In this document: in pieces, positions 1-64,000 of the stretch
Numbering within the stretch: the stretch's first letter is position 1
How the letters are laid out: each line of letters begins with the position of its first letter
DNA from: Xiphophorus maculatus
Taxonomy: Eukaryota; Chordata; Actinopteri; Cyprinodontiformes; Poeciliidae
Direction: 5' to 3'
Assembly: GCF_002775205.1 (NCBI RefSeq)
Contig: NC_036453.1
Location: forward strand, 3,995,103-4,059,102
DNA: 64,000 nucleotides
Notes under the pieces: generated by a model
Told to the model about the DNA's origin: nothing
Seen by the model: the letters and a program-made list of their open reading frames with translations, nothing else
Database searches by the model: none
Translations under genes and position numbers: made by a program

Positions 1-316
1 TGACATACGCCTTGCTCCCTCGGATATCAGCATCCCACATCCTCTGGTCATAGGTGATGGACGCATTGAATTTCTCCATGATTGGGTCGGTATCTCCCAC
101 GAAACGGCCTCCCCACAGCTTGTTTCCCTGCAGAACAAGCAAAAGAGCAACAAATGAGGTGAAAAAATATAGCTTTGGTCAGTTAACAGCTAGCTAAGAG
201 GTTCGCTTTCGGTGAAAACAACAGCGTGTTTTGATAAAGTCCAGCTGACTGTGAGAACAACATCGGAACAAGTGTTGGTTGTCTCTTCAGCCGAATCGTA
301 CCTCAGTGTTGGCCAT
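1..316 (-). CDS. asl: argininosuccinate lyase, first two coding exons (partial)
   Basis: Argininosuccinate lyase splits argininosuccinate into arginine and fumarate in the urea cycle and arginine synthesis; it is a cytosolic homotetramer. Exon 1 is only 15 coding bases (316 down to 302, encoding MANTE), followed by a GT donor at 301-300. Exon 2 runs from 127 down to the window edge after a CTGCAG acceptor and reads [15 protein letters not shown], then [17 protein letters not shown] and [10 protein letters not shown], which is the highly conserved N-terminus of ASL (KLWGGRF motif). Splice phase is 0 at this junction. The rest of the gene lies left of position 1. Having crcp and tpst1 nearby agrees with the ASL-CRCP-TPST1 order known in human. 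The call rests on strong recognition of the family start; the fragment is too short to comment on activity. Confidence 0.93.
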
Positions 317-2394
317 ATTTTAGTCCTCCTCGGAGATTTGTAGAGTCGTAACTGGGAATAGTTGCTCGCTGTGGGAAGGGTAGAAGCCAAGGGTCCGTAC
401 AAATAGGTGTCGCTTTAAGGAGCGTCAGCAGAGACGTCAATGCGTCTTCTGTTGCCAGGTAGCAGCCCGGAAAAACAGGAAGAGAGCAATGTTTCTTTGA
501 ATAAGGTGCAGGTTTTAATGGCGTTAGCAATGGCGAAATTTCTAACAGTTTTGATATATTGTTAAACAATATATTTTTCTATTTAATTTCTTGGAAAATA
601 TCTGTAAATTAGCGTGTCAACATTTAAACAAAAAATTAATTTTAAAAAGATTAACAATCGCAAACACGTGTTTGTTTATTTATTTATTTATTTGATTTTT
701 TTTTGTTTGAAAAATATAGAATGAAAATTTTATCCCAATATAACATTGTGGAGAAAAAAGAGTAAATGTTTCATAATATATAGGATTTGTTGTTAAAAAT
801 AAATACAGTTAAAGAGTTTTTGAAAAAAATAATTACTTCTCATGTTACAGAGAAGGAACAGGTTATTTCAGACAGCTAAAATATTTTTGTTCATCCGCCA
901 TAACGCTGGCAAATAAAGAGCAAATGTTTCCAAATCTACATAATTTGTTGCCAATAATGATAGGAATAAACTCAGTTAAAGACTTTCTGGTTCAATATAT
1001 ATGGAAACATATATTAAAATGTCCATGTTCAAAACATGGAAATGATACAATTTAAGCACATTAACATTAAAATTGCAGCTTACAATTTTATTGCTGAAAA
1101 TAACTGACAGATTTCAGATCAGGTCAATGTATTAAGAAAAACAAAGAAACAAAACACAAAATATGAAAAAGTATGCCAGGAGTGTAGGCTTCAACAGTAA
1201 ATACATTGCTATGAAAGCAAAAAAAAAGTACAAAACAGATATTACAGACATAACAAATGACAAATATTCAGAGGTATACAACATTCATACATGTTTACAA
1301 CTTTTTTGACCGTACTCTTGGAAATAGAAGATAAACGTAGTTCGAGTTCCTTAACCAAAACTGTAAAAAAGTGTGAAGTATGCTCACTGCACCAGCTGGG
1401 GGCAGTAGTTCCCTCATTCCTGTTTGGAAGGGAAGAATTAGAAGAAGAAGAATTAGAAGAAGAAGAAGAAGAAGAAGAAGAAACAAGCGCGCGAAAACTG
1501 CCGTCATTTGTTTCTTGTTTTGAATCAATAATTTAAGGTAAGCTTGGCTCGTTTTTCATCGATCACATATTATATAAATCAGTGGTTTCAAAATCCATTA
1601 ATCGACAGGCAGAGTCCTGCAACTTTTAGATGTGTCCCTTGTACTATCAACACTTCGATTAAATAAAACTGCGTCACTAGCATGCTGTCAAGCTCTACAG
1701 AGCTCTGCTAATGAGCTAATATTGGAGCCAGGTCTGCTGAAGCAGAAAGGTTGCAGGAGTTTGAGTTTGTTGCAAAGTTTATTTTAAAGCGAAAAACCTA
1801 AATATTAGATTATTAAAACGAGGTAACGGGATGTTATTTTCCTAAGCTTTTAAATTAGCTAACTTTTGTTATTCAGTTTCGAGGTGTGTTTTCCACACTT
1901 TCTAATAATGAAAGTATGTGTAGTCTTCAGTGCCCTATATTGATCTTTTATTAGAATAAGAAATATACTTTCTTTTGTCACTTAACAGGGGAAAGACACA
2001 CTACAGCCTCACCAGGTTCCAGCATCATACTCGTTCTTGACAAGGTTAAATGTTTAATCCATGCTTTCTTCATATTGTGACCAGATCCTTGTACTGAACA
2101 GTAGCTCATTTTAAAGATAGCAACAGCTTTGAGTAAAAGTTTTTAGAGTCCTGACTTAATTTATCCTATTTAGTTTAAAATTACTAGGACAGAGAACAAC
2201 TGGAGAAGTTGCACACAAATAATCTGACATCTTTTTGGTCAGATTATCCTTAACTTTAAGACAATGGAAACTAAATCTGTTTAGTTATAATCTTTAAAGT
2301 ACTTGTGATGTAATTTTGAACACTGCAATCAATGACAATTAAACCTGAAGGACTAACTTTATTATTGTTTTCTGTTTTCCAGAGAGAAAAAAAC
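317..2394. other. intergenic region between asl and the FAM111-like gene
   Basis: Divergent upstream space. Positions 317-560 should hold the asl promoter and 5' UTR. From 560 to 1290 the DNA is very AT-rich without coding signal. It includes a TTTA tetranucleotide run (675-693) and two diverged direct copies of a roughly 60-base block (about 763-825 and 920-985), both containing AAATGTTTC, ATTTGTTG and CAGTTAAAGA. Probable noncoding 5' exons of the FAM111-like gene are one ending at about 1536 (donor GGTAAGC) and one at about 1990-2044 between a CTTAACAG acceptor and an AAGGTTAA donor. These exons are inferred only from splice-like motifs. Confidence 0.5.
1434..1482. repeat. GAA/GAATTA trinucleotide microsatellite
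   Basis: Imperfect GAA run with two interspersed GAATTA units. It lies in what is probably the first noncoding exon of the FAM111-like gene, just upstream of a GGTAAG donor near 1537. It produces a glutamate-rich open frame on plus and a leucine-rich one on minus; neither looks like a real protein. Confidence 0.85.
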
Positions 2395-4428
2395 ATGGCC
2401 AACCAGAATGATGAAACTCCTCTGCCGCGTTCTGTATGCAATGCTTTAAAGATTTGATGCAATTTATTTTCCATTATAACATTTAAAAGATAAGTTAATA
2501 ATAACATAGTGCAGTTTTGTGCAGATGGTTTGAATGTGGAAAACAGTTTGATATTAGACTGTACTGTAGTTTATATAAAATTTTTCTTCTGATAGGACCA
2601 AGAGCTGCATCTGACTCATTCGTTTTTGTGGAGATGGAATGAGAAAGATTTCAACAACATGACCTGCAATAAAGCTGGGACTGTAGAGGAATCGCTGAAG
2701 AACAGCCCCAAATTTGCGAAAACGGCAGAGAAGAACAAAGAGAAAGAACTTATTATAAGGGATGGAAAAGCCATCAGTCCACACTTGCCTTGCACATTAA
2801 TTAAAAAAGGAGACCGTCTGACTGTGAAATATGTAAAAGCTGTAGAGCGGCCAAAGAAACCGATTGGTGCCTATGTTTCTCTCTGCAGGAACAAACCTCC
2901 TTCTAACCTTGTAATGTTCCATGTGTTGACAAAGGGAGGTAAAAATATAGTTAGAATCATGAAAAACTCAGCTCTGCGAGCATTCCAAGAAATTTCTGTT
3001 TATGCTTACAAAGGAGAACGAGTGAAGGCGGCTCTGAAACGAGATGGACGTCTTCACAGCTCCATATTTAAGAAGAACTTTGTGCTTTCTAATAAAAGCA
3101 CTTCAGTAAAAACGGAGCTCTCTAACCCTGTTGATGAGCTCAATGATGAAACATTCCAGATTATTTTGCTAGACAAGTCAGATCCACCACCGAGTTTGCC
3201 TGGTAGCCTTGATGAAGCATATCTGATGTCAAATGAAGGCCAGGGTCAGTTTGAGGCAGAGAATAACATCACAGTAAAACAGAAACTGGAGCCCAATCAG
3301 GAAATGACACCAAGAAATTTAGTGCTGGAAATACCCAATTCAAAAAGGACGCAGAACCAGTTATTTTTCCAGTTTGAGGAATTTGTGAAAGGCATAAAAA
3401 CTCAGGTTCCTACGCTGTCTCATTTCCAGAATCTGTTCCGTGTGGACTTTGGTCAGAGTACTCAGATGTGCAGTGAGGTGAGAACCATGAAAAGGCTGAT
3501 GCGTCTCAGTGATTCAGCAGGTCAGGTGAGAATAAATGGCCATCCAAACGGAAGTGGGTTCCTCCTGTTTGGTAACTACGCCTTCACTAATGGCCATGTT
3601 GTTAAAGATATTTATGATGAACAGAGGTCCCAGTTCAACGAGAGAGTCTCTGTACACTTCTCTTATGAAAGTGTGGATCAGACTGAAGGAGCGCTGGATG
3701 TGTTGGAGCTTGTTTGCTTTGAGTTGAAGCCTGATGTGCCCGGTGGTGACTGGGCTTTGTTAAAGCTCAGTGCGCACCAGAGACTCCCTCCTGGTCTGTT
3801 AGAGCATATTGGCTTTCCTCCCAAAGATGGTGGAATTTGCATCATTGGGCATCCAGAGGGAGGAGTGAAGAAAATAGATCCATGTCTGATTGTCCCCTCA
3901 CAAAATCGCCTTCAGGTTGTTGAAAGACACTACAGGGAGAATCAGGGCCCAGTTCAGTTCGTTACTCGCTCTTTCTTTGAGGGTGTAGCAACATCTGTTG
4001 ACCGAAAATCTTTTCTTACATACGAATCCTGCTTTTATTATGCCTCCTCTGGTTCTCCTGTTTTTGATAAGCACTGCAACGTTGTGGCGATGCATTCAGG
4101 GGGGTACATCTACTGTTCTGCCAACGGTGAAACCAAAAGTGTGATAGAGTTCGCTCATCCTTTGCTAGCCATTATGGAGCGCCTCATTATCCAGATGGTA
4201 GTGAGAGAGAAGTTTGATATGTTAAAGGAATACTTGGCTTTCAGTTACGCTCAGCACGAAATCGTTATGGAAGGCGTAAAGAATCTGGTTGAAAAAGAAA
4301 ATCTCATAGAGTTTAAAAATGCAATCAACAATTTGCTTACTGTTAGTAATTTGAATGACATGGCTTTAAACAAATTTTTGAAGTTCTTCAGTCAAAACCA
4401 CGAGCATGTCCCGATGGAGATTTCCTAA
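2395..4428 (+). CDS. FAM111-type trypsin-like serine protease
   Basis: Two coding exons, 2395-2433 (MANQNDETPLPRS, donor TCT|GTATGC) and 2596-4428, joined in phase 0, giving about 623 residues, close to the 611 of human FAM111A. An acceptor TTTTCCAG just before the first coding exon (about 2382) implies noncoding 5' exons. The N-terminal half has ubiquitin-like folds typical of FAM111 (for example GDRLTVKYVKAVERPKK and FHVLTKGGKNIVRIMK). The C-terminal half is a trypsin-like protease: His347 in FTNGHVVKD, Asp398 in GGDWALLKL and Ser498 in ASSGSPVF form a complete triad, and SGGYIY follows. FAM111 proteins are nuclear proteases acting at replication forks and in antiviral restriction. Which member this is cannot be told, since fish carry lineage-specific copies. 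AATAAA lies at about 4650. The gene appears intact. Confidence 0.9.
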
Positions 4429-5082
4429 ATATGCCATTGGTAAAGTGCTGACAAAAATTTCTTACGGTTTTATTCAGGGATCCTTTTTTCTAATTTTTTT
4501 ATTTTATTATTAAACAACTTAAAATCATGTACACATGATTTTTGTAGATAACACATCTGGATTTAGTTTTTTTGAAGGTAAATGTGAAAATGGACCAAAT
4601 ATTATATTCACTCATTTCATTTAAAATGAACAAGAATACAATGTGAGAATAAAATAAAACTGTATGTTTCACTGTATGTTCTATTTTATACCGCTTTTAA
4701 TACTGCGTCTCATTTGGGGACTTATTGGTTAATTAAATTGTATTTCTTTGACTGCTGACATTTGATATACTTGCATTCATCGTTCCCTACAATTTACAAT
4801 GAGCAATAATGTATCTCTGTTTTGATCTTTGTCTTCTTTTTTTTCTTAGACTTTATTTTTGGAAAGAGTCTGATTATATATCTACATGTCTCATTATTTA
4901 GTATAAAACAATTTATTTTATATATTATTTTTTCTTTTTTAAATGTTGACATAAAGCTTTATGGGACATTTCATGTAGATAAATGTGTGTTGTGAAATTA
5001 TGTCTTTGTATGTTTAGCAGAAATTGCACATTTTATATTTAGATAATTTTTTTGTGTAAAGACACTTAAGGTGCTGTGGTTT

Positions 5083-5380
5083 GTAAAATTATTCATATGC
5101 CTTGAAAATTTTCACATCTTGTCATCTTACAATCAAACGTCATAGTATTTTTTTGCATTTTTATGTGACTGAGTAATACTAAGAAGCTGGAGAAAAAATG
5201 TTTTCAAATAAAAAAATATGTACTGCTCAAAAAAAATAAAGGGAACACTTTAAGTGTTAAACACCTGTTTAAGTGTTCCCTTTATTTTTTTGAGCAGTGT
5301 ATATAAAGCCTTAAAAGTGTGCCCTAGATTTGTATTCAGACCCCCTTAGTCAATGCTTTTTGGAACTTAAATATCAATTT
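5083..5380. mobile_element. Tc1/mariner-like element remnant, split by a nested MITE
   Basis: The block contains ATTCATATGCCTTGAAAA, TTTTCACATCTTGTC, TTTTTGCATTTTTATGTGA and, after the inserted palindrome, TTTGTATTCAGACCCCCTTA and CAATGCTTTTTGGAAC. These are recognisable pieces of a very common fish transposon whose internally deleted relative occurs at 53199-53547. Ends are degraded. The superfamily is assigned from memory of related fish repeats and the TA flanks of the relative, so it is tentative. Confidence 0.5.
5221..5301. mobile_element. palindromic MITE with CTGCTCAAAAAAA terminal inverted repeats
   Basis: Left arm TACTGCTCAAAAAAAATAAA then GGGAACACTT; right arm AAGTGTTCCC then TTTATTTTTTTGAGCAG. 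The arms are nearly perfect inverted copies about 36 bp long around a short centre. TA flanks both sides, consistent with Tc1/mariner-type insertion. It sits inside the older remnant at 5083-5380. Confidence 0.75.
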
Positions 5381-5804
5381 TATCTCAAGACTAAAATTTT
5401 AGTTTTTATCAATATTTTAATAATTGTTTTAACTAGGATGGAATTGTAAGTATTTCATCTTAAATCTATCTTTATGGCAGGATTGAATATAGTGTACTGA
5501 ACCGTACTGAATATTTTCAGTAGACAGCTGAAATTAATTTGAGTTGGAGGCTTTTTCTTTTTTAACCAAAGGTCATTTATTACATTAAATCTAATAAATT
5601 TAATATATTAAGTTTATACATTTAATACAAGTATAAAGGTATTAATTTTGATACAGGGTGTTTCTATGGGTCCATTTAGGAGTAAAAAGTACAGACAGAA
5701 GGGGGCAGCACAAACCAAACACGTAGTTTTAAGTCAGTGGAACGTTTGAGCAATTCTTCGGTTTCCTACGGACTCTTTAATAACGGACCAAAGCAGCAGG
5801 CGAA

Positions 5805-8546
5805 ATGGAAGTGTAAGTTTGCCTATTATTTTAATTTATTTGGTCTACATAGCAATTTGAGTTGCAATTATATGTTACTGATCTTACAAACTAACGGTGT
5901 AGGAAAGTACGTTTTGGTTTCCGGTTAAATCCAACCTCAAGAAAACATTTAACACAATTTTAATGCTAATTGCGCTGGTTTTAAATTACAGGTTTGTTTA
6001 GTCATTTTGGGTTCGTGTTGTCAGATATTTGGCTTTGTGCTAGCGGATCTAGAGTTGAATTTTAACACTAAACTAAATTTACTCTTATTAAAGCTAATTT
6101 TAAGATGAAACAAATGGCCACTTATAATAAACGTATTCTCACTGAAGAAATCGCATATTTCACTAATTACATGTGTTTTAAGTAAAGGTCATTTTATTTA
6201 AAAAGCACCAAATTATGTAAAATAATGTCACCCCAATGCAAGCTAATTGATATCCGTTATACAGAGTCCACTTGGGTTTTATATCAATTTGGATCAATGA
6301 ATCCAATTGATTCTAGTACGGTCCAATCACATACACAAATTCAGATCACATGATTCACATTTTAATATATTCGATTCAGATTTAGTTAGTTTAATGTTGA
6401 ATGGTAAAATGTTATTTATCTAAGGAAGTTCAGTTAAATATGTCTTAAGTAATTTATTTAAAAGGCTTAAGGCGATAATAGAGAAAAAGCCAGAAGTGCT
6501 TTTTGTGGAAAACAGGTCACAGAGAAAATGGCTGTAACAGCTGTGTTAGCTGCTTTGGTTAGAGAAAAAATAAACTAAAAACAATATCTGATCCATTAGT
6601 ACCATTTATATATGTAAAACAAAGAGGGTAGTAGATTTAGTGATAACAGTAACTTCTTCTGTGGCTTTGTCCAGGAAGTAAAAAAATAATCCTAGTTCTG
6701 GAAATTACATGAAAAGTTACATGAAAGCAACATCTAAAACAGAACCTGACTCTTCTCTATGTTTCTGTTCTTTATAAAATTTCAAACGACTTATGTCATT
6801 AAAAATCAAGACAAAGCAATTCTAAGTAGCTAAAGTAATTTAAATAAATAAACAAAACTTGTGCATTTAGTCAGAAAAACTTGAAGCATAAAATAAATGA
6901 ACTGTTGCGTTTTTGTGTCTTCTCAGGAAAAATGCAAATGCTGCCATGCTCAGCAACTACGAGGTGAGGCAGCAAGTCTCTCCTAACACAACTTTGTTGT
7001 TGCTAAAGTATCATATTAGTTTCTAAGTGGATTTTCTGTTTTCCTTTATGTTTTCTAGGTGTTCAAACTCCTCACAGACCTCAAGGAGCAAAGGAGAGAT
7101 GCCGGGAAGAGCAAACACAGTGTTGGGCAGCAGAACCTCAATACTATCATGTATGAGGTAGGCACACGCCTCTTTTTTCTTTTCTGTCATGTTTATTCAT
7201 AAAAAGCATGGCAGTATCGTCCTCTGTCTTTTCCATCAGACTCTGAAGTACCTGTCAAAGACGCCATGCAGCAGACAAAGTCCTGAGATCGTCAAGGAGT
7301 TCCTCGGTACCATGACGCATCACAAGCTCACAAAGTCAGTAAGCTTTGACTGAAGCCCTGAAATTTCTGCACCCAGATTCTGTAGAGTTGATTAGATGCT
7401 TGCTGGCTCTTTAAATTTGAATCTGATGTGTTTCCTTTCACCAGGGCAGAAAAACTACAGCTGCTAAACCACCGACCGCAGACCGCAGTGGAAATTCAGC
7501 TTGTAAGTCTTTTTCACCATCATCATTAATATCTGTGTAATAGCTTTACTTAATTTAATATTACTGACGCATTTACATGGTGGCTGCCAAATCTGCTGCT
7601 GGTGTTTGACACCAAAACTCTTTGAGACTCTGCTCTTCACAAAACATAATAATTTCAGAACTAGAAATAATTGGAAGTACTTTTCAAATCACAATGGCTG
7701 TTGCCAGGTAATGCCAGGACATAGCAAGATGATTCATTAGCCAGTTTATGGACTTGCATAAATCATGGAAACTGGAAATACTTCCTAACAGCTTGATTTC
7801 TGTCTTCAGTTTGAAATCAAAAACATTTGAAGTCTTGTTTCAGGCTGCTGAACAGGTGGAAAATTATGGAACAGGAAAATATGAATATGGGGGGAATATT
7901 TGTATTTACAGAGTTTCCTTATGGTGTCTAAATATTGTGTACTTATATTCTTTCTTTTAGTGCCTTTTCTCCCTAGTATGCTTCCTTTTGTCCTTCTGCT
8001 TCCTCATATTTTTCCTGTTTTTCCCCCCAGTCTTTCTTCCAGCTCCCTCCTTCCATGACTGTATTTTTTGTTATGTCCTTCCTTGTGTTCTTCTTTCTTT
8101 TTCTCCTTTCATCCCCATGTTCTTGAGCTCATTCTTTCTGTCCTTCCCCTATTCTGGATGTCCTTCCTTTTTCTCATGTTTCTGGACTTCATTGCTTTCT
8201 TGTGATCTACTCCTTATTCTTCCTGTTTCCTTCTATCCATGCTTCATTTTCCTCATTTTTTACCGTTATTTTTTAAAACATTTTTACACAATTTTGGGTC
8301 TACAAATTGGTTTTCTGTAGAAAGTTAAAATCCCTCAAAACTGTAAGGTGTCATAAAAGGCATGACTAAATGTGGCCTTCACTGTCTTGTGTTGAGATGG
8401 TGGAGGAAAGTGAAGAGCGGCTGTCGGAGGAGCAGATCGAGGAGCTCATCCAGAACATGGCAGACGTCCTCCCAGGTGACCCGGAGGAGAAAAACGTAGC
8501 TGCGGCTGCTGATGCGGAGATGGATGAAGGCGGAGAACAGTCGTGA
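5805..8546 (+). CDS. crcp: RNA polymerase III subunit RPC9 (CRCP)
   Basis: RPC9 (Rpb4-type HRDC fold) pairs with RPC8 to form the stalk of RNA polymerase III, needed for initiation in the nucleus; in mammals it was first described as CGRP receptor component protein. Six coding exons: 5805-5812, 6927-6963, 7059-7157, 7240-7334, 7445-7502 and 8397-8546, total 447 nt, 148 residues, the same length as human. It reads [81 protein letters not shown] and an acidic tail ending GGEQS. Exon 4 uses donor AAA|GTCAGT; this choice is forced by the LTKAEKLQ frame. Intron 5 (7503-8396) holds a long pyrimidine-rich tract. The gene looks intact. Confidence 0.95.
7960..8250. repeat. pyrimidine-rich low-complexity tract in crcp intron 5
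   Basis: About 290 bases dominated by T and C on the plus strand, with many TCCTTC, TTCTTTC and CTTCCT units. It gives a spurious phenylalanine-rich open frame. No terminal repeats were seen, so it is best described as simple-sequence DNA rather than a mobile element. Confidence 0.7.
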
Positions 8547-11500
8547 CACGGTGACTTCCATGTGAAGAACTGGTTACGTGGCTAAACACGTTGCAGAACT
8601 GTTTACAGAAAGACAGGATGCACAGAGACTACAAGTCTGCAGTTAAAAGCTGAGTTGTTAATCCTGTTTATTCAGCTAATATTGACAATGAAAACAGTTG
8701 GACCAAAACATGCTCACTTTCACACAGAAGAGATTAATCTCTTTAAAATATGTCAATATTGCACAGAGAAGTGCTTTCAAAAGAGGAGGAGATCTTGAGT
8801 TTTATGTGTCAAATAACATTTATGTAACTTGCAGCCTTAAACATATATTAAATAATTTTGTTCCAATCCAAAAGCACAATATTAATTTTACTTTGTTTAT
8901 ACTGATGGGAGATGGAACCTTATTGTGTCTCTTACTTTCCTTTCATGCTTCAGTCTTAGGATAGTTTGTGTTTTGCTACTGTTTCCTTGCAGCAGAGGAA
9001 AGATGTTCGGGTTGTAAGTGTGAAGGTTTCTGTTTCTTGCCTTCCTGTTTGCATATCACGTCAGTTTCCTGTTCTTACTCAGCTCCTTAAAGAGTTGACA
9101 TACAAACGCACAGTAAAGAGTAGACTCATGCCTTAGAAGAAGAAGAAAAGCAGAGAGGACATGAGTCTACAACTTAAAATAGAAAACGTCTTTGTGTAAA
9201 GCTAGAGAAACTGTAAACTTCACATGTAAGACAGAAGATTTTTTATTTGTCATTGCATCTCAACAAAATCTCTTAATTCAACTTCAACCTCTCCTTCTTA
9301 GTAACAAATGTGTTTTCCTTATTTCAGCAAGAAAATTGCTCTTCAAACTTTTCAGCTAATGACTGCATGATTGCCTTATTTTTATAGCTTCGCCTTAGAC
9401 TAAGATGTTTCGTCTGGTTGTGATAATTTGATCAGCCTGTCTGTAGAGCCAAACCTTGAAAACAGTTGAAGCACCTAACAATTTTGAAATTCCTAAAACA
9501 GCTCTTTAGAAAACTTAAAGATTATTTGTTTTGTTTTTGGCTCATTAAACCTAAAATACTAATAAAGAAATTACATTTTTCAAATGACAAATGTGAATTT
9601 TGATCTTTTTCTGAAAGAAAATAAACTATAAAGGTGTGCTGAAAGTGTTGCTATAAATTTATGTTATTTTGCAGTATAATTAACCCACATTGAAAAAACG
9701 GCTGCAGCTCTCTAATGATGAACTTTGTACATTTATTGTTTTACTTCCTTTACCATTGTGCTCACTGTTCATGGTGGCAAGGTGCGGTTGAGTCCTCTTC
9801 CAACCTTTGTCATATTAAACAGTTTAATAATTTATCTTATTGTGCTTCTGAAACAGTTCTCTTTTCTGTTTAATAACAATGACCTTTTATGCCACATTTC
9901 TACCCTTGGCAACCAGAAAGTCATAAACTAAAATAAAAACTAATAAATATGCTTCAGCTACATTTCCTTTTTTATAAAACTTGTTTATGCGAAGGCAAAA
10001 AAACAAGTGGTTCTTAAGATGGGAATTAAGGTTTTCAAATTTCAACATGTTGAAATTTGATATCACAAGAGTATTCTTATCGTAGTTCTTTTAGGTTTTA
10101 AGTTTCGTTCAAAACTGATAAGAACCGAGTCTCTCACCATTCAGGCATCCTGTTTCTTCTATTCATTTCATTTAAATGTACTGCTCTATGCAGTACAAGG
10201 AAGCGCAGAGGAAAAGAAGTTAGTCGTGTTTGCCACTTGAAACCAAGGGTTTAGCCTGATTTGACCTCATTAAGTCTTCTTAAACCTTTCAACATTCCAC
10301 GGGACACAAATAAGAAGACAAAAAGACAGAAATACGGAGACAACGCTTCAGAAAGGTCAGTGGCGGAGAACCAGAGCTCCACTTGAGAAAAAGAGAGAAA
10401 AATATTTCACCAAAGGCTGCTGTTTCTAGTGCCTTGCAGTTATTTGTGCTCCTCGTTCAGTTTGTCGCTTCACTAGATTTTACTATTTTATGTTAAGGGA
10501 AGCACAAACGAGTTGCTGCATTTACGTCAGACTGGGTGGACTTTGACTCGACTATTATAACATAAGCATGGTTTGGTGTAAAGCATTTCTTTTTAGCTTT
10601 TGACATATATTATACCAGTTCAGTGTACTTCCCAGTAATATACATTAATATTTATGAATAAAATTTATGCTTTTACAAGGCATTGTTTATTGTATGTTTT
10701 TGAGAAATATTAAGTTGGTGAAACTTATATCGTCCAGAAATCACAACACATTTCAGAGTTTATCTAAGTATCTTTTGTTTTTCGTTTAGTTTTTGTTTTA
10801 TGAAATGTGACATTTAATACGATTTCCTGTTTTCTTCACAGCATTTTGTGGTGGTTGGGGTGACTCAGAAGAACTCACACATGTATTGATATAACCTTGA
10901 GTTGCAAAACCCTTCATTTCTCTGGATTTAGGTCAAAATGAAGGCAGGAAACAGCAGTGGCAACGCTGTTCAGAGTTTACAGACTGGGATGCACACGGTT
11001 AATAGATTGGCTGCAGCTCATGTAATCCCAGTAGTATAAAACTATTTCATACTCAGTCTCAGTGCATTAACATAAAGCAGCAGTAATGTGTTATTGACTT
11101 AATGTTCTCTTGGCTGGGTCCAGCCATTTTGTCTTTTTGACAGCATAGGTCTCCCACAAGTTGTATGTCTGTAAATATTATGATGCATGGTTATTGTCAT
11201 CCAGTGTTACTAAAAAAGGCCACTATTTTATTATTTTATGTGAAACACTTTTTCAGTTATTTATGCCTCATTATTTATCTAAGAAGTGCTTATTTGATGT
11301 CTTATTTATTGTGTTTTCACAACGTTGCTTAAATGTTTTGGTAACACTTGGCCTTCTTTACAGGGCTTTAATTCTTCAAGAAGATGTAACTTAAGAGCAA
11401 ACCAAATATCTGTTGCTAATGAAAAGATGGTTAAATTAAACGTGGCGGCTTTAACCTCCAGTAAATCCCTCACTGTGATTAAATTTCCCCGGTGGGCTTT

Positions 11501-11600
11501 CGCTGAAAGCAAACCAATCGATGTGGTAAAGTAATTTTAGTCTCCAGTGGTAGAAAAAAAAAATTGAGCTGTCAAAGAGGCGGAATAACCCTTTAACGCT
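8547..11600. other. crcp 3' UTR and crcp-tpst1 intergenic region
   Basis: No coding signal was recognised on either strand. The first part is presumably crcp 3' UTR; several AATAAA motifs occur (about 9620 and 9930) and the real end cannot be chosen. A 26-bp perfect palindrome lies at 10035-10060 and a small hairpin (TGTACTGC with a 5-nt loop) near 10178. The rest is AT-rich unique-looking DNA leading to the tpst1 promoter. Confidence 0.5.
10035..10060. repeat. 26-bp perfect palindrome
   Basis: Two 13-base arms, TCAAATTTCAACA and TGTTGAAATTTGA, meet with no spacer, so the double helix could extrude a cruciform. Intergenic, with no adjacent inverted repeats that would make it a transposon end. 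Confidence 0.85.
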
Positions 11601-11604
11601 TCCA

Positions 11605-11748
11605 CCAATCACAGACAGTGTTACAACCCAGCGTTTGCAGCTACCCAATCAGAGGCGAGTTCTCTCTGCTTCGTATTGCTCGTGTCGACGGTGTGTCTTT
11701 TTTTTCCCCTTTTCAACCGCAAAAGGCTTCTCGACTTCTCTATAAAAG
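11605..11748 (+). promoter_or_regulatory. tpst1: tpst1 core promoter: two CCAAT boxes and a TATA box
   Basis: CCAAT occurs at 11605-11609 (CCACCAATCA) and 11645-11649 (ACCCAATCAGAG), the usual NF-Y form with a purine-rich 3' side. A TATAAAAG box lies at 11741-11748. Spacing from the second CCAAT to TATA is about 95 bases, so initiation is predicted near 11770. The following CpG-rich stretch ends in a good donor (GTTG|GTGAGT) at 11965, defining a noncoding first exon of about 11770-11964. Confidence 0.65.
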
Positions 11749-11793
11749 TTCCGCCGGTATAAGCAGCGAAACGTCGAGTTATTCTCTCATTTA

Positions 11794-11874
11794 ATGCCAA
11801 CATGTTGTCAATATCGCTGCTGTGACGTGGAGCGGCTAATAACCGAGGGGGGAAAAACGGGGAAATTCTCGTGA
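11794..11874 (+). CDS. upstream ORF in tpst1 exon 1 (26 codons)
   Basis: In the predicted noncoding first exon an ATG opens a 26-codon frame starting MPTCCQYRCCDVERL and closing with TGA before the donor at 11965. A second ATG at 11802 opens an overlapping 7-codon frame ending at 11825. Neither resembles a known peptide. Being close to the predicted cap site, they would be met first by scanning ribosomes and are more likely regulatory than product-forming. Confidence 0.4.
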   Translation: MPTCCQYRCCDVERLITEGGKTGKFS

Positions 11875-14449
11875 GGACCGCCGTGTGTATCGGGCGTTTT
11901 TTTTTTTTAGATCAAGGTCCTTGTCGGTTTTCTCTTCGAATTTTCGGCAGTTTCACGGACGTTGGTGAGTTGACATGTTTATTAATTTTAATCCGCCGTT
12001 GGCTTCAGACAGAATGAGTTTGTTCACAGCAAGTAGAGGGTAAATGGCGCAGAGAGAGGTGGGTTTGCAGGCAGGTCTTTCACCTGGCTCTTTGCTGAAT
12101 TTTTTAGAGACGCAGTCAAGGGGGATTTTTTAACCAGGCCAGATGTGTGTAGCTGCTGGGCCTGGGGCTTCGGGTTCCGGGGATCGTTTCATTTAAAACT
12201 TGGACGCTTCTTCAAATCGCTATTGACATATCTTACTGTCAGCATCTGTTTTTAAAACAGAAGTCCTTCATGTCTCAGCAGCAGATGTTTCTATAGTCGT
12301 CTGAATTTAAATACGGAACCTGCAAACACCAGACTGACGGGAAGGAAGGAAAATTGATTGGAAGGATGCAAGAAACCGATTGTAAAAAGGAATAGAGAAA
12401 ATAGGATTCTGATGGGAAAACAAAGATTGTTGTAAGTGGGTGTTTGATGAAAGAAGGAAGCAGAACAGAGTGTGGGAAAGAAGAAGTGTTGTAAGGAAAG
12501 AATGTAGAAAGGAAGGAAAATGACTATTTTAGTCTATGGAGTTGAAGGAAACGATAATGACGAAAGAATTAACAAGGTAGGAACATATGATATTAGATGG
12601 ATGGTAGGGATTGATTACAGATCCCTGTATTTATCACGTTGACATTGAGAGACATTGGAATATTTTTCCATACTTCATTTTAGTTCTGCATATTTACCCA
12701 ATTATGGAAAAAACTAATCTGATCATATAATTTTCCACACTTTTCAAAACGCCTTGGGATTCCTTTGTTTATTAAGATGTTTATATGACAGGATCAATTG
12801 AAGAAGAAATAAACTGTTTTTATAATGAAAAAACAGCATGGCCTTTATATGGATTGGTTTATTTTCTTGAATAAATTCTGAGAAATAGTGCTGTTGCACA
12901 CACAATAAAATAAAATACAAATGCTTTAATAAACTATATAAGCATCTATGGAAGCAAACTAAAAAAAAAAATTAAACACAGGGGATTTTTTACTCTTACT
13001 ATGCTCAGTACATGTCTTCATTTAAAGCATGCCTTTGCTCTGACAAAAAACCCAAATTTATTTCTTTAAATATGCATCTGTCAAGCTGCAGATCTAATCT
13101 TGCTGCACTCTGCAGTTGTACAGACTCCTATGATTAAAAAATATATTTATGTTCTTAGCCTTTAGGTTATACCAATAAAAGGAAATTTAAAGGGTTGTTT
13201 TGCCCATTTGAACATTTCCAGGAAGTCGGCTCTTCTACCACTAGTTCTTAGTTCCTGTTTTCTTAAAATTGTTTACCACCCACCACTTACACCATTACCT
13301 GTTTGCAACCTGTGATCCCAAGTCATCACTGTTTGGTTAACTGGTCTTGTTTGTTGGTATTTAGTGATCAGATGACTTTGTGGCTTTTTTAAAGCCTGTT
13401 TGTACACATTGTACTTGCTCACAGTCATTGCACTTTACAGAAACCCTTTTCCTATTGTGTTACTCCCATGGGGTGTAACTTTGTGGCCTATATTTAGCTT
13501 TAAGTTAAATTTCTGAAGAGCAATTATCTGCAAGCAACTTGTGTATAATAGCCTCTGTAGTTAAATTGTTTAGAATTTAATACATTTTTATTTAAAGTAT
13601 TTTATAGGACAGAAAATGATTGATTGAAGTGAAATTCAGTAAGGAAAAATGATTTAAAACTTGCCTAGCAAATCCATGTTAGTTGCATGTTGAATAAAAG
13701 TAAAAAAAAAAACATTAAAAACTCCAAGGGCTCCTAAGGCCTCACCTCTAGCCTCATCCAGATGTTTTCTGTTTTTGATCTGATGGCCAGAGATTTTTTT
13801 TTTTTTAGGCAGCACAGGGACGTTTAGCTCCACGTGGCATCCAGATGTTAGAATCTCACCACTTTCCGTCTGAAAAAGATGGCAGAAAAACTAACTCTTG
13901 ACTTGCTTTAGTAAATTGTTTTCCATGCTAGTAGGGGGATGTAGATTACATCAAGAAATATTCCGTGCACATTGCAGAAATGAAATGGAGAAGTTGCAGG
14001 ATGTCTTACTCTGTAAGTAGTAACCTGATCTAAAACTGGCATTACTGAGTGTTTGAGTTTGACAGAATTTGTCAGTGAGAAGGAAAACATGACGGATTTG
14101 TAATTGGTAGCTTCGGATGTGTTGTGGCCTGCCGCAGTGAACTTTGATATGGCTCGACAGCCAGAAGCAGCAAAATAGCAGCTTTAAGAAAACAAAAATC
14201 CTAGCTTCATTTCAGCCCCTCAGAAACAGTGTTCCAGTATTTCTGCCAAAACAACGGTTTCCACGACTCCCTGCAAGTGGGTAATAACTTACTCATGCTT
14301 TGGCTATGTTTTAGAGCTCTTTATTAGAATTGTAAATTGCATAATTAAAAACTGCTGGATTACTCAGAAGGGTGTGAGGTAAAGTCTTGATAAAACTATT
14401 CCAACTCATAGTGTAAAATCTGTCTCTGTGTGTGTTTTAGGTTGGAGTC

Positions 14450-14705
14450 ATGGCTAGGCGACGTGGCTAACTGTGGTCGGCGGCAGGTTTGGGCCCTGCA
14501 GTCGGAGAACGCGCCATGACGGCTGTGGAGGATTGAGGAAGAATCCCAGCCTGCAGCTTCTTCAGCTTCACTTCCACTCATCTCTGTTGGACTCTTCTCT
14601 GTTGATCTAATTATGTCTAAATGACTCCGGTTAAATTTTAAGACGTGGATTCTCTCACATCAGAATCCATCTACACCACCCAAGTTTTATTTTATGTGCT
14701 CCTGA
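14450..14705 (+). promoter_or_regulatory. tpst1: cluster of five short upstream ORFs in the tpst1 leader
   Basis: The second leader exon starts at 14441 after acceptor TGTGTTTTAG. Before the main ATG at 14730 it has five tiny ORFs: 14450-14470 (6 codons), 14516-14536 (6), 14613-14624 (3), 14621-14641 (6, overlapping the previous one by ATGA) and 14694-14705 (3). All end before the main start, so reinitiation or leaky scanning would be needed. With those in exon 1 the leader has about seven upstream starts. Confidence 0.6.
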
Positions 14706-14729
14706 TTTCCAAAAGAAACCCCAACAGCC

Positions 14730-17700
14730 ATGCGAGGCAGAACCAACATGCTGCTGGGCTGCGTGCTCCTCTGCTCCGCCTTTCTGCTCTACCTGGGCAT
14801 GAACACTATAGACTGCCCTCGGAAAAGCCACCGCTACCACTGGATGGAGCTCAACATGGCCTCGGGCAATCAGAGTCTGCCGCACTTCCCGGAAGACACA
14901 CCCCTCATCTTCATCGGGGGTTTTCCTCGGAGCGGCACCACGCTGATGCGCGTGATGCTGGACGCGCACAGCGCCGTTCGGTGCGGAGAGGAGACCAGGG
15001 TGATCCCTCGCCTCCTGGCTATGAGGGCTACCTGGAGTCGCTCCGTCAGGGAGAGGATACGCTTGGACGAGGCCGGCGTCACTGACCAGGTGTTGGACGC
15101 AGCGGTGCGAGCCTTTCTGTTGGAGGTGAGCGTTTCGTCTCAAACGAGAGAGCCTCAAACACCCTTGTGTCTGTAAACATATTGGATTACAAGATTACCT
15201 CAGCACAACGTCAATGTGTTGAAAGAGTTGCAGACTTTTTTTTAATTATGTGAAAATGTGGCTTTTAAAAAGGGGGCAGTATCATGTAAAATAAACTTTT
15301 TTTCAATGTTACAGTATGTTCTAATGTCATCCCCTTATCTAAAGCATACCTGGAGTATTGACTTGATTCTTTCATGCATGTTTAAGAAATCCTTTAATCT
15401 CCATGGCAACCATTCAGCTGTGCAAAACGCCTGGTTGGTCTTAGCTCCACCTTCAAGTTGCAGCTCCTTCTGGGAACTGCAGTTTCCGAGCTTCCAAGTT
15501 TCCGACTCCCCCACTCAGCTCCTTCAGACTAACCATCAGCAATTGGCAAACATCTGGTGGAACTTCGCCTCTGCTGAGCTCATTATAGGAGCTACTTGTC
15601 AGTGCAACACTGGTAAAAATGTTGTCAAAGAGTTAACAGAGGAGCCATGTTGTGTTGGCTTCCTGAAAGCAGAGTTTCAGAAAGAGCAGGAGTTTTTAAA
15701 GAGACAGGGCCAATATCAAGGCGTTTTCTTTCAAGTCATATTTAATATATACAGCATTGTTAGAACAGCTAAATGTAGCATAGTTACTTGATTATGCTAT
15801 AAAATGACATAATGTGCCTGTAAAACACGTAGTACTGCCTCTTTAAATCTCAGAACTGTACCATGCCTTAGTGTTCAGCCCAGCTTCAGTCTGACGTTGC
15901 AAAATCTCTCTGTCTCTGTCAGCTTTGCACAACTTTGCAAAGTTGCAGAAACTCAGTCGGGCTGTGCGGAAAGTATGTTTGGACATATGTTTGTAGTATT
16001 TCCACAGATTCCAAAATTTATTTTAATTCTGGACTTTATCAGAAACTTTCTAACACATTTAATGGTCTAAGTTAATTGGTTCTGCTGTAGCTCAGGCTGT
16101 GGTTAGGATCATTGCCCTGCTGGAACATGAAACTACTCTGTAATCTCAAGTGTTACAAGAGTTTTACAGATTTCATTTCTTCCAACTGTAGGAGAAAATA
16201 GTTTTGCAAAAGATTGTGGAGGTATTTATACAGTGCTGATATTTGGGTTAGGTTAGTTTGAAGATAGCTACTTTATTGTAGGGTTGTAGTTAAATCTCAT
16301 GGCTGTATTGAATTGTGTTGTGTGTGTGCGCTCCAGGTGATAGTCGGCCATGGGGAGCCTGCAGCTCGTCTTTGCAACAAAGACCCATTTGCGTTGAAGT
16401 CCCTGTCTTATTTGGCGCGCATCTTCCCCAAAGCCAAGTTTGTCCTCATGTTGAGAGACGGACGGGCAACTGTCCACTCCATGATATCTCGCAAGGTAAG
16501 CTTGTTTTCTTCCTTGTTTATTTTCACCGGGGCTGGAAAACTTCTTCTATGGCTTCTATTTTGCAGGCTCATATTTCCAAGCTGGCACATCACAAATTTG
16601 TGCTGATGCTGCACTCTCTGTTAGTGGTTAGAGTGGGAGAGTGAAACAACGTTAGCCATGTTTTCTCACAGCAAAGCAGAATCTTTAGTGAACATTTTTT
16701 TTATTTTTTATTTTTTATTGACTGCTTGTCTCAGGTGACCATCTCGGGGTTCGACCTGAGCAGCTACAGAGACTGTCTGACCAAGTGGAGCAGTGCAGTG
16801 GAGGCCATGTTCAGCCAGTGCCAGGCGGTGGGGGAAACACGATGTTTACCTGTCCGATACGAGCAGCTGGTTCTCCACCCAGAGCAGCAAATGAGGGACT
16901 TGCTTCATTTCCTGGAGCTGAAGTGGGACTCCTCGGTGCTGCATCACGAAGAGCTGATTGGGAAGGCTGGTGGCGTTTCGCTGTCCAGGTGAGTATTTGA
17001 CACGTTAATGCAACAAACTCTGACATGTCTCATCATGCAAGTATGTTCTGTCAAATATTTCACTTAGAACCATATTCTTTCGTGAATTAAATAGTCTTGA
17101 AATGTAGTTTTGCATAAAAAGTGCTTCACTTCTGGTGTGGGCACTCAAGCGAAAGTTTCAGAGGCAGATATCGCCAAACCTCAACTTAAAAAAGTTTTAA
17201 AAAACAGCCCAGAAGCTGTTTGTGCATCATTGATGGTCTTCTTGTGAGAAGTTGTGTGTAGACGTGTGAAATGGCCATAAAAGTTTAAACTTGTGGAGAA
17301 AAATCTAAAAATAAGAGTTGCTAATTAGTGACTCAGTAAGACTCAGACATGTTTAAAAAGAACAAGTGTAGCCGCATTTTGAAGACAACAGGTCTTTCAT
17401 TTTCTGTAACAAGGAAAGTCAAGATAAACAACTGGCTGTAGGGCTGAGGAGAAGAAACAGGATTGTTTATACTCACATTTTCATGGAGTACTTTTCCCAC
17501 AGTGTACAAATTTTGAAGTACCAAATTAAAATAAGGCAGCTGTTTCCTCTCCTTCATGCAGCTGTGGGACATTTCTGCTTTCTGGGATTAACAACTTCAA
17601 CCTGGTTTAATATATTTTTCTTTTTTCCAGCTTTTTAAATCTGTTGTCATTTTACATTTCAAGATAAATGATTCAAAACTCCTGAACTGAATGTGATTTT

Positions 17701-20700
17701 TACTAAGGTAACCCACATTACACATTTATCTTGACTTTAGTTTTTATTTTTGATAAAGCGCAGAAACTCATCTTTTCTTTATAATTTAAATTCCCACACA
17801 TGTCAGTCTAAGCAGTTCATTGGAGTCTCCTCAGAATAACTGGATTTTGCTGTTTTTTTTATTATTGTTGCAAGAAGTTGAAAATACATTTCACTTTCAC
17901 AAGAAACACAAGATTTAAACAAGTGCAGATTTCATTTAACAAATTATAAACTTAAATACGATAAATTATTCATTTTGTAAGAGCTAAAACATACATTTAT
18001 GTGACCAATATTATAAAATTTTACATGATAGCAACCATCTTTTGTTGTGTAACAGTGCGTTAAGTGCTACTTACTTTAAAAAAAGCAAAGGATTATATAT
18101 TATAAAGTTTTTAAAAAGCACTTCTGGATTTTAGGTTTTATTATCAGATGTGTGTGAATAACTCGGAACACAACTCAGTAACTTCCTTTAGTTGTAGTTT
18201 CTGTTATAAACTGTTTTCCATGTAACCTCATCGGTCTCTCACGTCTTTGTGGAAGTATCTTCACCATCACATGTCTGGAACAAAGCTTCTGTCTCTTTGA
18301 GGTTTGCAGTCATTTGTTTATGCAAAGCTATTAGGATCGCGCACCACCATATTTTAATCAGATTGAGCTTTTATTCTGTAATACCTCAATTCTTTTCTGT
18401 TCAGCTTATCTTTTGTGGCTTTGTTTGGAATTACGGTTCCATGTGTCATGACCCAGTTTGGACCAAGCTTAGCTTTGCCACAAAAAATGACCCTTTCTTT
18501 TGCACCTTGGGTTTGATAAATTACTGTAATAACACATTACAAGCATCACTGGTGCATATTGTGTCAGCTGCTATCTATTTGTAGAGTGATTGATTTTGGT
18601 GCAGAATGATGACCCATCAGTAACCAATAACCACTGAGGTTTCATGCTTAGGCATTATGTTACAATATTTAGGTTGTAAAAAATGTTCAAGCATGTCTAT
18701 TATATATTTATGTGGGTTTGGTTTTAGAGAATTGTTTTGAATTAAAATGCAGCTGAGGTTGGGAGGGAGATTTGTATCCAACTTGAGCCGCCGTGTTGCC
18801 AGAGTTTTCTTCTAAAGCAGCCTAACCTCTCAGGGTCAAGCTCAGCTTGGCGACCTCTCCTAGCAGACTTCATTTGTGCTGCTTTGTTCACTTGTCATTC
18901 AAGCGCAGCATCTTTCTGCTGGGCAGCCGTTCAGGGGATTTGGTGGGAATCTGGCTGCCGTACCATGCTAAAACCAAATCTGTTATTTAAAGGAATTAGG
19001 CCACATTCAGGGGGAATTAGCTCTCTTATTTTTCATTACTTATGCAACATTTACTTACACAGATGTTCCATAACCTTTCACAAAGATGTTACAAAATAAA
19101 CTGTTTTCTGCTCTTATTTTTGATGTGTGCATCAATTTAGATGCACATATTAAATTGAAGTGACATGGAAAGTGAAATTCCATTTCATTTATGGGTGTTA
19201 TTACTTTAATTTTATTTATTCCTTCTCAACTTTCTTTTTTGTTCTTTTAACACGGGTAAAAAAATTTTAGCTAACTATTGGGTTTTTTTTACTTCCTGTT
19301 TGATTTGAGTTGCTACTTTGACTTTACAAATCTTTAAAAAACAAGTTTTGCAGACGTTAAAAAGCGTGTCCAGTTTTTTTTCTCTTTATCTGGTTTATTT
19401 TGCCTTTCAAGTAAATGCACCTGATGGCCAAATGCCACCTGACCTGGGTGTGTGAAGAAAGCTGTTCTCTTTTTTTGTTGTTGTTTATCTAACACGTGTT
19501 TTTTTGGCGGGGCCATCTATGGATTTTTACTCTTGAAAGGGTTTAACATTTTTTCTTTTACTTCCTGTTTGGTTTGAACTTTTTTATGTTTGCAGACCCT
19601 GTTAAAAAGTGTATTCAGTTTTTCTCTACTTACCTGGTTAGTTTCACCTTTGCCCTGTCAGACCCATAAGCTGATGGCCAAATCCAACCTGACCTGTGTG
19701 TGTGTGTGTGTGCGCGTGTGTGTGTGAACAGGGTTGAACGCTCCACAGACCAGGTGGTGAAGCCAGTGAACACGGAGGCCCTCTCTAAGTGGGTGGGAAA
19801 CATTCCCAGCAATGTGATCGACGACATGGCCGAAATCGCCCCGATGCTCGCTCGCCTGGGCTACAATCCGCACGCCAACCCTCCTGATTACACAAAAGCG
19901 GATCCCATCACGTCTCCTTTTAACCACTTGCAGGTAAGGGACAGGAGGATTTTGTTTTTATCCTTAAATATGTTATTTTCTTTCCATAAATAATTATGAC
20001 TTTAAAATTTCTTTATAAATTTCAACAATTTTAGTAGCCCTAACTTCAAAGGATTGTTGGTTTTTTTCTTTTTAAAAGTAGACCTTTTTTCTTTTTGTGT
20101 TTTTTATTTGTACTCATATATGTGGTTGCTGGTCATTCTTTTGAAACGTTGTAAATAGACCTGTTACAGTAAGCAATAAATCAATTTATCGCAAGATAAA
20201 CTAAAGTGAGCTCAATAATTTCCATTTGCATGATTTATGAAACGTGATTTTGTTGTTTCTGTTGTTTTACTCATTTATTGTCAATATGTAAAATGTCTTC
20301 CAGTTCCAGCTTTAAATATTCATTAGTGTTTAACGTTTATTGATCTTTGAATCTTTGAGAGGGTGAACTTAAATGATTTATATTATAAAACTGGCCAGTA
20401 TATTATTTGAAAGTGGTCTCAATATTATTGTTTATTGCAATAAATTCTGGGACAATTTATAGAGCTAATGTTGAGTTTAGATCTTTTACATTTACTGTCA
20501 TATTTGGAAAATAAACAGTTCTTTTCAGATTTGGTTACTATAATGAGACAACTTTGTCTACTATGTGTCTAGACTCAGAAATAAATCTACATGTAATCAC
20601 ATAATTAAAACATTACTTCCTCAATCTTCTTTGGTCAAAACCAGCTTTGAGGATAATCTTCTTTAAAATGAATTAAATATCTGCTGCTGAAGAAGCAACG

Positions 20701-20823
20701 TGACTCTGACAACTGCATGTTCTCTCGTTTTTTTCTTTAAATTTCTTTTCACGTGAGTGAGAAATGTTTCTGCTCTTCCCTCAGAGAGAGAAAACGGCAG
20801 CAGACTCTCCTCATCCCAGTTAA
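14730..20823 (+). CDS. tpst1: protein-tyrosine sulfotransferase (TPST1-type)
   Basis: A Golgi type II membrane enzyme that moves sulfate from PAPS to tyrosines of secreted and membrane proteins. Five coding exons: 14730-15125, 16337-16495, 16735-16988, 19732-19933 and 20785-20823, total 1047 nt, 348 residues. A short cytosolic end is followed by a membrane anchor (about residues 7-24). The PAPS 5'-phosphosulfate loop is PRSGTTLMR (67-74), then [11 protein letters not shown] carrying the catalytic Glu, [33 protein letters not shown] (3'-phosphate site), [17 protein letters not shown] and [12 protein letters not shown]. The C-terminal tail after TSPFNHLQ ([12 protein letters not shown]) differs from the human tail. 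Synteny with crcp and asl favours tpst1, although fish also have a tpst1-like paralogue. Acceptors of exons 2 and 4 lie next to TG tracts. AATAAA is at 21201-21206. Confidence 0.93.
15235..15850. repeat. probable interspersed repeat in the tpst1 intron after exon 1
   Basis: Contains CCTGGTTGGTCTTAGCTCCA, AGTTGCAGCTCCTTCTGG, TTTAAAGAGACAGGGCC and CGTAGTACTGCCTCTTTAAAT, motifs I associate with a dispersed fish repeat. A 177-codon open frame crosses it but has no recognisable domain, lacks splice logic and spans repeat-like sequence, so it is not called a gene. The family is not identified. Confidence 0.35.
19285..19715. repeat. diverged tandem duplication upstream of tpst1 exon 4
   Basis: Two direct copies, about 19285-19455 and 19553-19715. 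Shared blocks in order are ACTTCCTGTTTGRTTTGA, GCAGACNNNGTTAAAAAGYGT, CAGTTTTTYTCT, CTGATGGCCAAATSCMACC and TGACCTGKGTGTGTG. The second copy runs directly into the TG tract and acceptor of exon 4. The first copy has the pre-acceptor sequence but no exon behind it. Confidence 0.65.
19696..19727. repeat. TG microsatellite abutting the tpst1 exon 4 acceptor
   Basis: Alternating TG with a CGCG interruption ends four bases before the acceptor AACAG|GG at 19732. It takes the place of a normal polypyrimidine tract. TG-rich acceptors bound as UG repeats by TDP-43 or CELF proteins are known for other vertebrate genes. Confidence 0.8.
20150..20465. mobile_element. unclassified dispersed element (CAATAAATCAATTTATCG family), copy 1
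   Basis: Begins GTTACAGTAAGCAATAAATC and ends TTTATTGCAATAAATTCTGG then GACAATTTAT. The same block order is seen at 45067-45432 and, in pieces and reversed, at 23384-23900 and 53335-53425. Ends resemble inverted repeats of the type AGGCCTGTCACGATAA. The transposon class is not clear, and it carries no coding capacity. Confidence 0.5.
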
Positions 20824-21189
20824 AGATGGCAGCTCTCTGCTGCCTTACGGACGCACCTGGAACACAGACTTTCATTCCAGCTGTTATCTCGCCTCACATG
20901 GAGAACTGCGGCGCTGCGATTACATTGAATTCTTCTCGAGACTTGTTTACAGTTTCCAAGTGTGAAGACTGGTGGACTACCGGATTAATTTGCGTTTTAA
21001 TTGTCAGCTCTTCACAGTGAACTGTTTTCCACAGATTCTTGACACATCCCATCACGTTCTACCTGACAGTGTTTCAACTTTTCTCCCAAGTTCATTGCAA
21101 TGTGAATGCGTATTCAGACCAATATCTCACTAAGCGCTCAGTCAGTGGTTGTCAAGCATAATGACTGTATATATTTTTCAAAATGTACT

Positions 21190-21206
21190 TTTATTTTCTT
21201 AATAAA
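21190..21206. terminator. bidirectional poly(A) signal zone between tpst1 and the opsin gene
   Basis: AATAAA on the plus strand at 21201-21206 serves tpst1. On the minus strand TTTATT at 21190-21195 reads AATAAA and would serve the convergent opsin transcript; a second minus AATAAA is at about 21245-21250. The two 3' UTRs therefore meet or overlap by a few bases. Confidence 0.55.
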
Positions 21207-21301
21207 TTATTTTGGTTGAATGGTCATCAGGTTTTTTTTGATGGTTTATTACAAGACAATCATCTTTCTACACAGCATTATACTTATTTCTTCTGTCCAT
21301 A

Positions 21302-21315
21302 GCGCCCTCTTGTGG
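21302..21315 (-). promoter_or_regulatory. CTCF-like motif between tpst1 and opsin
   Basis: On the minus strand it reads CCACAAGAGGGCGC, matching the CTCF core CCASYAGRKGGCRS at 13 of 14 positions. It lies between the convergent 3' ends of the two genes. Motif match only. Confidence 0.4.
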
Positions 21316-21420
21316 TGCTTTAACAACACAGCACCTCTGACTTCTAGATTAAGAAAAATGAGTGGCAGAAAGCTCAACAGAAATAGCTTCTTTGTGCTGT
21401 TACGTTTCACTGTGAGCCAT

Positions 21421-24400
21421 TTAGACCTGCACAGGTAGCTGAACATTATGGTCTGTGGATGGGAGCAAAGCAGGGTCCGTGTTTGGCTCTTCTGTTGGCA
21501 TATTCTGAGTCCAGATGCTTCTGCTGCTCGATACGTCTGCTGAAAAATCCTCTGAACTGCAGCTGATCATGTCGAGGAAACATCTGGAGAACTGAGAGAA
21601 GCACAATGAGGGGAGAAACTGTACAGACAGTAAAGATGGTACAAGACAATTTACATCTGGTATGAAAGAAACGTTTCAAGACGTGAACAATGATTGGGGT
21701 TTAGTAAGATTTAAATGACACTTATTTCACAGCCCACATCTGAGCTTTTTGGATTACAAAATGTTTGAAATATAATTCAGGAGAAAATATGGTGGCAGGG
21801 TTGGGTTATAAAACAAAATCCAAAACTGAATATAACAGAGCACTGTTCAATCATTTGTCTGATGAAGAACAGGTTTCCAATAGAGATTCTCCTTTTGAAC
21901 TGCAATAAGAAACTTTTGAACCAAAATAAAAGTATTTAAATATTATTTCCTCTAAGACCTCTGTTTAGTATGTTGGTTTACTCAAGATCAAAACTGAACC
22001 ATGTGCCCCTCATGTAAAATGCTGTGTTTAAAATTAACTCTACACCTCACCCCTCTCTACTGTAAACTATGGTGATGGCAGCATCATGCTGTGGAGCTGC
22101 TCAGAGTTGATGGAAACATTAATGTAGCTAGAAACAGAGAAGAGCACCTAAACACAATTTCCACTGTGGAACATGGAAGTGGCAGCATTATACTGTGGGT
22201 ACACCAAAACCAATGTTCCAGTTTCCTTCCAGCATGAAGATTTATAGCCAAATGTATGGAGCTAAATTGGGGCCATAACGTTAGTTCAAAAGAAAAATAA
22301 TCTGAAACTTAAAAAAATAAAGATCTTGAATCTCAAAAAAAGTTTCGAACAATTTTTTCAGTTCAGACTTTTTTCTTCGGTTTCAAGACATTTCAGCTTC
22401 AAATATTTTTTTCAGTTTCAGACTCTTTGAATTTCAAAATAATTTTTCAGTTTCAAATCTTATTTTTTCAGTTTTAAATATTTTTTCAGTTTCAATGTTT
22501 TTTAAATTTGAAATCTTATTTTTTCTCTTTTAAATTTTTTTTTCCATTTCAAACTTTTTTCAGTTTCAAAATAATCTTTTAGTTTCACATCTTTATTTTC
22601 AGTTTCAAATTTACATTTTTTTTTGTTTCAAATCTTTTTTTTTTCACTTTCAAATCTTTTTGTTCAGTTACAATTTCTTTTTTTTTTTGTCTTTTGTACA
22701 AAGTTTATGGCCCCAATTTAGCTCCATACAAAGCACCCAACAGATGATTACAACAAACACACTTGTGCTCTCTTACCTGGTTGTTGAGCAGCACACATAT
22801 GACCGGATTGAGAACGGTGCTGGTCTTCGCCAGCAGGGCGGGAATCAAAGCGGCTGCAGGCGGCACCGCTCCTGGCCGTCCGAACGAGGCAAGCATCGCC
22901 ATAACGGCGTATGGAGTCCAGCACAGCAGGTAACCTGTCACCATGGCGACCACCATCAGGAGGATCCGACCCTCGGCCTGCGACTTGTTGATACCAGCCG
23001 CCTGGTGACACACGAACCACCGCTGGTGAATTGAAGGAAAGGTCGATTCCTTCAATTCACCAGAACTTGACCTTTAACAAGTTAAAGGTCAAGTTCTAAG
23101 CAGACCTGTCTCATCACGCCTCGGACCGCCAGCAAGATCCGGCCGTAGCAGAAGAACATGAGCAGCAGAGGCAGGAGGAGGCAGAAGACGAACAAGCAGA
23201 TGATGTAGGAACGGGCCGTGACGGAGCGGCGCCGCCACTGGACGGAGCAGACGGTGCCGGGACCCTCCGGCCCGTAACTGCTAAGAGACGGGTATGTTAG
23301 GAACCAGATAGCCACCAATCTGAAAGTCCATTAGACAGTTTTTTGATTTGTATTTAGTTTAATCAAACATAATCTGCCTCTAAGCCTGCCGCAATTACAA
23401 AATTTGCTGGGTGATAAATATTACGATAAACCATAATAATGTTGTTTTGATACCATTTTAAATGATAATGGCATAATAGTGCAAGTACACATAAACTTTA
23501 AATTCTAATAAACTTTTAATAAAATAATCAAAATAAATAAACAAAACAACAGATTCTTTCTGGGATTTTTTTTTGCAATAAAATAAAAATGTTTGTGGTA
23601 CTAACTTGGAAATATTTGCACTTATTTATGATGATAAATGCAGCTTTTCGTTACTAGCTGTATATATTGTGGACTGTAGCTGACATCAGTAAAAGCTGTT
23701 TAGTACAAGTAAAAACGTTTTTGACAAGTTTTGAGAAAAATCTGCAATAAAATGACAATTACTAGCGCAAAAAAGTGTGGGGATTTGCTGATTTTGTTTT
23801 AATTTCCATGATAATTCTCAAAAAACTGGAGGGACTGATTGGTATAATTTGGCAGTAAACAGATAAAAACTGCATCGATTTGATTGATAACATAATATTT
23901 AAGCTCACTTAGTGTTTAATCTAGAATCTTAGGGCAACATAAAAAGCCATGGTGGGCCAGATTTGGCCCACGGGCCTTGAGTTTGACACATGTGGTGTAA
24001 AGTGAGAACTGCTGGGTTAAATACAGCGATAATACAGACCTGCTCCAGCCCAGCAGTGGCGGTAAAGTCCAGGCCAGTGAGTAGAGCCAGGAAAACGCTA
24101 CGGAGAGTCTGGCTCTGCGATAATGTGAGGAGTTGAGCTGGGAGCCGCTGAGCGTCATGGCGTACCGCTCAAACGACAGCAGAGAGAGAGACACCAGAGA
24201 AACGACTCCTGGCAGGCAGACACAGTGGAGAAATCCATAGCAATATGAGAACAAAGCCACACAATAACAAGAAGTTGGGAAATTTGACTACTCTTCTACA
24301 TTTTAATCAAAAATAGTAATTTGTATGAAAAATATTGCACTTTAAACATGGTGAACAAATGGTTCACCATGTTGCTCTTGGACATCTCAATAAATAGGTT

Positions 24401-27400
24401 AACGTTTATCCAACCATTTTCAGTATGATATAAAAAACATACTCTTTTTTTCATACACTAACTTGGAAAATAACTTAATTTGTTACATGTAGTCAAATTA
24501 AATTTGTCCAACTTACTTTTTTATGTTTGTTTAACATGGCAACTTAATAAACTTAATATACACTGTAAAAATAATTAGGGTGGTTAAACTTAAAAACTTG
24601 AGTTCAACAGCTGCCTTAAAAACACAAGTTAACACAACTTGAAATAATGTTTTTTTCCAACTTAGGATGGCAAGCTAGAAAACTAGACCAATTGCTGATA
24701 ATTCATTGATTAAATATGATACCATAAGTTGAAATGACTAACTATAGAACATTATTCATTCTCAAAAAATTGAGTATTCTTGTCAAGCAAAATTACAATC
24801 ATATTCTATTTGAACTCAAATAATTAAGTTATACCATTTGTCTAACTAATGAATACTAGTTGTATGAACTTCATACTCCGAGTTTAAACAACTTGCAAAG
24901 TTACATTAACCATTCAAAAAAACTTGTTTTATTTTGTTAAAATAGCAAGCAATTATATATACTTTCAACTCTCATTTTAAAGTTAAACTGACTAACTGTA
25001 TTCATACCAATTCCCTTTTTGAGTTAATTTAACTCAAGAGTTTAAGGCAGCTACTGAACTTCAAATTGCAATTTAAGTAAACTAACATTTCCAAATATTG
25101 CTCACCTTCTCCACTAATAATGCCAAGTTCACCAGTTTCCTAAAAATAATTACACAAAATGCAGTTCCATTTCAAATATTATACATTTATTTTTAACATT
25201 CTCTATCAAAAAAAGAGACAAGCCTTAAATCAAGTGTAAAAGAAAACATTTGTTCAAGACCATCAGAAGTGTTGACATTTATTGAAGGACCAAAACAGAA
25301 ATTAATTTTTTGACAAATAACAGAAATATATTTTTTTATATAAATCTCAAATAAATGCACTTAAAAGCACCAATTAAGAACTTTACCTAATGTTTTATTG
25401 TAAAAAATTTTGTTTTTACCCTTTGTAACATTTAGTGCATAGAACAAACTGAACAAATTCTTACAGGAACTCTTATTTAAGAAAACAAAACTGTAAACAT
25501 ACCAAATGTTACAGTTTGTACCTCAAGATTTTGTTTCTCAAACCATGTACTCGAGCTGAGGCCTGGTCTGGTCTGATCTTCATCACCACTCTCTGAAGAA
25601 ACTCAAACGAATACTTCATGTCATTTGTATACTTGAGATTGATACAGTAGATGACACCCATAAGCATAGCAAAGCCAAGTGTCACATCTTTAATGTTGTG
25701 AAGCACAATGGTCTCCTCCACCACAACTGCCACGTCGAAGACCTCGTGTGGGATGGCCCCCAGTTCACTACCTTCACAGGCAATCAGGAGACCAACCTGC
25801 ATCCCCTTCATGGCATCATCCAGAATATCAGCATGAGCCTTAAAAATAGAAAAGAAATAATGACATTTGTGTGCAAGTAAAGAATGCAAATACTCAGTTA
25901 TTTTTAAACTGCAAGTTTTTATGCTATTGTGAAGTTTAACAATCCACATGTTTTGACACTTGTGGGGTTGTATGATGCACTTCTGTTTAGTCAGAGAATA
26001 CCCTGACACACACTCCCAGTTTGACAAAGCATAGAGCATAATGGCAATGAAACAGGCCACTGTTGTGGATGAGGCCAACATCAAGAAGCATTAGACATTG
26101 AAAATAAGTCCCACCTGAAAAAAAGCCAGTTTATGTGTGCATATTCAACATATTTTCAGCACTTTACTTTGTCATCAGGTAGTCCTCCTTTTTGACAAAC
26201 ATTTTTCATCCACAGAACTTGTATTTTCATGCACATGAGCACAGTGTATGGCAGATTAAAAACCACCATTGTGAAGCGCTGAAATTATTCTAAAAATGTA
26301 GGACACTAGAAATGTTTCCATTTAATGCATTTTTTAAATCATCAAATTCTTCAAATGTCAAAAGAAATGAAAGAAAATGCAAATCAGGCATGTTTCCATC
26401 AACTGGCTTTGAGCAAAATCAATCAGGACAGACGAAGTAATTACATCAGAATTTGATGTTATGCATGACTGTAGCAAACAGGAAGTAATGTCTCTTAAGG
26501 ACTAAAAATAAGTTTTTGCAAACACAAATACTACAAAAAGATTTTTAAGAAATTATAGCAAGAAAGAGAAATAGGTAAATATGTAAATAGTCTTTGTAAT
26601 AACATGTCTTAGTCTTACATCACACATCCTGATGACAGTTGATGGATCTTCCCCAGATATGTAGCGTGGCAAACCAAGCAGAGCAGCAGCCCTTCTCCTT
26701 TCATTCGTGTCCTGCAAGAGATGAGACATGCAGTAAGACGAATATATTTTAACAAAAATAACAAATTATGCCTAGTTTTCTAGCCATCTTCAGTTCTGCT
26801 CACATCTTTTGCAAGGCAGTCCAAAATGCCTTTGAGTGGCTGCTTCTTTTCAGATTTGGTTGCTGCTTTGTAGACCTCCAGCAGTCTCAGAACCAGGCCA
26901 TCAAGTCCGTCAAAAAAAGATTGCAGAAGGTCTGTAGTGACGATTCTTGTAAATTCTGCCCTAATCTGAGGTGATAGAATATAAAACTAGTCAGGACACA
27001 GTTAACTCAGTATTAAATCACTAAATCAATTAATTCAACTGTGCGATTACCTGTCTCTCATGGAACAGAGCAGGCCATCGGGAGATGAGCTCTGTGATGT
27101 GTGGTTGGTCTCCTACAATGTCTTTCCTACGCTGAGAAAATGTAGCAACCATCAAATCCTCAAGCAGCTGATGATTTGGGTCTTTCTTCTGCATTTCAGC
27201 CTCCATTATCTTGCGCTTCACCTCCATGTTTTCAGGACTCTGTCCTTCAGGTGGATCAGGACAGTAGTTCACCTCGCCCTTCTTTGACTTTTTGACAGTT
27301 TCCCCTTTTGAACTTCCAGATTTTCGTTTGTTTATGACCACTTCAGGGCATCCTGCTGAACTTAATTTTTGCCTGTAGTTTCCCATTTTAAATTTCAGAC

Positions 27401-30400
27401 TGTGAAACCATGAGTACCATCCCTTTTGTGACCCTGGGTCTCGCAGACAGGGATGCCTTTCCACCAGTGTTTTGGCCACATTTTCATAGTGTTGCCTGTC
27501 AGGATAAGCACTAATCTTTGACATACAGTCTGCAAGTGTGTCAAGGATATTAGTCTTCAAAGTTTTAGAAATCACCATCACAGATCCATCCTTAGCATAT
27601 CTACAATTAGCTTCTTTCAGTTGCAGCTCCACATCATGTGAAAACTTTGGAATCGGGAAGTGGTCAGGCCATTTAACAAAATCTGCACTACTTGGAGAAG
27701 AGAGGCTGCCAGTGTCCAGTGTAGAATCCGAGGAGTCATCAGCTGTGAACAATACTTTCAAAGTTGCACGGTCTACAGGAAGGTCTTTGATGTCCGTTAG
27801 GTTGCACAACTGATTCTTGAAATCAGGATCCTCAAACTGCAAAATGAATCCTCCTCTTAGGGCAAGGTTGGTTCGCAACACCTGGTACAGTTCCTCGACA
27901 CTTGAGGGGATGTCTTCAATTGAAAGACGCCTGATTTCACTTTCTGAAACTATGACACGCAGCAGCATTGTAGACAATTTAGACCTGAAAAATTGAAATT
28001 TGCACGTTAAGAATAAGTGCCTCTGGTACAGTGACAAGAAACTACATTCATGAGGAGAGACGAGACAAAATATTGGGTTAATGATAACACAAGGTTTTAA
28101 AACAACTTAAAGGAATCATCACTGACTAAATGCGGGCTGCACTTTGACAGTAAAAAAAAAAAATTTACTTTATCTTATCAATTAACGTAACTTGTTACTC
28201 AATATAACAATGAACTTAAAATAAATCTATGAAAAACAAATCAAAAAAGTATTTTAACATTTAAGATAATCAGTAACAGCATTGTGGGGCAAGGCAAATC
28301 TTTGAAATTCAAAGATTTAATTGACTGTAGTAAACTAAAATCTTACAGCACTATCATACTATGTTTTATGAGTGTTTTTATGCCTAAATTACTACTAAAA
28401 GTTATGTATTTGATAAATTTGTTAACATTACAGTATATACCCACCTAAGAGAGATATTTTTTTAGATTCCATCATCAACATAGACATTTTTAAAGTGTTC
28501 ATAAGTTGTCTAAAACAGTGTGGAAGTGCCTCTTACTCAACCAATTGGTATCATATTGGCTATGAATAACAGATAAGGGCTGACCAGCCATTTTTTAAAC
28601 CAAGAGCAAGAGAGTAAATGTATATGGGTAAGTATATGAAGTTTTCACTGTTGCCAAGTTTGTACTCTGTAATGCTTTTTAGTATTATTATGTTGAAAAA
28701 TTTCAATTAAGTGCGTGCGTATTGGCTCAAAAATAATAAAATGGGAAATAATGCTTCAGTCAAAGATGCTGTTAATTCCTCTGATGAGCAATTATGCTCT
28801 TTCAAAATATTTTCAATTTTGTGCCGAGTTAATTGTACAGCACATTGACCAACATCAAATAATTCATCAACAATTTCTTAAATTGCTGATTGTGACACAT
28901 GAAGGACTGCTTGTAGGCGAAGTAAAAGGGACGCTATCCGTCGCTGAATGAAATTTTGTTCAGGTTGAACTTCAGATTCAGGCAACAATGAATCTGATGA
29001 CATCAAAGTCTTCTTCATAATCATTTACAAAGGCTTCACTGTGACATTTTACAACAAGATCAGGTTTGAAATCAACCAATGTAGCAGCATAATGATATCG
29101 ACTCTTATGGGCAGTGAAAGTTGAGTTTACCCTTGACTTAAAAGAACACCCTGCAAATGGACAACTGACAGTCTCTAGACTTGTCAAATGTCTCTTTAAG
29201 TGAAGAAAATACTGTTTGATTTTGGTTGGTGCTGAAAAAGTACAGAGTTCACAGCGTAGTTTAGCAACTGGATATGATGTTTTATGTTCCTTGATATGTT
29301 TTGCGAAATCCACGTGGGATTTGAGAACAGCCAGACAGTTTGGGTAAATGCAGCTCAGTCCCTGTCTTCCACGTCCATGATTGTCTTTGTAATGACTCAC
29401 TATTGTTCTTTCATTGTAGGTAACAAAATTGCAAAACTTACAGCTCCACTTCATCCACAGTTTTTGCCAAACTTTAAATAATGGACCACCTGCACACAAA
29501 AAAAAAACATACATTTCAGATTATGGTATTTAAAAAAAAGTATTAATACATACGAATGCCAGTTTTGCCACTTAGTTAAAATAACTTGTCTAAATTGTTA
29601 TCTTCACCAGCTTCATTGTCCAAACTAGAGGTTCCAAAGTTTTCAGAATTTGACCCGCACAATAACAGTAACATAGACTGTCCCCAATTTATTTTAAATG
29701 ATATACCTCGATATTGGGTCAAATGAACAAGAACAGAATTCATCATGCTAGTTTAATTCATTTTAAGGTGACCCAAGCACACTCTTTAGTAACAACTAAA
29801 GCAAATTAGTAGTCATCTTTAAAATGTAATAAAATTTATAAAAGATTTTTCAGGACCTACAGTGGGGTCCTGACTACACTCTAAAAAGTGTATTTGGGCT
29901 GTAGTTCATGTTATGGACTTATTTACATTAACCTGACTTAATTCTTTTACTTTAGTTATGACAACTTGCTTTCATGAGTTCAATTAACTTAACAATCACG
30001 CATTTTATCTCAAACGAACTTTTTAATTTGAGTCGAAGTGAAACAATTAAGTTTAATGCAGCTTTACGTCTGACGTCATTACGTAAGCTCCGCCCGGGGC
30101 AAATCCTGCATCTCTGGTACCGACCGCCATTTCTTCTGAGCATTGACTGTCGACGAGATTCAGATAAAATAGTAAGTATGCTGCCCCACCATAACCAAAC
30201 ATTAAATAAACGGTGTAAAAATATTTAAAACTTTTTCTAACTTAAATTTGAAACATTGAACTGTGTTTAACGTCGAAGTGTCATCAGTTATTTGCTCTTA
30301 ACACATTTGCTAATTGTAATTAGCCGCGCTGTTCGGCGGTTCAAATCTCAACATGTTTTAACATAACTACTCTGAGTCAGACTGAATGTTTATTTTGTAT

Positions 30401-33400
30401 GTGTACTTTTACGCTAAAAAACCTAACTTGAAATTACAGAGGTGGGGGTGTTCTGTGCAAAACTAATTTAATGTGATGCAACTCCACTGTGCTAATCACT
30501 GTTAGCTGCAGCCGGTGAAGCCATTTTTTCCAGTTTTCTCATGCTGCTTACTGGCGACATAATATAAAACGCATAATATCCTGACAGCGCTAAGAATCCA
30601 TCAGGTGTCATTTCTCTTAAAAAAGCAAATTGTGTCTGTAGGAACATTGCGCAGTGTTCTAGCTAGCCGTTGATCCCCAGGCACTGGGCCGGGCTGAGAC
30701 GCCCTCGGGCTGGGCTGAGGATTTCACAGCTTCACTTTCGGAGCTCTGCATTTAGTAGCCTGCCCCACAGACTCCGCCCCGGCTAGATCGCTTCTTGCCC
30801 TGTATTATTTCTCTGCAATTTGCAATCTACCACAGCGCACGGACAGTTCACAATGTGCATGTTTGATCTCCCTATGGTCGTCCGCGCCCTTGATTTCACC
30901 GGCTACAGAAATCGAAATGACAACCGGCATGAACGCGAGGAAAAGAAAGAAGAAAAATTAAGATCAAATGAAAATTTCAGGCATTAGCATTTCTGGCTAG
31001 AACCCTGTTGTATTAACTTCTTTTACCCACTTCTCTTTCCAGGCCTAGAACCAAGAATCATCAAACCACATAAGGTGAGCCATATTTTCTTCATAAAGGA
31101 TTCATGTAATATCATCAAGCTTCTAATTTTAGAAAAAAAAGTTAAATGCAAAATGAATATGCTATTTTGATAATATGAAATATGTGTGCTCTAAAATGCA
31201 AAGTCTTCAGGATTCACACAAGTGGGGAGGTGGCTGGGGAGAGGGAAGCTGCCCTTGCAGTGGAGAACTGATTATAGTCAAATAAGCATTTTTTCCCACC
31301 AATATCTAAAGTTACTGTAATTTTTAACACTAAATAGTGGACAGATATAAAATAAGAATAGAAATGACATTTATTGTCCTTCAGTGGGAAATTTCCAGTG
31401 CAACAGCAGAAAGTGACAGGCAATTTATTCACACAAACAGACATGCATATATATTTGTGGATATATATGCACACAAAAAATTTAAAATTACAACCTAAAA
31501 ATACTGTGGAGTCATTAAAAAAAGCTTACTCCCATCCTAAGGAATATGCAACTGAGAAGGGCAATTTAAGAAATGTGTATTTGTGCATTAAAAAAATTCC
31601 TTGCAATACTAACAATATGACATTGATTAATATAGAGTGTTTTCAGTGTGGTATTAAAAACAGTGAAATAGTTATGGTAACAAATCCATTCTGAATCTAT
31701 ATTTTACCAAGCAGTAAAACAATCATCTAAAGTATTGCATGGGGCTAGGGTTGTCACAGTATTCAAAATTGACTCTTGCCTCCATATTTGTTTCATCTTC
31801 CTTGCCTTCAGATTTGGCAACATATAGGTAACAAAGTTCCTCTCTTGTCCTTCTAGTGTTGCACTTAATGTGGAGATGCAAAGACTGCAAGAGGGTGTTT
31901 TCCAGAAGATCTGAATTGCTCAAGCACTACAAACTAGACCACAGGCATTATGGACGGGGTTATTCGTATCCATGCTCATATTTAAGTTGTGCATGTAGAT
32001 TCAAGACCTGGAATGCTTTACTGAGCCATTTATCAAGAAATCATCCAGTCAAACAAACAGTTACCAAAGACTTAACCAGATTCAAATGCCCCATTTGTGA
32101 TTTTAATCAACTTTCCACTGAGAGAGATTTTTTTCAACATATATTTCAACATCTCAAGAACAAGGAAACTGTCACGTGTGTGTTTCAGGACTGTGTTTAT
32201 CAAACAAATATTTACGAGAACTACAAAAGTCATAAATACAGAAAACATTCTGACATTAGCAATACATTTAAGACTGGGATTACTGAAAAAAAACAATTAG
32301 ACTGTGGTGAAGAATTGTGTGTTAGTTCTGGTACTGATATTTTTGATCAAGACAGTACTGCACAAGCTAATCAAGATCACACATTTAATGAGACTGATTC
32401 TGAAAACTTACAGAGAGATATTGAACTTAAACTTGCATCAGTTCTTCTAAAGTTAGAAAGCAGTTTTCTTGTGTCAAATGCAGCTATTGATGAACTATTG
32501 CAGGAGTTAAACTATTTAATTGGTTCTTTGTCCCTGCCAGTTACATGCAGAACTGTAACCCAAATACTACATGATCACCTTTGCCAGTTTGACCAGTCAG
32601 TTATTGAAAAACTTGCCAGGGCCCTCTGTGAAACAAACCCTGTAAACAAAGCAATAGGAGATAAAGGCTCCCTTTCTAGTGCTTGGAGACGAAAACAATT
32701 CTATAAAAGACATTTTAAAGTGGTAGAACCTGAAGAATATATTCTTGATAAAAAAAATAATAAGTCATTCCAGTATGTATCAATCCTAAAGTCTTTGCAG
32801 CAAGTTCTTGACTGTGAGGTTATCTTGGATCAGACTGATAATTTAAATTGTGTGAATAAACTACTACAAAGAAGTAGTGTTCATACATATAGGTCTTTCT
32901 ATGACGGGTCATTTTTTAGTGAAAATGAGCTTTTGTGTAAGGAGGAGAGCATTTCATTAATATTGTATATTGATGATTTTGAAATATGCAACCCTCTCGG
33001 TACATCTAAACGGAAGCATAAAATTTGTGGCTTATACTGGATTCTTGGTAATTTGCCACAGGGGTGTAATTCTAACTTGTCTTCCATTTACCTGGCTGCT
33101 TTAATCAAAACTAATGATTTGAAGTGCTATGGTTACGAGAAGGTTTTAGAACCTTTACTTAATGAGCTTGTGATTTTGGAACAAGAAGGGGTCTTTGTGT
33201 CAAAGTTGGGTAGAGCTGTAAAAGGCACAGTTCAGTGCGTGGTTGCAGATAATCTTGCTGCCCACAGTCTTGGTGGCTTTGTAGAGAACTTCACAGGGTC
33301 ATACATATGTAGGTTTTGTTTGGCAGTTAAAACAGACATTCAAACTACAGAGGTTAGAAGTGGTGCATTTACCCTGAGAACGAAAAGCATTCATGCAGAT

Positions 33401-36400
33401 CACTTAAAAATTCTTCAGGAACGTGAATTTCCAAGTTATCAGGGTGTCAAATCAACTTCCATTTTATCACATTTATTGTATTTTGACATTACCACAGGTC
33501 TTCCTCCAGACATTGTGCATGACCTTTTTGAAGGAGTTGTTCCTTTTGAATTAGCTTTGTGTCTGGGTGTTTTGATTAAGAAAAAATATTTCACATTGGT
33601 ATCACTGAATGACGCAATAGCATCTTTCAATTTTAAGGGGACTGATAAAACTAATCGACCTCATCCAATTGCTCTCAATTTTGAAGCCAAAAAAAGTGTT
33701 GGGGGTAATGCACATGAGAATTGGAGTTTGATCAGATTTTTACCTTTGTTGATTGGACACAGAGTGCAACATGAAGAGCCAGCTTGGCAGATCTTAACAG
33801 ACTTAAGGGACATTGTTGATCTTGTGGTCTGTCCTATTCACACAGAGGACTCTATTGCTTACCTTGACTTTAAGATCTCAGAGCACAGAACACAATTCCA
33901 GGAGGTTTTTCCTAATTGTGACCTTAAACCAAAACACCATTTCTTGGAACATTACCCGCACTTGATTCGCCAATTTGGTCCTTTAGTAGCCTTATGGTCC
34001 ATGCGCTTTGAAGCTAAGCATAGCTTTTTTAAAAGAGTTGCACGAAATATCAAGTGCTTTAAAAATGTCCTCTGTTCCCTTGCAGAGAGACACCAGTATC
34101 AGATGGCACATCATTTGCATTTATCTGGTTTTCCTAAACCTCTTTTGGAAGTTACAAATGTTTCCACAGTAACAACTGATGTTCTCGACAAGGGAATAGT
34201 AAATGCTCTAAAACAGAAGTTTTCAAATCTGGCCACAGTGTGCATGACTAAAAGTGCAACATTTAATGGACTGAAGTACAGATGCGGGATGATCTTGATC
34301 CATGGCTCATTAGGAGGATTACCAGAGTTCATTGAAATAATCCAAATGGTGATCCTGGCAAACCAGTTATTCTTTCTGGTCAGAAAACTTGAGGGGTGGT
34401 ATGTTGAGCATTACAGATCTTATGAGCTGAAAACATCAGACAAAGAACTGAAACTGGTTGAGCTACAAGACCTAACAGATGTATACCCGCTGGAAGACTA
34501 CAGAATTAGAGGAATACGTCTTGTTACTGTGAAAAGATATATTCACGTTTAAGGGTGAGGTAATACAAGATTGTACAAAAAATTAAATGCGTGGTACAAA
34601 AGACTTTTGTGTTTGTATGGCTGAACTTAAAATACAGTAATATTTTAATAACTACCTTAATATTTTTTTGGCCCTCTACAAGCAAATGTCCAAACATTTG
34701 ACTAATAATGTATATAAAATATTTTGTAATGACTTTAAATAGCGACCAGCATTGCTTAACTCTGTATGTACCCTTTTCTCAGATTGTCATGGCAAGTTCA
34801 AAACCTGCAAGACTGAAGGTGATTCTAGGAGAGAGCAACACTGAAAAACTGACTCTTCCAGATGGCATACCAGACTCTCTGGATGAGCTTCTCAGCAAGG
34901 TGAAGGATACCTTTGGTTTAAAGACCAATGTCAGATTGCAATATATGGACAAAGACTTTGGTAATGACTTCTTCAACCTCCGCTCAACTTCTGACCTGGA
35001 GGACTTGGGAACAGTCAAGGTGATTCAAGAAAAAGCCATTCAAACTTTTGTTGATGTCATTGAAACAGCTCCATCTTGTTCTACAGTTCACTCTGACGAC
35101 AGCAGTTCTTTAGCCTCAAATGACACTATAATCCTCTCCTCCCCTGAACCCTTGTCATCGCGAACACAACAATGGCCAGCCAACTTTCCCATTCCCATAT
35201 TTTCATATGACACTGAACGTCAGCTAGAGAAGGGGAATTCTGAGTATCAAGCAAACAACAAAATGTTGACAGTCACCTCCCGAATGAAGACTGACATCCT
35301 AAATAGATTAGTAGAAGAGATCTACAGATACAGAGCCTACCCAGAGGATGCACAGTTCTGTGTAGTTGCAGAGGCCTTGGTTAAAAAACATCCGTGTTTA
35401 AAAGAGCCCGGTTCATTCAATGGTTGCTACGGTTGGAAGCAAAGGCTGAAGTACAAAATGGGAAACTACAGGACTCTACTCAAATCACAAGGATGTCCAG
35501 AGTTGTCTGTAAACTCTCTTAAATCCAAAGCTAGTATTTCTGTTTCTCCTGCTGCAAAAATAAAGAAGCCAAGACGAGCTGAAGCCAACTTTTATCCATC
35601 CTTTCCATTGGGAGAAACACAAGAAAGCATGGAAAAAGAGAATTGAACTCTTGGCAGCACTCAAAAGGAGGAACAATGACAGGGTCATTGCGGAGAAAAT
35701 GGCTCGTACCTTTGCCTACAGGCGTCAGGAGGTGGTGAATGAAGAACCTGGTATAGAGGATTTCAAGGACAGATGGCCTGCTCTGTTCCAACAGAAAGAG
35801 GTAGTAATGCAGATTGAAATTAAATGTCAAGGTTTTTGAACTTAGACTTTGGGAATGATTGAGTATTTACTTTAAGTAATTTTTTTTAACATAGTAATTT
35901 TTTTTTTGTTTCACAGATTAATGCGGAGTTCCAGAGGCTCATGGCTCTTCCCCTTGAGCAGACGTTCTTGGCCCAGTTGGACAGGCACTCAAGTCAGCTG
36001 ATTAAAGTCATCCAGGCCAAAGGAGGAGCAACACGTGCAAAAATGGCTGGCATCATGAGAACTTATGATGAGGTATGCATATCATCAATATGGACACAGT
36101 GAAATAAGCTATGGCCATTTACCTTTTTCCATTTAAAACAAAGAACTTAAAGTGATTAGTTACTTTCAGACTTTGTTTTAATTATAATACTTGATACACT
36201 TTCTGTGCAAAGTTGATATCATTTGAAGAAAAGCAAGTTTGCCTGTCATGTATTTCTGCTGCATTTAGTTGTTATAGTAAGTTTGTATTCTGGTTTATTC
36301 ATGAATTCAATAAAATACACCTTTCTATCCAACTTGCCAGAAACCGGTGCAATTTAGCCAAATTTTTGAGCATCTATTGCTTTTAAATTTTAACATTTTT

Positions 36401-39400
36401 AAATGTTAAACTTGTATCAATTCTATGCTGTAAGAGATCTCTTTAATGGAAAATGATATTCACTAGCTCTGGTAGATTGTGCTAAGAAAAAGCCTTAACC
36501 TTAACAATACAGTCTAGTTTCACAAATTGAGATGTGAAGGATAAAATGTGGCAGAGGTGGACTATGAATAATTTTGAAGTGCAGCATTAAAACACAGTGG
36601 ACTTGTGGGCTGTACATTATGGCATCTGATAGGTCTTTGCTATTGTGAACAGCCCAAATATATTAGTTATGTCATGAATCTCTTCAGATATGAAATATTG
36701 ATAACGATAACTTTTCTCCAGGTTGAAGACATTGGGATTCGAAGGGAATGTGTTCTGAAAGGGCTCGTCACCTTTCTTGGAGAGGATGCAAAAGACCTTA
36801 TTAAGGAATACTGTGTAAGTTTTTAAAGGTTTAAAGTTGCATCTCATCCCATTCAAGCAAATGGACAAATTCAATGTCAGTTGTTTTTACCTTCTTAAAT
36901 GATTTATGGACTGGCTTTTCTAAATGTGAACATCTGTTTGAAAAAATGGGGCAGATTTGGTGTCAGAAATGTAAATTTAACATGGCTGTATCCTGCTTAA
37001 ATCCAGAAATGGTGAATTTGCTGTTCAGCAGAGCACATCAACTTCATTTCTTGTTTACCAATATGCCAAACAAGTTAATAAGAATATGTTTTAGAGTCAT
37101 GGTATTTTGATACCAGCTCCAAAATATCTGACAAGCAACACAAATATGCATTTTGTATTGAGTTCCACCCTAAGATGACCATTGGCTGGATCAGTATTCT
37201 GCTTTGATATAAAATCTAAGAAATTGGTTTTTAAGCTAAAGCCTGTAATATGATGGAACATATATAAAGCTATATACATGTATTATCTTTTCAAAAACAT
37301 TAAAAATCACCCTTTGAGTTATTCAATTTGTAAAGCAACTTTGAACTTGGAAAATTTATCAAGGATATTTCAAATGCCGTAAACCACTCTTCAATTCACA
37401 AGCTGTACATCTTATACTTGGTGCTTACATTTACAAGGCTTTTATTTTCCAAATTCTGTAGTGAGAGATTAATTACAGTGTTCAAATTTTAACTCACTAC
37501 AGGGCAGCAGCGGAGATGATGCCCAGATGGAACTCAAACAACTCACCATGGCAGTGTTTGTGATTCGGAAGGAGGGAGAGGGATTGAAAGAACCCCCAGA
37601 AGACATTGGCATCGTCATTGAGGGAGTGGAGGTGTTGCAGGACCTGACTTCAGTTGCCTCAGCATGTGCCCTGCTTCTGGGTTTGATATATTCCCTTAAC
37701 TTGGCTTATCCAAAGGCTCTGCGCTTCACATTTGAAGTGTTCCAAAAAATCTTCATGCAGCTTGAGCAGCACAAGATGTCTCCCAAAGTTCAAAATTTGT
37801 TTGGAAGACTTCAGACCTCACAGTAAAGACACTGGCATGTTGTGCAACAGGACAGAAGATCTTCAGTCTTCTTTGTTTGGACAGAAGAACGCCATGTTTT
37901 GGAAGCTTAACACCTCAAGGAACTGCACTTTGTGAACTTCTTTTGGGACATTGTTCATATTAAAGCCACAAGTAATACAGAGTTTACTGGATAACAATTG
38001 ACCGGTATTTCTGGAGGATGTTTACTGATGAGGTTGTGATGAACATTATCATTTTGGGAGTAGGTCTTTTTTGTTTTTGACATTTCATAAAGTTACATGG
38101 TTCATCTCTTTGGTTTTGTGTGGGGAAAAAAATACAAGTTAAGGGGGAAAAATTAAAGTAGGAAAGTAGTAGGCTGCTGCAGTTTGTGGACATTTTCACA
38201 GAATTTTCTTTTTGCATTTTTTTTTAAAATTTGAATCAACAGATTTGTTCAGTGTTTTTTGAAGGAGGTTGAATGGATCTAGATCATAATGTTTACTATT
38301 CTGTTCTTTTCTGGTGTCAGTTAAATTAACGGACTTGGTTTAAACTAGGCAGCTATTACACCACATCTTTGTTTGAAAACTTGCCTAAATATTTTTTGGG
38401 TATTGCTCTTGTTTTCAGTGTAAAAATAGTCACTAGTGTCATCATATTTTATGTCAAAAACATGTTCTCAGCAAATGTTACGGTTTAAGAGTGTGGATTT
38501 TCTTTTTTAGGAGGACTTGTGTTAAATCTAAAAAAGCAAAAAATTTTTCCTGAGGAATACTTGTGTATTCTACAACCTCACACAGGGGTGTCCAAGTCTT
38601 GTCCAGGAGAGCTACCATTGTGCAACTTTCAGATGGACCCTATTTCAATACCACCTGAAGCTAATTTCTGAATTTACACACCAGCAGACATTCAGCTCAG
38701 CAGAGGCGTTGTAATGAGCAGTTCATTTGATTCAGATGTATTGGAGATGGGATGCATCTGAAAGTTGCAAGATGATGGCTCTCCAGAACTGGACTTGGGC
38801 ACCTCTGATCTAGCAGGTCGCTGAAATGTAATATCCCTTATGAAGTTTCAAAAGATTTGTGTAGCATGTTTAATGCATAATATTTTGTGAAAAACCTGTA
38901 AGTTTGTGATGTTTTCACAATAAAATTTAAAATGTTCCATTTGTGTAGATTTATTATTTTAACTGAGTGGAATTTCTGAGTAGCATGAAGGTATTTTACT
39001 CCTATTTTAAAAACTAAAATAACATGCTAAAAAAAACTTTTAAAATGATTTAAATGCAAGCTATATTTTAAGTAAAATGTGAGTGATAATTTAATTTGGG
39101 GTAGTTTAGTTTTTTAAGTTGGAACAACTTAAAATTTTGAGTTGACTTTCTATAAAATTAAGTAAGATGGATTTAAATTTTTTATTTGGAATAAAGTAAA
39201 TGAATTGATTAAGACTGACTTAAATTTGTCAAGTTAACCAAACTTAATAAATTAGGTTGGATAAAATTAATTGAATTACTTGTTACCAATTGAAGCAATT
39301 CAATTAAGTTGGATCAACTATTTTCTTTTTAGAGTGTATCTGGAAGCCACTGAGCAAAGACAAACGCTTGATAAATAATTACTGTAAAATTCAGAATACA

Positions 39401-41646
39401 GTTTAATCTGCAATTGCCGCTGGAGGTAGTTTCCTCTCTTTAACAGTGAAATTGCATTTGTCACCGTCAACCAGAAACGGGACACAGGTGCGCACCAACA
39501 CATGAAACAAAGGACACGGCTAATTACTGATGCACAGCCTTTCCCGAAGCCGCTAACTCACCTGCAGTCAGCACGTCAATGCAAAACTTTGACCAAGCGC
39601 CACATATGTGTTTCTGAGAAAGTGTACAATACAAAAATCGTGGTAGCTGCTTGTATTTTCTCTTAAGAAAAGTAGCATACTGCGTTTAGCTAGGCTCGTC
39701 TGCATTAACTAACTCGACAATTAGCAAGCTGTTGTTTTATGTCCTGTGTTTAAACATGTAACAGAGACACGAACTTTTAGCTCTGAACATATTTTAAAAA
39801 TGGATGGCATTATCAAAAAAACGACAAAAGTAGCTTACCTTACTATGACTCCAGCTCGCTTCGCATTTCAAGAAAATGTCCCGCCGAATATGAACGTCTT
39901 TGGGACAGAGGTCTTGGAAAAATTGGTATTCATCCGCGACTTTGCTTTCGACGTCCTTCATCTGGTCAGGTGGTGTTCCTCTTCTTCATTTAATATGGAA
40001 TTCTAACTGGGATGGATAACTTTATAAAGTCTGACTAAATCTTACATCATATTTAGTCCCTTATCAGATAAGGAGCGAATTTCCGGCACTATTTGTATCT
40101 CGCATTAATATTGCCAGTGGTGATCAGTTTTTATAAGATCCGGTTACCATTTTAAAACTCAGATTGTCAAGTTATGTTCACAACTTTAAATTTATGTTTC
40201 ACTGAACTGACTCACATCCTCGAGTTGAAATGCCGATAATTCAGGAAATTAAGTTGAAATTACATAACTCATTATGTTAATTGGAAGTAACTTATAGAAA
40301 AACGTTATGATAACTAATTGAGAGTATGACTTTTAACAGTGTAGAGATCTGGAAAAATTAAGAGACCACTTAAAATTGACCAGTTTCTCTGATTTTACTT
40401 TTGATATGTTTGAGTAAAATGAACATTGTTCTTTTATTGTATGAACTACTGACAACATGTCTCTGAAATTCCAAGCAAAAGTTAACTATTTATTTAATTT
40501 TTGCTTGAAAATGAGAAATTGTCAGAATAACGAAAAAGATGAAGTGCTTTCAAATAATGCAAAGAAAACAAGTTCATATTTATTTAGAAACCACAATAGA
40601 TTTTAGAAATAGATTTTTTTTTTACCTATTTTTCCAAAACAGCTGAAGTTCAGATTGGATGGAGAAACATTTAAACATTACTTTTAAATCTTGTCAAATA
40701 CTCCCCATTAGATTTAGGAGCAAACAAAAAACAAGGAAATACTCCAAACTTTTCATTTTTACATTTGTAAAAGAAATATTAAAAACCCTTATATTCTTTC
40801 ACTTCCACTTGGCAGTTATGCAAAACTTAACTTATTGTTTTGTCTTATTTCAAGTGTAGTAAGATATTTGCACTAGGAACTGCAGAACAAAATTACTTGG
40901 TAAGTTTTTGTGTTTTTGCAGTGAACGGTCAATTGACCATTCACTGCAAAAAAAAAAAAAAAAATCTTAAGTATTTTTCTAGTGCATATATCTCAGTACA
41001 CTAATTTACAAGTATTTTTCAGCAAAATATAGGACTCAATAATTCCTTAATATTGATAAAAACAACTAATTATAAGTGACGTAATCTATATAGTAGCACT
41101 TTTTAATCCTTATTAATGAACAATTGACTTAAAATTTCTTGCTGAAGTGTCACTTTAAAGTTAGTTTTGTCCTGCTAAAAGTGTACTAAGATATTTGCAA
41201 AAGTAACTAGACCAAAAATATTGATACGATTTTGTGTTTTTGCAGTTTAGGACGTTTCCAAAAAATAGTTAATTGTGCATGTCAGGATATAAAAACTTCC
41301 AGTTACCGAAGAGCGCGTTGGAGAAGCCGTACCACCGGCACCCGCAGGACCCGGTCAGCCACCTGCCGCGCACGCTGGCCGCGAAGCTGAGCGGAGTCCC
41401 GAAGAGGCAGACCAGCATGTCGCTGATGCTGATGTTGACCAGGAGCAGGTTGGCTGGAGTCCGCAGCCCAGGGTAGCGAGAGAAAACCAGGAGCAACAGA
41501 AAGTTGCCGAAGATGCCCAGGACCAGGATGAACCCGAGGGCAACGGCAACCGAGGTGTGAGCCGCCCGGCTGAGAGAGGAGTCCGACCCGGGCGGGTTCT
41601 GCTGCCCGCCGCTGAGGTTACTGTTCTGCTGAGTGTGGATCATCAT
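21421..41646 (-). CDS. tmtops: TMT-type (teleost multiple tissue) opsin
   Basis: A seven-helix light-sensing GPCR of the encephalopsin/TMT class. Five exons on the minus strand: 41646-41307, 24208-24040, 23277-23106, 23001-22777 and 21591-21421, total 1077 nt, 358 residues, all phases consistent. Recognisable blocks: GFILVLGIFGNFLLLLVF (TM1), LLVNISISDMLVCLFGTPL (TM2), RWYGFSNALFG, LSLLSFERYAMTL (E-R-Y of TM3), WTLPPLLGWSSYGPEGPGT (loop 2, near identical to TMT opsins), LLMVVAMVTGYLLCWTPY (TM6) and LLAKTSTVLNPVICVLLNNQ (TM7) with the retinal-binding Lys286. Exon 3 uses the second AG of TTAGCAG to keep GWSSYGPE. Intron 1 is about 17 kb because of two nested transposons; introns 3 and 4 hold hairpins and an inverted-repeat element. 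The paralogue number cannot be decided. Confidence 0.92.
22040..22210 (+). mobile_element. Tc1-like transposase remnant in opsin intron 4
   Basis: The plus strand reads VNYGDGSIMLWSCSEL near 22065-22115, matching the GGGSVMVWGC block of Tc1-family DDE transposases. A second related block, VEHGSGSIILWV, follows at about 22160-22197. Only these short catalytic-domain pieces remain. Confidence 0.55.
22253..22730. mobile_element. MITE-like element with 26-bp perfect inverted ends and T-rich minisatellite core
   Basis: Left end TGTATGGAGCTAAATTGGGG, continuing CCATAA (22253-22278). The right end 22705-22730 is its exact reverse complement. The interior (22290-22690) is a degenerate minisatellite of about 15-25-base units of the form CAGTTTCAAATCTTTTTTTT. 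No coding capacity and no clear target duplication. It lies in opsin intron 4. Confidence 0.75.
23023..23097. repeat. two adjacent perfect hairpins filling opsin intron 3
   Basis: Hairpin 1: CTGGTGAATTGAAGGAA (23023-23039) and its exact complement at 23047-23063, 7-nt loop. Hairpin 2: AGAACTTGACCTTTAAC (23062-23078) and its exact complement at 23081-23097, 2-nt loop. They share two bases. The whole intron is only 104 bp (23002-23105), so about 70 percent of it is fold-back sequence between donor and acceptor. Confidence 0.9.
23384..23900. mobile_element. unclassified dispersed element, copy 2, in opsin intron 2
   Basis: Starts CCTGCCGCAATTACAAAATT, TGCTGGGTGATAAAT and TTACGATAAACCATAATAAT, the reversed form of the element at 20150-20465 and 45067-45432. 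Ends near AAACTGCATCGATTTGATTG. No open frame. Confidence 0.45.
23930..23998 (-). mobile_element. hAT-type terminal fragment
   Basis: On the minus strand it reads GTGTCAAACTCAAGGCCCGT then GGGCCAAATCTGGCCCACC, the common end of a fish hAT (Charlie-like) element. Only about 70 bases remain. Confidence 0.55.
25509..27968 (-). CDS. SAMD3-like accessory protein of transposon A, open reading frame intact
   Basis: Four exons on minus: 27968-27051, 26965-26804, 26711-26619 and 25838-25509, all phase 0, 500 residues, no internal stop. The start follows acceptor TTTTTCAG near 27988. The N-terminal ~85 residues look PB1- or ubiquitin-like (LRVIVSESEIRRLSIEDIPS, then FEDPDFKNQLCNLTDIKDL as the acidic strand). 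A Ser/Thr linker follows, then WPDHFPIPKFSHDVELQLKE, HPCLRDPGSQKGWYSWFHSL and FKMGNYRQKLSSAGCPE, as in the many fish proteins named sterile alpha motif domain-containing 3-like, though no SAM domain is present here. The last exon ends in the hydrophobic conserved block VTLGFAMLMGVIYCINLKY. The homologue in element B shares order and exon layout. Function unknown. Confidence 0.85.
28600..29454 (-). pseudogene. truncated transposase of element A (zinc-finger head only)
   Basis: Starts at ATG 29454 after acceptor TTTGTGTGCAG (about 29478); open for 158 codons to the stop at 28978. MKWSCKFCNFVTYNERTIVS, CIYPNCLAVLKSHVDFAKHI, CELCTFSAPTKIKQYFLHLK and CPFAGCSFKSRVNSTFTAHK align with the four C2H2 units of element B's transposase. 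Beyond the stop another frame still encodes related sequence (QNFIQRRIASLLLRLQ, then EIVDELFDVGQ and NILKEHNCSSEELTASLTEA) with one further stop, down to about 28740. There the homology ends; the catalytic core seen in B is absent. The gene therefore suffered a frame change, a stop and a large internal deletion. Confidence 0.7.
30071..30171 (+). promoter_or_regulatory. promoter and noncoding first exon of transposon B
   Basis: A full CRE palindrome TGACGTCA (30071-30078) is followed by TTACGTAA, a GC box CCGCCC (30090-30095) and a YY1-type CCGCCATTT (30124-30132), then a donor AAAATA|GTAAGT at 30172. This is the layout of a TATA-less vertebrate housekeeping promoter. A second leader exon 31043-31074 lies between CTTTCCAG and AAG|GTGAGC. 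Both transposon genes start right after good acceptors (31856 and 34782), so one promoter could feed both by alternative splicing. Confidence 0.55.
31868..34552 (+). CDS. CACTA-like transposase with four C2H2 zinc fingers (element B), open
   Basis: A single exon after acceptor CCTTCTAG (31856); start ATG 31868, 894 residues, no interruption. Four C2H2 units at the N-terminus (CKDCKRVFSRRSELLKHYK, CACRFKTWNALLSHLSRNH, CPICDFNQLSTERDFFQHIF and CVFQDCVYQTNIYENYKSHK) probably bind the element ends. The core has the acidic blocks expected of a DDE enzyme: SLILYIDDFEICNPLG (D369/D370), CVVADNLAAHSLGGF (D461) followed by a CRFC zinc knuckle, and PDIVHDLFEGVVPFELAL (D552/E555). Then HFLEHYPHLI and LWSMRFEAKHSFFKR, conserved in animal EnSpm-type transposases. 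Assignment of catalytic residues is by motif only. No stop or frameshift was seen; the gene may be active. Confidence 0.85.
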   Translation: MWRCKDCKRVFSRRSELLKHYKLDHRHYGRGYSYPCSYLSCACRFKTWNALLSHLSRNHPVKQTVTKDLTRFKCPICDFNQLSTERDFFQHIFQHLKNKETVTCVFQDCVYQTNIYENYKSHKYRKHSDISNTFKTGITEKKQLDCGEELCVSSGTDIFDQDSTAQANQDHTFNETDSENLQRDIELKLASVLLKLESSFLVSNAAIDELLQELNYLIGSLSLPVTCRTVTQILHDHLCQFDQSVIEKLARALCETNPVNKAIGDKGSLSSAWRRKQFYKRHFKVVEPEEYILDKKNNKSFQYVSILKSLQQVLDCEVILDQTDNLNCVNKLLQRSSVHTYRSFYDGSFFSENELLCKEESISLILYIDDFEICNPLGTSKRKHKICGLYWILGNLPQGCNSNLSSIYLAALIKTNDLKCYGYEKVLEPLLNELVILEQEGVFVSKLGRAVKGTVQCVVADNLAAHSLGGFVENFTGSYICRFCLAVKTDIQTTEVRSGAFTLRTKSIHADHLKILQEREFPSYQGVKSTSILSHLLYFDITTGLPPDIVHDLFEGVVPFELALCLGVLIKKKYFTLVSLNDAIASFNFKGTDKTNRPHPIALNFEAKKSVGGNAHENWSLIRFLPLLIGHRVQHEEPAWQILTDLRDIVDLVVCPIHTEDSIAYLDFKISEHRTQFQEVFPNCDLKPKHHFLEHYPHLIRQFGPLVALWSMRFEAKHSFFKRVARNIKCFKNVLCSLAERHQYQMAHHLHLSGFPKPLLEVTNVSTVTTDVLDKGIVNALKQKFSNLATVCMTKSATFNGLKYRCGMILIHGSLGGLPEFIEIIQMVILANQLFFLVRKLEGWYVEHYRSYELKTSDKELKLVELQDLTDVYPLEDYRIRGIRLVTVKRYIHV
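34789..37826 (+). pseudogene. SAMD3-like accessory gene of transposon B, frameshifted in exon 1
   Basis: Exons 34789-35800, 35917-36072, 36722-36814 and 37503-37826 match the four exons of the element A gene. The start follows acceptor CTTTTCTCAG. The N-terminus is PB1-like (RLKVILGESNTEKLTLPDGI and LQYMDKDFGNDFFNLRSTSD). Then WPANFPIPIFSYDTERQLEK, HPCLKEPGSFNGCYGWKQRL and KYKMGNYRTLLKSQGCPE. Around 35635-35645, in a GA-rich stretch, the frame breaks and meets TGA (35644-35646); the conserved continuation RIELLAALKRRNNDRVIA is in the next frame. Loss of two bases from a GAGAGA run explains it. Later exons are open and end KVQNLFGRLQTSQ. Either a true mutation or a base-calling error. Confidence 0.8.
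38584..38815. mobile_element. hAT-like MITE inside element B
   Basis: Ends CAGGGGTGTCCAAGTC on the left and, reversed from the right, CAGAGGTGCCCAAGTC; CAGRGGTG is the typical hAT terminus. About 225 bp, no coding capacity. A clear 8-bp target duplication was not found, so the copy is old. Confidence 0.65.
40800..41247. mobile_element. two abutting MITEs with CACTGCAAAAA ends, head to head
   Basis: The first copy ends at about 40924 with TTTGTGTTTTTGCAGTG. After a spacer with palindrome GGTCAATTGACC, the second begins near 40943 with CACTGCAAAAA and runs to TTTGTGTTTTTGCAG at 41247. Both share AGATATTTGCA, TACTTGGTAAG-like and TTTGTGTTTTTGCAG blocks. The CACTG(C/T)AAAAA ends resemble those of element A, hinting at, but not proving, the same superfamily. 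They lie in opsin intron 1 close to exon 1. Confidence 0.6.
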
Positions 41647-42310
41647 TGCACTTTAACCAAAAAAGACTTAAACAGCAAAATAAACTGTATTCCCTTAAGA
41701 AAATTGACATATAATGGTGTTATATTCAGCCATAGCATAAAACACGCTGAGCTGAAAAATGATCAGGATGAAGGGAGGGACAAAACTTTAGAGCTGCTGC
41801 CAGTCCTTACTGTCCCACTTTTAATGGCACTTATTCAATTAATCCAATCTAACATTTATATAAATGCGTGGTAAAATCATCTCTATGAACGAGAAAGGGA
41901 ATGAGGAAAAATAGCAGCTCTTTCCTTATCAAAAACATGTTTTTAATTGTTCTTGATGCAATATTGCACAGCAGATTGGAGACCTCAATAAATGAGCCAA
42001 CTCCTCCATTATGCAAGTTTTGGCTGACTCGGAGGGCAGGCCAAGAATGCTCACACCCATGAGCCAAGATGCTGAGGCATTTCACTAATAGATGATCACA
42101 CTGCACTTTTGTCTCATGAAACTCTTCACTAACTGGAGTAGATTAAATAAATACTTAAAGTTCCCTGAATTTAACTGTGTGTGCGTGTTTTCCTTTTCTT
42201 CTCACAGTAGAAAATGTATTTCAATGCACCTAAAATCTAATACACATTATCTAAGTCATTATGTGAAAGCCAACCATGGTCCAGGAAGCAGTCAACGGGA
42301 CACCTTCATG

Positions 42311-42348
42311 GTGGATGGCTCTATGTTTTCCCACATAGAGCCATCCAC
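42311..42348. repeat. perfect 16-bp hairpin
   Basis: Arms GTGGATGGCTCTATGT (42311-42326) and ACATAGAGCCATCCAC (42333-42348) with a 6-nt loop. No flanking duplication. Confidence 0.85.
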
Positions 42349-43117
42349 AGGAAAAAGGAAGAGTGGACTGGACATGCAAACAAGAGATGCTTTTTACAGG
42401 TACAAGTCCAAAGGAACAGAGCTAGTGAGCAAACTACAGTAATGTTGCTTTATCAGCCAGAATAACATAATATTTATGCAACCACACTGCAGCCATGGTG
42501 ATGGGAAAAAAAGAGAATTTATATGTCACATTAAAATGAAAAAATACTATAGAAATGTGGCTCAATTATTTTTTTCTTTACTTGAGGATTGATCAAAAAA
42601 TATTTGTCTCTAATTCAAAAATGTGAAGCATTTCAGGGTGGTTAACTCCACTCGAGCTCATTTTCTTTAAAAATGGATTATCCCCTAATGACTTTCAGCG
42701 TAATAATAGCATCTGAAGTAATTAATGAAGGTGATGAACATCTCATTTTGGAGCTCTGCACATTTTGGAAATTTAATATTAACCATGGGGTAATATTCCC
42801 TACAGATGCTGGATTTTGTGTATTTTATTGGTCATAAAAGATTTATGTTTTCTTTTTTTTTTTTTTGGAGGTTATTAACTTACAGAATAAATTGAAGTTG
42901 GTGGCTACATCTAAGAAAACAGGGTTTGTGTTTTTCTTTTTTATGGCATAGATAATTTATTTAGGGCACAATTGACAATTTACTATTTTATTATCTGGTG
43001 GTCATCCGCTGATAGTAAAACAAGTGACTTAGGATTAGGGTTTCCTTCACACTGATATTAGGTTTTTCTAAACTCCTGCACTCCAGTTATGTCAGAACAG
43101 TTCTTGGATATTCAAAT

Positions 43118-43320
43118 TCAATAATATTCTATTGATCCCAAAGGGAAATTAAATGTTGTGACTCGTATTCAAATTCTTCAAAGAGTTATTGTAGATAGTG
43201 ATGGCTGTTGGCAGGAAGGATCTCTTGCAGCAGTCTGTATTACAGTGAATTTGAAGAAGCCTCTGACTGAAGACACATAGCATGCAGGTCACCATCTTAC
43301 TATTCAAAATATTGAAATTA
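43118..43320 (-). mobile_element. 3' end fragment of a non-LTR retrotransposon
   Basis: Read on minus, it encodes a short tail like CCKRSFLPTAIT and ends with TTTAATTTCCCTTTGGGATC then AATAGAATATT, typical of the 3' UTR of a widespread fish LINE. Only the end is present, as usual for 5'-truncated copies. The clade is not assigned. Confidence 0.4.
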
Positions 43321-43910
43321 TCTAAATTCTGGGGGAGGATAAAACTGTAGTGCAGTCCTGGAAAAAAGATTGTGAAATCATCCTGCAGTCATATTGACTG
43401 AAAATGGATAAAAACGATAAAAAATAAAGTGCGTCCTAACAGCTACCATTATTGTCGCCCTGTGGAAATGCCCATATCAAAACCCGCTACTGTGTTTATT
43501 ATAAACACAAAATTTGTGTAATTTGTAATTGCTTGGAGTAGAAAATTTTCAAAATATAAAATAGATTTGAAGAAAAACAATAAGGAATAAAATCTTTCTG
43601 AAATTAAAGACAATGGTGTAGATTACCCTAATATAAAGCCAGAGGGGCTATTGATCCCTAATAAATTGCATCTTCAGTCTGGGAACGGAGCGTACATCTT
43701 GACGCTGCAGTGACGTAGACAGAGGCCGTTTCCGTAGCAACTGTGGCCGGTCCGTTACCCGCAGCGGTCGCTGTTCAGATCAGATCCGATCAGTGAGCGG
43801 AGCGGAGCGTTTTTCTCGTCCGTTACCGGGATTCCACCTCTGGGTTGCGGGGTGTCGAGACACGGGGGCGGCGCAGTATCGAGGTGGGGAGCCCGCAGGT
43901 CCGTGCGGAG

Positions 43911-46900
43911 ATGCTGAACATGTGGAAAGTCAGGGAGCTGGTGGACAAAGCGTGAGTACCAACCGAGATGGAGGCGCAGAGCTAACCCGCTAAGTGGCCC
44001 GTGAGCTAACCGGTGATTGAGCGGCTCTTACCGGGCAGCATCATTAACTTTTATCGCTGATGGAGGAAAGAATACGGGCCTTCAGCTGTTAGCTTTGACC
44101 ACTTGGCAAACTGCCAACCTTGTCCCATAAATTAATATGTCGTGGCGTTTTCATTGTTATCTGTTATGGCATCATTGTAAAGTGAGAGTGTGTTTGTGGC
44201 TTTCAGTTAGCTAATTCGGCTATAAGCAGGTCAGGTGTTGTTATCCCTCAGAGTGCTGCTGCAGCAGACTTAACAGCCTAGCTGTCCCACCCTGGTGATG
44301 CTCACCATCTCCATGTCCGTCCAGCACATTGCACACCTCCAACAGGAAGGAGGCTGATTGATAATGACGGACATATAACCCGCTAAGCATGTTGTATTAT
44401 CAACATTCACATTGTCCCGTTGAGGCCCACAGCAACGTAGCATGCTGGCAAACAAACACACACTTTAGTAGGACATGTGTGCCTCTTAACACATGCATTG
44501 TGTTTTTTATGCCTCTGTGGTATGGGTTTATGAACGTAGTTATTACAGTGTAACCATGCAGGAGGAAGAAAATCTTCCTGTACTCTTTGTTCCTGCAGCT
44601 GCATGCACTAACTTTGGCTGAGTAAAACCAAAACTAACCCAAAAGTGTAGGTGCAACTGCTAATGAGGTTTCTTCAACTCTGTTTCTGATGCATGACATG
44701 TGGATGTCTACTGCCATTTAGTTTGTGACTCTTACTGCTCAAGCTAGTGTAAAAGAGTGGCATTAAGACCAATAACAATAAGTAGTACGTCTTTAAACTA
44801 GGTTTGGAGTCCAAATAAATCCAAATTTCTTTTCCGTAATTTTATAAAATTTATTTACATCCATGTTTGTAGATTTATAACATATTTCTGCAAGCTGCGA
44901 TGCTAACTGTTAGCTTTTACAGAGGATTATTATAATGTTTTGAAAATGGATTCATAAGAAAGTATAAATACATTGCTGCACAATATCAAGAATACATGTC
45001 ATTGTGATGGTACAACAAATATTTTTTTAGAAAGCAACAAAGTAGTGTATGTATTTGGTAAACTTGCAACTAAGCCTGTTGCAATAAGCAATAAATCAAT
45101 CACATTATAATTTCCATTTGCATGATTTATTGTTTTTCTCTTTCTACCAAAACCTGGATGGCAAAGGTTTTCAGTATGGTGCATCGTTTTTTTTTGAAGG
45201 AGAATTTTCTTTACAGAAACTTCATAATTCATTTTATTTGTTGTTTTGTTTATTTATTTGGGGTATTTAAAACATTGTTTATTAATCTTTGAGAATGTGT
45301 TCTTGCGTTATTATGCCATCACCACTTTGTTACTTGAAAATGTTCTCAAAACAACAACATTATCGTTTATCGCAATAACTTTTGGGACAATTTATCATCC
45401 AGCAGAATCAGTTATCGTGACATGCCTATTGCTACTGAACGTAAAGACAAAAAGTACTAAATGGAGTTAATATTAAGACCAGAAATGGAAGAATACAGAT
45501 GAGGGAGTAGATGAAGCAGCACAGAGCTTGAAATGGAGTAATAAACAACAGCTTCCATCAGCTGTTGGTTGTGGCTGGCTGAGCATGATGAATACACTCC
45601 ATTATTGATCTCCCTCCATAGAACTGGCAGCACAGGCATTTTTTTCCCAGTATATTAAGAGTCACGCTTATATAAAGCTTTTTGCTTTCTGCAATGGCTG
45701 ATTATAACAGTTAAAAGTGGCTGCTGCCTGGGATAAATCATTGATCATTGTTGGTTTTATCTTGCTGGGAGTTTGGCAGGTTTCAGAGAACAAAGAGATG
45801 GGGAGTAAGGAATGAAAAGAAAGGGACTGCTTACTGTGAACAAGCACTGAAAGAGAAATGATAGGAGTTATTTTAAACTGATCATTCTAGGATTAAATTG
45901 TTACCTGAATTAGCTTTGCGTATGAAGGGATTGGCTTTGTATGTACAGGAAAACAGAGAGTAGAAAGTGAAGTGCAGGAACAAAGAAGACAGGAAACAGC
46001 ATACCTGTGTTCACCTCCCTTTGATGTACAGACTTCCTCTTTTCCCTCTTTGTGCCTCAGAAAGCTTCTGCCTCTTTGCCCACATCTGTTATCTGATAAA
46101 CAGTTCAGCAGCACAAAGGCTTTTCCAAAGTGTATTTGTTATTCAGCGAAGCAGGATTCTGTCGGTCCTCAGACAAAAAGCTATTTTCCACCATTTATAA
46201 TTTGTGGTTTTGTGTTCTGAATGAGTTGTTGTAATAAGCTAGTAAATAAATTTTATTTGTAAAGATGAAACTCACCAGGTGCTTCACAGTAAAATAACAT
46301 GAAATATGTACAAATTCAGTTTTTTGCTCATTCTTCTGTTGAAGTATTTTTGCTTATCTTTCCATGTTAAGGCAAATAAACTGTCATGCATACAAGTTTT
46401 ATAGTCATACTGGTGATTTTAACAAGAATAAATGTTTGTGTCAACAGCACTAATGTGGTGATGAACTACTCAGAGATAGAGTCTAAGGTTAGAGAAGCTA
46501 CCAACGATGACCCCTGGGGGCCCTCTGGACAACTAATGGGAGAGATAGCCAAGTAGGTGTAAGAACACGCACACACACACACACACCACACACACACATG
46601 GCCATGAGATGTGATCTGTTTTACTCATGGATGCCAGCAGAATGACCATAAATGTGTGTGTATGTTTATAGAGCTACGTTTATGTATGAGCAGTTCCCAG
46701 AGGTGATGAACATGCTGTGGTCCAGGATGCTGAAGGATAATAAGAAAAACTGGAGAAGAGTGTACAAGGTAGGACTGCCACACATCGGATCTGTGTTCCC
46801 TGACGTCCGCTCTGGGTTTATTTAAGCAGGGTTAGAGGTTTCTTTGCTTGACGTCAGGCCTACATATGGCTTCCAATGTCTTTCACATGAGGGACCGTGA

Positions 46901-49900
46901 CCAGGCCCAGTTTCCTTCTGTCTGTATTTCATTTTTTTAGGTTAAATTTTCTTTTTACATTTGTGTGTTGCATCTCAGGATCTTGACTAGTCGTTCTTGA
47001 TTGGGTCTCATGTGTCGTTGAAGTTATGAATAACTTTTTTTTATTGTATTTGACGGTTTGCAGTCAATGTTGAGCTGGTTCCCCCTGCTTGTGGGTGAGA
47101 GACTATTTTACAATCTTTTTGCGAGACTGCACTGCAGTTTTATCCTGCTCCAGAAATGAAATTATTTCCTGCAGTTTGAGTTGCAGGAGGGTTGGATAAG
47201 GAGCAACACTGATCTAAAACCAAACTACATCTCCCAGGTTCTATTATAATCTGTTCAGACATGGCTGGATACAGCAATTTGAAAAGCCTAATTACAGTGT
47301 GAATGACTTTCACTAAGCCTGACCTTACTTCACTCTTATTACTTCAACTTTTTTTAATCACCTTAAAACAAAACTACTACAGCAGGTGTCACATCATGTA
47401 TTTTGTAAAACCTGCAGAATTTCTCTCACTGTTTTTGTCCATCACTTGCAGTAAAGAGAAAGAATCATAATTTAATCAGCAACACAAAATGTTGCACCTC
47501 TGTAAGCCAGGCTTCTTGCGTACATTTTTTAAACCAGCTCCTCTTTTTTTATCATATCTATGAAATGATCACAGAAGCTCAGAGGAATAATGTTGTTCTT
47601 TAAAGTCATGCTGCAGCTGTTGTAAAATTACCTTTTGAGTGTTAGAAAAATGAAACCTCGGTCTCTCAAGTCAAGTTTGTTTGTGTGGCACATTTCAGCA
47701 ACGAGGCAGTTCAAAGTGCTTCACTCCATTAAAACATAATACAGTAATCATTAAAGAAACAAGCAGTAAATATTACATTTTGTCAAATGCCATCATCAAA
47801 ACCATCAGGCAAATATACTGTACATCCAATGTAATATTTAGCATTGATTTAAAGGAACTCAGTGTTTTAGCTGTTTTGCAGTTTTCTAGAAGTTTGTTCC
47901 AGATTTGTGGTGCATAGAAGCTGAATGCTGCTTCTCCACTTTTGGTTCTGGGTCACCTACCTGCCCATTTGAGCAGTTTGAATTTCTTCACGCTTCTCTG
48001 CGGCTGGGAGCCTCAGTTTGTCTTTTCTTTCTAACACACTGCAGAGACCATCAACTTTATGGCTAAATTAATTTTATGTGAAGGGGATCTTAGCAAAGAG
48101 AAAGTGCTGAAATCTTTTAGCAAGCAGTTTAAAGGATCAAAGACTTTAAAGCATTACGACTTATGAAGTGAAAAAAAAGTTTAATTTTTTTTACACACCT
48201 GAGCAGTGGGAGCCAAAATCAGCCAAGCCGTGAATCTGGGTTGTTTCTCTCTTTGGCTAATACCCACGTCTCTCCTTCAGGCCTTACTCTTGCTTGCCTA
48301 TCTGATCAGGAACGGCTCTGAGAGAGTCGTCACCAGTGCCAGAGAACACATCTATGACCTGCGATCTCTAGAAAACTATCATTTTATAGGTGAGTCTCTC
48401 TCTTTGCAATTTTTAAGCTTTTCTTTTTGTTTATCTTGTGTTGAAAATTCAATACTAGCATTTATCCAAGCATTTGGATAAAGGTATTTCAAGGTTTCCC
48501 CCAGATTACTTGCTAAGCCCGGTGGTTGGGCACTAGGGCTGTCATTCATCCAGCGGCCCGTCGTGTTTTTGAGTTAAATGTTTAAAGTTAACAGGAAATT
48601 TGAAAATCCATCCATTTTCTGTACATCCTTGTCCCTAGTGGGGTCAGGAGGGGTGCTGGTGCCTATCTCCAGCAAATGTTTCAGGCGAGAGGCGGTGTAC
48701 ACCCTGGACAGGTCGCCAGTCTGTCGCAGGGCAACACAGAGACAAACAACCATGCACACACACACTCACACCTAGGGAGAATTTAGAGAGACCAATTAAC
48801 CTGACAGTCATGTTTTTGGACTTTGGGAGGAAGCCAGAGTGCCCAGAGAGAACCCACGCATGCACAGGGAGAACATGCAAACTCCAGGCCGGGAATCAAG
48901 CCCAGGACCTTCCTGCAGTTGGTCTGGGCAACTGCAGGAAGCACTGTTGGTAGCACTGTTGCAAGGCAACAGTGCTACCAACTGCGCCACTGTGCAGCCC
49001 TGAAATTTGAAAATATCATTGGATAATTATGTGTTATTGAAAAATTGGGAGATTAATACCTGAACACCAACTATAAAGTCTTAAAAATTGCAAACATTTT
49101 AAAAAGACTTAAAAAATAAGCAATGCTTAACCTGGTGAGGGCACAAGTAAAGTCTGGTGGCCCGCCAGGCTTATAATGCACTGAAGGAAACCTTGTGTTT
49201 TGTCTTTGAATAAAGAGCAGTAAATGGTTTTGTAGGTTTGTGTCTGTGACTGTATCGGTTGGGTTTATCTACAGATGAGAATGGGAAGGATCAAGGTATA
49301 AACGTGCGTCAGAAGGTGAAGGAGATGGTGGAGTTCATCCAGGATGATGACAGACTGAGAGAGGAGAGAAAGAAAGCAAAGAAGAACAAGGATAAATATA
49401 TTGGAGTCTCCTCTGACAGTATGGGCGGTGGAGGTGGCAGCTTTAAGAACTGTAAGTAGCTCACAGCGTTCATCTGACAGCTTGAGTGGATTAAAATGAA
49501 AATACAATCCCTCCTGGGGAACCTCAGGAATATATTTTCTACAGCAAATGTAGCATGCTTTTTACTTATCCCTAAAGGCATAATTCTATAAGCGAGTAAA
49601 TTACTGCACTGGTTTATTATTTTCAAATATAAAATTAGGTCGGTAACTGCTAAAAATGGAAAGTCATTAAAGAATGTTTCTGACCTTTTGTTTTCTGCAA
49701 AAGTATTTACAAACTTGGAGAAAATATTTAATCACTTTCTGCAGCTCTGACCTCTTTATTGCTGTTACATTTTAAATCGTTCATGGTATAAAAAGTATGT
49801 AGTTAAAATAAGGGCTTAAACTGCCAGATTTGTTTATGCTGAATCTCTGTTTTTGATCTTTTTTCTTCCAGCGAATGAATTGGATCGGAATAAGTGGGAT

Positions 49901-52900
49901 GAGGACTGGGACAAGAGCAGAGGAGCTTTCCCTTTCAGCGAGAAGCTCGGAGAGATCAGTGACAAGATAGGCAGCACCATCGACGACACACTCAACAAGT
50001 TCAGAAAGAAGGAGCGAGACGACTCGCCTGACCGGATTAGGTAAACGGACACACCACTCCAACAGCAGGAACGATCATGAATCATATTCAAATTATTTCC
50101 TGCATGTGGATCCATTGTGGTTCAACTTAAAATCAAAAATATATGGGGAGGGGGGGGAATTGCAAAATTCTAACTAGCAGTTAACTGAAGTAAATTTTGA
50201 TTCAGTTTAATCAATCAAATTTTATTTATATAGCACATTTCAGCAGCAAGGCATTTCAAAGTGCTTTACATCATGTCAAACACAGAAACACAATCCATTT
50301 AGTCTTCTGAAGAATTGAAAATAAAGCTCATCTGTCCCTGCAGATTTTTATCTGAGGATCAAAAGGATCTCATTGTTCCAGCGTATCAGTCAGGAGAAGG
50401 ATCTAAAACAATCCACGGCATTGTATTTAGTATAAATTTCAACAAAAATGTTAGATTTCTTCAACAATAATGCAAAGACAGTATAAAAAGAGTAAAGGAG
50501 ACCTTCAATAGATTTATAGTAACACTGAAGGAGCAATATTACAATATGTTGTACTTATATATCTGGGCTGATACATAGGATCACAAGACAGACACTAGAG
50601 GTGGCTAAAATCCTTCAAAACCTTGTGGGATGATATTTTATGTTTTGCTAAAAGTGCATAAAATCAAAACCAAACCAGCACCATACCATGTTGCACGACA
50701 GATGTACCAATATATTTAATCTCTGTTTTAAGGAGATTAATTGCAGAGAAAACCAGTTAAACAGAGATCCGAACCCTTCAGACTTCCATAAAGACACAGC
50801 AGATCAACCTTTGCATAATCCCCTGAGCTCTGTTGCGTCCCTTATCTGGTTGCCATAGTGACAACGAGGAGGAGAAAGGATCAAGAAACGGGAGGCAGGA
50901 GACGATCGAATTTAAAGACGAGGAGGAAACGGTCACGACGAAGAGCATCCAGATCACACAAGCGACAGAAACCACGACCACCACCACAAGGAAGCGCAGC
51001 GGGGCGGCGAGCAGCAAGACGCTGGACCTGGGGGCTGCAGCACACTACACCGGAGACAAGAGCCCAGAGGAAAAGGTACTCACACTCACCGTTTCTACGG
51101 TGACAGTCATCTTCACCTCTGAAGGTTTAATTGCTGCGTCTCACTCCTTAGTCGTCGGCGAAGCAGACTTCCAGCGGTGGACTGGCTGACCTGCTGGTGA
51201 TTGACCCTTCAAACAACGAGAGCACAGCGGCGGGTAACCACACACACACTCCTCTCTTACACTATCCAAACACACTTCTGTGTCCTCTGGTAAGTTTGTG
51301 TTTGCCTTCACTCACCCAGCAGGGACTTCAGACCTCATAGGGGGCTTTGCTGACTTCTCCTCACCTGCAGCCTCTGCCAGCCTCCCCACCTCCACCGGTA
51401 AACGGCTTCCCTCACTGCTCCTTTAAAACGTTCATTATGCCTTTAAAATAAAGAGGATTAGTTAGCAATCAGACATTTTAACACATCAAATACAAATTTA
51501 AGAAATATATCAGTTTGTCAGGTTGTCTACCTGTGCCTAAGTGAATCCATTAGGCTTAGAAACATGGTTCAAACACAGGCTGAGTGAGTATTGAATTTAA
51601 TCCAAGGATTTCCCTAAAATACAAAAAAAAATAGAAAGTATTATATTTGTATTTACAGACATTATGTTGTCTGAAGGCTGTCATTTCTTCCTTATTCTTT
51701 TTATTAATTTTCCTTCCTTTCAACTTTTTTACAGTTAATTATTGATGGTTTTACCTGTGAGAGGTCAAATTACTTCGTATTACTCAGAGGTGGGCAGAGT
51801 ACCCAAAAATTATGCTCAAGTAAGAGTAGCAGTACTTCAACATATTTTTACTCAAGTAAAAGAAAAAAGTATTTAGTAAAAAGTCTACTCAGGTACTGAG
51901 TAAGTGATCAAATTATGAATAATTTCTAAATGTAACTAGTTGCTTCCCAGCTCTGGTATTACTTAACCATACTTTTTTTTGACCAGCTGCTGCCTCTTCC
52001 AATGGAAACGGGGAATTTGGGGACTGGAGCTCCTTTTCAGGAAATCCTCCCGCTCCATCTAGCTCCGGTCCTTCGCAGACGGTTACCAACCTGTTTGGCA
52101 GTGGACCGTCACCGCCGCCGCCGCCGGCTTCAAACCCGTCCTCCGTCCCCCCATCTGCTGAACTCTTTGACCTGATGAGCGGAGTCAGCCATCAGCCAAC
52201 CAATCCGCACACGACGCTCAGTGCTTCCCAGAGCATGACCTTCTCTCTTGGAGGGGTGACGCCGGGAGGATCCGTTGCCATGCCTACGATGCCACACTCC
52301 CGCTCTCAACAGGTATCAAAGGAAATATGAATTTGTTAAGTATTTTGAAAAAATGTTACATTATTGATTGCTAATATTGTTGAAAAAAATAGTCTAACGT
52401 ATTTTCTGCATTACAGGGCGCACTGTTACATAATTATATATTTTCGATCTTTTTCAAATATGAAGCGCACCAGACTACAAGGCACATTAAACGAAACAAA
52501 ACAGTCAGATAAGTCCGTCAGTCAGTCAAAGCACATTACGTATTACTCCTGACGACAGTAGTCATAATGTAATGTAAAACATTTTGACAGAGTGACGTGT
52601 GCCACATAAGATCGCTTCACGGTCAGTAAGCACAACCAAAATTAAGCCCTTTAATTCACTAGATGGGACAGCTTTACTCCACAACAATATATATATAATA
52701 TATATATAGGCGCAGTGTCATTTTTTGATAAAATTAAAGGCTTTTAACTGCACCGTATAGTCCGGAATATAAGGCAGATTATTCTAGACCTAAATTTTAG
52801 AATTACGGTAGGTCTTGTATTGGCAAAATGTATTTGCTTAAAAGATTTGCTGCTACACAGTATAATTTTGTTGCTGCACCTCTTACTTCATCTCTCAAGT

Positions 52901-54064
52901 TTTAATAAAAACCATAACCCATGAATAAATCAGACAAATTTGTTTCAGAATTTGGTGGCCATGGTGTCCCAGCAGCCAATGGGATCGCAGCAAAAGGCTG
53001 GAATTGGAAGTCAGGGGTCATTAGGGTCAACTTGGTCCGACCCGTCCGTCAATATCAGCCTGGACTTCCTGTCAGCCGGACTCAACCACACAAAGACACC
53101 ACCAACTCTGAACAATATAATCCAGCAACAAGGTAATGTCCTTTAGTGAGCTTTTTATCTGTTTAACACAAACAAATTGGACTTCCTGAAACGTATTATA
53201 GTGCTTTGCAAAAGTATGTATATACCTTGAACCTTTTCGCATGTTGAAAACCTCAAACTTCAGTGTATTTTATTGGGATTTTAACTTTGTGATTAATTAA
53301 CGTAATGTAGAACATAAAGGTAAAGTTAGGCACATCAAAATATATTCTTCTGGACGATAAATTTCCCAGAAGTTATTGCGACAAATGATAATATTGTTAT
53401 TTTGAAACAATTTCCAAGTCCTTTGAGAGCATTCTCTTTTCTTGCTTATTTTCATTGGTCTGTCTCACAAAATACATATATTTTGTCGTTGTGCCATATT
53501 CAAATATGAAAAGGGTCAAGATGTATGAATACTTTTGCAAGGCACTGGATTACCTCTGTAAACTCTTCAAAATATTCAAAGGAACAATACATACATAGCT
53601 TGGCTATAGCTTGTATATACACACAGTAAACCACAAGCAAGGTGGAATCAGATTTGTACCTGTGTGTGTGTGTGTGTGTTTGGACAGGAGTGCCTCCGGT
53701 CAGCCTGTTGGCTCAGAGTTTTGGAGGACTAACCCTCAGCTCACCACCTCATGTGGCTCCCATCAGACCGCCAGCCAATCCCATCATGGCCGGCGGCGCC
53801 ATGGCGATGGGCATGCCTGCTTCCCTTGGCGTGGGCATGCCACCCTCGATGGCCACCGGCCTGCAGAGTGGAATTCCTGTGAACCAAGGGATGATGGGAA
53901 TGAACATGAGCATGAATATGGGCATGGCCGCCCCGGTGATGATGGGTGGCATGGCAGGGATGGGGGTGCCAGGAGTGGGAATGGGCCTGAGCCACTCCAT
54001 CAGCCCCGCCGTGGTCCCACCCAAACAAGATGCCTTTGCTAACTTTGGCAGCTTTGGGAAATGA
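43911..54064 (+). CDS. clint1: clathrin interactor 1 (epsinR / enthoprotin)
   Basis: A clathrin adaptor accessory protein of the trans-Golgi network and endosomes; its ENTH domain binds PI4P and SNAREs such as Vti1b. Twelve exons: 43911-43951, 46448-46552, 46672-46768, 48281-48389, 49275-49451, 49872-50040, 50859-51075, 51152-51233, 51323-51397, 51987-52312, 52949-53132 and 53688-54064; 652 residues (human 625). The start MLNMWKVRELVDKA and the ENTH domain (about 15-150) are almost identical to human, e.g. EATNDDPWGPSGQLMGEIAK and LLLLAYLIRNGSERVVTSAR. Downstream are AP-1 ear and clathrin-type motifs (GFADFSS, FGDWSSF, ELFDLMSG), the STWSDPSVNISLDFL block and the Met/Gly-rich tail ending KQDAFANFGSFGK. 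Exon 9 has a tandem CAGCAG acceptor; the exon 12 acceptor follows a TG run. A CCG run encodes five prolines in exon 10. Intact. Confidence 0.95.
45067..45432. mobile_element. unclassified dispersed element, copy 3, in clint1 intron 1
   Basis: Begins AAGCCTGTTGCAATAAGCAA then TAAATCAATCA and ends TCGTTTATCGCAATAACTTT, GGGACAATTTATCATCC and TTATCGTGACATGCCT. The two ends are imperfect inverted repeats (AGGC, TGT and ATAA core). It is the most complete copy of the family also at 20150, 23384 and 53335. Confidence 0.5.
46566..46599. repeat. CA dinucleotide microsatellite in clint1 intron 2
   Basis: CA units with one CACC interruption, just after the exon 2 donor at 46553. Confidence 0.9.
47655..47960. 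repeat. dispersed repeat (GCACATTTCAGCAAC family), copy 1
   Basis: Contains GGCACATTTCAGCAACGAGG, CAGTTCAAAGTGCTTCAC, then AGTTTTCTAGAAGTTTGTTC and CATAGAAGCTGAATGCTGCT. A second member of this family is at 50205-50420. Common in fish; class not assigned. Confidence 0.55.
48596..48999 (-). mobile_element. V-SINE-like retroposon (tRNA head, conserved centre, L2-type tail)
   Basis: On the minus strand it starts GGCTGCACAGTGGCGCAGTT (tRNA A box), has a B-box-like GGGCTTGATTCCC, the conserved centre GCATGCGTGGGTTCTCTCTG, and a tail with GACTGGCGACCTGTCCAGGG, ending CAGAAAATGGATGGAT-like sequence. Near its head two perfect hairpins are inserted (48909-48941 and 48946-48982). It lies in clint1 intron 4. 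Confidence 0.75.
50205..50420. repeat. dispersed repeat (GCACATTTCAGCAAC family), copy 2
   Basis: Starts AATCAATCAAATTTTATTTA, TATAGCACATTTCAGCAGCA and AGGCATTTCAAAGTGCTTTA; related to 47655-47960. In clint1 intron 6. Confidence 0.55.
51786..51958. mobile_element. hAT-like MITE in clint1 intron 9
   Basis: Left end AGAGGTGGGCAGAGTACCC with repeated ACTCAAGTAA motifs, right end TTCCCAGCTCTGG; together a degenerate CAGAGSTGGG inverted pair. Non-coding. Confidence 0.55.
52398..52815. mobile_element. MITE with ACGGTATTTTCTGCATTA-type ends in clint1 intron 10
   Basis: Begins ACGTATTTTCTGCATTACAG then GGCGCACTG and ends CACCGTATAGTCCGGAATAT, AAGGCAGATT and AATTACGGTA. Ends are imperfect inverted repeats of a common fish element. 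An AT dinucleotide run lies inside at about 52688-52708. Confidence 0.5.
53199..53547. mobile_element. Tc1/mariner-like MITE with about 34-bp inverted ends, carrying a nested insertion
   Basis: Left end AGTGCTTTGCAAAAGTATGT and right end (reversed) CAGTGCCTTGCAAAAGTATT, continuing to ACCTTGAACC and ATCTTGACC. Inside is the consensus phrase TCAGTGTATTTTATTGGGAT. A piece of the unclassified dispersed family (CTGGACGATAAATTTCCCAG and GTTATTGCGACAAATGATAA) is inserted at about 53335-53425. Confidence 0.65.
53661..53680. repeat. TG microsatellite at the clint1 exon 12 acceptor
   Basis: A TG run ends eight bases before the acceptor GGACAG|GAG at 53688 and replaces a normal pyrimidine tract. Confidence 0.85.
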
Positions 54065-55667
54065 AGGTTTGCAGTCAAGTGCGTGTGTGTGTTTGTGAAT
54101 GAGGGGGTGAGCATGAATGTGTGAAACTGCGATTAAGCAAACTGCAGAAGGACTTTGCAGTACTTGAAGACAAACCTTGCATGTTTCACTGTCTGCTTCT
54201 GGGCTTTGGTGAGCTGGCGCCGGTGATTGTTCGCCATCGGTTCTCACCGATTCTCCGCAGAAGAAAGCAGAGGTGGAGCGACCGTGTCGGTACATAACCA
54301 TCATTACTTCCCTTTACTGGAAAAATCATTGTCTTCACGAGTTTTTATACAACCATACGTTATCCTCCATCGTTCAGTTTTTTCTGCACAAAGAATTCAG
54401 TTTAGCTAAAATGGCACTGAGGCCTTAATTTTGCATTGTACATGAGAAGGTAATTTTTTTAAAATCTGAATTTAACTTTAAAATTTAAGCCATTCCATTT
54501 TTACTCCGACTTTGCAAAGCCCTTTTCAGACAGGAATCAAAACAGTCTGCTTCTATTTGCTCTTCTGTTTCACACCAAACAGCTTCATTCATGCTGATTT
54601 GTTTATATGAGCTAGTCATGTAAAATTGGCTATTGGTGTCTGCAGGTCAAAAAATAAAACGTCTTTTGGTGCCTGCATTCATTTCGTACCTGTAAACAAA
54701 CCATTGTTTACCTGTGTACTTCACTTAGTTTTCATTGTAGTAAAGTATTTTCATAAATTATAAGCATAAGAGGTAATTAAAATTCTCAATCATTAGAAAT
54801 AATTTAATTAATTTGGATATTATTTGAAAACTTCTTGTCTAACTCTATTTGGATTTTTTTTTGTTGCTAAAATAAGAAATTATGACCTATGGTTGAACCA
54901 AATTAACTAATAATGGTCTCTTGTTGGTACATATTGCTTCATTGGAGTTATGTGAACACATTTCTTCACTGTAGATCATGAAAATTACATGCAATTGGCA
55001 GTTTTCAAAGTGGATAACAGGATGTTTTGTATCTAAAAGGTGGATGACTCGACAACAACTACAAAGGTCAGAAATGGTGAAGGGCTGAAATGATCAGCAC
55101 CTATAATTACTACATTCACTCCTTCACCAAGCTGAAACCTGAAAAAGGTTTCACACTCATGTACTTGAAGCATGGAATATGTTTATTTGTAATTTTAGAT
55201 AAGAATTTCCTTGAATTATGGAGCTAAATATTCGTAAAAATACTAAAATGTGCAAATTTTAATTCTTCTTCATACCACTACCAAGTATTTTGGTTCTAAA
55301 CTACAAAAGGTATGAATTGGTGAATTATTAAGTTAATTTACAGTTTGCTCTTAACTCAGCTATAAAATATATCAAGTCCTACATAAAATTGTAAAAAAAA
55401 TTTTAAAAGAAATAGTCTGAAAGCAGAAACCTTAGCACCAGTCCCTAAGCTGTTTTAAAACTTGTGTGCTGAAGGAAAAAATATTTAGATGCTGCATCTT
55501 ATAGTTATAAAGAAATCCGCTAATTAAAATTTTAATGATGATTTCGATTATTAAAATGATGATGGGATCTAAAACCATCAGGAGGAATTTTCCTGCTTGT
55601 GTTTTGCCAGATTAAAGTAAATTTCTACTGTTTCTGTCTGAAAGGGGCTTTTGAACACCCTGGGCCG

Positions 55668-55681
55668 CCAGCAGGGGGCAG
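55668..55681 (+). promoter_or_regulatory. CTCF-like motif downstream of clint1
   Basis: CCAGCAGGGGGCAG matches the CTCF core CCASYAGRKGGCRS at all 14 positions. It lies in the clint1-sox30 interval. Motif match only. Confidence 0.55.
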
Positions 55682-55686
55682 AATGA

Positions 55687-56064
55687 ATCCTCCTGAGACC
55701 CAGGCTTTTGTGTGATGTGCATTTTTTATGTCTCCTTACTATTTGGGATTAGTATGACCTAACTTTAGTTGAAATTAAATTTTAGCTTTCTATGTGCTCT
55801 TGAACTATGTCAAAACCAATGCCCTCATATGAGGACAATGGGTCTGTTTTTGCATATACATTTTCTCCTTGTCAGGACCCAATTAGCCTAAAAATTAAAT
55901 TTTAGCTTTCTACAATAAGTGGTTATCTCAAAACCCAATGTCCTCAGATGAGGACATTGGGTCTATCTGTGTGACGATAAGACCATTCAATCAATGTTAT
56001 TATTTACATCTGTGTTTACAAAAATGTAATGTCCTCATATGAGGATGCAGGGTCTCAGGAGGTT
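55687..56064. mobile_element. MITE with CCTCCTGAGACCC ends and repeated CCTCATATGAGG palindromes
   Basis: Ends CCTCCTGAGACCC and GGGTCTCAGGAGG are a perfect 13-bp inverted pair. Inside are three copies of a CCTCATATGAGG or CCTCAGATGAGG palindrome (near 55824, 55940 and 56033) and two copies of AAATTAAATTTTAGCTTTCT. No coding capacity; target duplication not evident. Class not assigned. Confidence 0.65.
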
Positions 56065-57048
56065 AAAACTAGTAACATGCATTGTTCTTGAGGGAGGATG
56101 GATGGGGAAATACAAATTAACATCTGAACCCAGACAAGCTCGTTTCTTTTTTCTCTTTTGGCTTAGTCTAATATTTTATTTTTAATCAGTTTGTTGCATT
56201 ATAGTATTTGGAGAGGTAAATCTGAATGATTCTTCCGTTTGACTTTCTGAATGCATTTAGCACATAAAGGGCCAGTCAGTATTTTATTCAGAATGCTATT
56301 GATTATTTTCTATTTATGCAACTTGTTCACGTGACTTCACAGATTTCAGTAAACTATTCAGTGTTGCTTTCTGACTCACCTACATTCACAGGGTCTCTAA
56401 CTGTTTTGCATACAAACCGTTTTTATGCATTGAAGTACAGAAGTATTTTCCTACCAACTTTGGTGGAAAGAATTACTCGGAAAAAAATATAAGCTGCAAC
56501 TTTACTTACACGTTTACAGTGGATTCTGGGAATACCTCTAACATTGTACCTTGAGTTGGAAACATTTTTCTCCTACATTCATAACCCATTGGTTAGAGAA
56601 GACGCTCCTCGACATTTGATTCATATTAAATATGCTGGAGTTCAATCCAAATGGTTTGGGGTGACATTTGTGTGCGAAATGGATAACGGGCGTTTGTGAG
56701 TTTATGTATGGGTCTAAGTTTCTTCTGTTTAATGTACAAACACAGCTAAGCAGAGCCTCTTGTCATTTTCTGAGGCGCTGCCCTCCAAATGACCAAATCT
56801 TTATTTTGTTACTCTCAGAATTATAATTCCATAGGTTTTAGTTTAATATTTTATTAGTTGTAAGGTTATGATAAAATAAAACTGCATTTAAAGTGATTTA
56901 GTTTACTTGAATCATGTTTTTTTCATTTTCCTTCAACACAGATCTTTTGATTTGATTGCTGTATATTTTCTGTACTTCATTCAACAATAAATTAAATTAT
57001 AACATCAAACAGTTGGGTTTCATATTTTTGTTTATGTGTATTTTATGA

Positions 57049-57212
57049 CTGTGACAGACTGGCGACCTGTCCAGGGTGTATCCTGCCTCTCGCCTGGAAC
57101 GTTAGCTGGAGATAAGCACCAGTTGTGCTGGTGCCTATCTCCCAATTGTCTCTTACACCCATTAGAGACAAGGGTGTAAGAAAATGGATGGATGGATGGA
57201 TGGATGGAAGGT
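57049..57212 (+). mobile_element. 3' tail of a V-SINE-like copy with ATGG microsatellite
   Basis: Reads GTGACAGACTGGCGACCTGT, CCAGGGTGTATCCTGCCTCT and CGCCTGGAACGTTAGCTGGA, then the L2-type end and an ATGG repeat (57184-57208). Same family as 48596-48999. The part from 57108 to 57180 is expanded by fold-back repeats compared with the usual tail. Confidence 0.7.
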
Positions 57213-57544
57213 GTATTTTATGACTTATCTACATGCTTACCAGTAATTTTAACAATACTGACAAATTGAAGTAACATAAACAATTAAAAAACATTTAAAA
57301 ATGTTCTATAACATGTAAAAGATGTAAAAGATTTAAAATAGGTTGCCTCACATCAAGTGTTAATGCTTATGTAATATATTCAGTGTTTTGTAATTTGTGT
57401 ATATGGTTTAATTTGTTTTGCTTTTGTGTAATTGCGTTGTTATGTGTTGCAGATTTCTTCCCAGATCACTCTGGCAAATGAAATCTGGATCTAAGTGGGT
57501 TTTTACTGGCTACATTAAGGGGAGAAAGAAAATCTAGTGAGCAC

Positions 57545-57840
57545 CATGGTGAGGTTCAAGGAGCATTCTGAGCCTTTAAAAAAACTGATTGTAGTAGCTA
57601 TGAGCTTGGTAGAGAGATCTTTAAACAAGTTGATATCTGCCGCTTCACTGTATGGAAAATAACCTACAAGTGGAGAATATTCAAAACAACTACCAACATG
57701 CCCAGGTCTGGCTTCCCAAACAGGTTCACCTCAAAAGCAGAATGCAATATTCTAAAAGGAGTCTCATAAACAAAGCCATGGTTTGTTTGGCTTTGACCAC
57801 ATTGGTCTTTCTCTTGACCAATGTGCAAGAGAAAGATCCA
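57545..57840 (+). mobile_element. Tc1-like transposase N-terminal remnant
   Basis: The plus strand encodes MVRFKEHSEPLKK, FTVWKITYKWRIFKTTTNMP and a short GFPNRF piece, matching the helix-turn-helix region of Tc1 transposases (EHSEQLRKKIV and KWRKHGTVVNLPRSGRP). Frames are broken and the catalytic part is absent. An interleaved hairpin pair lies at 57798-57836. Confidence 0.6.
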
Positions 57841-59037
57841 TGAAAAAGTATCAAAGTGTCAGAGTGAAGACATAGTAACATACATGTTTGCTACACGTTT
57901 TAGCTTCATAAATAAAACTACAAAGCTAATTTTGCTAGCTCGCCAGTTAGTACTGCAGTAAATATCACTGATATTTATTTTAATATTACACAGAGTTGGA
58001 GAGAGGACTCAGAAATTGTGGTCAAGTAACAGTTGTAATGTACTTAAAATGTTTATAAATTAGACAGGAACGTGGCTATAGCTAGTTCTAAGCTTGTAGC
58101 TTGTTTATTGTTGTCTTAGCAACCCCATACCAACTGTCATAACAGTTAGTTACCGATACCTACCAAGATGGCTTCTGTCAGCTACAAAGAACCCAGCAAG
58201 GTGACGTCACATGAGAACTATAAATAGAAAAGCAACAGCCTGTTACCATGAAGTCTGAATGCAGGCAGACATTAGTCATCAGGAGCTAATCCTGCAACTT
58301 TTGGATTAAGAAATGTAACTGATGTTACTCTTTGATCCATTATGTATTTTCAATTTATAAGAAAAGGCAAATTACTTCTGTAAAGGGTTAAATCTAATCA
58401 GACTTGGTTTGTTAATTATGCAGGGTGCTAATTTCATAAACATTGTGGGGTTAGGGGGGTCTTAGATACATTTCCTTAACTTTAGCCAATATCTTTAAAA
58501 ACATATTTTGCGATTAAAGTTACTCTAGCAATGTTTGAATAACTCGCTCGTCATGACAACTAAGTTAAAAATATTTTGTTTACATTTTCACAATTTAAAG
58601 AAAAACTAATCCAAACACTTCAAGGAGGTTACAGTTACTGCAAATAAATGGGAGGTCTAAACTTTCCATACAATCTGAAAAGGAAAACGACCACAAATAC
58701 TGCCTACTAAACAGAGACCTGGATCAGGAAGTACCAGAATGTGATGCTCAGTAGCTTCTTCAGGAGAAAACAAAGCAGCTATCCAGTTCCTGTCATTTCA
58801 GGGGGTTTTTCCACCCACAGTCAAGACATTTTACCAGATAATATTTTAGGTGAGTAGCATTTAAAATATCTGGGTCCAGATTGAATATTCAGTCTCCACT
58901 TCTACACACTGTTAAGAACAGAAGCTGCTCTGAGATATGAAGGATGAAAGATTGTCATATCCATTACCACAAATTATGACCATAAATGAAAACTGTTAAC
59001 ATAAGAAGTTCTTTCCTGTTCAGTAAAAAACTCCAGT

Positions 59038-60634
59038 ATGTTGCAAATGGGAAAACTCTTGACCTCACCTTCAAGATGCCCTTCGGAACCATCTGTCAGA
59101 CCAGGAGGAGGTGATCAAAGCACCAGTTTTGTCATTCCACCATCAGAGATAGGTAACAATAGTAATAATAATAATAATATTAATGCTAATTTACATGTTA
59201 ATGTGATACAGTGGATATAAGAAATGTATCGTACTCTGATTAAAATGTCAGGTTTTGTGAAGTAAAGAAAAACGATAAAGTGATAGTTGGTCATTTTTTG
59301 CTAACCATTGTTTTAGCTAAAAGATGCAAAGAAGAAAAATCATGAAAATCCTGCTAGGACAGCTAATCTTTGTTTAAGTTTATTTGAATCTCTATAATTG
59401 ACAGTAGTTGTGTGCCCTAGGAAACTAAATGTTGGAATTAATTCAGAAGGTGGTACAACAAAGAGTTTGTTTCAGGATGTAAATGACATTTGTTTGTTTT
59501 TTAGTTAAGTAATATATGTCAATAAATGAGGGAAAAGTTCTGAATGATTTATGGTAGTCTAATTTTTTTCATCACATAAACCTGCCATTTTAACACAGGT
59601 GTGATGTAATAGTGCTTATAAAATTGTGGTTGTATAATTAGCCACTGTTAGGATTGTGTGTTAGAGTTTTTAAAAGTGGCTCTAACTGCATTACGATGAT
59701 TGGATGTAAATACCTCAAATCTTTTCCTCAGATTTTAAACCTAACCAGTTTATCCAAGAGAACGGACGGGTCAAACGGCCAATGAATGCCTTTCTAGTGT
59801 GGGCTCGCATCCACAGAGAGGCATTGCAAAAAGCCTTTCCAGGAAGAACCAGCAATGCCATCAGTGTTCAGCTAGGAAATGAGTGGTATAAGCTCAGTAA
59901 GGACCAGAAGAGGCCCTACTTTGAAGTAGCTGACAAGCTGAAGAAGATGCACAGACTGTACTTCCCTGGTATGAACATTACATGTCTGTCTGACAGTGGA
60001 TTTGAATGGCTTATGTTAATTATTGAATCTACAATCACCTCATCTTCTAGTCAAGTATTCTGTGAAAGACATTTGATGACGTAACTCTTGATTATAACTC
60101 ATGTTGCCTCTGACTGTCGTACCAGATTATGAGTATCGCCCGCGGAAGAGAAAAGACACAAGGCAAGCTTTCGAAGGGAAATATGACCAAACATCAGGAC
60201 AACAGCAGGACTCAAATATTCACTGTATTGGCTCACAGAGTATGCCTTCAGGTCAGCCCAGGTTCCTGGACCCTGTTCTATTTACCCCATCTCCTGTGCC
60301 TCAACCAGTCTCCTCCAACATCTATTTGCCCTTTAACACCCATAATCAAGCAACCATGTACCGTATGGGCCAGAGCCAGAGTTTAAGGTTAGGTGTAAAG
60401 TTTCTGATTGCCATATTTTACACATCTTGTTTTCAATGTATTTAGATACTTGCCAGTCAATAAATCACAGATTTAAATTTATTTTTCAAATACTTTTTCA
60501 GGCCCGGATTTGAAAGAAGCTGGATGGAGGAGATGAAAAACATTGGCCAAAGTGACTGGCATGGTGGAGCTTTGAGCCCGTTTATCTTTGATGGTTATTC
60601 CGTACAGAGTTATTATTCACCTGGTTTTATCTAA
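59038..60634 (+). CDS. sox30: SRY-box transcription factor 30
   Basis: A germline HMG-box factor needed for spermiogenesis in mammals. Exons: 59038-59152, 59732-59968, 60126-60387 and 60502-60634; 248 residues from the first ATG in this exon. The HMG box spans [40 protein letters not shown] and [19 protein letters not shown], with the SOX30-type WARIHR and SVQLG motifs, then [11 protein letters not shown]. The C-terminus ends [14 protein letters not shown]. The first exon begins after a TGTTCAG acceptor (about 59024) and upstream sequence stays open in frame, so more 5' coding exons may exist; human SOX30 is about 750 residues. Position beside clint1 matches human 5q33. AATAAA at 60789-60794. 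Confidence 0.9.
59154..59188. repeat. AAT trinucleotide microsatellite in sox30 intron
   Basis: AATAGTAATAATAATAAT run just after the donor of the first sox30 exon listed. Confidence 0.8.
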
Positions 60635-61199
60635 GAAGTCAGCGTTGGCTGGAACATAATTTCAGTGTTGGCTGATGTCACATCTCAACAAGACTAAACA
60701 ATGAGGGGAGTTTATAAGCCAGCATCCAGAAGACATTAGCAGAGAAACATTGGGACCACAATTTAGATGGGCTGTATCCATGTATTTAAATAAAATGTTC
60801 ACTAATACATGGTGCATACACTTTTTTTTATATCAAAATGTCTTACTATATATGCTCAAATTTCCTGAATCTTGAATTTTTTTTCTTTTATGTTTTTTAG
60901 GAGAAATACTGAATGGTCACCGAATGACTTTAGGGCAAGTCATTCAATCGTGGCTAGATTTTAAATAAAATATCTTAACTTTGAAGATAGAGGTTGGATA
61001 TATTTTGAAGTGTATTTTCAACCAAAGTTTCTCTGGTAACTATAATTGACCCGTACAAACTTTTAATGCTTGTATTTAAATGTACGTATATGAAAATACA
61101 CAACAAAGTCAGCACTTATACAGCAAGAAAAATTAGCAGAACAACCTATGTTTAAAATCATTAGCTCCACGCTGAACAAAGATGAACTGATAAAAGAAG

Positions 61200-61360
61200 G
61201 CCAATAAACGTTTAGCTGAAGGATCGCGAGAAAATTTGTGTCCAATCGCAGAGCGCACAGCTTGAACTGGACCGTTATGGACGGCAACGATCAACCAATA
61301 GAAACGTGTGATTACCTTTTGGGGGCGTTTCCAGGAAGAAAGCGGTTACACTTTCCTGTA
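61200..61360 (+). promoter_or_regulatory. tcerg1: tcerg1 promoter and 5' UTR region
   Basis: CpG-enriched stretch with CCAATCGCAGAG (about 61241) and AACCAATAGAAACG (about 61293), two CCAAT-type motifs, and no TATA box, about 65-120 bases upstream of the first coding exon. The distance from the sox30 poly(A) signal is under 600 bp. Confidence 0.45.
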
Positions 61361-64000
61361 ATGGCGGACCAGACAGAGAGCGAAACTCTTGGGTTTAACG
61401 ACAACAGGTCAGATATGAGAAAAAACCGAGTTTCCAGCAAAATGGTTAAAGTGTAATATTAAATACAAATGCAGATTTTATATGCACCTGGTCGGGGATG
61501 TCTACGACTGAGACTTTTGGCGTTTTTAGTTGTGAGTGTAGCCACGGCAGCTAACTAGCCTGTAGCTAACTAGCCTTATTTTGCGCCTCTCCGTCTATAA
61601 CACGCGGAACAGACACTTTCCTAATAATTAAACGACTGTTTAGACCAGAGCCCTGTCTTATGTTCACACAAGAGGCATATTTACATTTAAAAGCTTGTTA
61701 GATAAATCACGTAAGATGTTTAGGTAAACAGCAGTCCGCTCTGTATATTGAATGAACGGGGTGGCTATTAGCCTGACTAGCAAGAGGCGACAATCACAAC
61801 ATGATTGATTTTTGTTCATGATTATTATGACCCGAAAGCATTCAGCATATAAATGTGTTTGTTAATAGACTACATTACTATAAACACATAAAACAAAAAA
61901 GCTCACATACACGTATAAACATGTGTAGTTTATACCGATATAACACCAATTTTAAAATATTCCTAGAGGCTATTGTTGGCTTTTTGGTTCATGGTGAATT
62001 GCACTGCTGCACTGTTTGCAGATTTAACATGGTAGAAATTCTGTGAAGATACAGAAGTGATCGGAATAAATAATACTGATTTTAGCTGATTGTAATTTCT
62101 CTTGAAGAAATTGTAGAAACATTTTGGATAATAAAAACCTAAATTTATTTATTTTGGAAATAAATGTCTATGGTAAGATAGTTAATGTCTGCATCAGTCA
62201 GGTTATTGAACATAGGTATGTATAAATATGTCCCGATGAAAAAGAATTAAAGCAAACCTCCTTATCTTACTTTTGCTTGTTGTTTTTTATGGTACACCTG
62301 TATCTCTAAATGGGCACCACATCTCAGCAGTCTGCATTAAACAGCTCCACATAGAACTAGATTTTACTAATTTTTCAAAATAAACCAAGAATAAAGTTGA
62401 CTTTTCAAACTGTTTTTATATTGATGTTTTGCACAGTCAGCAGCATTACTGAGTAAATCCATGGCATTGCTAACTGTAAACATCAGTGTTTTACTTGAGA
62501 ATGTAGCCACGGCAGCTAACTAGCCTTATGTTGCGCCTCTCCGTCTATAACACGCGGAACAGACACTTTCCTAATTATAAAACGACTGTTTAGACCAGAG
62601 CCCTGTCTTATGTTCACACAAGAACATAAGACAGAACATGAGGTAATTGGGCCATTACCTCAGTTGATTGAAATAAATTTTTCAAACTACTGCCAGTGTT
62701 GCCTAAAGCACAATTGTACATGACAAATAGAAGAAAGGAGCTTTGGTGTAATACTTATAGCTTAATAATTGTTGCTTAAATGCCAGCGTGCATCTGTAGA
62801 AAACAAAGTTTGCTTCCTGGAAGCCTTTGTTCTTCTTCTAACATCATCTTTCAGACTCGTCACCGATACTGAAAATGGCAAACCACCTTCACACATTTGC
62901 ATTCTTAGTATGGTGCACCTCTAATTTTTTTTTTGTATTGTGCATTGAAGAGCTGCAGCTTGAAACATTAAAATCCTTTACTTTATTGACCAGAATGGCG
63001 CAGCAGGCGGTGCGGTTCCGCAGTCCTGCGCCTGCCACTGCCCCTGCACCTACCCCAGCCCAGTCCCCAGTTTTACGAGGCCCTCCGCCACTGCTTAGGC
63101 CACCGCCGCCTCCATTTGGCATGATGAGGGGCCCGCCGCCAAGACCCCCATTTGCCCGACCTCCCTTTGACCCAAACATGCCGCCTATTCCACCACCTGG
63201 AGGCATGCCACCACCCATCGGACCTCCTCACCTCCAGGTGAATGTTTTACATATTTCTGCAACATTAGCACATCTTTCTGTCGTAGTGTATGCCATATTT
63301 CACAGTCATTATAACTGTATTACGCCATGTTACATATTGATTTCATGTTATACGTTCGGAGAGCTATTTTGTTTTCCAACATCCGGCCACAGATGTAGCA
63401 CATCGCTTTGTTATTCAGTTGATGCAAAATCTATTCATTTTCTATTTGAAAGGACGGTTGATGCTAGTTATTACACCAAGATATCCAGCGGTTTCTTTTT
63501 CACTTTTTATATTTGCAGTTTAATGCAATTGTAAAATGTTGTTAGAACAGTTGCAGGGAATTAACAGGTGTAGTTTTCTTACTGTTTGTATAATTTTTAG
63601 TAGTAATTTTCAAAAAGAAAGAAACAGTGAACAGACACTAATAATGCTTTTTGTGGTTACCTCTCTTTAAATCTAACAGGTTCAGCTTTTAGAAGACTTC
63701 TGCTCATATGATATGACTTAGCATGTTTGATGATCTCTCTAGCTTTTACAATAATTGATTCTTTAATGCAGGGAGACTTTCTTTAAATGAGTCCATGAAG
63801 CGTCAGCCGCTGTGAATTATTCTTGAACTAATTTTCAAACCTGCATATTTTCTGTTTGCTACAAATGTATGTTTTGTTGTGATAGAAAGTCTGAAAGCCA
63901 AATGCATTGTTGCATCTTCTTCTACAGAGGCCTCCTTTCCTTCCTCCTCCCATTGGCAACTTGCCGCCTCCTCCAGGGATGCTGTTTCCTCCTGGGATGC
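61361..64000 (+). CDS. tcerg1: transcription elongation regulator 1 (CA150), 5' part
   Basis: TCERG1 is a nuclear WW- and FF-domain protein that links splicing factors to the phosphorylated CTD of RNA polymerase II. Exons visible: 61361-61407 (MADQTESETLGFNDN), 62994-63237 and 63928 to the window end, phases consistent. The second exon reads MAQQAVRFRSPAPATAPAP, then VLRGPPPLLRPPPPPFGMMR, RPPFARPPFDPNMPPIPPPG and GMPPPIGPPHLQ, and the third RPPFLPPPIGNLPPPPG and MLFPPGM, matching the Pro-rich N-terminus of human TCERG1 (MAQQQALRFRGP and GPPPLMRPPPPFGMMRGPPP). WW and FF domains lie beyond the edge. An upstream open frame from 62875 is intronic read-through and is not the start. Intron 1 holds a duplicated block. 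Confidence 0.93.
61537..61673. repeat. duplicated block in tcerg1 intron 1, copy 1
   Basis: Direct repeat of 62502-62623, about 960 bp apart. Starts TGTAGCCACGGCAGCTAACT and ends CTTATGTTCACACAAGA. This copy has an extra 16-base tandem unit (TAGCTAACTAGCCTGT type). Identity outside that unit is above 95 percent by eye. Confidence 0.9.
62502..62633. repeat. duplicated block in tcerg1 intron 1, copy 2, ending in a hairpin
   Basis: Second copy of the block at 61537-61673. At its right breakpoint CTGTCTTATGTTC (62603-62615) is followed, after a 6-nt loop, by its exact complement (62622-62634), so the duplication ends in a 13-bp fold-back. Confidence 0.9.

Follow-up and report, generated by a model that had tools for sequence, protein, structure and literature searches.

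What does a CACTA-type transposon of a fish carry besides its transposase, and does the additional gene belong to the element? The first intron of an opsin-type gene of Xiphophorus maculatus raises this question, since it houses two transposons, A and B, with a gene behind the transposase sequence that the earlier note and, presumably, common annotation call SAMD3-like. We analysed a window of 64,000 nucleotides (C11:3995103-4059102) and searched the genome, 704 Mb in 101 contigs, for copies of its parts. The opsin-type gene is represented by four open exons on the minus strand, which lie on both sides of the elements and match the Pfam 7tm_1 profile in order (profile spans 1-68, 58-126, 115-183 and 194-259; exon 2, taken alone, scores under the curated cut-off). 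Its final exon reads LLAKTSTVLNP, which we take to be the retinal-lysine motif. A and B together make up 15.8 kb of an intron 1 of about 17 kb, a size estimated from the edges of the open frames, in line with the earlier claim that they lie inside the intron and add nearly 16 kb to it. The exons are still open despite the insertion, and the intron is about 15.8 kb longer for it. Beside exon 1, the intron also holds two degenerate repeats at a spacing of about 325 bp (40837-41246). Elsewhere in the window, a sulfotransferase-type gene lies on the plus strand at 14706-16992 (Pfam Sulfotransfer_3 match for 14706-15176), which we take to resemble tyrosylprotein sulfotransferase.

Element A has the ends CACTGT..ACAGTG and element B the ends CACTCTAAAAA..TTTTTAGAGTG, each with TA on both flanks (Table 1). 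Searching the window for the pattern TACACTSTWAAAA with at most one mismatch gave five matches against 0.95 expected, and four of the five are exactly the ends of A and B. The B transposase is found at eight places in the genome at 99-100% identity, the window included. Both ends were fetched for the seven copies outside the window, and all seven have exactly the ends of B within unrelated flanks. Five of them are 99.7-99.9% identical to B over 5.7 kb, while those on C19 and C1 are 99.5-99.8% identical in pieces; from this near-identity we conclude that the B family moved recently. For A, the left end has 11 matches in the genome including the window (seven others at 98-99% and three at 69-72%) and the right end has 17. 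Eight copies of the left end were fetched, of which five were extended, followed by a sixth (the one at 72%). Among the first five, those on C18, C22 and C2 reach the right end and have the same ends as A, the one on C7 breaks off and the one on C19 is a piece only; the copy on C15 also shows a right-end match. Over the 12 two-ended insertions (eight of B and four of A, window included), the 2-bp flanks agree in every case, with TA in nine, CA in two and TG in one, and the 3-bp flanks agree in none. The terminal CACTCT of B and CACTGT of A are exact in 8/8 and 4/4 of these copies, respectively. The ends and TA flanks read in the window are thus matched by the pattern search and by other full copies in the same genome, seven for B and three for A, which the earlier note had proposed to look for.

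Four relatives of A, on C18, C22, C7 and C2, cross the insertion point of B without containing B. The 50 bp across the target site are identical to those of window A in the C2 relative and agree at 39 of 50 positions in the other three, whose mismatches to window A begin only 12 bases beyond the site. Because these relatives are uninterrupted at the site, we conclude that B inserted into an A that was already present. The location of B inside the predicted first intron of A fits the order of the parts. We regard the identity of A and B and the nesting of B in A as practically certain, and copies elsewhere in the genome uphold all of the description as nested, oppositely oriented and CACTA-like. 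Nested transposons are common; nested CACTA elements are ordinary, and the nesting here is unremarkable.

Table 1. Features of the opsin-type gene and of elements A and B, in window positions
Feature	Position	Strand	Basis
Opsin-type gene, exon 1 open frame	41269..41652	-	7tm_1 profile 1-68, E 8e-13
Opsin-type gene, exon 2 open frame, beyond A and B	23916..24287	-	7tm_1 profile 58-126, E 2e-5
Element A, CACTA-type, interrupted by B	24561..40341	-	ends, 2-bp duplication, relatives with the same ends
TA target duplication of A, low-coordinate side	24559..24560	.	flank comparison
TA target duplication of A, high-coordinate side	40342..40343	.	flank comparison
CpG-rich 5' part of A, severed from the rest of A by B	39337..40341	-	CpG o/e 0.76-1.04, four 250-bp bins
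A zinc-finger exon, open frame, remnant of transposase N-terminus	28978..29520	-	29% identity to B transposase residues 4-133
A second gene, exon 1 (possibly PB1-like fold, helical core)	27051..27968	-	
A second gene, exon 2	26804..26965	-	
A second gene, exon 3	26619..26711	-	
A second gene, exon 4 with stop	25509..25838	-	
Element B, CACTA-type, 9460 bp, nested in A	29877..39336	+	seven near-identical other copies
TA target duplication of B, 5' side	29875..29876	.	flanks; empty site in four A relatives
TA target duplication of B, 3' side	39337..39338	.	flank comparison
CpG-rich 5' part of B, likely sole promoter	29877..31376	+	CpG o/e
B transposase, C2H2-like fingers then D, D, CxxC, HD..EG, H(3)H, E core	31868..34552	+	
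B second gene, exon 1 (PB1 domain, helical core), frameshifted here	34789..35800	+	
B second gene, exon 2	35917..36072	+	AG/GT borders, open frame
B second gene, exon 3	36722..36814	+	AG/GT borders, open frame
B second gene, exon 4 with stop	37503..37826	+	AG border, frame open to stop
AATAAA, possible shared polyadenylation signal of B	38919..38924	+	sequence

Taken in 500-bp bins, the observed/expected CpG ratio of B starts at 1.21, drops to 0.61 and then 0.50, and is 0-0.34 over the remainder. Within this CpG-rich part, TGACGTCA and TTACGTAA stand next to each other at 30071-30086, and we take them to be possible bZIP promoter sites. The transposase, whose ATG was read from the translation and whose four fingers were counted by eye (Pfam zf-C2H2 21.9 bits, under the cut-off), has an open frame in seven of the eight copies, window included, and a stop in one. 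Exon 1 of the second gene is frameshifted in the window, with a frame of 314 residues versus 379 in 7/7 other copies; in six of those seven, the transposase and exon-1 frames are both open. An inverted repeat at 38583-38807, with 83-nt arms that are 75% complementary, lies between the second gene and the AATAAA.

Element A measures 6319 bp without B and one TA. Its second gene is intact, the four exons forming one open frame via GT-AG sites. The four-exon second gene that the earlier note saw in both elements is therefore present in each, open in A and frameshifted in exon 1 in the window copy of B. Its claim of a zinc-finger transposase in both holds for B, but A has only the zinc-finger exon: a tblastn search of A with the B transposase matches residues 4-133 only, at 29% identity (E 2e-12), apart from one 18-residue match at E 4, and the catalytic core is absent. 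Having lost the core, A is unable to make its own transposase, and neither element of the window is autonomous, A being without core and B having the frameshift in its second gene. We also rejected A as a complete element in view of its missing core. Elsewhere in the genome, no long match to its zinc-finger exon exceeds 36% identity, and an A-type transposase was not found in the assembly by searches whose results are lower bounds. Two candidates were discarded: at C1:10680413, which had resembled an A element with a transposase, a 1-kb A end (89% identical) adjoins a transposase of a different type, and the relative of A at C7:26421056 is decayed, about 69-84% identical in pieces, with no transposase core found in it.

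One further deletion, corresponding to window positions 26900-29436, is common to the A copies found on C18, C22, C7 and C2, with a single identical junction in 4/4; it takes out exon 1 of the second gene and the greater part of the zinc-finger exon. Window A for its part is without some 0.75-1.0 kb that these copies have near 25427. Given the single shared junction, the four look like one deletion derivative that was multiplied with outside help, and they look like a non-autonomous family without visible helper. Those at C18:32506542, C22:27487654 and C2:2194851 are two-ended and 3.9-4.6 kb long, and the one at C7:8808100 has one end.

The second protein of B starts with a PB1 domain (24.1 and 24.8 bits with the curated profile, cut-off 23.6), and sister families have a SAM-like exon where B has PB1. 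Among the second proteins of the C15, C11 and C8 elements, the SAM_TNK profile (cut-off 25) scores 21.4 bits in one and 15.4 in a second and gives nothing in the third, and a relevant PDB match to their SAM-like parts was not found. PB1 and SAM are unrelated domains that both polymerise head to tail, and vertebrate SAMD3 consists of a SAM domain and a C-terminal part. The PB1/SAM second protein is the new part of the finding. We put forward, tentatively and with more doubt than confidence, that it is a polymerising transposition partner in which PB1 and SAM were swapped in evolution, with host SAMD3 as a candidate domesticated copy of the SAM type. Two places, C9:11036524 (L084:1766-2872, plus strand) and C12:1513855 (L085, minus strand), have a single open frame of 369-395 residues that runs from a transposase-type zinc-finger part directly into the C-terminal region of a second protein of the SAM type. 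These two copies were read, and a third, C3:31528884, is known by match only; judged by their frames, such fusions are possible fused regulators arising from internal deletion.

The account that we favour, and that we think likely to be right, is that A and B represent two families of cut-and-paste DNA transposons of the CMC group (CACTA/EnSpm-Mirage-Chapaev), two-gene elements possibly with a TnpA-like partner. A entered intron 1 of the opsin-type gene first and B entered A later. A complete element would place two genes, one for a DDE transposase with zinc fingers and one for the four-exon second protein, behind one CpG-rich 5' promoter, and both proteins may derive from one primary transcript through splicing, as has been reported for the proteins of Spm and SmTRC1, made from one promoter (PMC1636069). 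The zinc fingers would locate the terminal repeats. The second protein would recognise the AACTYRA motifs that lie in clusters up to about 250-500 bp from either end, oligomerise via PB1 (SAM-like in sister families), join both ends and regulate the promoter; the transposase would then cut both ends and paste the element into TA, CA or TG dinucleotides. We give about an even chance to the second protein working like TnpA of maize En/Spm, binding subterminal repeats and pairing the ends. AACTYRA occurs 19 times in 1400 bp of the ends of A and B, versus 14 times in 12,879 bp of their interior and 38 times in 47,000 bp outside. Since the motif was chosen after looking at these ends and is clustered in A and B only, we treat it as a lead; as a group-wide motif it was rejected, being unclustered in stretches of four other families, of which only one stretch is known to reach an element end.

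Alternatively, the second protein could be a repressor or an anti-silencing factor, and derivatives without the core (A, and those of B on C7 and C17) could be regulators. Maize TNPA is reported both to repress and to reactivate its element promoter (PMC1636069), and transposase-less derivatives that have the second gene occur in A and in B, with further ones on C9 and C18 judged from match positions alone. However, chance would be expected to yield such derivatives, the core being the longest of the exons and the second gene having served as the search query. The B derivatives at C7:633553-634281 (L017) and C17:19565984-19566712 (L018) share the loss of B bases 1109-4661 and keep the second gene, which in the C17 copy has a stop in exon 1. 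We counted 13 nonsynonymous and 5 synonymous changes in the first and 17 and 6 in the second, over 791 and 220 sites, so we rejected selection as maintaining the gene in these derivatives: the change is nearly neutral, with no clear constraint, and the purifying selection that would favour a regulatory role is not seen. We therefore hold this role to be rather unlikely and retain the TnpA-like partner as our working account.

Downstream of each of the 23 transposase matches that span at least 2.5 kb, a second-gene match follows on the same strand at a distance of 0.26-0.85 kb; of the eight matches under 2.5 kb, one is followed in this way. These 31 transposase places cover 35 of 51 match rows, pieces of one gene having been merged and 16 short partial rows omitted. 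The second gene was placed 38 times, leaving aside secondary pieces, the three fusion frames, C12:620020, C18:16556679, C7:26423359 and C23:29544510; 14 of the 38 places are without a listed transposase within 2.5 kb and comprise window A, the C7 and C17 derivatives of B, and decayed or unexamined pieces. In families with the second gene, the transposases are 29-53% identical to that of B. The ends of B enclose transposase and second gene in 7/7 other copies, and on C8 an element with CACTGTAAAAAAA-type ends contains both a transposase and a second gene of the SAM type. Its ends were found with a criterion that included equal 2-bp flanks; of four families it was the one to give an end pair, and the criteria used turned up no ends for the elements on C11, C5 and C15. 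Hence the second gene does not lie outside the repeated unit, a placement that the earlier note had named as refuting its own reading: it is inside in all seven other B copies and in C8. The word cargo, which that note applied to it, does not stand: a gene found behind all 23 long transposases in such diverse families is a standing part of the element. At C22:17126801, a CMC-type transposase (L074 with L068) has no recognised second gene in the 3.5 kb downstream; the copy may be decayed, or it may represent an older layout with one gene.

It is improbable, for the same reasons, that the second gene was captured from the host and is true cargo with no role in transposition. Host proteins often contain SAM and PB1 domains, the gene is, we assume, commonly named after a host gene, no second gene was found nearby in 7/8 of the shorter transposase matches, and the transposase-less B derivatives change nearly neutrally. 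Against this stand its presence, similar spacing and common strand behind 23/23 long transposases, and the second proteins, which at 21-50% identity have diverged as much as the transposases; a separate recent capture in each family would not produce such a pattern.

In an alignment of the B transposase with four relatives that are 33-47% identical, the first D, DN..H with the second D, CxxC, HD..EG, PKHHxxxHYP and MRFExKH are invariant, and all five sequences have C(2)C and H(3)H between the second D and E. C(2)C and H(3-4)H in this place are described as a mark common to EnSpm, Mirage, Chapaev, Transib and their kin, and the termini of the CMCT clade as mostly CA..TG with duplications of 2-5 bp (PMC12730594). 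The Pfam Transposase_21 (tnp2) profile, with a cut-off of 28.6 bits, stays under it in all five: it gives 18.5 bits for L074, 14.5 for L073 and 12.2 for L072, nothing for B at E up to 1 and nothing for L071. The fifth letter of the A and B ends is C or G rather than A, and the ends start CAC as in CMC. Plant CACTA elements are described with 3-bp duplications (PMC4158355), a type found in 0/12 insertions here, and animal relatives with 2-bp ones (PMC1636069). On motifs and ends, we file A and B as CMC, EnSpm-like elements of the animal kind with 2-bp duplications. That they form a separate superfamily with CACT-like ends, outside CMC, as the CACTST ends, the 2-bp duplication and a tnp2 match absent or under the cut-off might indicate, is very improbable, since the order D, D, C(2)C, H(3-4)H, E is described as the CMCT hallmark, accompanied by CA..TG termini and 2-5 bp duplications (PMC12730594), and 2-bp duplications occur in animal relatives (PMC1636069).

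These observations suggest that fish genes called SAMD3-like may be the second gene of CACTA-type transposons, and host SAMD3 itself is perhaps a transposon gene, for which it is a candidate. If true, the exchange of PB1 for SAM would point to oligomerisation as the feature that counts. The B family offers near-identical, presumably recently mobile vertebrate copies of a CACTA-type element with defined ends, a set with which the function of the poorly understood second protein can be tested in animal cells.

EnSpm elements have been reported from fish genomes (PMC7599744). The ESTA elements of the CMCT lineage are fungal, and some of their families have a TET/JBP gene; a second protein with PB1 or SAM is not mentioned in the parts of that account available to us (PMC12730594). 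The enlarged En/Spm elements of the red alga Chondrus crispus, like those here, carry more than a transposase where one or two open frames are usual but, unlike those here, are 16-20 kb long with four or five open frames (PMC6431247). Closer is SmTRC1 (TRC) of Schistosoma mansoni, which likewise has terminal inverted repeats, a 2-bp duplication, a tnp2-type transposase and an accessory protein that its authors inferred to be TNPA-like, as we propose for the second protein; similar proteins were reported from zebrafish (PMC1636069). It differs in its length of 4.5 kb and in its 54-bp repeat starting with CCC, whereas the ends here start with CACT, and its accessory protein is described as derived from spliced forms, with no similarity found elsewhere, whereas a separate four-exon gene headed by PB1 or SAM is found here (PMC1636069). 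Plant CACTA elements have CACTA ends and 3-bp duplications, in contrast to CACTCT or CACTGT and 2 bp in our elements, and maize En/Spm is a single transcription unit, an arrangement that we propose by inference for A and B; like them, En/Spm encloses a transposase and a second protein between short CACT-type ends (PMC4158355, PMC1636069).
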